Origin: Gordonibacter pamelaeae 7-10-1-b
GTDB taxonomy: Bacteria; Actinomycetota; Coriobacteriia; Coriobacteriales; Eggerthellaceae
Reading direction: 5' to 3'
DNA length: 34,180 bases
Assembly: GCF_000210055.1 (NCBI RefSeq)
Contig: NC_021021.1
Span: 1,219,985-1,254,164 of the forward strand
Positions 1 to 34,180 of the stretch are shown piece after piece (position 1 is the first letter of the stretch; every line of letters begins with the position of its first letter). Under the pieces are notes generated by a model, which worked only from the letters and a program-made list of their open reading frames with translations, had not been told where the DNA came from and searched no databases. The translations under genes were made by a program, and so were the position numbers.

Positions 1-10
1 CAGGGCGGCC

Positions 11-88
11 TTCGCGCCGCAGGCGCGAAAACGGCCGCGCAGGTTGGTTGGCCGGGGCGTGCCCCGGCCATGCGGCCGGAGGCCGCAT
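11..88. repeat. Three perfect hairpins in gene-free left edge
   Basis: Three perfect inverted repeats are packed together: 11-18/22-29 (8 bp, loop GCA), 50-58/61-69 (9 bp, 2-nt centre) and 70-77/81-88 (8 bp, loop GGA). The last two abut with no spacer. No coding region in this stretch has a plausible start, ribosome-binding site or recognisable product. The hairpins could be intergenic palindromic repeats, or transcript ends of a gene left of the window. The sequence shows the symmetry only; no function can be assigned. Confidence 0.6.
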
Positions 89-106
89 AACGGCCGCGCA
101 GGTTGG
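30..106. repeat. 18-bp direct repeat, two copies 59 bp apart
   Basis: AACGGCCGCGCAGGTTGG occurs at 30-47 and again at 89-106. Each copy directly follows a hairpin (11-29 and 70-88), so the unit looks like hairpin plus 18-mer, repeated. It probably belongs to a dispersed intergenic repeat family, but only these two copies were noticed in this window. Confidence 0.6.
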
Positions 107-126
107 CGTAGTGAGTCAGCGAGGGC

Positions 127-219
127 GGCTGAGGTGCCCGAGATTCGTGGGATCGCGGAGGCGACGCGTACTTTGGTACGCGAGCCTCCGGGATCGCGCG
201 AAGATCGGGTGCCTCAGCC
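127..219. repeat. 93-nt compound hairpin
   Basis: The outer arms 127-141 and 205-219 pair over 15 positions if two G-U wobbles are allowed. Inside them, 156-162 pairs with 184-190 (7 bp) and 165-171 pairs with 176-182 (7 bp) around the loop TTTG. The nested symmetry is strong and lies outside any gene. It could be a structured RNA, a palindromic mobile repeat of the REP/MITE kind, or a transcription-end structure. There is no flanking target duplication that would show insertion. Confidence 0.5.
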
Positions 220-236
220 GGCCGCAGCGTCGGCTG

Positions 237-263
237 GTTCCGTTTGCCGGAGGCAAACGGAAC
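237..263 (-). terminator. Hairpin at the end of paaK
   Basis: Arms 238-248 and 252-262 form a perfect 11-bp stem with loop GGA, extendable by one pair to 237/263. It begins at the paaK stop codon. A U-rich tail is lacking on the minus strand, so it is either a weak or factor-assisted terminator or an mRNA 3'-end stabiliser. Confidence 0.45.
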
Positions 264-1504
264 TAATAGCGGCTGTCGAAGATGCGCTTGGTCTTCTTCT
301 CCGAGCGGGGCAGCTCGCCCATGGGGACGCCCTTCGCGTCGGGGGTGCAGCCGCACTTCGCCTTGAAGATGAGGGCCAGCTCCTCCTCGGCACGCTGTTT
401 TGCCTCGCCGTCGAGCGGGGTCTCGAACAGCACGGTGAGCACGTCCTTGCCGCTGATGTTCTCTATCATCACCTGGTACTCCGAGCTCGTGCCGTCGGTG
501 GCGGCGATGACCTCCTCCACCTGCGCGGGGAAGATGTTGCACCCCTTCACCTTGAACATGTCGTCGGTGCGGCCGGTCAACGTGTCGATGCGCGGGTGAC
601 GATGCCCGAAGCCGCAGGTGCAGTCGCCGGGGATGATGCGCGTGAGGTCGTGCGTGCGGTAGCGGATGAGCGGCGCGCCCTGCTTGCGCAGCGTGGTGAG
701 CACCAGCTCGCCCACCTCGCCGTCGGGCACGGGGGCGCCCGTCGCAGGGTCGACGATCTCCACGTACACGTAGTCGTCCCACACGTGCATGCCGTGGTGC
801 GCGTCGCACGAGATGCCGATGCCGGGGCCGTACACCTCGGTCAGGCCGTATATGTCGTAGATCTCCACGCCCAGCTCGCTGGCGATGCGCGCGCGCATCT
901 TGTCGCCCCAGCGCTCGGAGCCGATGACGCCCTTGCGCAGGCAGAGCTTGTCGCGGATGCCGCGCTCGGCAATCTCCTCCGCCAGCAGGAGCGCGTAGGA
1001 ACTGGTGGCGCAGAGTACGGTGGACTTCAAGTCCTGCATCATGCGCAGCTGCTTCTCGGTGTTGCCGGGGCCCATGGGGATGGCCATGGCGCCCAGGTGC
1101 TCGGCGCCCAGCTGGAAGCCGATGCCAGCCGTCCACAGGCCGTAGCCGGGGGTGATCTGGATGCGGTCGGTGTTCGTGATGCCCGCCGTCTCGTAGCAGC
1201 GCGCGAACTGGATGGCCCAGTCGGTCACGTCCTGCTGCGTGTAGGGCACGATGACGGGCGTGCCCGTGGTGCCGGACGACGAATGGATGCGCACGACCTC
1301 CTCGTCGGGCACGGCCTGCAGGCCCAGCGGGTACACGCGGCGCAGATCGTCCTTCTCGGAGAACGGCAGCTTCTCGAAATCTTCCTGGGATTGCACGTCG
1401 GGCAGGTCAATGCCCTCGAACTTCATGGCGTAGAACGGCGAGCGCGCCTTCAGGGTCTTGAACTGCTCCTTGACGAGCGCGAACTGGTCGGTGGTCAACT
1501 GCAT
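263..1504 (-). CDS. paaK: Phenylacetate-CoA ligase family protein
   Basis: This 413-aa cytosolic adenylate-forming enzyme joins an aryl acetate (phenylacetate or indoleacetate type) to CoA using ATP. The phosphate-binding loop SSSGTTGTP is at residues 75-83. A YGLTE adenylate-binding motif follows in the middle, and the C-terminal segment GELPRSEKKTKR near residue 396 carries the lysines typical of the family. Length is close to the usual ~430 aa. The ATG at 1504 is preceded by GAGG. It lies downstream of iorA-iorB on the same strand, which fits aromatic amino-acid breakdown through aryl-acetyl-CoA, but a diguanylate cyclase gene and a separate promoter intervene. The exact aryl acid cannot be read from sequence. 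Confidence 0.9.
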   Translation of the reverse strand: MQLTTDQFALVKEQFKTLKARSPFYAMKFEGIDLPDVQSQEDFEKLPFSEKDDLRRVYPLGLQAVPDEEVVRIHSSSGTTGTPVIVPYTQQDVTDWAIQFARCYETAGITNTDRIQITPGYGLWTAGIGFQLGAEHLGAMAIPMGPGNTEKQLRMMQDLKSTVLCATSSYALLLAEEIAERGIRDKLCLRKGVIGSERWGDKMRARIASELGVEIYDIYGLTEVYGPGIGISCDAHHGMHVWDDYVYVEIVDPATGAPVPDGEVGELVLTTLRKQGAPLIRYRTHDLTRIIPGDCTCGFGHRHPRIDTLTGRTDDMFKVKGCNIFPAQVEEVIAATDGTSSEYQVMIENISGKDVLTVLFETPLDGEAKQRAEEELALIFKAKCGCTPDAKGVPMGELPRSEKKTKRIFDSRY

Positions 1505-1549
1505 GGGAGGTCCTCGTTTCGTTGGATGGCTTGCGGGGTCGCAGGGGTC

Positions 1550-1613
1550 GCTTCAAGCCCGCCCACGGCGGTGCTTGAAGCTAGAGCCATCGACCAGCCG
1601 AAACCACGGCTGG
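1550..1613 (-). promoter_or_regulatory. Double hairpin in the paaK leader
   Basis: Arms 1550-1558 and 1573-1581 are a perfect 9-bp inverted repeat whose stem continues inward through 1559-1563/1567-1571 with a single bulged base. A second 7-bp hairpin is formed by 1594-1600 and 1607-1613. Both lie between the proposed paaK promoter and start codon, so they would be in its 5' leader. Neither has a U-tract, so a leader structure, RNA-stability element or protein-binding site is more likely than a terminator. Confidence 0.45.
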
Positions 1614-1650
1614 GAGGGAGAAGATGTCGTTCGCGATTACCATGCTTGGT

Positions 1651-1679
1651 ATTCTAGGCGAACGGCCGCGGAATGCAAA
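1651..1679 (-). promoter_or_regulatory. Probable paaK promoter
   Basis: On the minus strand TTTGCA (1679-1674) is separated by 17 bp from TAGAAT (1656-1651), a fair sigma-A-type pair. It would give a leader of about 140 nt. The imperfect palindrome TACCATGCTTGGTA (1638-1651) lies over the expected start site and could be an operator. Confidence 0.45.
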
Positions 1680-1735
1680 GCCGTTTTTTCGTGCGGGACC
1701 GGGTGTGCGGGCCGGGTGCGGCGTGCTCCCTTTCC

Positions 1736-2719
1736 CTACCAGCTGAAGCGTCCCTTGCCGTTGCGCTTGCTGGCATAGAGCGCCTTGTCGGCGGCATGGT
1801 ACAGGTCGAAGAACGTCTGGTCGCGCGCAACGGACGCCAGGCCGACGGAGCACCCCAGCCTCACGCGCCCGTCCGAGCACGCCGTCCAGCGCTCGACGAG
1901 CGTACGCGCCTTCGCCTCGGCCTGCGCGACAGAGAGCGGGCATTCGACGAACGCGGCGAACTCGTCGCCGCCCATGCGCCCAACGTAGGCGTCCTGCGCG
2001 AAAACGTCGGAGAGCACATCGGCGAACTCCACGATGACGCGGTCGCCCTCGGGATGCCCGAGCGTGTCGTTCACCAGCTTGAAGTCGTCCAGATCGATCA
2101 TGAAGAACGTGCCGCCCGAGGCGCCGCGCGCCAGGGCCTCACACACGTGGCCCTCGAAGGCCACATGGTTGAACAGGCCGGTCATCGGGTCGAGTTCGGC
2201 GCGGCGCTCAAGTGCCTTGGAGTACGCGAGCGCGGCGTTCGCCTGCTCCGTCACCGTTTTGGGATAGTATTCGTCGCGGTGCTGGTCGACGTTGGGCGTG
2301 GAGTGGTGCAGGTGGGCGAGGAGCCAGCGGTCGCCCTCGCGCCGGAACACCATGCTGAAACGCGTGTCCATCTCCACCAGGAGCGACTTGGGCTCGCTCG
2401 GCCTCTCGCGCACCCACAACGTGCCGAATACGAGGCAGCAGCCCTCGCCGAGCGGCCGGGCCTCGTAATAGTCGTCGAGTATCTCGAAGGTTATGCCCTC
2501 GGCCTCTTCCTGGTCGCGCCCGAGGCCGCCCATGAACGCCGGTAGATTGGGATACATCTCGTGCTTGCCCGTGCCGATGAGCGAGAAATCGCTTTGGAAG
2601 AGCGAGTCGAAGATGAACCGGCCCCCTTCTTCGGTGGGTTCCAGAACATAGGCGCGCCAGAGCGCCTTGGCCAGCTCGATGGCCTCGTCAAGCCATACCC
2701 GTTCCATCGTCTCGCCCAT
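1736..2719 (-). CDS. Diguanylate cyclase with NTF2/SnoaL-like N-terminal domain
   Basis: The 327-aa protein would make cyclic di-GMP from two GTP in the cytosol. Residues ~1-155 resemble a nuclear-transport-factor-2/SnoaL-like alpha-beta barrel, which often binds a small ligand. The C-terminal half is a GGDEF domain with an intact catalytic GGDEF at 250-254 and the upstream segment FFMIDLDDFKLVND. No signal peptide or membrane helix is visible. The frame stays open to an ATG at 2812, but an extended -10 promoter lies inside that extension. The ATG at 2719 has GAGG seven to ten bases upstream and is chosen here. The gene interrupts the iorAB-paaK run and appears separately transcribed. Enzyme class is clear; the N-domain assignment is by pattern only. 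Confidence 0.82.
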   Translation of the reverse strand: MGETMERVWLDEAIELAKALWRAYVLEPTEEGGRFIFDSLFQSDFSLIGTGKHEMYPNLPAFMGGLGRDQEEAEGITFEILDDYYEARPLGEGCCLVFGTLWVRERPSEPKSLLVEMDTRFSMVFRREGDRWLLAHLHHSTPNVDQHRDEYYPKTVTEQANAALAYSKALERRAELDPMTGLFNHVAFEGHVCEALARGASGGTFFMIDLDDFKLVNDTLGHPEGDRVIVEFADVLSDVFAQDAYVGRMGGDEFAAFVECPLSVAQAEAKARTLVERWTACSDGRVRLGCSVGLASVARDQTFFDLYHAADKALYASKRNGKGRFSW

Positions 2720-2774
2720 TTCGCCCTCGTTCCGGTACGGTTTGAAAGCGGCGTGGTCGCGCGCTTCAACTTTT

Positions 2775-2783
2775 AGTATAGCA
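2775..2783 (-). promoter_or_regulatory. Extended -10 promoter of the GGDEF gene
   Basis: TGCTATACT on the minus strand (2783-2775) is a TGn-extended -10 with a five-of-six TATAAT match and no convincing -35. It predicts a leader of ~50 nt before the start at 2719 and argues against the longer reading from 2812. The same nonamer precedes tatA at 7406-7414. Confidence 0.5.
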
Positions 2784-2827
2784 GGGTACTCGACACCCCC
2801 TTGTTTTTTCACGAGGAAGAGCGGCCG

Positions 2828-2862
2828 AAAAAGAATGCGCGGCCAGCGAGCGAAGCCGGCCG
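2828..2862 (-). terminator. Probable terminator of iorAB
   Basis: Arms 2840-2847 and 2855-2862 form an 8-bp GC-rich stem with one G-U pair. On the minus strand it is followed seven bases later by five U residues (plus-strand A-run 2828-2832). It lies ~80 nt past the iorB stop and before the promoter of the GGDEF gene. Confidence 0.5.
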
Positions 2863-2941
2863 TGCCGGGGCGTGTCGGACGCGCCGGGGAGGCAGCGCCC
2901 AGACCGGAAGAGGGCCGAAAACCAGGCGGCGGGCGACGGGC

Positions 2942-3535
2942 CTACCTGGCCGCCACCGCGTCGATGGCGGCCAGGTTGAGGTCGACGAAGCGCGGCTTCA
3001 CGCAGGAGGAGATGGCGCGGCGCAAGTCGTCCACATCGAGCGGGAGGCAGCCCGTCTTCAGCGCGCTGGCCAGAAGCAGCGTGTTCAGCACCTTGCGGCT
3101 GCCCGCCTGCGCGCACAGCGCCGCATCGTCCACGGCCACGAACGTGGCCGCATCGGCCAGCTGCTCCTGCAGGCGCGCGACCACGGCAGCCGCACGGTAG
3201 GGGGTCTTCGACAGCGCCGCCGTGACGGGCTGGAGCGCTGTCGTGGCCGTGACCAGCGTGCCGCCGGGAGCCAGGAACGGTACCACGCGCGCGGCCTCCG
3301 CCGGCTCGAACGCCACCACGAGGTCGGCCGTGCCGTGCGCCAGCAGTGGCGCCAGCACCTCTTCCCCACCATCGCCCATGCGCACGTGCGACACCACGTT
3401 GCCGCCGCGCTGCGCCATGCCGATGGTCTCGGCCGTGCGCACCTGCCAGCCCTTCTCCTGCGCGGCCTGGGCCAGCACCTTCGCGGCCAGCACCGTGCCC
3501 TGGCCGCCCACGCCCGCCAACAGAACGTTACGCAT
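2942..3535 (-). CDS. iorB: Indolepyruvate:ferredoxin oxidoreductase, beta (gamma-type) subunit
   Basis: This 197-aa subunit pairs with IorA to decarboxylate aryl-pyruvates from transaminated Phe, Tyr and Trp oxidatively, giving aryl-acetyl-CoA, CO2 and reduced ferredoxin. The N-terminus LLAGVGGQGTVLAAKVLAQ (residues 5-23) is the glycine-rich signature of the pyruvate:ferredoxin oxidoreductase gamma domain, and TIGMAQRGG follows as in IorB proteins. Length is normal for the family. The ATG at 3535 overlaps the iorA stop by 8 nt, implying translational coupling. A longer reading upstream lies inside iorA and is rejected. The enzyme is oxygen sensitive, fitting an anaerobe. Confidence 0.9.
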   Translation of the reverse strand: MRNVLLAGVGGQGTVLAAKVLAQAAQEKGWQVRTAETIGMAQRGGNVVSHVRMGDGGEEVLAPLLAHGTADLVVAFEPAEAARVVPFLAPGGTLVTATTALQPVTAALSKTPYRAAAVVARLQEQLADAATFVAVDDAALCAQAGSRKVLNTLLLASALKTGCLPLDVDDLRRAISSCVKPRFVDLNLAAIDAVAAR

Positions 3536-5711
3536 GGGGGCCTCCTTCCGCCGGAGCCTCTGTTTCATGTGACACTGCGGCAGGATTTTCAGCCGCATCC
3601 GCATCCGCCAACTGACCAGCCGGAGGAACGCCCAGCGCGCCGAAGGGGCACACCTGCGTGCACAGGCCGCAGCCGTTGCAGAGGCTCGCATCAACGAACG
3701 CCTGGCCGCGCTCCTTGCTCTTCGGGCCGCGCGCGTCGCCGTCGAAGCCGATGCCGGGACATCCTATCTCGGTGATGCACTTCTTGCAGCCGGTGCACGC
3801 ATCCGCATCCACCGCCGCGGGCGCGCCCGGCCTCACCAGCTGGACGCACGGCGATTCGAACAGGATGGCGCTGGGGCCCTCGAACGCCAGCGCCTCGGCC
3901 GAGGCGGCAACGGAGGCGTCCAGGTCGAGCGGGTCGGCGTGCACGATGCACTCGAAGCCCACGGCCTGGAGCACGCGCTCGATGGAGACGGGCGTGCGCT
4001 TCGGCCCCATGAGCGTGACGCCCGTGCCGGGGTGCGGCTGCGAGCCGGTCATGGCGGTGGTGGCGTTGTCGAGCACGCACACGGTCACGTCGTGGCCGTT
4101 GTAGACGGCGTTCACGATGCCGGGCAGGCCGCTGGCGAAAAACGTGGAATCGCCCACGAACGCCACGTGTTTCTTGCCCGGTTCGGCCACGGCGAAGCCC
4201 TGCGCCATGGTGATGCCCGCGCCCATGCACAGGCACGTGTCCACGGCATCGAGCGGCTTGGCGTTTCCCAGCGTGTAGCAGCCGATGTCGCCGCACAGCA
4301 CGGCCGGTGCCTTCCCCAGCGCACGCTTCACGGCGTAGAAGCTGCCGCGGTGCGGGCAACCGGCGCAGAGCACGGGCGGGCGCACGGGCAGCGGGTCGTC
4401 GGCGGGAGCATCGTAGGAGAGCGGGGTACTCGCCGGGGCCGTCGCGGGAGCAGATGGGGATTCGGGCGAAGATGTTTCACGTGAAACATCTGTTTGTTTT
4501 TCGGCGATGTCGAGGAATCTTGCAATGCGGGCGGCAAGGTCGTCCACGTCGTTCTCGCCGCGGTCGCGCGCGTCGCCGGTGAGCTTGCCGCGCACCGCGA
4601 AAGCCGCATGCGTGCGGCCGGCAAAGCGCAGGAGCTCGTCTTCCAGCACGTGGTCGAGCTCCTCCACGACGAGCACCTCGTCGAGGCCTTCCGTGAACCG
4701 TGCGGCCGTTTTCTCGGGGAACGGGTAAGGCGTCCCTACCTGCCAGAAACGATAGGCGGGCAACTCGGAGCCCTGCTCGGCAGCGCGCTGCTCCAGCATG
4801 CGCAACGCCTCGCGCGCATAGGCCGCCGACACGCCACCCGCCACGATGCCGCGGAGCGGGGTACAAGCATTACCGTTTCCGTCATCAAATGTTTCACGTG
4901 AAACACTTGTTTGCTTTTTTGAATCCCCCGCGAGGGAGCCTCCGAGGGCGGGGGCAGAAGCTGCGCAGGCCTTCTCCGTTTCCTTCGGCCCTTTTCCGGC
5001 GTCGAATATCGGATTGAACGCGGCGAGCGCGGGCTCGGCGGCGAAGTCGCAGGCGATGGCGCGCAGGCGCTCGTTGATCTCGCCATGCGCCTCGTAGGCG
5101 CGGCGCGGGAAGATGATCCACTTGGGGTCGCGCTCGAAACCCTCGGGGGGCACGGAGCGCGCGTCGGTGGCGTCGGCCACGTCGAAGAACGTGGATGCGT
5201 GGTTGATGCGCGTGGTGGGCCGCACGATGACGGGCGTATGGTAGCGCTCGGACAGGTCGAACGCCTCCTTCATCATGGCGAAGCCCTCGTCGGGCGTGGA
5301 CGGATCGAGCACGGGCATCTTCGCGAAGGCGGCGAAGCGGCGCGTGTCCTGCTCGGTCTGCGACGAGATGGGGCCGGGGTCGTCGGCCACGAACAGCACG
5401 AGGCCGCCCTTCACGCCCACGTAGTTCAGGCTCATGAGCGGGTCGGACGCCACGTTGAGCCCCACCTGCTTGCAGGTGAACAGGCAGCGCGCGCCGGCAT
5501 AGGAGGCGCCGGCCAGCAGTTCGAGCGCCGCTTTCTCGTTCGTGGACCATTCCACGTGCACGCCTCGCGCCGCGCCGGACGCGTGCAGCTTCGCCACCGT
5601 CTCTATCAGCTCGGACGACGGCGTGCCGGGATACCCCGCCACCACGCGCACGCCCGCCTCGAGCGCCGCGTGCGCGAACGCCTCGTTCCCCATCAGAAGT
5701 TTCTTCGTCAT
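3528..5711 (-). CDS. iorA: Indolepyruvate:ferredoxin oxidoreductase, alpha subunit
   Basis: The 727-aa thiamine-diphosphate enzyme is the catalytic partner of IorB. The N-terminal pyruvate-oxidoreductase domain has GYPGTPSSE near residue 25. The TPP-binding domain starts near 445 (CAGCPHRG) and contains GDIGCY near 474, GDS near 519 and DNATTAMTG near 548. The C-terminus holds two 4Fe-4S motifs: CTGCKKC...CP near 638 and CNGCGLCTQVCP near 677. The protein is longer than the ~600-650 aa typical of IorA. The surplus is in two low-complexity linkers (about 245-280 and 400-440) and the tail, each holding VSRET or VSHET encoded by a parS-like palindrome (residues 270, 409 and 713). The ATG at 5711 begins the conserved MTKKLLMGNEA; upstream codons are not family-like. 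Confidence 0.92.
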   Translation of the reverse strand: MTKKLLMGNEAFAHAALEAGVRVVAGYPGTPSSELIETVAKLHASGAARGVHVEWSTNEKAALELLAGASYAGARCLFTCKQVGLNVASDPLMSLNYVGVKGGLVLFVADDPGPISSQTEQDTRRFAAFAKMPVLDPSTPDEGFAMMKEAFDLSERYHTPVIVRPTTRINHASTFFDVADATDARSVPPEGFERDPKWIIFPRRAYEAHGEINERLRAIACDFAAEPALAAFNPIFDAGKGPKETEKACAASAPALGGSLAGDSKKQTSVSRETFDDGNGNACTPLRGIVAGGVSAAYAREALRMLEQRAAEQGSELPAYRFWQVGTPYPFPEKTAARFTEGLDEVLVVEELDHVLEDELLRFAGRTHAAFAVRGKLTGDARDRGENDVDDLAARIARFLDIAEKQTDVSRETSSPESPSAPATAPASTPLSYDAPADDPLPVRPPVLCAGCPHRGSFYAVKRALGKAPAVLCGDIGCYTLGNAKPLDAVDTCLCMGAGITMAQGFAVAEPGKKHVAFVGDSTFFASGLPGIVNAVYNGHDVTVCVLDNATTAMTGSQPHPGTGVTLMGPKRTPVSIERVLQAVGFECIVHADPLDLDASVAASAEALAFEGPSAILFESPCVQLVRPGAPAAVDADACTGCKKCITEIGCPGIGFDGDARGPKSKERGQAFVDASLCNGCGLCTQVCPFGALGVPPAGQLADADAAENPAAVSHETEAPAEGGPHA
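3561..3576. promoter_or_regulatory. Degenerate parS-like site in iorA
   Basis: TGTTTCATGTGACACT matches 13 of 16 positions of TGTTTCACGTGAAACA. On the minus strand it encodes VSHET in the IorA tail, in the same codon phase as the two perfect intragenic sites. It may be a decayed or weak ParB site, since three mismatches would normally weaken ParB binding strongly. Confidence 0.3.
4473..4488. promoter_or_regulatory. parS: parS site 1 (ParB-binding), inside iorA
   Basis: This is an exact 16-bp match to the bacterial parS consensus TGTTTCACGTGAAACA, within a 22-bp perfect palindrome (4470-4491). ParB loads here and spreads to segregate the replicated origin. It encodes residues 409-413 of IorA (VSRET), in a low-complexity linker. 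Confidence 0.88.
4890..4905. promoter_or_regulatory. parS: parS site 2 (ParB-binding), inside iorA
   Basis: This exact parS 16-mer lies 417 bp from site 1. It encodes residues 270-274 of IorA (VSRET). The preceding codons also spell K-Q-T at both intragenic sites, so the similarity reaches a little beyond the palindrome. Confidence 0.88.
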
Positions 5712-5792
5712 ACGCGTTTCGCCTGCTTCGGTACTCGTTGGTCGCTGCCAGGACGGCAACGGAAGGGATGCGCCGCCGACTATCCGTACAAA

Positions 5793-5808
5793 TGTTTCAC
5801 GTGAAACA
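5793..5808. promoter_or_regulatory. parS: parS site 3 (ParB-binding), in the iorA leader
   Basis: This exact parS 16-mer sits in a 20-bp perfect palindrome (5791-5810). It lies between the proposed iorA promoter and start codon, so ParB spreading from here could affect iorAB transcription. It is 903 bp from site 2. Confidence 0.9.
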
Positions 5809-5842
5809 TTCGGCGTCCCATGCCTGGACTTTCACGAATCCC

Positions 5843-5851
5843 ATGATAGCA
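5843..5851 (-). promoter_or_regulatory. Probable iorA promoter (extended -10)
   Basis: TGCTATCAT on the minus strand (5851-5843) is a TGn-extended -10 without a clear -35. It would give a ~125-nt leader that includes parS site 3. The 332-nt gap 5712-6043 otherwise holds only the purE terminator. Confidence 0.4.
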
Positions 5852-5902
5852 AACCGGAGGCCCCCCTGCGCGCGCATCCGGGCGAGGCGCCGCCGACGTC
5901 CT

Positions 5903-5937
5903 AAAAAGAGAAGGGATGCGCCCATGGACCCATCCCT
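5903..5937 (-). terminator. Rho-independent terminator after purE
   Basis: Arms 5912-5918 (AGGGATG) and 5931-5937 (CATCCCT) form a 7-bp stem, followed on the minus strand by a U-rich stretch corresponding to plus-strand A-run 5903-5907. It lies ~105 nt past the purE stop and upstream of the ior promoter. Confidence 0.6.
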
Positions 5938-6043
5938 CGCAACTCGTTTTTTCATTCACCGGATCAGACCCAGCCGGCACAGCGCACTCCCTCGCAGCCC
6001 CCCCGCCCGAGGATCGCCTCTGCAAGCCGGCAGGCGCTGCCGC

Positions 6044-6514
6044 CTAGGCCTCGGCCATGCCCTGCTTGAAGTCGATGATCTTCTGACGGGCGGTGTCGCA
6101 ACCGGTGCCGAGGATCTGCACGGCCAGGATGGCCGCGTTCTTCGCGCCGTTGATGGCCACGCAGGCCACCGGCACGCCGGAGGGCATCTGCACCATGGAC
6201 AGCAGCGAGTCGAGGCCGCCCAGGTCGCTCGTCTTCATGGGCACGGTGATCACCGGGTTCGGCGTGTAGGCCGCAACGACGCCTCCCAGGTGCGCGGCCT
6301 TGCCGGCGGCCGCCACGATCACGCGGATGCCGCGCTCGTGCGCCGTGCTGGCCCACTCGTGCACCTCGGCCGGCTTGCGGTGGGCGCTTGCCACCTTCAC
6401 CTCGTAGGGGATGCCGAACTCGTCGAGCTGCTTCATGCACGGCTCCATGGCGGGCATGTCGCTCTCGGAACCCATGATGATGCCGACGACCGGATTGTTG
6501 TTCTCGCAGGACAT
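6044..6514 (-). CDS. purE: 5-(carboxyamino)imidazole ribonucleotide mutase PurE
   Basis: The 156-aa cytosolic enzyme performs a carboxylation step of de novo purine synthesis: class I PurE converts N5-CAIR to CAIR, class II carboxylates AIR directly. [11 protein letters not shown] at the N-terminus is the nucleotide/phosphate-binding signature. SAHRKP carries the active-site histidine, and [14 protein letters not shown] is the conserved glycine-rich segment. Length is usual. The ATG at 6514 has a perfect AGGAGG seven bases upstream; the frame is open further back but without support. No purK is adjacent, so class cannot be settled from context. It stands alone between its own promoter and terminator, away from purD and purA at 30-33 kb. 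Confidence 0.93.
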
Positions 6515-6573
6515 GTGGCCTCCTTCGTTCGGCGCCGCCTGACGCGGCGGCGCTCGTGTTGTTCGCACCTGCT

Positions 6574-6579
6574 ATTGTA
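6574..6579 (-). promoter_or_regulatory. Possible purE promoter -10
   Basis: TACAAT on the minus strand (6579-6574) lies 60 nt upstream of the purE ATG. No good -35 is visible at 16-18 bp, so this is a tentative call. Confidence 0.3.
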
Positions 6580-6629
6580 GGGGTTTCGGAAAGCGCGCGC
6601 CCGCTCATGCGCCGCTTTTCCATCGACCG

Positions 6630-6656
6630 GCCCCGCCCTCGCGCGCAGCGCGGGGC
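6630..6656 (-). terminator. GC hairpin past the TetR-family gene
   Basis: Arms 6630-6636 and 6650-6656 form a perfect 7-bp all-GC stem ~20 nt past the regulator stop. No U-tract follows, so termination activity is uncertain. Confidence 0.3.
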
Positions 6657-6676
6657 AGACGGCGGGCGGCGCGCCC

Positions 6677-7297
6677 TTACCCGACGATCCGCCTGACGAC
6701 GGCCTCCACCTCGGCCGCATCGGGAAGCGACGCGTCGGGATCGGCCGTGGCGCGGGCCAGCGCGAACTTCGCCGCCTCAAGCGCCTCGGCCACCACGAGA
6801 CCCGCCTCCTCGGAGGGCGTCAGCTCGTCCGGACAGCTGCGCCGCTCGGGATGCCGCTCCAGGTAGGCGGCCAAAATGCCGCGGAAGTCGGATACGAAGC
6901 CGAACGTGCCGTCCAAGAACAGCTTCATGAGTGCCGGCGTCTGGGCCACCAACCGCGCCCGCATGGCGGCGATCTCGCTCGTCCAGTCCAGGTCGCGCAC
7001 CACCTTCAGGAACAGCGTGAGCGTGGCGTGGTACGGCGTGCCCTCGATGCGGTCGTAGGCGGCGTGGACGACTCCGGCATCGAGGTCGACCCGGCCCAGC
7101 CCTACGATGGCGGCGTCTTTCGTGGGAAAGTAGTTGAAGAACGTGCCTTGCGACACCACGGCTCGCTCGCTGATCATGGCCACGGTCACGTTGTCGTAGC
7201 CCAGCTCGTCTACCAGCGAGATAGCCGCACGCTCGATAGCCGCGCGCGTCTCGCGGCGCTTGCGCTCACGCAAGCCCTCGGCACTCGGCTTCTCCAT
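6677..7297 (-). CDS. TetR/AcrR-family transcriptional regulator
   Basis: The 206-aa protein has a TetR-type N-terminal helix-turn-helix at about residues 38-65, including VTVAMISERAVVSQGTFFNYFPTKDAAI with the family's GTFFNYFPTK recognition-helix end. The rest is an alpha-helical ligand/dimer domain that does not identify the inducer. The ATG at 7297 follows GGGAGGAG. It is divergent from tatA, and a perfect 23-bp palindrome in the shared 158-bp gap is the obvious operator candidate. TetR proteins usually repress their own gene and a neighbour, and the palindrome overlaps the tatA promoter rather than the regulator's own -10. Confidence 0.88.
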   Translation of the reverse strand: MEKPSAEGLRERKRRETRAAIERAAISLVDELGYDNVTVAMISERAVVSQGTFFNYFPTKDAAIVGLGRVDLDAGVVHAAYDRIEGTPYHATLTLFLKVVRDLDWTSEIAAMRARLVAQTPALMKLFLDGTFGFVSDFRGILAAYLERHPERRSCPDELTPSEEAGLVVAEALEAAKFALARATADPDASLPDAAEVEAVVRRIVG

Positions 7298-7337
7298 GTC
7301 CGCTCCTCCCTACCGTTTTGCCCGCTCGACGCCTTGC

Positions 7338-7343
7338 ATTATA
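7338..7343 (-). promoter_or_regulatory. Promoter -10 of the TetR-family gene
   Basis: A perfect TATAAT lies on the minus strand (7343-7338), 40 nt upstream of the regulator ATG. No strong -35 is seen. The operator palindrome begins about 35 bp further upstream. Confidence 0.45.
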
Positions 7344-7377
7344 CGGAAGTTTTGCGAGGCCTTTCTTTATTTACCAC

Positions 7378-7400
7378 AATTTTATAGTCACTATAAAATT
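7378..7400. promoter_or_regulatory. 23-bp perfect palindrome, likely TetR operator
   Basis: Arms AATTTTATAGT (7378-7388) and ACTATAAAATT (7390-7400) are exact reverse complements around a single C. The A/T-rich palindrome stands out in a GC-rich genome and lies between the divergent regulator and tatA, covering the -35 region of the latter. Its form suits a dimeric TetR-family protein. Confidence 0.7.
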
Positions 7401-7414
7401 AAGGCTGCTATACT
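7385..7414 (+). promoter_or_regulatory. Probable tatA promoter
   Basis: TGCTATACT (7406-7414) is an extended -10. TAGTCA at 7385-7390, 18 bp upstream of the hexamer, is a four-of-six -35 and lies within the palindrome. A regulator bound there would be expected to block polymerase. Confidence 0.5.
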
Positions 7415-7455
7415 GGCCGATGCATCGGCAAGCCAGACCGCGAAAGGGGCGGACA

Positions 7456-7614
7456 ATGAAAATATTCGGCATGGGACTGCCCGAGCTGATCCTGATCCTC
7501 GTGGTCGTGCTCGTCATCTTCGGCCCCAAGAACCTGCCCAAGCTGGGCGGCATGCTGGGCCGCACCGTCAAGAAGATCCGCGGCCGCGTGGAAGACGACA
7601 CCCAGACGGCATAG
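7456..7614 (+). CDS. tatA: Twin-arginine translocase subunit TatA/E
   Basis: The 52-aa membrane protein is the pore-forming component of the Tat pathway, which exports folded proteins with RR signal peptides. It has the canonical plan: short N-terminus, Glu10, one transmembrane helix (about residues 8-22), the FGP hinge at 22-24 and an amphipathic basic helix NLPKLGGMLGRTVKKIRGR. It is short even for TatA, whose acidic tail is usually longer. The ATG at 7456 follows AAGGGG; the frame is open further upstream but that part crosses the promoter. No tatC is in this window, so its partner must be elsewhere. Confidence 0.88.
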   Translation: MKIFGMGLPELILILVVVLVIFGPKNLPKLGGMLGRTVKKIRGRVEDDTQTA

Positions 7615-7632
7615 CCTCCCCTCTGGACAGCG

Positions 7633-7653
7633 GAGCAAAGGTGCTCGTTTTTT
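7633..7653 (+). terminator. Terminator of tatA
   Basis: A small stem, 7633-7637 with 7642-7646, is followed by six T residues at 7648-7653, about 20 nt past the tatA stop. Confidence 0.55.
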
Positions 7654-7664
7654 AGCCGCACACC

Positions 7665-7699
7665 AAAAAGTGCCCCGAATCGCGAGGATTCGGGGCACT
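7665..7699 (-). terminator. Strong terminator of tRNA-Phe
   Basis: The perfect 12-bp stem 7669-7680/7688-7699 with a 7-nt loop is followed on the minus strand by a U-run (plus-strand A 7665-7669). It begins 10 nt past the tRNA 3' end. It may also act on the plus strand as a second tatA stop, although no T-run follows there. Confidence 0.8.
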
Positions 7700-7709
7700 G
7701 TCATCATCG

Positions 7710-7785
7710 TGGTGGTCGGAGGGGGACTTGAACCCTCGGCACGCGGATTTTCAGTCCGCTGCTCTACCAACTGAGCTACCCGACC
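7710..7785 (-). tRNA. tRNA-Phe (anticodon GAA)
   Basis: On the minus strand the 76-nt gene folds as a full cloverleaf. The acceptor arm is GGTCGGG paired with the 3' CTCCGACC end (one G-U), followed by discriminator A and an encoded CCA (plus strand 7710-7712). The D arm is GCTCAGTTGGTAGAGC. The anticodon stem-loop has CTGAAAA, giving GAA, and the T arm carries GGTTCAAGTCC. It has its own promoter and terminator. Confidence 0.97.
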
Positions 7786-7816
7786 ACATACAGCGTCCGT
7801 GAGGACGTGGAACGAT

Positions 7817-7845
7817 ATTGTACCGGTCGCACGTTCCCGGGTCAA
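7817..7845 (-). promoter_or_regulatory. tRNA-Phe promoter
   Basis: TTGACC (minus strand 7845-7840), a 17-bp spacer and TACAAT (7822-7817) make the best sigma-A promoter in the window. The start would lie about 25 nt before the mature tRNA. Confidence 0.8.
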
Positions 7846-7972
7846 GCGATCACGAGGCATTTCCTTCCGGATTTTCGAAACGTGAACCCATGACCAACAC
7901 CGAAGCCGAAACCTCATGGTGAACCCTTCTTACCGGTTGTCGTTCTCGCACGCTCAAACGTCCCATTGGGGT

Positions 7973-7978
7973 TACAAT
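7973..7978 (+). promoter_or_regulatory. Possible -10 of the sensor-GGDEF gene
   Basis: TACAAT lies 31 bp upstream of the GTG start, with no convincing -35. The rest of 7786-8008 holds only the tRNA promoter. Confidence 0.35.
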
Positions 7979-8008
7979 GGCAGCACATGCAGAGAGGGGA
8001 ATGTTGAC

Positions 8009-10615
8009 GTGGGAGCATCACGGATAGCGCGATTCGCCATTGCAGCGAAAGTTGCCCTCGTTGTGCTGCTCGCCTGCGCGCTCGTACCTCTCTCGCCTTT
8101 TGACGCCGGCGTCTCGGCGGGCAAGGCGTTCGCCGAAACGGCACCGAAGGCATCGAGCTCTTCTTCCACCGACTCCGGCCAACGCGTGGTCAGGGTAGGG
8201 TACATGGATATCCCTGGCATGATCAGCCGCAACGCCGACGGCAGCCTCGAAGGCTACACCTACGATTACCTGCAGCGCATCGCCCAGTTCACCGGCTGGA
8301 CGTACGAGTTCGTGAAAGCCGAGGGCGAAACCTCCAACGAGCAGGCTATCGACCTGATGAACATGCTCGAGGACGGGCGGATAGACCTCGAAAGCGGCAT
8401 GACGTACAGCCCGGCGCTCGACGACACGTACGAGTACCCCCGGAACAGCTACGGCACCGCGCACACCTCGCTGTTCGTCCCCAACGAGAATGCCGGGATA
8501 ACCGCGACCAACCTTTTCACCGAAGGACCGCTGCACATTGCCATCCTAAGCTCGGCGAAGCAGCGCCGTGAAGAGCTCGACTATTTCTGCGAGAAGAACA
8601 ACCTCGCCTACACCACCGTCGAATGCGCCTCCAACAGCGAGCTGGCGCAGAAGGTGAGATCGGGGGAGGCCGACGCCTTCCTCAGCATCGACATCAGCCC
8701 TGTCGAAGGGTTCCACGTGGTCACCTCGTTCGCCGGGCGGCCGTTCTTCTTCGCGGCGCCGAAGGGCGACCGCACGATCATCGACGAGATCGACCGGACC
8801 ATCGAGCGCATCAACGAAAGCAACCCCCAGCTGCAGAGCAACTTGTACGAGAAATATTTCGGCAAGACCAGCGCGAGTTTTGCGCTTAACGCCGAGGAGC
8901 TTGCGTTCGCCCGCAATCACGACACGCTGCGCGTGGGGGTTATTTCCGAAAAAGCGCCCCTTCAGTCGTTCGACAAGAAAACCGGCGAGCTCAAAGGCGT
9001 ATCGCGCGGCATGCTGGACTACGTGGAGAAGCAGACGGGCCTCACGTTCGAGATAGTGCCCATCGATCGCAGCGACAACCTGCTCGACGCCGTTCGCACG
9101 GCCGACGTTGAGATCGTGGCCGGCGTTGAGTCCAACGATGCGGCAGCCTCGACGCTCGATCTTTCGCTGACCGCACCCTATATGACGACGAGCCTGCTGC
9201 TTGTGTACAACCGCCACGTCGATCCCGACAACCTCGAGAGCCGCACGCTGGCCCTACCGTGGGACATGACGAACACCGCCCCCGCCGGGAGCGACTTCAT
9301 CATCTGCGACTCCATAGAGGACTGCTTCAAAGCCGTAAACGAGGGGCGCGCGGATTACACGTACGGCACGTCGTACACCACCCCGTACTATTCGAACATC
9401 GACGGGCTAAGCAACCTGCTCACCTTGCCCACCTCCACGCAAACCATCGGAATCAGCTTCGGCATCGTGCAGCCGGTAGAGCCCGAACTGCTCTCCGTGA
9501 TAGACAAGACCATCCGCGGCCTGTCCACCGAAGAGCTCGACTCCATCGTCTACGAAAACGCGCTCATCGACCCCGACGAGCATGTGGGCGCGTTCATCTC
9601 AAGCCACTTGCTGGAGTTCGCCATCGGCGCCATTGCGGTGCTCATGCTGATCATCATGCTGCTGGTGCTTTACCTGCGCACCCGTGTGCTGTCGAACCGG
9701 CGTGTGCGCGAGGAAAACCTGCGTTTCCAAAAGCTGTACAGCCTGACGAACGAGCAGCTTTTCGAGTACTCCATGGGAACCGACACGCTCATCATGTCGA
9801 ACCCCTCCGGCCTCAAGAACCTGGTGGACGTCGAAGCGGGAGAGCTGTCCGAGGACCGGTCGCACTACATCATCCACCACGCCCACGCCTTGATAGCGGA
9901 GAAATCCGACCCCGAGCTTCTCGATGCGCTCACCTCGCCCAGCAAGCCCTTCAGCGAGCTGCAGTACGAACCTGATCCGGGGGATGCGCACTGGATTCGC
10001 ATCGTGTCCCATCTGGTAACGAACGACGAGGGCCGACCCATATCGGTCATTGGGAAGATCACCCGCGTAGACGAAGAGGTGCGCGAGAAGATGGACCTGT
10101 CGAAGCGCGCCCAGCACGACGGCCTCACCGGCTTGCTGAATTGGGCGACGTTCCGCGAGCGGGCCGAGCAGCAGCTGGAAACGGGCACCTGCGGCGCCTT
10201 GCTCGTCATCGACACGGACGACTTCAAAAGCGTCAACGACACCTACGGGCACTTGGCAGGAGACGCCGCGCTGCGCCAAACGGCAACGGTGCTGCGCAAC
10301 GCATTCCGCTCGCATGACCTTATCGGCCGCTTGGGGGGCGACGAGTTCGCCGTGTGCATCTGCGGGTCCATCGAGCACAGCCAGCTGGTCGAGCGTTGCA
10401 GCCTCCTTGTTGAGCAGGGAGTGGAATTCAGCGACCAGGACGGCATCAAGCGCCTCATCACCTTGAGCATAGGCGGCATCGAGATATCCGGCACTCCCCT
10501 GTCGTACCGCGATGCCTACCAGCAAGCAGACAGCATCCTCTACCGCGCCAAAGCCGACGGCAAGGACCGCTTCGTGCTGGAGAAGGCAAAGGAAGGCCAG
10601 AGCCCGATTAGCTAG
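8009..10615 (+). CDS. Membrane diguanylate cyclase with two SBP_bac_3-type sensor domains
   Basis: The 868-aa protein has an N-terminal signal/anchor helix (about residues 8-27). Two consecutive regions resemble periplasmic solute-binding proteins of family 3: the first starts at VVRVGYMDIPGMISRNADG, the second near DTLRVGVISEKAPLQSFD. A transmembrane helix spans about 534-560, followed by a PAS-like linker and a GGDEF domain with intact GGDEF at 776-780 and DTDDFKSVND before it. It should sense an extracellular small molecule and make c-di-GMP inside. The GTG at 8009 follows GAGGGG at 7994-7999; the earlier ATG at 7916 has no such site. Its stop overlaps the pilO stop, so it is convergent with the pilus locus, whose PilB looks c-di-GMP responsive. 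The ligand is unknown. Confidence 0.88.
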   Translation: MGASRIARFAIAAKVALVVLLACALVPLSPFDAGVSAGKAFAETAPKASSSSSTDSGQRVVRVGYMDIPGMISRNADGSLEGYTYDYLQRIAQFTGWTYEFVKAEGETSNEQAIDLMNMLEDGRIDLESGMTYSPALDDTYEYPRNSYGTAHTSLFVPNENAGITATNLFTEGPLHIAILSSAKQRREELDYFCEKNNLAYTTVECASNSELAQKVRSGEADAFLSIDISPVEGFHVVTSFAGRPFFFAAPKGDRTIIDEIDRTIERINESNPQLQSNLYEKYFGKTSASFALNAEELAFARNHDTLRVGVISEKAPLQSFDKKTGELKGVSRGMLDYVEKQTGLTFEIVPIDRSDNLLDAVRTADVEIVAGVESNDAAASTLDLSLTAPYMTTSLLLVYNRHVDPDNLESRTLALPWDMTNTAPAGSDFIICDSIEDCFKAVNEGRADYTYGTSYTTPYYSNIDGLSNLLTLPTSTQTIGISFGIVQPVEPELLSVIDKTIRGLSTEELDSIVYENALIDPDEHVGAFISSHLLEFAIGAIAVLMLIIMLLVLYLRTRVLSNRRVREENLRFQKLYSLTNEQLFEYSMGTDTLIMSNPSGLKNLVDVEAGELSEDRSHYIIHHAHALIAEKSDPELLDALTSPSKPFSELQYEPDPGDAHWIRIVSHLVTNDEGRPISVIGKITRVDEEVREKMDLSKRAQHDGLTGLLNWATFRERAEQQLETGTCGALLVIDTDDFKSVNDTYGHLAGDAALRQTATVLRNAFRSHDLIGRLGGDEFAVCICGSIEHSQLVERCSLLVEQGVEFSDQDGIKRLITLSIGGIEISGTPLSYRDAYQQADSILYRAKADGKDRFVLEKAKEGQSPIS

Positions 10616-11160
10616 CCCAGCTTCTCGAAGAACGTGATGGATGCACTGGCCGATACCTTGCCGGACGAAGAGGACTGTCCCAGTCCGCTGCCGGTTATGG
10701 CGATATCGGTGACGAGGCACGAGTACTTGCAGTTGACCAAGCTCACAAGCACGCGGTGCGCTGCATGGTACGAGTCGCAGGTAAACGAGATGTCCACCAC
10801 TCTGCGCACAACCGCGTCGGTCAGATCGGCTTCCGAGAAGTTGATGTTGTAGCTGGTCGCATCGGCCAGGATGGCATTCAACTCGTTGATCTCGTTCTTC
10901 GTGTTGTCGTAGGCCGGCAGCGTCTTCTGCGGGGTGCCAGACGCCTCCGCTTCAGCAATCTGCTGCTCCAGCTGGGTTTTCTTGGCGGAAACTGCCTGTT
11001 GGATGGTAATCTCGCTATCCAGCTCGCTCAATTTCGCCTCGGACGCTGCAATAGAGTCCAAAGAGGGTTTCAGCACCAGCAGATAGTAGCAGCAGCCAAG
11101 AAGGAGCACTGCCAAGATGAGCATCAGGGCCTTCTCGCGCGTGGTAAAAGAACGGTTCAT
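10612..11160 (-). CDS. pilO: Type IV pilus assembly protein PilO-like
   Basis: The 182-aa bitopic membrane protein has a short basic N-terminus, one transmembrane helix (about residues 12-32, with YYLLVLKPSLDSI at its end) and a coiled-coil region (SEAKLSELDSEITIQQ onward), then a small ferredoxin-like C-terminal domain. This is the PilO plan: it binds PilN and links PilM to the pilus platform. Sequence identity in this family is low, so position after pilM and pilN carries much of the weight. The ATG at 11160 starts one base after the pilN stop. It is the last gene of the pilus run. Confidence 0.78.
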   Translation of the reverse strand: MNRSFTTREKALMLILAVLLLGCCYYLLVLKPSLDSIAASEAKLSELDSEITIQQAVSAKKTQLEQQIAEAEASGTPQKTLPAYDNTKNEINELNAILADATSYNINFSEADLTDAVVRRVVDISFTCDSYHAAHRVLVSLVNCKYSCLVTDIAITGSGLGQSSSSGKVSASASITFFEKLG

Positions 11161-11161
11161 C

Positions 11162-11803
11162 CTACGCCCCCGTCCCGTTGGCGCCAGACGAGGCATTCGA
11201 AGCGGCAGCTTCCTTGGCGGCCGCCAACATATCAGCCCCGGCCAGCGTCACGGTGATCGTTGAAACAACCTCGTCGTTTCGGTCTGTTTTCGCCGTGCTC
11301 ATCGAAACGTTCGCCACGAGGTCGCTGCCCTCGAGCGACGCCACCACGCGCGACACGTCCTGCAGCGAGGTGTTCGCGAATTGCAGCATAACGGTGTTGC
11401 CCGTCACGTTAACCGACTGGAGCTCGGCCATGTTGGCCACCGTTCCCTGCAGCAAGTCGAGTATCGCCCCGCGATCGGCCAGGGCCTTCTCCACATCGGA
11501 CAGGCTGTTCACCGTGAAAGCGGCGTACCGCTCCTGTAGCTCGTCGTAGTCGGCGTTCGCCGCCTCGAGAGCGGACAGCTGGGATTGGGCGGCAGCGACC
11601 TTCCCCGAGGCCGCCGAGGCGGCTGCCATGACATCGACAACCGCGAATTTCGCGAACAGCGCTATCAGCACCAACGCCACGGCGAACAACACGAGGTTGC
11701 GCGCCATCTTGTTCTCGCCCTTGTCATCTACCGCCAAGTTGATGGTGGTCTTCGTGGGATAAACAGGCTTCTTGCTCCGCTTGAGCGTCATCTCGAGGGC
11801 CAT
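11162..11803 (-). CDS. pilN: Type IV pilus assembly protein PilN-like
   Basis: The 213-aa protein has a cytosolic N-terminal segment with a TINLAVDDKG stretch, comparable to the INLLP-type motif by which PilN docks into PilM. One transmembrane helix (about residues 34-56) is followed by an Ala-rich coiled coil and a C-terminal alpha-beta domain ending in a low-complexity tail. It should bridge PilM and PilO. The ATG at 11803 has AGGAG nearby and lies 9 bases after the pilM stop. Confidence 0.8.
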   Translation of the reverse strand: MALEMTLKRSKKPVYPTKTTINLAVDDKGENKMARNLVLFAVALVLIALFAKFAVVDVMAAASAASGKVAAAQSQLSALEAANADYDELQERYAAFTVNSLSDVEKALADRGAILDLLQGTVANMAELQSVNVTGNTVMLQFANTSLQDVSRVVASLEGSDLVANVSMSTAKTDRNDEVVSTITVTLAGADMLAAAKEAAASNASSGANGTGA

Positions 11804-11812
11804 TGCTTCTCC

Positions 11813-12838
11813 TTACTGCAGCGCGATGCCAACGGCAGCAGGACAGATGCGCACCTGATCGGCCACGGCAGGCGAATAGGGCATCATCGCGCCGATATCC
11901 ACCAAATCGATGGCAAGGTGCTCGTCGAGAGCATGAAGCAAGGGGGCGATACCCGACCCGCTTCCGCAGTAATGCACCGTGTTCAGCTGGCTGTTCGGAT
12001 AGTTGAAATTGAAGAAGCTGACGATACGGGCCAGCTCGATGCCAATGCGCTCGTACAGGTCGAGGCATGGCTGAATAGTCTGCGCCCCCTCGTAGTCGTT
12101 GGCCAAGTAAGCCTTCGCCAGGTTGAAATCGACGCCGAAGTGGTCTGCCACCGCAGACGCCAGCGAGAGCGCTCCGAACTCGATAGAGCGCGTGACCTCG
12201 TACTTCCCCTCGGGGAACAGGTACACCTTCGTGTTTGCGCTGCCGATGTCCAAGAAGCAGAAATCCTGATCTGCCGACACCGCCGGCATACCGTCGCCTC
12301 CCGCCGCATGGCGGCGCACATACTGCGAGATGATGTTGGCATAGGCCATGATGTCTGGAGCTGCAATCCGCAGCTTGAGCCCCGCGCGGCGCAGCATGTC
12401 GCCGTAGGCATCGATCGTCTCGACAGGGGTTGCCACGGCCAGCACGTCCATATCCTGCAGGTTGCCCGCCTCGTCGCTGCTCGTGCCCAAGATGGCGTAG
12501 TCGAACCGGTACTTGTCCTTGCCGTCGGCGATGTAATCTCTGAACTCGAATGGCAGGTTGAGCTTCAACTCGTCCACCGTCATGGCGGGCAGGGATATCC
12601 GGCGCGTATACACGTCGCGCGCGTGCAAGACGAGCGCGCAGTTCTTGGCGGTTATCCTATGCTTGCGCACCGCATCGCGCAGCAGCTCGGACATGGTTTC
12701 AAGCGACGTTATACGCCCGTCTTTCACCAGGTTGTCAGGCACTTCCTCGATGGCTATCTGCGAAACCGCCTTGCCGTCGCAGACCGCCAGCTTCAAGTGC
12801 CCGGTTCCGATGTCGACACCGGTGTATGCCTTAGCCAT
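11813..12838 (-). CDS. pilM: Type IV pilus assembly ATPase-like protein PilM
   Basis: The 341-aa cytosolic protein has the actin/FtsA-like fold signatures of PilM. The first phosphate motif is VDIGTGHLKLAV (residues 8-19), the second FLDIGSANTKVYLF, and a glycine-rich YCGSGSGIAPL motif lies near the C-terminus. PilM forms the cytosolic ring that connects the motor to PilN-PilO. The chosen start, MAKAYTGVDIG at 12838, follows AGAGG; the frame is open 20 codons further back across the promoter. It starts a pilM-pilN-pilO run with its own -10 element. Confidence 0.92.
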   Translation of the reverse strand: MAKAYTGVDIGTGHLKLAVCDGKAVSQIAIEEVPDNLVKDGRITSLETMSELLRDAVRKHRITAKNCALVLHARDVYTRRISLPAMTVDELKLNLPFEFRDYIADGKDKYRFDYAILGTSSDEAGNLQDMDVLAVATPVETIDAYGDMLRRAGLKLRIAAPDIMAYANIISQYVRRHAAGGDGMPAVSADQDFCFLDIGSANTKVYLFPEGKYEVTRSIEFGALSLASAVADHFGVDFNLAKAYLANDYEGAQTIQPCLDLYERIGIELARIVSFFNFNYPNSQLNTVHYCGSGSGIAPLLHALDEHLAIDLVDIGAMMPYSPAVADQVRICPAAVGIALQ

Positions 12839-12863
12839 GCGCGCCTCTTTCCCTCGATGGCCC

Positions 12864-12869
12864 ATTATA
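12864..12869 (-). promoter_or_regulatory. Promoter -10 before pilM
   Basis: A perfect TATAAT lies on the minus strand (12869-12864), 25 nt before the pilM ATG, in the 97-nt gap after pilD. The -35 is poor. It suggests that pilMNO can be transcribed independently of the genes upstream. Confidence 0.45.
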
Positions 12870-12935
12870 AAGCAGGGGGCACCGCACAGCGAGCGCAATA
12901 AGCGGGTAAGGGCAAGTTATCAAACCAGATAGACG

Positions 12936-13802
12936 TTAAAACAGCCCCAGGTACCATGCGATAAGCTGCGGGCCGAGGGCGAGGGTGAACCAGGTGGCCA
13001 GCGCGATGGAGGGGCCGAAGGGGAACGCCTGCGGGTCGTTGGTATCTTGGCGGCGCTTCTGGGTGGCGTAGGCGAACACGATGCCCACCACGCAGGCGAC
13101 GATGAGGTTGAGCACGCTGCCCGCAAGGCCCAGGAACAGCCCCACCATGAACACGAGCTTGACATCGCCGCCGCCCAGGCTGCGCCGCCCCATGACCTTG
13201 TCGAACACGAGCGACAGCGCAAGCAGGCAGCCGGCCACCACGAACGCGCCCAGCAAGCCGTCCAGCAGCACGGCCGCAAGCGGCGAGCCGGCGAACGCCA
13301 GCATGAGCGAGCCCAAGCCCATGGCGGAGAGGTCCACGCCGTAAAAGGCGAACGAGACGGCCCACGCCGCGATGCCGGCGATGATGAAGCCGTTGGGAAT
13401 GGTGTAGGTCTCCAGGTCCACGAGCGACAGGCCCAGAAGGATGCAGCCGAGCGCGCACAACGCGAGCGCGTGGACGGTCAGTCCGTAGACGGCCACCATG
13501 CTCATGAAGAAGAGGCCGCAGAGGAGCTCGGCCGCCATATAGCGCGCCGCGATGCGCTCGCCGCAGTAACGGCAGCGGCCCCTGAGGAAGAGCCAGCTGA
13601 GCACGGGCACCAAGTCGAGCGGTGCAAGGGGGTGGTTGCACACGGCGCAGTGGCTGCGGCCCTTCCACACGCTCTCGCCGTGCACGAGCCGCCACGCCAG
13701 GCAGTTGACGAAACTGCCCAGGCACGCGCCCAGCAGCCCAGCTACCAGCAGGAAGAAGATAGGCCATACGGGAGAGAGAATTGCGAGGTCGGTTAGTTGC
13801 AT
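12936..13802 (-). CDS. pilD: Prepilin peptidase / N-methyltransferase
   Basis: The 288-aa polytopic membrane aspartyl protease cleaves the glycine-ended leader of prepilins and N-methylates the new first residue. The cytosolic zinc-type Cys pairs are at 52/55 and 77/80 in the N-terminal methyltransferase domain. The catalytic aspartates are D129 (VDLETYTIPN) and D213 in the GGGDVKL motif (210-216). About eight hydrophobic segments are visible. Length is standard for a bifunctional enzyme. It lies 18 nt after a prepilin gene and would process all prepilins of the locus. Confidence 0.95.
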   Translation of the reverse strand: MQLTDLAILSPVWPIFFLLVAGLLGACLGSFVNCLAWRLVHGESVWKGRSHCAVCNHPLAPLDLVPVLSWLFLRGRCRYCGERIAARYMAAELLCGLFFMSMVAVYGLTVHALALCALGCILLGLSLVDLETYTIPNGFIIAGIAAWAVSFAFYGVDLSAMGLGSLMLAFAGSPLAAVLLDGLLGAFVVAGCLLALSLVFDKVMGRRSLGGGDVKLVFMVGLFLGLAGSVLNLIVACVVGIVFAYATQKRRQDTNDPQAFPFGPSIALATWFTLALGPQLIAWYLGLF

Positions 13803-13820
13803 GGAGGGCCTTTCGCCACG

Positions 13821-14267
13821 CTAGCCGCGCTCGGGGGCGGCAACCCAGGCACAGACGGCCTGGCCGTCCCTTGCGGTGGCCTCGATGATCATGGTGCCGC
13901 GCTCGACGTGCTGCTCCTTGCCGTCGACCACGAGGGTGTCGCCCTCGTTGTAGCCGGCGGGCGGGTCGGCCACGAGCGTGTTCGCACCCTTGGCGTAGTA
14001 GGCGACGTTGGCGCCGTCGGGTTGCAGATGCTTGCGATGGGCGGCGTCATTTCCGCCGGAACACCCGGGCACGAGGCAGCCGCCGGCCGCCTCGACGGCG
14101 GCAACTCCCTGGGCCGTGTTGAGCGCGTTGGCATCGTTGCCCTGCTGCATGAGCGAGAGCATGTACGAGCCGAGCGCCAGTAGCAGCACCACGGCGAAGC
14201 AAGCGATACCGACGATGGAGACGGTTTCGATACGAGAGAGGCCTTGGGTGTTGGTGAGGGGGGTCAT
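13821..14267 (-). CDS. Small prepilin-like protein
   Basis: The 148-aa protein has a short leader ending TNTQG, then LSRIETVSIVGIACFAVVLL, that is, G-1, a hydrophobic +1 and Glu at +5 at the head of a ~20-residue helix. This is the class III signal of type IV pilins and pseudopilins. The mature domain is ~140 aa with three Cys (GGCLVPGC and AVCAW). It does not resemble a named minor pilin. It lies between the pilA terminator and pilD. No clear Shine-Dalgarno precedes the ATG at 14267, so translation may be weak. Confidence 0.7.
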   Translation of the reverse strand: MTPLTNTQGLSRIETVSIVGIACFAVVLLLALGSYMLSLMQQGNDANALNTAQGVAAVEAAGGCLVPGCSGGNDAAHRKHLQPDGANVAYYAKGANTLVADPPAGYNEGDTLVVDGKEQHVERGTMIIEATARDGQAVCAWVAAPERG

Positions 14268-14300
14268 GGTGAAATAAGCAACTCAACGAGATCCTTAATG

Positions 14301-14335
14301 AAATAAAGGGCCGCTTAGAAAACGGCCCTTTATTT
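14301..14335 (-). terminator. Strong terminator after pilA
   Basis: The perfect 13-bp stem 14301-14313/14323-14335 has a 9-nt loop, an A/U-rich base and a GGGCCG core. It lies between pilA and the next gene and would let pilA mRNA accumulate above the downstream pilD-pilMNO message. Confidence 0.85.
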
Positions 14336-14367
14336 ATTGCAAAAATGTATAAATATTAAAATTATGC

Positions 14368-14778
14368 CTAAGAATGACTGGTCGAAGGGGTGATTTTTTC
14401 ATTTGCAGCACTGTAAGTGTAATAAATCTTGTTGCCTTTTTCCCAAGTCACAGTCGAGCCGCCCACGCTCATTCCACCTGTGCCACTTTCGCCTTGACAC
14501 GCAAAGTCGCCATCAGCTTTCTCAACCACGGAGCCATCTGCGTTCAATCCATACCAAGTGTCCGCAGTAAGGTTATCGTCCAAAACCTCAACCGATACTG
14601 TTGCATACCCGCCTCGTATATTGGCAGCATCCGTCTGCTTTTGAGCCTCAGCTAATTGCCCAGTAAACACCGGGATCGCAATAGCGACCAGCACGGCCAC
14701 GATGGCGACTACGATGAGCAGCTCGGCGAGGGTGAAGCCGCCTTTCTCCTCCCGCATGCGTTGAATCATCTGCTTCAT
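14368..14778 (-). CDS. pilA: Major type IV pilin
   Basis: The 136-aa prepilin has a basic leader (residues 1-14, ending KGG), then FTLAELLIVVAIVAVLVAIAI, with cleavage G|F and Glu +5. The alpha-1 helix continues into FTGQLAEAQKQTDAA, and a compact globular part of ~80 aa follows. Its size, textbook signal, strong AGGAG site before the ATG at 14778 and the terminator just behind it suggest it is the main fibre subunit. Only one Cys is present in the globular domain, so the usual C-terminal disulfide loop is absent, as in many Gram-positive pilins. Confidence 0.88.
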   Translation of the reverse strand: MKQMIQRMREEKGGFTLAELLIVVAIVAVLVAIAIPVFTGQLAEAQKQTDAANIRGGYATVSVEVLDDNLTADTWYGLNADGSVVEKADGDFACQGESGTGGMSVGGSTVTWEKGNKIYYTYSAANEKITPSTSHS

Positions 14779-14793
14779 AATTCTCTCCTTCTC

Positions 14794-14905
14794 GAAGCTC
14801 GTTCGAGCTTCTTGTTGAGGCCGCTCTTTGCGGCCGTCCTCACTGCCCCAGCGGCGACTTCTCGGCGCCCATTACCCCACGAAAACACTATGAAATCCCA
14901 TTTCA
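14794..14905 (-). promoter_or_regulatory. Hairpin-rich pilC-pilA spacer / pilA leader
   Basis: The 130-nt gap 14779-14908 has three inverted repeats: 14794-14801/14804-14811 (GAAGCTCG/CGAGCTTC) just before the pilA ribosome site, 14819-14824/14830-14835 (GGCCGC/GCGGCC), and 14891-14896/14900-14905 (TGAAAT/ATTTCA) just after the pilC stop. No confident promoter was found. Possible roles are pilA mRNA 5' stabilisation, a processing site or an operator. Confidence 0.45.
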
Positions 14906-14908
14906 AAC

Positions 14909-16120
14909 CTACATTCCCGAGTAGATCGAGAACATCGCCAAGTATAGCGCAATGACTATGTAACCTGCAAATAACGCGATGAATATCAGGATGCCCGGCT
15001 CCAGCTTCGAGAGCGCTTTCTGCGTGGCGCGGTCGGTCTCGTCGTCGTAGAACGCGCCCATGGTGGCCAGCGTCTCCTCCAGCGCGCCCGTCTCCTCGCC
15101 CACCACCGCCATCTCAACCAGCGGACGCGGCATGAACGGCACGTCCTCCATGCACTCGCCCAGCTGCTTGCCCTCCTCCAGCTTCGCCGTCATCTTACCA
15201 ACACCTTGGCTTATCACGTAGTTGTCCAACACCTTCGCCGTGATATCAACGGCATGGGTCATCTGCAGGCCGGACGTGAGCAGCGTGGACATGGTGTTGG
15301 CGTACTGCGCGGCGTTCGACAGCTGCGCCACCTTGCCCACGGCCGGCAGCTTCAGCTTGAACGTGGCCCACATCGCGCGGCCCTTTTCCGTCTTGGTCCA
15401 CAGCTTCACGCCGATGACCGCCGCCGCCAGCACCAGGATGATCCACAGGATGTTCGCCGCCATGAAGTCGCTCGCGTTGATGAGTATCTGCGTTGCCAAC
15501 GGCATTTCCGTGTCGTAGCTGGACAGGATATCCTTGAACGTGGGGATGACCATAACCATGAGCACCGCCACCACCACGATGGCTATGATGATGACGAAAA
15601 TAGGATAGGTGACGGCCTGGGCCACCTTCGCCTTCGTCTTGCTGTGCTTGTCGTAGTATTTGTGCAGCGTGTCGAAGCTCCGGTCGAGCGTGCCCGCCTG
15701 CTCGCCGGCGCGGATGGTCTCGTAGAACAGGACGGGCAGCTTGGCGCCGCCCTTGCTCTCGAAGCTGTTCGCCAGGCTGTGGCCGGCCGCCACATCCTCG
15801 GCCACCTCCTGCAGGATGGCCTTCAGCCCCTTGTCGGACGTCTGCTCGGCCACCAAGCTCACGCTCTTGGCCATGCCCATGCCGGTGCCGACGATGATGG
15901 AGAACTGCGAGCACATGATGGCGATGACCTTCGGCTTGATCTTGCCGGAGCCTAGTTCCATCGTCAGGAAGTTCGGGCGCTCCTTCACCTGCGCCACCTT
16001 GCTCACCACGCGGCACGACGCCTTCGCCTTCTCCAGCGCCTCGAACTCGTCGAACGCCTCCACCACGCCGGAAACACGTTGCCCGGACGCCGACATCCCC
16101 TCGTATTTGAAAACGGCCAC
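14909..16120 (-). CDS. pilC: Type IV pilus inner-membrane platform protein PilC
   Basis: The 403-aa protein has two T2SSF repeats. The N-terminal MAVFKYEGMSASGQRVSG and the MCSQFSIIVGTGMGMAKS segment open the first, while QYANTMSTLLTSGLQMTHAV opens the second. Three transmembrane regions are visible: near YPIFVIIIAIVVVAVLMV, near NILWIILVLAAAVIGV, and at the C-terminus. PilC anchors the motor ATPases PilB and PilT and turns ATP hydrolysis into pilin insertion or removal. It starts with GTG at 16120 after AGGAAGG, 12 nt from pilT. Confidence 0.94.
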   Translation of the reverse strand: MAVFKYEGMSASGQRVSGVVEAFDEFEALEKAKASCRVVSKVAQVKERPNFLTMELGSGKIKPKVIAIMCSQFSIIVGTGMGMAKSVSLVAEQTSDKGLKAILQEVAEDVAAGHSLANSFESKGGAKLPVLFYETIRAGEQAGTLDRSFDTLHKYYDKHSKTKAKVAQAVTYPIFVIIIAIVVVAVLMVMVIPTFKDILSSYDTEMPLATQILINASDFMAANILWIILVLAAAVIGVKLWTKTEKGRAMWATFKLKLPAVGKVAQLSNAAQYANTMSTLLTSGLQMTHAVDITAKVLDNYVISQGVGKMTAKLEEGKQLGECMEDVPFMPRPLVEMAVVGEETGALEETLATMGAFYDDETDRATQKALSKLEPGILIFIALFAGYIVIALYLAMFSIYSGM

Positions 16121-16132
16121 GGTTCTGCCTTC

Positions 16133-17191
16133 CTAGAAACGGCTCGTGCTCTTGGTGACGTACTCCACGTCGTGCGCCGCGTCAATGGCGGTTTGAGCAT
16201 CGATAAAATTGCGCTTGAACAGGTTGATCAGCGCGTTGTCCATGGTGATGGACCCCACCGATGCCGACGTGGCCAGCGCGTTGGCTATCTGGGGCGTTTT
16301 GCCCTCGCGGATGAGGTTGCGGATGGCAGGCGTCACGATCATGAGTTCCGCCGCCAGCACGCGCCCGCCGCCGCGCCTGCGCACCAGCTGCTGGCTCAGC
16401 ACGGCATGAAGGCACGTGGACACCTGCATGCGAATCTGGCGCTGAAGGCCCTCGGGGAACACGTCCACCATGCGGTCGATGGAGTCGGCCGCCGAGTTCG
16501 TATGCAACGTGGCCAGCACCAGGTGGCCGGTCTCGGCGGCAGTGAGCGCGGTCTCGATGGTGTTCAGGTCGCGCATCTCGCCGATGAGGATGACATCGGG
16601 GTCCTCGCGCAGCACGGCACGCAGGGCATCGGCATAGCTGGCGGTGTCGGTGCCTATCTCGCGCTGGTTGATGACGCACTGGTCGGGCGTGTGCACGTAC
16701 TCCACGGGATCTTCCAGCGTGATGATATGGTCGGTGCGCGTGTGGTTGATCTGGTCGAGCAGCGCCGCCATGGTGGTGGACTTGCCGGAGCCCGTCTCGC
16801 CCGTCACCAGGATGATGCCGCGCTGCAGGCGGGGGAAGTCCAACACCGCCGGGGAAAGGCCCAGCTCGTCGAGCGGCGGGATGACGTCGGACAACAGGCG
16901 CAGCGCCGCGCTCACGCTCCCCTTCTGGCGGAAGAGGTTGATGCGCACGCGCACGCCGGCGATGGTGTGCGCCAGGTCGAGCTCGCCGCAATCCTTGATG
17001 GAGTCGTATCCTTTGCCGGACAGCTCCTGCGCGTACATCTCGCACTGCTTGTGCGTGAGGGGCTCGCAGCCCGGCATGGTTTCGAGCCTGCCGTCGATGC
17101 GGTACTTGGGCGGCAGGTCGCACACCAGGTGGATGTCGGAAGCTCCAGCCTCGTGAGCCTGCGCTACCAGTTCTTCGGCCGATTTCAACAT
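16133..17191 (-). CDS. pilT: Type IV pilus retraction ATPase PilT
   Basis: The 352-aa hexameric cytosolic ATPase drives pilus disassembly. Walker A is GETGSGKST at about residues 131-139, followed by a GEMRDLNTIETAL Walker B region and a His box (ATLHTNSA). The retraction-specific signature AIRNLIREGK is present near residue 288, which separates PilT from PilB-type ATPases. Length is usual. The start at 17191 follows GGAGAA. Its presence predicts dynamic, retractable pili and possibly twitching or DNA uptake. Confidence 0.95.
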   Translation of the reverse strand: MLKSAEELVAQAHEAGASDIHLVCDLPPKYRIDGRLETMPGCEPLTHKQCEMYAQELSGKGYDSIKDCGELDLAHTIAGVRVRINLFRQKGSVSAALRLLSDVIPPLDELGLSPAVLDFPRLQRGIILVTGETGSGKSTTMAALLDQINHTRTDHIITLEDPVEYVHTPDQCVINQREIGTDTASYADALRAVLREDPDVILIGEMRDLNTIETALTAAETGHLVLATLHTNSAADSIDRMVDVFPEGLQRQIRMQVSTCLHAVLSQQLVRRRGGGRVLAAELMIVTPAIRNLIREGKTPQIANALATSASVGSITMDNALINLFKRNFIDAQTAIDAAHDVEYVTKSTSRF

Positions 17192-17202
17192 GGGCGGTTC
17201 TC

Positions 17203-18912
17203 CTACTCCAAGGTGTTGATGGTGCGGGTGGCTTCCTCGACGGTGGTCACGCCATCATGCACGAGCTTTATAACACTGGCGGAAAGCGTGGCGAAGTCGG
17301 CGCGCTCCAGCAGCATGCGAATGGCATCGCGGCCGGCATTCTCGGCGATGGCGCGGCGCAGCTCGCGGTCGATCACCAAAATCTCGAACACGCCCGTGCG
17401 GCCGCGATAGCCGGTGTGGAAACACAGCGGGCAGCCCTTGCCGTGGTAGAACTTCTCGCCGCTGGCTGCGGAAAGGCCCAGCAGGTCCAGGTCGTCAGCG
17501 GAGGGCTGGTATTCCTCGCGGCAGTGCGGGCAGATGCGGCGCACGAGGCGCTGGCTCACGATGCCGCGCAGGCCGGACGAGATGAGGTACGGCTCCACAC
17601 CGATGTCCAGCAGACGGTCGATGGTGGACAGCGAGTCGTAGGTGTGGATGGTGGACAGCACCAGGTGGCCGGTGATGGCGGCGCGCATGGCTATCTCGGC
17701 CGTCTCGCCGTCGCGGATCTCGCCCACGGCCACGATATCAGGGTCCTGGCGCAGGATGGAGCGCAGGCCGCTGGAGAACGTGAGGCCCGTCTTCTCGTTG
17801 ATCTGCACCTGGTTGATGCCGTCGATGTTGTACTCAACCGGGTCTTCCAAGGTGATGAGCTTCACCTGCTCGGTGTTGAGCTCGCGGATCATGGTGTACA
17901 TGGTGGACGATTTGCCCGAGCCCGTGGGGCCCGCGATGAGCAGCACGCCGTTGTTGGAGTGGATGAGGCGATGGTACTTGTCCAGGTTCTCGCCGTAGAG
18001 GCCGATGCCCTTCGGGTCGAGCAGCTGCGAGCTCTTGTCCAACAGGCGCACGACCACCGATTCACCGTAGATGGTGGGCAAGGTGGACAGGCGCAGGTCG
18101 ATGTCGCGGCTCTTGATGCGCACGTTGGCACGGCCGTCCTGCGGCACGCGGCGTTCGGCTATGTTCATGCCGCCCATGATCTTCAGGCGCGAGATGACGC
18201 TGCTTTGCAGGTCGCGCGGCACGGTGAGCACGTTGCGCATGATGCCGTCGATGCGCATACGCACCTGCAGGTCGCCTTCGCGCGGCTCCAAGTGCACGTC
18301 GGAGGCGCGCTCGGTGGCGGCGCGCTCGATGATGGAGTTCACCAGGCGGATGGTGGGCGCGCTCTGCGCCTCGTCCTCGGCGTCGAGCGTGGTGCCGGCG
18401 AAGCGCACGTCGGTGGCATCGGTGCCGGTGGCCGTGGAGTTGGCAGCCTCGGTGCGCATGTCCTCGATGGCGCGGGCGGCGCCCTCGTTGCCGTAGAGCT
18501 GCATGATGGCACGTTCGATGGCGAGCTTCGTGGACACCATGGGCACGATACGCCGCCGCGTGGCCGTGCGCGCCTCCTCCTGGGCGATGAAGTTCATGGG
18601 GTCGCTCATGGCCACGAACACCTCGTCGGGCGTGGCCTTCACCGGTACCATGTTGTACTTCTTCGCCATGTTCTTGGGGATGGTCTGCGTGAGGTCGGTG
18701 GGAAGGATGACGTTCGTGAGGTCGATGAAGTCGATGCCCAGCTGCATGCACAGGACGTCGATGAGCTCCTTCTCGGTGATGTAGCCCGCGTCGATGAGCG
18801 TCTCGCCCAGGCGCATGCCGCTGTCCTTCTGCAGCGACAGGGCCGTGGTGAGCTGATCGGTGGTGATGTAGCCGCTGTCGAGGAGCATGTCCCCCAGTCG
18901 CTTGTACGCCAT
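17203..18912 (-). CDS. pilB: Type IV pilus extension ATPase PilB with MshEN domain
   Basis: The 569-aa GspE/PilB ATPase powers pilin polymerisation. The N-terminus carries two tandem copies of the c-di-GMP-binding MshEN motif, at residues 5-28 and 34-57, each with RLG, G-Y-I and a terminal Q. Walker A GPTGSGKSS is near 325, Walker B VGEIRDGE near 395, and a Cys4 zinc element (CPHC near 460, CPLC near 493) follows. All key motifs are intact. It lies between the minor-prepilin genes and pilT. The MshEN motifs imply that c-di-GMP raises extension, as known for MshE-type ATPases. Confidence 0.95.
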   Translation of the reverse strand: MAYKRLGDMLLDSGYITTDQLTTALSLQKDSGMRLGETLIDAGYITEKELIDVLCMQLGIDFIDLTNVILPTDLTQTIPKNMAKKYNMVPVKATPDEVFVAMSDPMNFIAQEEARTATRRRIVPMVSTKLAIERAIMQLYGNEGAARAIEDMRTEAANSTATGTDATDVRFAGTTLDAEDEAQSAPTIRLVNSIIERAATERASDVHLEPREGDLQVRMRIDGIMRNVLTVPRDLQSSVISRLKIMGGMNIAERRVPQDGRANVRIKSRDIDLRLSTLPTIYGESVVVRLLDKSSQLLDPKGIGLYGENLDKYHRLIHSNNGVLLIAGPTGSGKSSTMYTMIRELNTEQVKLITLEDPVEYNIDGINQVQINEKTGLTFSSGLRSILRQDPDIVAVGEIRDGETAEIAMRAAITGHLVLSTIHTYDSLSTIDRLLDIGVEPYLISSGLRGIVSQRLVRRICPHCREEYQPSADDLDLLGLSAASGEKFYHGKGCPLCFHTGYRGRTGVFEILVIDRELRRAIAENAGRDAIRMLLERADFATLSASVIKLVHDGVTTVEEATRTINTLE

Positions 18913-18928
18913 GCAGGTGGGTCCTTTC

Positions 18929-19513
18929 CTACCAGTTGTTGACGGTTCGCACGGTTATCGTTTTCGATTGAGCTTCGTAGTCGCCGTTGGAGACGGTGAG
19001 GGAGAACGCCCAGAGGCCTCCGCCTGCCGGGTCGGGGTTCCAAGTGAGCGAATCGAGCTGGACTGATGCGCCCGTGCCGGAGGTGTCGGTGTTCAAGAGG
19101 GGCAGAGCGGCTACGGTATCCACGGTGCCAGGTAAGGGGTCTGCCGTGCCTTCAGGGTTGGCGGCATTCACGCCATTCACCGTTATGGTGTTCGCGTCGT
19201 TCGCCAAGTAGAGGCGGTATCCGCGCACCGAGCTGTCGAAAGCGTAGACAGGGCCGACGCCCGAGCTCGCGCCGCTCACTGCCTCAACATCGTAGGCGAA
19301 GCGCAACTCGTCCTGCACGGCCGTGACGGCATTGCCCATGAGCGCGTTCGCCTCGGTGGCCTGCTTGATGCTGCCGTATGCTTTCACGGCCACGCCGATG
19401 CCCGCCGCCACGGCCAAGGTAAGCAGCCCCACCAGCAGCACCGTGACCAGCACCTCGCCGAGGGTGAAGCCATCGTCTGCCCGCAGCGCCCTCGCGGTAC
19501 GCGGCGCGCGCAT
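18929..19513 (-). CDS. Minor prepilin, PilW/GspJ-like
   Basis: The 194-aa protein has a 15-residue leader ending DDG, then FTLGEVLVTVLLVGLLTLAVAA, with cleavage G|F and Glu +5. The mature part is larger than the major pilin and rich in Thr, Asp and Gly. Size and place beside pilV- and pilX-like genes suggest a PilW/GspJ-type priming or tip pilin; the name is by context. The ATG at 19513 has a strong AGGAGG, one base after the stop of the upstream gene. Confidence 0.78.
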   Translation of the reverse strand: MRAPRTARALRADDGFTLGEVLVTVLLVGLLTLAVAAGIGVAVKAYGSIKQATEANALMGNAVTAVQDELRFAYDVEAVSGASSGVGPVYAFDSSVRGYRLYLANDANTITVNGVNAANPEGTADPLPGTVDTVAALPLLNTDTSGTGASVQLDSLTWNPDPAGGGLWAFSLTVSNGDYEAQSKTITVRTVNNW

Positions 19514-19514
19514 G

Positions 19515-19889
19515 CTAGTTCCCTCCTTGGGCCGGTTCGGGCAGCTCGTAGCGCTGGAACGAATAACCGTTGGCGTCGCTGTCGTTGGAAGTGATCAGCT
19601 GCACCTGCGGCTCCCAAGAGAGCGACCCGTCCCAGCTGGAACTCGTGCCGACCACCTGCGCCCGGGAAGCCGCCGAAGCGGAGCCCGTGGCGGCGTCGAT
19701 GCCGCCCGTCTGCTCATAGGCACCTTGCAGCGCGGCGGTGCTGGTGAGCGACACCTGCGTGGCAACGTTTATCATCGTTGCCAGAACCACGGTTGCCAGG
19801 CCCACTATCAGAACGCCCACCAGCACCTCGGTGATGGTTTCGCCGGCAGTGGAGCGTAGGGTGGCGATTTTGCGCTTGCGGCAGCCCAT
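19515..19889 (-). CDS. Minor prepilin, PilV/GspI-like, with Glu at +1
   Basis: The 124-aa protein has a basic leader ending STAG and then ETITEVLVGVLIVGLATVVLA. Gly -1, Glu +5 and the EVLVGVLIVG helix match PilV/GspI-type minor pilins. The first mature residue would be Glu instead of the usual Phe or Met, which is unusual. The small mature domain is Ser/Thr rich. It is tightly packed: one base separates it from each neighbour, so it is cotranslated with the PilX- and PilW-like proteins. Confidence 0.75.
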   Translation of the reverse strand: MGCRKRKIATLRSTAGETITEVLVGVLIVGLATVVLATMINVATQVSLTSTAALQGAYEQTGGIDAATGSASAASRAQVVGTSSSWDGSLSWEPQVQLITSNDSDANGYSFQRYELPEPAQGGN

Positions 19890-19890
19890 G

Positions 19891-20523
19891 TTACCCGTCC
19901 ACCTTGGTGCGCTCGGTCTTGGTTATCATGGCGTCTTTCCAGGTAACTTTTTGGAGCGTGGTGCCTGTTTCATCGTAAAGGCACGACGCGGGAATGGTGA
20001 GCACCACTTGGTAGTTGCCCACGGCACCATCATAGGAAGCGGGCGAGAACGCTATGCGGATGTCGAAGGGGTTGTTGGCCTTTTCGCCCCCCATGGTGAA
20101 CTGGGCGGACACGGCAACCATATCGGCCGCACCAACGGGGGCGTTCACCTTGAACTGCGCAGAGGCCGAAGGCTGGGGCGTCGACAGAGCAGCTGCGGGC
20201 AATGCAATGTTGACCGCCTTCACCGCTCCGGCAAGGTACTCTTGCATGCTAGCGTTCCCGTCGGCAAGCGAGCACTCGTAAACGTCGCCCGAGATGGTGC
20301 AGGTGCCATCGACGATCTCGTCGCGCAGCAGCTCCGCCGCCGACGTGGTGGAGTAATAGGCCTGCTGGCTTTTCTCATAGTCCACCAGCTGCCCCGTGCC
20401 CACCGAGGCAGCCGTGAGCACCACGCCGCCCACCAAGGCGCACACGAGGAAGAACAGCAGCGCAATGAGGATGGACGCGCCGCGTTCGTCCAAAGCACGG
20501 TATGTAGACGCATACGACCTCAT
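19891..20523 (-). CDS. Minor prepilin, PilX/GspK-like, lacking Glu5
   Basis: The 210-aa protein begins with a leader ending DERG, followed by ASILIALLFFLVCALVGGVVL, which resembles the PilX_N segment. There is no Glu at +5. In type II secretion the GspK pseudopilin also lacks it and caps the tip, so this is probably the tip-most subunit. The ectodomain has two Cys at the start (TCTISGDVYEC), a likely disulfide. It starts one base after the stop of the giant adhesin gene, which supports a shared tip complex. Confidence 0.72.
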   Translation of the reverse strand: MRSYASTYRALDERGASILIALLFFLVCALVGGVVLTAASVGTGQLVDYEKSQQAYYSTTSAAELLRDEIVDGTCTISGDVYECSLADGNASMQEYLAGAVKAVNIALPAAALSTPQPSASAQFKVNAPVGAADMVAVSAQFTMGGEKANNPFDIRIAFSPASYDGAVGNYQVVLTIPASCLYDETGTTLQKVTWKDAMITKTERTKVDG

Positions 20524-20524
20524 G

Positions 20525-23500
20525 CTAGCTAACCGTCACCGTCTTGGTCTCGAAGGTAGTTCCATAGAGGAACGTGTACTCATAGGTCCCCGGCGCCGGA
20601 ACGGTGTCGGTGAGCGTGAAATAAACGATTGGACTTCTACTCTCGTTGGCGGGATGCCACATATCTACTAGCGCCTTGCCTTGGGAAGGAGTAACGTTCT
20701 CGGTCACGTTCACGATCCCGGAAGCATCGCCCTTCAACTTACGAAAGACGGTCAGCCCGTTCGTCGGCGCTAGATCCTCAACCTGAACGGGACCATACTT
20801 GAAAGCTTCGAGATTCGCGCTTACTAGCAAGCCCGAGGACGTTATATCGGTAAGCTTCAAATTGTACGAAATATTGGGAACTTTGTTATAAACCGAAAAA
20901 TAAGCCTCTCTCCTTGTTTCATCCTTGAGAATATTACCGCTATAGGGATAAAAGCCATCCGCAGCCGAGAACAAATCAGCAACCAAATAGAGATCGGCAG
21001 CCGTAAAGCGACCAAAAGACAGATAGCGTGATACATGCAGCGTGACACGGTACGTCCCTGCTGTCTTGATATTTGCGACGATATACGAGCGATCTGACCA
21101 GTCGGATCCCAGCCGAATGTACCGTATGTCAACGAGATTGCCGGCAGAGTCTTCGACAGTAAAATAGCTACCTAGAGGTAGATTCACCGCCCCGCTTGTA
21201 TTAAAGGCAACGGCAAAATCGTTGTCAGCAAAGCGGGTATTCACCACATCGGTTCGCAAAGCAAGTTCATAGGTGAAATTGTAAGTGTCGTACAAGAAGT
21301 CGGAACTGGTAGAAGTACCCGCGGGCATAAGCTTCACATGATCTATGCCCATTTCTCCTAGATTGTTTTCGTACTCAATCTCCTGCTGCACGGCAGGTGC
21401 ATAGTGCTCGGCGGACACGTTGCCGTCGTCGTTGTATTCGGTGTAGCGGAGGATGTCGTTTGCACCGTGGTTGTAGGAGTGCTTGAGCATGAGATATTTA
21501 TTTTTATAATAGGGCTGCTCGCTCGCGTTTTCGTAATCAACGACGAACACCAGCTTCTCGCGAATAACCGTATTGCTGGTTTTGGTGGTGCTAAACACCC
21601 CGTCTCCGTTTAATTTGGCAAACGAATCGAGATCTATCTCTGTTTCCCCACCTTTGCATTCATAGTAATAATACTGAGGACTGCTCGCATTGGTGAGATC
21701 GACCATGGTGATTTTCAATCCGGCATTGAACTGGCTGCTCCACTCCAATTGGTCGCCATTGTAGCCCGCAGGAGTTTCGGCAATATTCTTATCCCAATAC
21801 GGGATGATCGACCAGGACTTGTCCGAATAGGCTGCGGGGCTGTAGGTGCTGACGAATTCGGTGGTGTACGCGCTTCGGCTCGTAATAGCCACGTCGCTCC
21901 CAAACGGAACATCGCCGTAGATCTTATCGTAGCGCTTGATGGCATAGCCGTCCGAGGCGGGGAGCTCAATGATGATGCGAACCGTGAACTTGTAGCTGTT
22001 CCCCTCATCGTTCGCGTCTTTGAGCCAGAACGAAACCACGCTTCCGTTGGAAGCCTTCATAGTGGGGCCCAGGGTCATGCTCAACGTCACCGGCACGAGC
22101 GTGTCATCGTTCTCATATTCGAACTCGCTGTTAGGAGCTTCGCCTGCCTTGGTAAAGTAGTAAGGAGAATTATCCGAATCGTCCGTATCGGCATTCACGT
22201 CCACACGCAATTGCATCTGATTCTTGTCGAGTATAGCCCCTTCTTCTCTGAGGTTCAGAGTATCGGGAATGCTGATCTGCCGACCGTCGCTTGTGTCGAA
22301 CATCAGATACGCCTCATCATCATCCTCGACGCGATCTACCGGCAACCACACCTGCGCCGATACCGTGGTGTTGCCGGTGGTGTATCCTTTGAGGGTGACG
22401 TCGTACTGATAATCGTGTCCCTTTATATACCAGAGGCGATAATCTTTCTTCTGCTCGGTGAGCAAATCGAGGTAGGAGCCGTTTTCGGCATCTTTCGTCA
22501 CGCAAGCGAAGTGACCGGTGCTATCGGAGCTGGTGTACCGCGTTTCCGAACCGGTTGCGCCCAGCACGAATGCTCCGCCCTCGTCAAAGGCAGGTGTCAG
22601 CAACGACAGCGTAAACAGGCCGGTTACCTGGCCATACTTCCCAGTTGAAGGCAACTCGTCGTCGGTATAGGCAACATCGAGCTGTTTTCCGTTGTTCAAG
22701 ACTATCGCGTTCAGGGACGGGTAGGTGGTACCGCCAGACCCGTCGGGGTTGCGGCTGGTCCACGGTTCCCCGTTTTCACAGGCTTTGCGATACTCCTCCA
22801 GCTCGTCCTTCCTCCAGCTCTCGCTGCGGAAATTGCGCCCGCTCTCGACATCGCTCCATATCGAACCCAAGCCGTTGACCACAGTATCGAGCTGGACGGT
22901 CGACCCATCATAGAGTTTGAGGGCCTGTACGCGGTTAACGGCATACTGGGCTGTATCGACGGCGTTCACCCTATCGAGCGCACCCCTTGTATACACCTTG
23001 GAATTGCTCATAACAACCCGGTCGGCACGTTGCAGCGAATAGAACACTTTCAGAGGGTCGGCATTCGCGCCCTCGTTCTTGAAGTCGATGAGCGTGATGC
23101 GCCGCGTGCCGTAAGTCTTGCTCACGTTACCGTCGCCGTACACACCGCCGCTCTCCCCGACGAAACCCACACCCGAGCCTTTGATGAACACGTTGGTATC
23201 GCCGTACACCGTGTAATCGTTTGCCTGCTGGGAACCGGAAAGCTTGCTGCGGTTGCCGCCGCCGAACACCGATCCGCCCAAATCGACCGTACGCATGGTA
23301 TGGGAAGACGTATCGATGCCCACGAGGTCGTCTTCGACGCGAGTGCCCTCGCCCTCTTCCGCTACAACCTTGCCAGCGTTCGCCTCGTCCGACTCCCCTT
23401 GCACAATGATCTTCCCATTGGTGCTGTTGACGATAACCGTGGCGGCTCGCTGCGCCACTCCGTTGGAGATGGGAGCATAGGTCCTGCTCTCGTTGCCGCC

Positions 23501-26500
23501 GCCGAACACGTCATTGCCTATGGAACCACCGTACACCTTGACGGTCGACCAGCCGAACAGGGCGCCTTTGACCAAAGCCTGATCGAGTGTTCCTTGCCCG
23601 AAGCCCTTTCCGCCGCCGAAGACGCTGCCCGACACCGAGCCGTCGCTTACTATGACCGTGGTGGAACCAGGGGAGGTAACGGCGTAGGGAAGCATTCCGG
23701 TGCCGGTTGCCGATCCTTCGCCCACGGCGCCCAGGCTGCCTCCGCCGTACACGTCTCCCCCTATGGAGCCCCCTGATACCAGCACGCGGGTAGTGCCAGT
23801 GACGCGCGCCATATGAGGCGCATCCTCGCTTTCGATACCGCTGCCGCCGCCGAACACGCTGTCCGTCACGGTTCCTCCGGACACCGCAACCTCGGTGTTT
23901 CCGAAAACCTGGGCGAGGGCACGTTTCTCGGCATTGCCGAGATATGCCGACGTGCCGGCCCCTCCGCCGTAGACGCTTCCTTCGATAACACCGCCGTTGA
24001 CTGCCACGCGCGTTTCCCCGAAAAGGGTCCCTGCCGTTGCAGAGGCTTTGTATTGGTCGCCTGTGGTGGTTTTGCCGTCGCCACCGCCGTACACCGAGCC
24101 CTTGACAGTGCCACCGTTGACCTCGATCGCTGTTGCAACCGGGTCGAGAAGGGTGCCTGTTGTGCCTCCCGCGCCGCAAGCGAACACCGCCCCAGCCGCA
24201 CCTGCACCAGGGTTGATCACACCGCCGTTTACGGTGATGCGAATATCGGCCTGCGTCTCGGACAGGTGCTCGGTTCTGCGGATGGCGTCGGAGCGCTTGA
24301 ATGCAGAGTCGATGCCCAGCTTTTGATCCGCCGTATCGCGCCAGCGCCCGAGGCAACCTCCGTACAGCTGGTCGACCGAACCCCCGTTGACCGTGACATC
24401 GACCAAGCCGATGAAGTCGTTGTTGGGGAAGGCCGCATCGCCGGTCGAACGGTTGAAGCCGATGCTCGACCCAAGGAGCAGCTTTGCATAGCCGGCATTC
24501 AAAGTGACCTTCGACGCCGCGTACAGCGAACCGTCCGTCTGCCCTCCGCACAGCATGCCCACATCGCAATTGTACGTACCGCGTGACGTTTGCTGGATAT
24601 CGACAACGATATTCGACTTGAAGTAGTCGCCTTCGGTCCCGAACGTGTTGCGGCTGCCTTCGTTTACCTGGGTGTTGCGGCTACCGGCAAGGATGCGGGC
24701 ATAGCAACCGCCCCTGATGGTGATATCGCACACATCGTCGGGGTTCTGCCCGGTAGCCCGATCTTTCTTGTCAAGATAACCGCCGACCACATGAAAGTTT
24801 GGCACTTTGGTTTTGGAAAGGAGACCGAAACCTTCTATGCTTGCCTCGCCATAGCCAGACATCTTGACGTTCTGCTCGATAGTGAGGTCGTTTCCCTGGC
24901 AGTACACGTAACCGAGCTCATAAGTGCCACCTGACAAAACAATATCCTTCACGATAGTCTCTGCGTAAAGGAACTTGCCCCTTTGGCCAACCGTTTCGCT
25001 GTTTCCCCAAGACAAGACAGCATAATCGTTGAATCGGGCGTCATCGCCACTGAAAGCACTCTGACCTGTGTTGAGGGTTGGGTTGAGCGCGTCGTATCCG
25101 GTGATGGTGGCCGGCTTGTAGAAGGCATTCGGCTGTCCATTGTGCGCTGGCTCAACGCCGTAGCTATTGTCGGTATACTTGCCGATGACAACGATGACGT
25201 TCGATTCGGCAGTGCCCTGTTCGTCAAGCAGCTCGTAGGCTTGCGAGATGGTTTTTACGGCAGTACCCGGGGTTTTGCCGTTGGCGATATCGTCCCCCTT
25301 GTTCTCGTCGACGTATACGGTACGTCCGTAGTTCGAGCCGGTGGCCGTATAGGCAACCTCGTTGTTCGCCGTAAGAACCGCCTTCACGGTGAAGTTCGCC
25401 TTGTCAGTGAAACCCGCGACATCCAACGAGCTTCCCTGGCCGACGCTCTTCCCTTCAGCCGAATCGCCCTTATACCACGTGTAGGCAAAATCGCCTTCCG
25501 CAAGACCCCAGCTCTCCCCGCCTTCTACGCTTGCGTTAAGACGGATCACCTTTCCCTGATCGTCCTCAACCCGGTGAACGGATACAGATACTCCGCTCAG
25601 GGCAGGTATGGTGCACGATACCATTTTGCGACTGTCTACCGGACCGTAGGTGAGCGTCACCACGCTCTCGGCAGTCGAAAGGCCAACGTGCGGACTTGGC
25701 TCTTTAATAACGTTGGAGCTCCAAACAGGGTTTTCCAACGCACCGTTCGTCTCTCCGTTGTAAAGCCCGAAGAATCCTTCAACAAGGTAGTAATAGCCAT
25801 CGTGCGGCTCACCGAGCGAGATCCCGGGGGTTCTCATATCGAGCACGAGCACTTGGCTGTTGTTTTTGGACGCCGAACGCCATTTTGCCTTTCCACTGTC
25901 TTCAAGTGCGGCGCGGGCAGATTCGTGGGAGGCGTCATCGTAGTAGGCGCTTTCACGCGCGTCTCCCCATACGTAAGAACCATCCTTGTTGTACACGAAT
26001 TCCTCTGCCGCACCGCCGGTCAGCGCACGACTGCCGGCTGACGAATCACTGGAAGATGGGCTGGCGGCGGCGTTTCCGGAAGCCGTGCCGCCGTCGGCAC
26101 TTCGAGCATCGCCGTTGGAGGCCCCGGACGGAGAACTGCCCGCCTCGGCATCCGGTGATTGATTGCCGGATTGAAGGCCGTCGGCCATGGCATCCTCGGA
26201 GGCTGGGTTTTCTGCTTCGGGATCGACGGATACGGATTCGCCGCCTTCGGTCGAGTTCCCAAACGCCGGCGAAGTGTCTTCGCCCGAGTCGCCAGGGTCT
26301 GCCTGGACAACGTTCTTTGCGTCGGGGGCGTCGCTTTCGGTTGGGTTGTAGGCAGGATTGGGGCTCTTGCCCTCAAGGTCGTAAGCGGAGAACCGATAGA
26401 AGCACTTGTTGAAGTCTACCGCTCGGGCGATAGCCGTCCCCGTCGCGGCGCTCTCGCTTGCTCCGCGGCGTACACCTGCGATTATCGGGGCATTGTAACC

Positions 26501-27376
26501 GTTGCCTTTTAGTGTTCCCGTGAAGGCACTCAATCCGACTTCGACTGCACGCCATCGGTTGTCGTTGCTGTTCACGCGCCCCCGACCGACAATGCCGCCC
26601 ACATAGGACTGGCTACTGTGCCCACCGAACGCTGTGATTTCGCAATCGATGCTACAGTTTGTCACCGAAGCGAAAGCCGTCTCGCCCGTCGTGTAGGCAT
26701 CGCCCAACAAGCCGCCGAACGAGTAGAGCTTCGTGGCCGTTCCTGCTCCGGTTGTGTTCTCGGTTATGGAGCCGTTCATGACGCTGCAATGATCTATGAC
26801 GGTCTTACCGAAAACCGCGCCCGCCAAGCACCCTACCGCAATATCGTAAGACACCGCGTTGGGCACCGCACCCACGAATACGACATCCTGGAGATTGAGG
26901 TTCTTGATGGTGGCGTTTTGAACCGCTCCGAAAAGCCCCACGGTCACCGTTCCGCCCTTGGCCGTCACCTTCGACAGGTCCACATTCAGGTTCTTGATGG
27001 TGTAGCCATTGCCATCGAACGTTCCCTTGAAGCCATGCGTGCTTGCATCCTTGAACGAGTCCGCATAGCCAATGACGGTATTGTTTGCCGAATATGAACT
27101 TCCCTTTAGATCAATATTGGCAACGAGCACATAGTGATCTTTGTTTGACGATTTCCCATCGTTGACCCAATTAGCCAGATTCTCAAGTTGGGCCGCCGTG
27201 GCTATCTGGTACGGATCGTTTGCCGTGCCGGTTCCACCAGCAAACCGGCCGTCATCGGCACGGGCAGAAACGCTAGAAAACGCCAGGGTAGAAGCAAGGG
27301 CAAAGACGGCTCCGAGGATAAGCACAACCAACAAGGCTGGCCGGAAATAGTTTGAGTATGTTCTCTCGGCTGACAT
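20525..27376 (-). CDS. Giant secreted beta-helix adhesin at the pilY1 position
   Basis: The 2283-aa protein has a Sec signal peptide (helix about residues 14-33, likely cleavage ARA40|D). In order: GLUG-like repeats (~45-330), a Ser/Asp/Gly/Pro-rich disordered linker (~345-445), an Ig/beta-sandwich-like stretch, a pectin-lyase-like start YVDENKGDDIANG near 687, SVYGGG/SVFGGG repeats (~1075-1380) and a long beta-rich C-terminal third. No LPxTG motif, C-terminal helix or SLH repeat is seen, so its anchor is not an obvious sortase signal. The ATG at 27376 follows AAGGTG and begins one base after the upstream stop. The PilX-like gene follows after one base. Inferred role: pilus-borne surface adhesin. 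PilY1 homology itself was not recognised. Confidence 0.8.
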   Translation of the reverse strand: MSAERTYSNYFRPALLVVLILGAVFALASTLAFSSVSARADDGRFAGGTGTANDPYQIATAAQLENLANWVNDGKSSNKDHYVLVANIDLKGSSYSANNTVIGYADSFKDASTHGFKGTFDGNGYTIKNLNVDLSKVTAKGGTVTVGLFGAVQNATIKNLNLQDVVFVGAVPNAVSYDIAVGCLAGAVFGKTVIDHCSVMNGSITENTTGAGTATKLYSFGGLLGDAYTTGETAFASVTNCSIDCEITAFGGHSSQSYVGGIVGRGRVNSNDNRWRAVEVGLSAFTGTLKGNGYNAPIIAGVRRGASESAATGTAIARAVDFNKCFYRFSAYDLEGKSPNPAYNPTESDAPDAKNVVQADPGDSGEDTSPAFGNSTEGGESVSVDPEAENPASEDAMADGLQSGNQSPDAEAGSSPSGASNGDARSADGGTASGNAAASPSSSDSSAGSRALTGGAAEEFVYNKDGSYVWGDARESAYYDDASHESARAALEDSGKAKWRSASKNNSQVLVLDMRTPGISLGEPHDGYYYLVEGFFGLYNGETNGALENPVWSSNVIKEPSPHVGLSTAESVVTLTYGPVDSRKMVSCTIPALSGVSVSVHRVEDDQGKVIRLNASVEGGESWGLAEGDFAYTWYKGDSAEGKSVGQGSSLDVAGFTDKANFTVKAVLTANNEVAYTATGSNYGRTVYVDENKGDDIANGKTPGTAVKTISQAYELLDEQGTAESNVIVVIGKYTDNSYGVEPAHNGQPNAFYKPATITGYDALNPTLNTGQSAFSGDDARFNDYAVLSWGNSETVGQRGKFLYAETIVKDIVLSGGTYELGYVYCQGNDLTIEQNVKMSGYGEASIEGFGLLSKTKVPNFHVVGGYLDKKDRATGQNPDDVCDITIRGGCYARILAGSRNTQVNEGSRNTFGTEGDYFKSNIVVDIQQTSRGTYNCDVGMLCGGQTDGSLYAASKVTLNAGYAKLLLGSSIGFNRSTGDAAFPNNDFIGLVDVTVNGGSVDQLYGGCLGRWRDTADQKLGIDSAFKRSDAIRRTEHLSETQADIRITVNGGVINPGAGAAGAVFACGAGGTTGTLLDPVATAIEVNGGTVKGSVYGGGDGKTTTGDQYKASATAGTLFGETRVAVNGGVIEGSVYGGGAGTSAYLGNAEKRALAQVFGNTEVAVSGGTVTDSVFGGGSGIESEDAPHMARVTGTTRVLVSGGSIGGDVYGGGSLGAVGEGSATGTGMLPYAVTSPGSTTVIVSDGSVSGSVFGGGKGFGQGTLDQALVKGALFGWSTVKVYGGSIGNDVFGGGNESRTYAPISNGVAQRAATVIVNSTNGKIIVQGESDEANAGKVVAEEGEGTRVEDDLVGIDTSSHTMRTVDLGGSVFGGGNRSKLSGSQQANDYTVYGDTNVFIKGSGVGFVGESGGVYGDGNVSKTYGTRRITLIDFKNEGANADPLKVFYSLQRADRVVMSNSKVYTRGALDRVNAVDTAQYAVNRVQALKLYDGSTVQLDTVVNGLGSIWSDVESGRNFRSESWRKDELEEYRKACENGEPWTSRNPDGSGGTTYPSLNAIVLNNGKQLDVAYTDDELPSTGKYGQVTGLFTLSLLTPAFDEGGAFVLGATGSETRYTSSDSTGHFACVTKDAENGSYLDLLTEQKKDYRLWYIKGHDYQYDVTLKGYTTGNTTVSAQVWLPVDRVEDDDEAYLMFDTSDGRQISIPDTLNLREEGAILDKNQMQLRVDVNADTDDSDNSPYYFTKAGEAPNSEFEYENDDTLVPVTLSMTLGPTMKASNGSVVSFWLKDANDEGNSYKFTVRIIIELPASDGYAIKRYDKIYGDVPFGSDVAITSRSAYTTEFVSTYSPAAYSDKSWSIIPYWDKNIAETPAGYNGDQLEWSSQFNAGLKITMVDLTNASSPQYYYYECKGGETEIDLDSFAKLNGDGVFSTTKTSNTVIREKLVFVVDYENASEQPYYKNKYLMLKHSYNHGANDILRYTEYNDDGNVSAEHYAPAVQQEIEYENNLGEMGIDHVKLMPAGTSTSSDFLYDTYNFTYELALRTDVVNTRFADNDFAVAFNTSGAVNLPLGSYFTVEDSAGNLVDIRYIRLGSDWSDRSYIVANIKTAGTYRVTLHVSRYLSFGRFTAADLYLVADLFSAADGFYPYSGNILKDETRREAYFSVYNKVPNISYNLKLTDITSSGLLVSANLEAFKYGPVQVEDLAPTNGLTVFRKLKGDASGIVNVTENVTPSQGKALVDMWHPANESRSPIVYFTLTDTVPAPGTYEYTFLYGTTFETKTVTVS
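23259..24094 (-). repeat. SVYGGG/SVFGGG repeat block in the adhesin gene
   Basis: The DNA for V(Y/F)GGG recurs at 24084, 23964, 23847, 23742, 23613, 23499 and 23259. Spacings are 120, 117, 105, 129, 114 and 240 nt, that is 35-43 aa per unit with one unit lacking the motif. Each unit reads roughly V-x-G-G-x-I/V-x-G-S/D-V-Y/F-GGG. Such units commonly form right-handed beta-helix coils. DNA conservation is confined to the GGG core, so it is an old protein repeat and not a CRISPR. Confidence 0.8.
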
Positions 27377-27377
27377 G

Positions 27378-27623
27378 TCAGAGAGCACCTTCATGAACTG
27401 CGATGCCTGATGCCGAACTGTCAAAAGCATTCTTGTCTTTAGAATAATCTTCAGAGGGGTTGGCTTTGAAGAACTTGATGGAATAACTGCTCTGATCAGG
27501 GAGCCGATCAGCTATGTGATAGGTATTCGTGCTTTTCTTCTCAATCTTCAAAAGGCTCGAGGCGTCAGGGTATACCCCAGCCGGACAGGTAATGTCCGGA
27601 GAAGAGACAACGCCAACGAGCAT
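27378..27623 (-). CDS. 81-aa protein of unknown function in the pilus operon
   Basis: This small frame fits exactly between the giant prepilin and the giant adhesin, with a 2-nt gap after the former's stop and a 1-nt gap before the latter's ATG. The ATG at 27623 follows GGAAG; a GTG at 27629 would overlap the upstream stop. The product has one Cys, no membrane helix or signal peptide, and the sequence SSYSIKFFKANPSEDYSKDKNAFDSS resembles an extracellular fragment. It could be a genuine small pilus protein or a frame-shifted remnant of the neighbouring ectodomain. No family is recognised. Confidence 0.5.
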   Translation of the reverse strand: MLVGVVSSPDITCPAGVYPDASSLLKIEKKSTNTYHIADRLPDQSSYSIKFFKANPSEDYSKDKNAFDSSASGIAVHEGAL

Positions 27624-27625
27624 GG

Positions 27626-29230
27626 TCACTTCCGCGTAGAGCGAACCGGGGAATCGGTCACGTAGTAGTAGTTGGAATAATCGCTTTTGTGAACGTTGAT
27701 GGTTATGGATAGCGTCTTTTTAGGCGTGGCCATCTGGCCACGACTATCCACCTTATACGCCGTTATAAGAACTTTGTACGTTACTCCTTCTTTCGCTTTT
27801 GCAAGATCTGCCCAAGGGAGCGTCAAAGTGAGGTACTGGGTGTCGGACGTGTTTTTAAAATAATAGTAACCATCCTGGGGGTTTACCGGGCTTCCCTGTC
27901 CCTCGCCTTGGCCGTTGTTTCCTTCATGTACGGCGACCTCGGGGACATACCCCCATGTGCCGCTGCCCCACATCAATAGGGAGTAGCAAAGCTTATTGTC
28001 GGACACGGTATCGTCATCGTAGAAGTTGCTTAGAGATATCTCCACATCGCACCCGGTTTTGTTGCCTTTCTGGTCGGACACTTTGTAATCATCGTCGGTC
28101 ACATACGCGTCGATAGTCGCTTCCGTCTGCCAATCGGCCATGATGTTCGAAGTGAAGATAAGGTCCTCCGATGCGGCGGCCCAGGTGCCTTGGGCATAGC
28201 CGTATACCGAACGGCAAAGCACCTTGTTGCTGCTGCCTTTCGACTTCAAATCGACGATCTCGTTGGATGCGAACCCCAAAGGATCTTGACCAACCACGCC
28301 CTCAATCGCAGCTTGCAAGGCAGCGATATCAACGCTGTAGGTGTTCTTCGGAAGAAAACCCTCGTTCGAAGGGCTCTCCCTCAACGTGCAGAAGCTTGCG
28401 TCAGCGGCTACCTCAACCCGAGTGAAGGTGCTGCCCGCTTTGCGGTAGACGTCGACTTTGGCTTCGTTGAAAGTAGGGGCCGACAGACGCAGCATAATCG
28501 TTTCCTTCTCCCCAACTATGGTGAGAATCTGATAAGTGCCCCAGTCGAGAAGGTGTTTGTCCAAATTGGAATCGGTAACCAGAATATGGCCGTTCATCAC
28601 GGCAAGCGAGGGAGCTTTCAGCTCGACGTGATCGAGATTGCGAGCCGCGGCTCCTCCGTAGTAGCCGACAAGAACACTTCCCGATTTCTTACGTTCTTCT
28701 TTGCTGCGAATATCGATATCCTGCTTGCCCTTTTCGTAAAACCCGTTCAGAGACGTCGGGGACTCCTCGGTATAGAACACGCCGTAAACCGTGGCGGTTT
28801 CGTAGCAATATTCGATGATGAAATCCTGATTCCAAACATCGGCATCAACGGTTCCTTGAGGGAGCATCCCGCTTTCTCGGGCGAACTCGGCAGTCACGTA
28901 GAAATAATGCAATCCGTCATCTTGGGTTTCATTATTGTCATCGGTGCGCTGCGCCGTTGGCTCGGCGGCCTTCTCGCCGGCAACCTCTGCCTTACCGGTA
29001 TACACACCGTTCTTGTTCGCGTCCCATTCGCCCGACGCCTGCAGGTCGGCAAGGTTGTTCTGCGCGGCAATATAGATCGACTTCGCGGCATTGTCGTATT
29101 CGGTGAGCGTGAGGTTGCGCAGATAGTTGGCCACCGACACTCCCACGATAGCCGCGAGGATGGCGAGGATAGCCACGACGGTCAGCAGCTCGGCTACCGT
29201 GAACCCCTCGGTATGCTTCTGGCGCGCCAT
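27626..29230 (-). CDS. Giant 534-aa prepilin with large ectodomain
   Basis: The protein starts MARQKHTEG and continues FTVAELLTVVAILAILAAIV, a perfect class III signal (G|F, Glu +5) on a pilin alpha-1 helix running into YDNAAKSIYIAAQNNLADL. About 480 further residues follow, three to five times the size of an ordinary pilin, with beta-rich sections and a Gly/Gln linker near residue 420. Pilins this large cannot pack along the fibre and are known elsewhere as tip subunits with grafted functional domains. It is the first gene of the operon, upstream of the adhesin. The ATG at 29230 follows GAGGAAG. Confidence 0.85.
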   Translation of the reverse strand: MARQKHTEGFTVAELLTVVAILAILAAIVGVSVANYLRNLTLTEYDNAAKSIYIAAQNNLADLQASGEWDANKNGVYTGKAEVAGEKAAEPTAQRTDDNNETQDDGLHYFYVTAEFARESGMLPQGTVDADVWNQDFIIEYCYETATVYGVFYTEESPTSLNGFYEKGKQDIDIRSKEERKKSGSVLVGYYGGAAARNLDHVELKAPSLAVMNGHILVTDSNLDKHLLDWGTYQILTIVGEKETIMLRLSAPTFNEAKVDVYRKAGSTFTRVEVAADASFCTLRESPSNEGFLPKNTYSVDIAALQAAIEGVVGQDPLGFASNEIVDLKSKGSSNKVLCRSVYGYAQGTWAAASEDLIFTSNIMADWQTEATIDAYVTDDDYKVSDQKGNKTGCDVEISLSNFYDDDTVSDNKLCYSLLMWGSGTWGYVPEVAVHEGNNGQGEGQGSPVNPQDGYYYFKNTSDTQYLTLTLPWADLAKAKEGVTYKVLITAYKVDSRGQMATPKKTLSITINVHKSDYSNYYYVTDSPVRSTRK

Positions 29231-29281
29231 CTGCCGATTCTTCCTCGCTTCCGCTTTTGCCAGATCCGCAAGATAACTTTC

Positions 29282-29290
29282 ATCTTACCA
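29282..29290 (-). promoter_or_regulatory. Possible promoter of the pilus operon
   Basis: TGGTAAGAT on the minus strand (29290-29282) could be an extended -10, about 50 nt before the first pilus gene. A TTGACC (29316-29311) lies 23 bp upstream, too far for a normal pair. The 123-nt gap after the radical SAM gene has no clear terminator, so readthrough is possible. Confidence 0.3.
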
Positions 29291-29353
29291 TCAATGGAAG
29301 TTTCCTAAACGGTCAATTCACGATTGAGAAAAGGCAGCGGCGGACGAAGGAGC

Positions 29354-30661
29354 CTACCCGAATATCAGCTCCCTCTCCTCGCCTACCAGGGCGGCGCGGG
29401 CTTGGTCGCGCAGGTTGTTCACGCCGATGAAGAACTGGCGCATCATGACCACCATGAGGTAGCGGCCCTTGGGGGTGAGGGTGAGCTCGTCGCGAGTGTC
29501 GCGGTCGAAGGCGCCCGATGCCTTCATGAAGGCCATCTCCACGGGCAGGCCGGCCTCCACGGTGCAGCCGAAATCGCGCTCGAACTGGCGCTTGTCCAGG
29601 CGCAGGCCGAACAGCTGCATCATGAAGCGGTAGCGCATGCGATCGCGCAAGCTGAACGTGGTCTTCCCCATGAGCGACATGCGGCCGGCCGCGATGGCTG
29701 CGTTGTAGTCGTTCACGGAGAACGTGTTCACGAACAGGTTGTCGCCCAGGTACGTGATGCCGCCGCTTCCGATGGCAGGGTACTCCTCGTAGTCCACCAC
29801 GTACTCGTCGATCATGGCGTCCTCGCCGGCCGCGCCGGTGCCGCGCTTGTTGAACGTCCAGGCGCTGCCGTGCTCGAACAGGGGGTCGGGGCCGCCGGCC
29901 AAGAGCTCGCTGATGATCTCGTAGTACGTGCGCTCGCGGGTGTAGTCCACGCGGCCCACGGTGCGGGCGAGCTGGCGCGCCACGCTGGGTGAGGCCATGA
30001 GCGGGTAGAACGTCGTCTGGCTCGTGCCGCTCTCCACCACGCGCTCGATGTCGTTGATGAGGATGTCCTCGGTCTGCGCGGGGAAGTTGAAGATCATATC
30101 CACGTTCAGCGAGGTGAAATAGGGGCTGGCCTCGCCGATGCGCTCGAGGATCTCCGCGCCGCTGCCGTACTTGTCGTAGCGATCCATCTGCTTGAGCAGG
30201 CCGTCGTCGAAGCTCTGCACGCCCACGGAGAGGCGCTGCACGCGGCCCTGCAGCTTGTCAAGATACGCCGGTATGAGGTGGTTCGGGTTCGTCTCGCTCG
30301 AGACTTCCGCGATGGAGAATGTCTCCTTCGCCAGATCGATGGTGTCGCACAGCTCGTCGATCATGATGGTGGGCGTGCCGCCGCCCACGTACAGGCTCTC
30401 GAAATCGTAGCCCAGCTCCTTCAGCATCATCATCTCTTTGCGCATGCTGGCGAAGTACGGCCGCGCACGATCCTCCGCGAACGGGAAGCGGTTGAACGAG
30501 CAGTACGGGCACAGCCGCTCGCAGAACGGCACGTGCATGTACAGCATGTACTTCTGCCCCGGCTTCGGCGCGGGAACCCGTGCGTCGTCGGTGGGGTTCA
30601 GCTTCAGATAGCTTTTCGTGCACTGGCGGACGACCGCCGTGAGCATACGTTCAGATAGCAA
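29354..30661 (-). CDS. Radical SAM protein of the HemN/HemW (coproporphyrinogen oxidase-like) family
   Basis: The 435-aa protein has the radical SAM cluster motif at C47, C51 and C54 (CERLCPYC), preceded by the HemN-typical YMHVPFC, and the SAM-binding GGGTPT at 93-98. A HemN_C-like C-terminal domain follows. The family includes oxygen-independent coproporphyrinogen oxidase, the heme chaperone HemW, and HutW/ChuW-type heme-degrading enzymes; this one cannot be placed among them from sequence alone. The start is a TTG at 30661 with AGAGGT eight bases upstream; an in-frame ATG five codons later lacks a ribosome site. It lies between the purD terminator and the pilus operon. Confidence 0.82.
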   Translation of the reverse strand: MLSERMLTAVVRQCTKSYLKLNPTDDARVPAPKPGQKYMLYMHVPFCERLCPYCSFNRFPFAEDRARPYFASMRKEMMMLKELGYDFESLYVGGGTPTIMIDELCDTIDLAKETFSIAEVSSETNPNHLIPAYLDKLQGRVQRLSVGVQSFDDGLLKQMDRYDKYGSGAEILERIGEASPYFTSLNVDMIFNFPAQTEDILINDIERVVESGTSQTTFYPLMASPSVARQLARTVGRVDYTRERTYYEIISELLAGGPDPLFEHGSAWTFNKRGTGAAGEDAMIDEYVVDYEEYPAIGSGGITYLGDNLFVNTFSVNDYNAAIAAGRMSLMGKTTFSLRDRMRYRFMMQLFGLRLDKRQFERDFGCTVEAGLPVEMAFMKASGAFDRDTRDELTLTPKGRYLMVVMMRQFFIGVNNLRDQARAALVGEERELIFG

Positions 30662-30687
30662 TGCGAAGACCTCTTCTCGTTTGACGC

Positions 30688-30721
30688 AAAAAACGCGGGG
30701 GCGACCCGAAGAACACCCCCG
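30688..30721 (-). terminator. Rho-independent terminator of purD
   Basis: Arms 30696-30703 and 30714-30721 form an 8-bp stem (one G-U) followed on the minus strand by CG and six U residues. It begins seven bases past the purD stop. Confidence 0.88.
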
Positions 30722-30727
30722 ATGTCG

Positions 30728-32017
30728 TTAGTTCCAAGCCTCGCGGCCGGCAGCGGCCTTCTTGCCGATGTCGGTGCGGTACTGCTTGCCCTCGAAGTTG
30801 ATGAGGTTGCAGGCCTCGTAGGCCTTCTCCCGGGCGTCGTCGAACGAGTCGCCCAGCGCCACCACGTTGAGCACGCGGCCGCCGGCCGTGACCAGCTCGC
30901 CGTCGGCGTTGCGGGCCGTGCCGGCATGGAACACCGTCACGCCCTCCAGCTCCTCGGCCTCCTCGATGCCGAGGATGACCTTGCCCTTCTCGTAAGCGCC
31001 GGGGTAGCCCTCGCTGGCCAGCACCACGCACACGGCCCACTGCTCGCTCCAGCGCAGCTCGATGTCGTCGGGGCGGCCTTCCGCAACGGCCAGCACGATG
31101 TCCACGAGGTCGGCCTCCAGGCGCGGCAGCACGACCTGCGTCTCGGGATCGCCGAAGCGCGCGTTGAACTCCAGCACCTTCGGGCCTTCGGGCGTGAGCA
31201 TGAAGCCTCCGTACAGCACGCCGCGGTAATCGTTGGCGAAGTCGGTGGCCGTGGCGGCCGCGGACTGCTCCATGATCTCATGCATGGCGGCCAGCTCGTC
31301 GGCCGTCACGATGGGCACCGGCGAGTACACGCCCATGCCGCCCGTGTTCGGGCCGCGGTCGCCGTCGAAGGCGCGCTTGTGGTCTTGGGCCGTGGCCATG
31401 CAGTGGGCCTTGCCGCCGCTCACGAACGCGAGCAGCGAGCACTCGGGGCCGGTGAGGCATTCCTCTATGACCACGGTGGAGCCGGCCTGGCCGAACGCGC
31501 CATCGAAGCAGGAGCGCACGGCTTCTTCCGCCGTCTCCTTGTCCTCGGCCACGATGACGCCCTTGCCCGCCGCCAGGCCATCGGCCTTCACCACGACCGG
31601 GGCCTCCAGCGCGGACAGGTAGCCCAGCGCCGCCTCGAGGTCGTCGAAGCTGCCGTAGCGCGCGGTGGGAATGCCGTGGGCATCCATGAAGCGCTTGCTG
31701 AACGTCTTGCTTCCCTCAAGCTGGGCGCCCTGGGCATCGGGGCCGAACACGGCGATGCCGGCCTCGCGCAGCTCGTCGGCCACGCCCGCGACGAGCGGCG
31801 CCTCGGGGCCGATGACCACGAGCTGCACGTCGTGCTCCTCCACGAACGCCAGCACCGCGCGGCCGTCCTCGACGGCAAGATCGGGCACGTTGCGCGCGAT
31901 ATCCGCCGTGCCGCCGTTGCCGGGGGCCACGTAGAGCTTGTCCGTGCGCGGGGACTTCGCAAGCGACCACGCGATGGCATGCTCGCGGCCGCCGCCGCCC
32001 AACACCAAGATGTTCAT
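30728..32017 (-). CDS. purD: Phosphoribosylamine-glycine ligase PurD
   Basis: The 429-aa ATP-grasp enzyme joins phosphoribosylamine and glycine to GAR, step two of purine synthesis. The N-terminus MNILVLGGGGREHAI is the family hallmark, HSP-like GPNTGGMGVYSP and FNARFGDPETQ mark the ATP-grasp and metal site, and the rest aligns at the usual length. The ATG at 32017 follows AAAGGAACGG; an earlier in-frame ATG at 32032 has no such site. It lies 64 nt downstream of purA, probably in the same transcript, and ends at a strong terminator. Confidence 0.96.
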   Translation of the reverse strand: MNILVLGGGGREHAIAWSLAKSPRTDKLYVAPGNGGTADIARNVPDLAVEDGRAVLAFVEEHDVQLVVIGPEAPLVAGVADELREAGIAVFGPDAQGAQLEGSKTFSKRFMDAHGIPTARYGSFDDLEAALGYLSALEAPVVVKADGLAAGKGVIVAEDKETAEEAVRSCFDGAFGQAGSTVVIEECLTGPECSLLAFVSGGKAHCMATAQDHKRAFDGDRGPNTGGMGVYSPVPIVTADELAAMHEIMEQSAAATATDFANDYRGVLYGGFMLTPEGPKVLEFNARFGDPETQVVLPRLEADLVDIVLAVAEGRPDDIELRWSEQWAVCVVLASEGYPGAYEKGKVILGIEEAEELEGVTVFHAGTARNADGELVTAGGRVLNVVALGDSFDDAREKAYEACNLINFEGKQYRTDIGKKAAAGREAWN

Positions 32018-32041
32018 TGCCGTTCCTTTCAAAACCAGCGT

Positions 32042-32057
32042 TGTTTCACGTGAAACA
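32042..32057. promoter_or_regulatory. parS: parS site 4 (ParB-binding), purA-purD spacer
   Basis: This exact TGTTTCACGTGAAACA lies in the 64-nt gap between purA and purD, ~26 kb from the other three. It is intergenic but would be within the purA-purD transcript. Confidence 0.9.
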
Positions 32058-32081
32058 TTTTTCCGTCGATTCGGTTGCGCG

Positions 32082-33398
32082 CTAGCGATCCCACCCTCGC
32101 ATGATGGTTTGATCGCGATCGGGGCCCACGGCGATGATGCTGACCGGCACGCCGGTGATCTTCTCCAGATACTCCACGTAGCGCTGCGCGTTCTCGGGCA
32201 GCTCCTCGAAGGTGCGGCATTCGGTGATGTCGACGCCCTTCCAGCCGGGCAGCTCCTCGTACACGGGCTTCGCGTGGAACAGCACGCTCTGCTGCATGGG
32301 GAAGTAGTCGTATACCTTGCCCTCGCACTCGTAGGCCGTGCACACCTTGATGGTGTCGAAGGCGGAGAGCACGTCGAGCTTCGTAAGCGCCACGTCGGTG
32401 AGGCCGTTGACTTCGGCGGCGTAACGCGCGATGACGGCGTCGAACCAGCCGCAGCGGCGCTTGCGCCCCGTGGTCACGCCGAACTCGTGGCCCACCGCGC
32501 ACAGCGTCTCGCCGACCTCGGCCTCCTCGCCAACGCCCCCGTCCTCGGGGAAGCGCTGCTCCGTGGGGAACGGGCCCTCGCCCACGCGCGTGATGTAGGC
32601 CTTCTGGATGCCCAGCACGCGCTCGATGGCCGTGGGCCCCACGCCCGAGCCCGTAGCGGCGCCGCCGGCGCAGCACGACGAGCTGGTGACGTAGGGGTAT
32701 GTGCCGTGGTCGATGTCCAAGAGCGTGCCCTGCGCGCCCTCGAAGAGTATCGACTTGCCGGCGCGCAGGCCCTCGTTCAGCAGCTGGGCCGTCTCGGCCA
32801 TGTAGGGCTTGAGGATGCGCGCGTAGGGCAGGTACTCCTCGCAGATCTCGTCGACCGTGTAGGTGTGCAGACCGTAGATCTTCTGCAGCACGGGGTTCTT
32901 CTGCGCCAGCGCCGTCTCCAGCTTCAGGCGGAAGATCTTCTCGTCCAGCAGATCCTGGATGCGGATGCCCTTGCGGGCGGCCTTGTCCTGGTAGCACGGG
33001 CCGATGCCGCGCTTCGTGGTGCCGATCTTGTTCTCGCCCAGGCGCTTCTCGTCCGCGCCGTCGAAATCCTTGTGGTAGGGCATGATGACGTGCGCGTCGC
33101 AGCTGATCTTGAGGTTCTTGCAGGAGATGCCCTCGGCCTCCAGCATGGCCATCTCCTTGATGAGCACGCCGGGGTCCACCACCACGCCGTTGCCGATGAC
33201 CGGCACCGCGTGGTCGTACATGACGCCGGAGGGCATGAGGTGCAGCGCGAGCTTCTTATCGCCGTGGATGACCGTGTGGCCGGCGTTGTTGCCGCCTTGG
33301 TAGCGCACGACGAAATCGTATTCGCGTGCGATCAGGTCGGTTATCTTGCCTTTGCCTTCGTCTCCCCATTGGGCGCCGACGAGTACCGTGCTGGGCAT
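32082..33398 (-). CDS. purA: Adenylosuccinate synthetase PurA
   Basis: The 438-aa cytosolic GTP-dependent enzyme converts IMP and aspartate to adenylosuccinate on the way to [15 protein letters not shown] near residue 10 is the P-loop with catalytic Asp, and NNAGHTV near residue 37 carries the catalytic His. [15 protein letters not shown] and GWFDAV are further conserved segments. Length is normal and all motifs are intact. The ATG at 33398 follows AAAGGA. It is followed by parS site 4 and purD. Confidence 0.97.
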
Positions 33399-33462
33399 AT
33401 GGTTCGCATCCTTTCGCGCCCGCGCCTGCGCGCCGGGCCGTCAACCTATCCGCAGATTCATG

Positions 33463-33468
33463 ATTATA
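33463..33468 (-). promoter_or_regulatory. Promoter -10 of purA-purD
   Basis: A perfect TATAAT on the minus strand (33468-33463) abuts the stop codon of the upstream ATPase gene and is ~65 nt from the purA ATG. No good -35 is seen; it would lie inside the upstream gene. Confidence 0.5.
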
Positions 33469-34180
33469 TTACAGTTCCACAACGTTCAGCGCCGGATCGG
33501 CCGAGCGCATGGACTCTACTATTTCTTCATGGCAGGTGAACAGGATCACCTGGCGCGTGCGGGCCAGCTCGGCGAGCGCGCGGGCGGCGCCGACGCGGCG
33601 CCGGGCATCGAAGTTCACCAGGATATCGTCGGCCAGAATGGGGATGGAGCGGCCCACGTTGTCGGCCGTTATGAGCAGGGCGATGCGCAGCGCCAGGTAG
33701 AGCTGCTGGCACGTTCCCAGCGACAGGTGCACGGGCTCGCGTTCCGTCTTCACCGCATCCATCACCTGCAGCCGGCCCTCGGGCGTCATGGCCACCTTGA
33801 CCCAGCGCCCGTCGGTCATGAGCGAGAGCAGGCGGCTGGCCTGGCGGTACACCTCGGGCTGGCTCTTCGATTCCCATGCGGCGATGGCGGCCTCCAGCAT
33901 GCGCTTCGCCAGGAGCAGGCGGGCGTAGTCCTGGGCGCTCTCGTCTTGGCGCGTGCGCACCTGCTGGTAGCGCAGCTTCAACTCGTCGAATCGGTGCGCG
34001 TGCTTGGCTTGGGAGAGCTCCTGCTTCAGCTCGCCGTAGCGGCGGTTCAGGCTCTCGCTGGTCTCCAACAGGCCGACGCGCTGCCTGGTGCGCTGGTCGA
34101 TGGCGGCGTCCACGTCCTCCACGGTGGCGCCGTCGCGCAGGCCGGCGCGCTCGACGGCACGGGCGCGCTGGCGCTCGATG
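33469..34180 (-). CDS. YhaN/SbcC-like ATPase, C-terminal part (runs off window)
   Basis: The open frame continues past the right edge, so at least 236 C-terminal residues are present and the N-terminal Walker A lies outside. A coiled coil (LNRRYGELKQELSQAKHAHRF and following) leads into the ABC-type head: signature LSLGTCQQLYLALRIALL, Walker B IPILADDILVNFD, and a final FTCHEE with the switch His. This arrangement is that of YhaN, a RecN/SbcC-like protein probably acting in DNA double-strand-break processing together with the nuclease YhaO. The partner should lie right of the window or elsewhere. The purA promoter overlaps its end. Confidence 0.85.
   Translation of the reverse strand, partial: IERQRARAVERAGLRDGATVEDVDAAIDQRTRQRVGLLETSESLNRRYGELKQELSQAKHAHRFDELKLRYQQVRTRQDESAQDYARLLLAKRMLEAAIAAWESKSQPEVYRQASRLLSLMTDGRWVKVAMTPEGRLQVMDAVKTEREPVHLSLGTCQQLYLALRIALLITADNVGRSIPILADDILVNFDARRRVGAARALAELARTRQVILFTCHEEIVESMRSADPALNVVEL

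Follow-up and report, generated by a model that had tools for sequence, protein, structure and literature searches.

The stretch of DNA analysed here, referred to as the window, comprises 34,180 nucleotides of the Gordonibacter pamelaeae 7-10-1-b genome (C1:1219985-1254164). It contains iorA and iorB, which encode the two subunits of indolepyruvate ferredoxin oxidoreductase, as well as purD and purA (Table 1). A type IV pilus cluster extends from 11162 to 20523, in which a PilM-like protein was identified with Pfam, and PilT/PilB-like ATPases, a PilC-like protein, and prepilin peptidase-like and pseudopilin-like open reading frames were recognized from translations alone. Adjoining the pilus genes, the minus strand (20525-27430) encodes a predicted secreted or surface protein of 2301 amino acids with repeated glycine-rich segments, for which a Pfam search returned no match. 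An earlier note on this DNA had reported four exact copies of the 16-mer TGTTTCACGTGAAACA, which matches the parS consensus, and all four are present. When up to three mismatches were allowed, five parS matches were found, compared with 0.09 expected from shuffled sequences, and none of 100 shuffles reached five.

Table 1. Genes, parS sites and associated elements in the window.
Feature	Position	Strand	Remarks
iorB	2942..3535	-	Beta subunit of indolepyruvate ferredoxin oxidoreductase; Pfam POR
iorA	3528..5711	-	Alpha subunit; Pfam POR_N, TPP_enzyme_C, Fer4; hosts the three-site cluster
parS-like site, apparently decayed	3561..3576		Three mismatches; reads V-S-H-E-T; near the 3' end of iorA
Exact parS	4473..4488		Inside iorA; encodes V-S-R-E-T on the minus strand, flanked as EKQTD-VSRET-SSP
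Tail of the 4473 site, TCTGTTTG	4489..4496	+	Read outward from the site
Exact parS	4890..4905		Inside iorA; encodes V-S-R-E-T on the minus strand, flanked as KKQTS-VSRET-FDD
Tail of the 4890 site, CTTGTTTG	4906..4913	+	Read outward from the site
Tail of the 5793 site, TTTGTACG	5785..5792	-	Read outward from the site
Exact parS	5793..5808		In the iorA 5' leader, ~34 bp downstream of the -10-like TATCAT
-10-like TATCAT, in TTTGCTATCATG	5843..5848	-	Common to iorA upstream regions of relatives; judged by eye
purD	30728..32017	-	Pfam GARS_A/N/C
Exact parS	32042..32057		Intergenic, between purA and purD, upstream of the purD start; tail not clear
purA	32082..33398	-	Pfam Adenylsucc_synt

The three sites grouped within 1.3 kb all belong to iorA; the cluster is one gene with a single leader site and two in-frame linker sites, rather than the centromere for which it had been taken, and two of the three sites lie inside coding sequence. 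The leader site is also found in iorA of Eggerthella, Rubneribacter, Paraeggerthella, Senegalimassilia and a MAG, in addition to Gordonibacter. The coding sites fall in hypervariable inserts that separate the conserved domains of the protein, and VSRET occurs within such inserts in Gordonibacter, Enteroscipio and a distant MAG. The site at 3561 resembles a copy that has decayed, as an intact VSRET is kept at the corresponding end of the protein in relatives (L083, L087 and L088). In the iorA linkers of L083, L086 and L097, we also observed inserts reading CHPER...EGS, which resemble another repeat that is read through.

The identification of the 16-mer as parS holds, and parA and parB are encoded side by side in the same genome. 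The ParB match (E 2.6e-53) is at 1296198, and ParA (L061:3802-4932; AAA_31, E 6e-67) lies directly upstream of it. Aligned with ParB and Noc structures, the protein carries KGRSTVAN and AGHARA, which are of the ParB type, where Noc has KGQS and TERHARA. Smc was found in all nine genomes tested, high- and low-copy alike, although in the G. pamelaeae assembly the gene is in pieces, probably at assembly gaps. Because low-copy relatives also have Smc, it cannot explain the expansion of parS described below. A second match to the ParB-like family TIGR00180 lies near the origin region (C1:1309864-1310217, L018), in an open frame of 789 amino acids. A second ParB-like gene was considered as a cause of the expansion and rejected, since the occurrence of additional TIGR00180 matches, which some relatives also have, does not follow the number of parS copies, and the genomes G053 and G052 have only a single TIGR00180 match each.

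When all copies of the 16-mer were mapped, as the earlier note had recommended, the G. pamelaeae genome was found to contain 78 exact copies, and 86 when up to two mismatches were allowed, while a reversed-pattern control gave none. Seventy-five of the exact copies lie beyond the iorA cluster. The densest zone, with 15 copies crowded between 1287.7 and 1300.0 kb, is at dnaA (1288455) and parAB, and the remainder are scattered. The window is indeed origin-proximal, at ~64-72 kb from the dnaA/parAB region, and the iorA cluster is also ~72 kb out in two closed Eggerthella genomes; the step from a local parS cluster to an origin or centromere was not supported, since parS spans much of the chromosome in Eggerthellaceae and three sites in 1.3 kb are therefore no mark of an origin. 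Overall, that first interpretation is partly supported.

The G. pamelaeae assembly, a single sequence, is interrupted by many N runs and changes GC-skew sign many times; it is thus a gapped scaffold of uncertain order, and distances within it are unreliable past the local neighbourhood. For this reason its contig order was dropped as a chromosome map, and the distribution of sites was examined in closed relatives. In closed Eggerthella genome G053, positive GC skew prevails from ~20 kb to 2.1 Mb and gives way to negative skew thereafter. Together with the position of parB, ~6 kb from the contig end, this places the origin near the contig start. Along the right arm of this chromosome, successive 100-kb intervals contain 23, 13, 4, 10, 5, 4, 6, 2, 0, 0, 0, 0, 0, 5, 3, 0, 0 and 1 parS sites (KS p 5e-17; p 4e-13 past 50 kb). 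In closed genome G020, with parB used as the origin marker, one arm has 22 sites within its first 100 kb (KS p 9e-6), and the gradient past 50 kb is marginal (p 0.07). The parS field is graded, strongly in Eggerthella and weakly in G020, and the even scatter by which the earlier note would have been refuted was not observed; density drops away from the origin, yet sites extend into the terminus half. Sites are thus concentrated near oriC, as a core at dnaA/parAB together with a graded field.

To place these numbers, we surveyed sampled genomes, one per species, at the level of family, class and phylum. Within the family, genomes contain from 0 to 148 exact copies, and expansion (21–148 copies) is limited to some Eggerthellaceae genera, including Gordonibacter (25-79), Eggerthella (109-148, with 130 in a closed genome), g6 (108, in a closed genome), g24 (42-126), g37 (63-122) and g25 (48-103), while most other genera have 0-7. 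Outside Eggerthellaceae, the maximum was 4 copies in the class survey and 21 exact copies in the phylum survey. A ParB tree requires a minimum of three switches between the high copy state and the others, and therefore expansion or loss was repeated; a single origin of the expansion was rejected on the same ground. On contigs C1 and C7 of G010, parS occurs in tandem at steps of ~75-76 bp (98884, 98960, 99036, 99112), unlike other genera. The 78-148 copies of parS, spread over megabases, are neither few nor tightly clustered, two features that are usual for ParABS without strictly defining it. The literature available to the analysis contained no report of such an expansion and none on parS in either Eggerthella or Gordonibacter.

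Dispersed sites differ from core sites in their flanks. A profile of 191 dispersed sites revealed a one-sided tail, T-Y-Y-G-T-[T/A]-C-G (TYYGTTCG), with frequencies of 0.93 for G at +4, 0.83 for T at +5 and 0.85 for C at +7, and a weak TYCG on the untailed side, while 33 core sites profiled in the same way had no tail. The orientation in this profile was itself fitted, and the raw count therefore carries more weight: in the G. pamelaeae genome, 40 of 63 dispersed sites have the tail on at least one side, compared with 0 of 15 core sites. The combination parS-NNN-GTWCG is present in 32 of the 138 genomes in the family survey, nearly all of them expanded and a few with 5-13 sites, and it is absent from the remaining low-copy genomes of that survey. 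Among close pairs of sites, 15 of the 39 spaced by less than 200 bp are 34-36 bp apart, in three genera, and these are often arranged tail to tail with about two bases shared. Pairing between the two flanks exceeds the expectation from composition over their first three to four positions, and no excess of G-U pairs was found there. With respect to replication direction, tails on the right arm point either way (40 to 40 of 80), and a replication-polar motif like KOPS was accordingly rejected; with respect to genes, they lean mildly toward the downstream gene (45 to 21). The half-site plus tail was also rejected as a separate signal, since outside full sites it occurs 0 times in G053 and once in G052.

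Most sites are intergenic, 72 of 78 in G. pamelaeae and 96 of the 109 known in G053 (about 88-92%, in genomes that are ~80% coding), fractions that are approximate because the gene caller, which found the ~80% coding, misses some genes of the parAB region. The five coding sites of G. pamelaeae are all in the V-S-R-E-T frame and mostly in linker-like stretches. The hypF gene of Eggerthella lenta contains three coding sites, one of which is common to Gordonibacter despite a diverged surrounding linker, and the parB gene itself has a parS inside. The codons that spell VSRET in these sites are rare in the genome, the chance of the parS spelling being 1.4e-6 per peptide, and it appears that the DNA word, rather than the peptide, is what is kept. 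Exact copies also dominate the mismatch spectrum, with 52 exact sites, 13 with one mismatch, 2 with two and 1 with three in 439.5 kb of G053, and 36, 2, 1 and 3, respectively, in 400 kb of G052. Among G053 sites that could be mapped, 27 of 41 have a parS in the orthologous G052 interval as well, compared with 15 of 52 control gaps, and one flank or both of the recurring sites often contain little DNA that can be aligned. That the sites are exact, persist where the DNA has diverged and are spelled with rare codons points to selection acting on DNA, and the pattern of recurrence favours a maintained function with turnover. At four sites of this comparison (340348, 150833, 104218 and 20268), parS lies at the border between well-aligned and unalignable DNA, a position that may have arisen through turnover at the palindrome or simply from gene proximity.

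Several of these properties raise the question of whether the dispersed copies are a mobile palindrome of the REP/BIME kind, derived from parS or having captured it and spreading into linkers and the gaps between genes, with the tail and pairs as element ends and ParB binding incidental. A short palindrome in many, largely intergenic copies is what such an element would look like, and the tail that core sites lack, its near confinement to expanded genera, the polar and inverted forms implied by the 34-36 bp pairs, and flanks that pair with each other past column composition all fit; in addition, the L083 iorA linker appears to hold another repeat-like stretch, CHPERR. However, imperfect copies are few, unlike decaying repeats, a density gradient from the origin is unexpected for a selfish repeat, and the comparison of G053 with G052 revealed no clean insertion with a duplicated target, although the gaps are too diverged to show boundaries. 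Furthermore, the Y1 (RAYT) transposase family was not found in G053, G052 or G063 (the G. pamelaeae genome has two matches), and its absence from three strongly expanded genomes makes the REP/RAYT mechanism unlikely; another copying mechanism is possible. Taken together, we regard a mobile-element origin of this kind as unlikely, though less so than the two readings that follow.

The 16-mer might instead have been taken over as a regulator operator, 5'-leader hairpin or terminator for adjacent genes. In favour of such a role, six other genomes have the iorA leader site closely following a conserved -10-like element, with flanks that differ and are partly complementary; the mild lean of tails toward the downstream gene and the hairpin that L089 keeps where parS has been lost would also suit it. 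A few sites (1137078, 1648528) do fit a terminator by eye, but most do not, and no consistent T-run after the sites was seen by eye. Sites are also found inside genes and in gaps of all three types (co-directional, divergent, convergent), their flank pairing shows no G-U preference, and neither exactness nor the origin gradient would be explained, so that we consider this role improbable. Still less probable is the ordinary origin-proximal parS cluster that was proposed at the outset; the distance of the window from dnaA/parAB agrees with it, but the 75 further copies, many of which in closed relatives are remote from the origin, refute it as a full account, and the flank architecture differs from that of core sites.

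The explanation that we find probable, with some reservation, is that these are genuine chromosomal ParABS parS sites, multiplied and graded along the chromosome as ParB loading sites. Its basis is observed, namely the number and exactness of the sites, their gradient in closed relatives, the tail, the pairing, the restriction to a clade and the presence of parA, parB and smc; that ParB binds the sites is what we infer. According to this explanation, the classical core group would be retained at dnaA/parAB, and the other sites, most of them tailed and some paired tail to tail, would serve as additional points of ParB loading whose density is graded along the chromosome, located between genes or in protein linkers that tolerate them. 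ParB would load at most sites, spread as a CTP clamp and recruit Smc, and condensation and origin capture would then extend over hundreds of kb instead of proceeding from a single point. The 8-bp tail probably marks a second requirement, either a candidate partner protein or an element-copying process. ParB alone does not explain the tail, the 34-36 bp pairs or the near-palindromic flanks, which resemble a repeated element. A more elaborate version, which we offer tentatively and hold to be possible but doubtful, is a distributed centromere with a second parS class, defined by the 8-bp tail and tail-to-tail pairs and recognized by ParB together with a partner, that would set up a graded ParB/Smc landscape from the origin to mid-arm and reach into protein linkers. 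Unless most of them are weak, more than 100 parS sites could be expected to be harmful to the cell. In Caulobacter, extra distant parS sites disturb segregation (PMC5815017), and in B. subtilis they lead to Smc collisions, such that scattering has been called counterproductive (PMC8357415); given this harm elsewhere, Eggerthellaceae would be expected to have distal sites that are weak, a low flux of Smc or an Smc that behaves differently.

The reason for the low number and clustering of parS sites is an open question according to a review of ParABS (PMC7333895), and the copy numbers in Eggerthellaceae challenge the rule that the sites must be so arranged. Related genera that span 0-7 to 148 sites provide a natural experiment for ParB spreading, Smc loading and segregation, and Eggerthella lenta has reportedly been made genetically tractable (PMC9734109). 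If selection does keep the DNA word within enzymes (iorA, hypF) and parB, chromosome architecture would be shaping protein sequence.

Reported numbers of parS range from one to 20-23 per chromosome (PMC7333895, PMC10197239). The Eggerthellaceae system resembles the ParABS systems of Bacillus, Caulobacter and Corynebacterium (PMC7333895) in its 16-bp site, adjoining parA and parB, dense origin group and Smc, but differs from them in having 78 to 148 sites over megabases, tails, fixed-spacing pairs and genic sites. Streptomyces likewise has many sites near oriC and scattered ones, with a mean of 22.8 and a maximum of 65 (PMC8743542); these figures were obtained by weight matrix, whereas exact copies reached no more than 21 outside Eggerthellaceae in our phylum survey. 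In B. subtilis, eight parS sites are distributed over about 0.75 Mb, some well off the origin, where they have been discussed as a hazard for Smc collision (PMC8357415). Eggerthellaceae have about ten- to eighteen-fold more sites than B. subtilis, without the sporulation rationale suggested there. We know of no sporulation in Eggerthellaceae. REP/BIME elements share with the dispersed sites the form of short intergenic palindromes in polar and paired arrangements; in contrast, the Eggerthellaceae copies are near-perfect, follow an origin gradient and have a cognate binding protein encoded in the genome, and several of their carriers are without a Y1 transposase.
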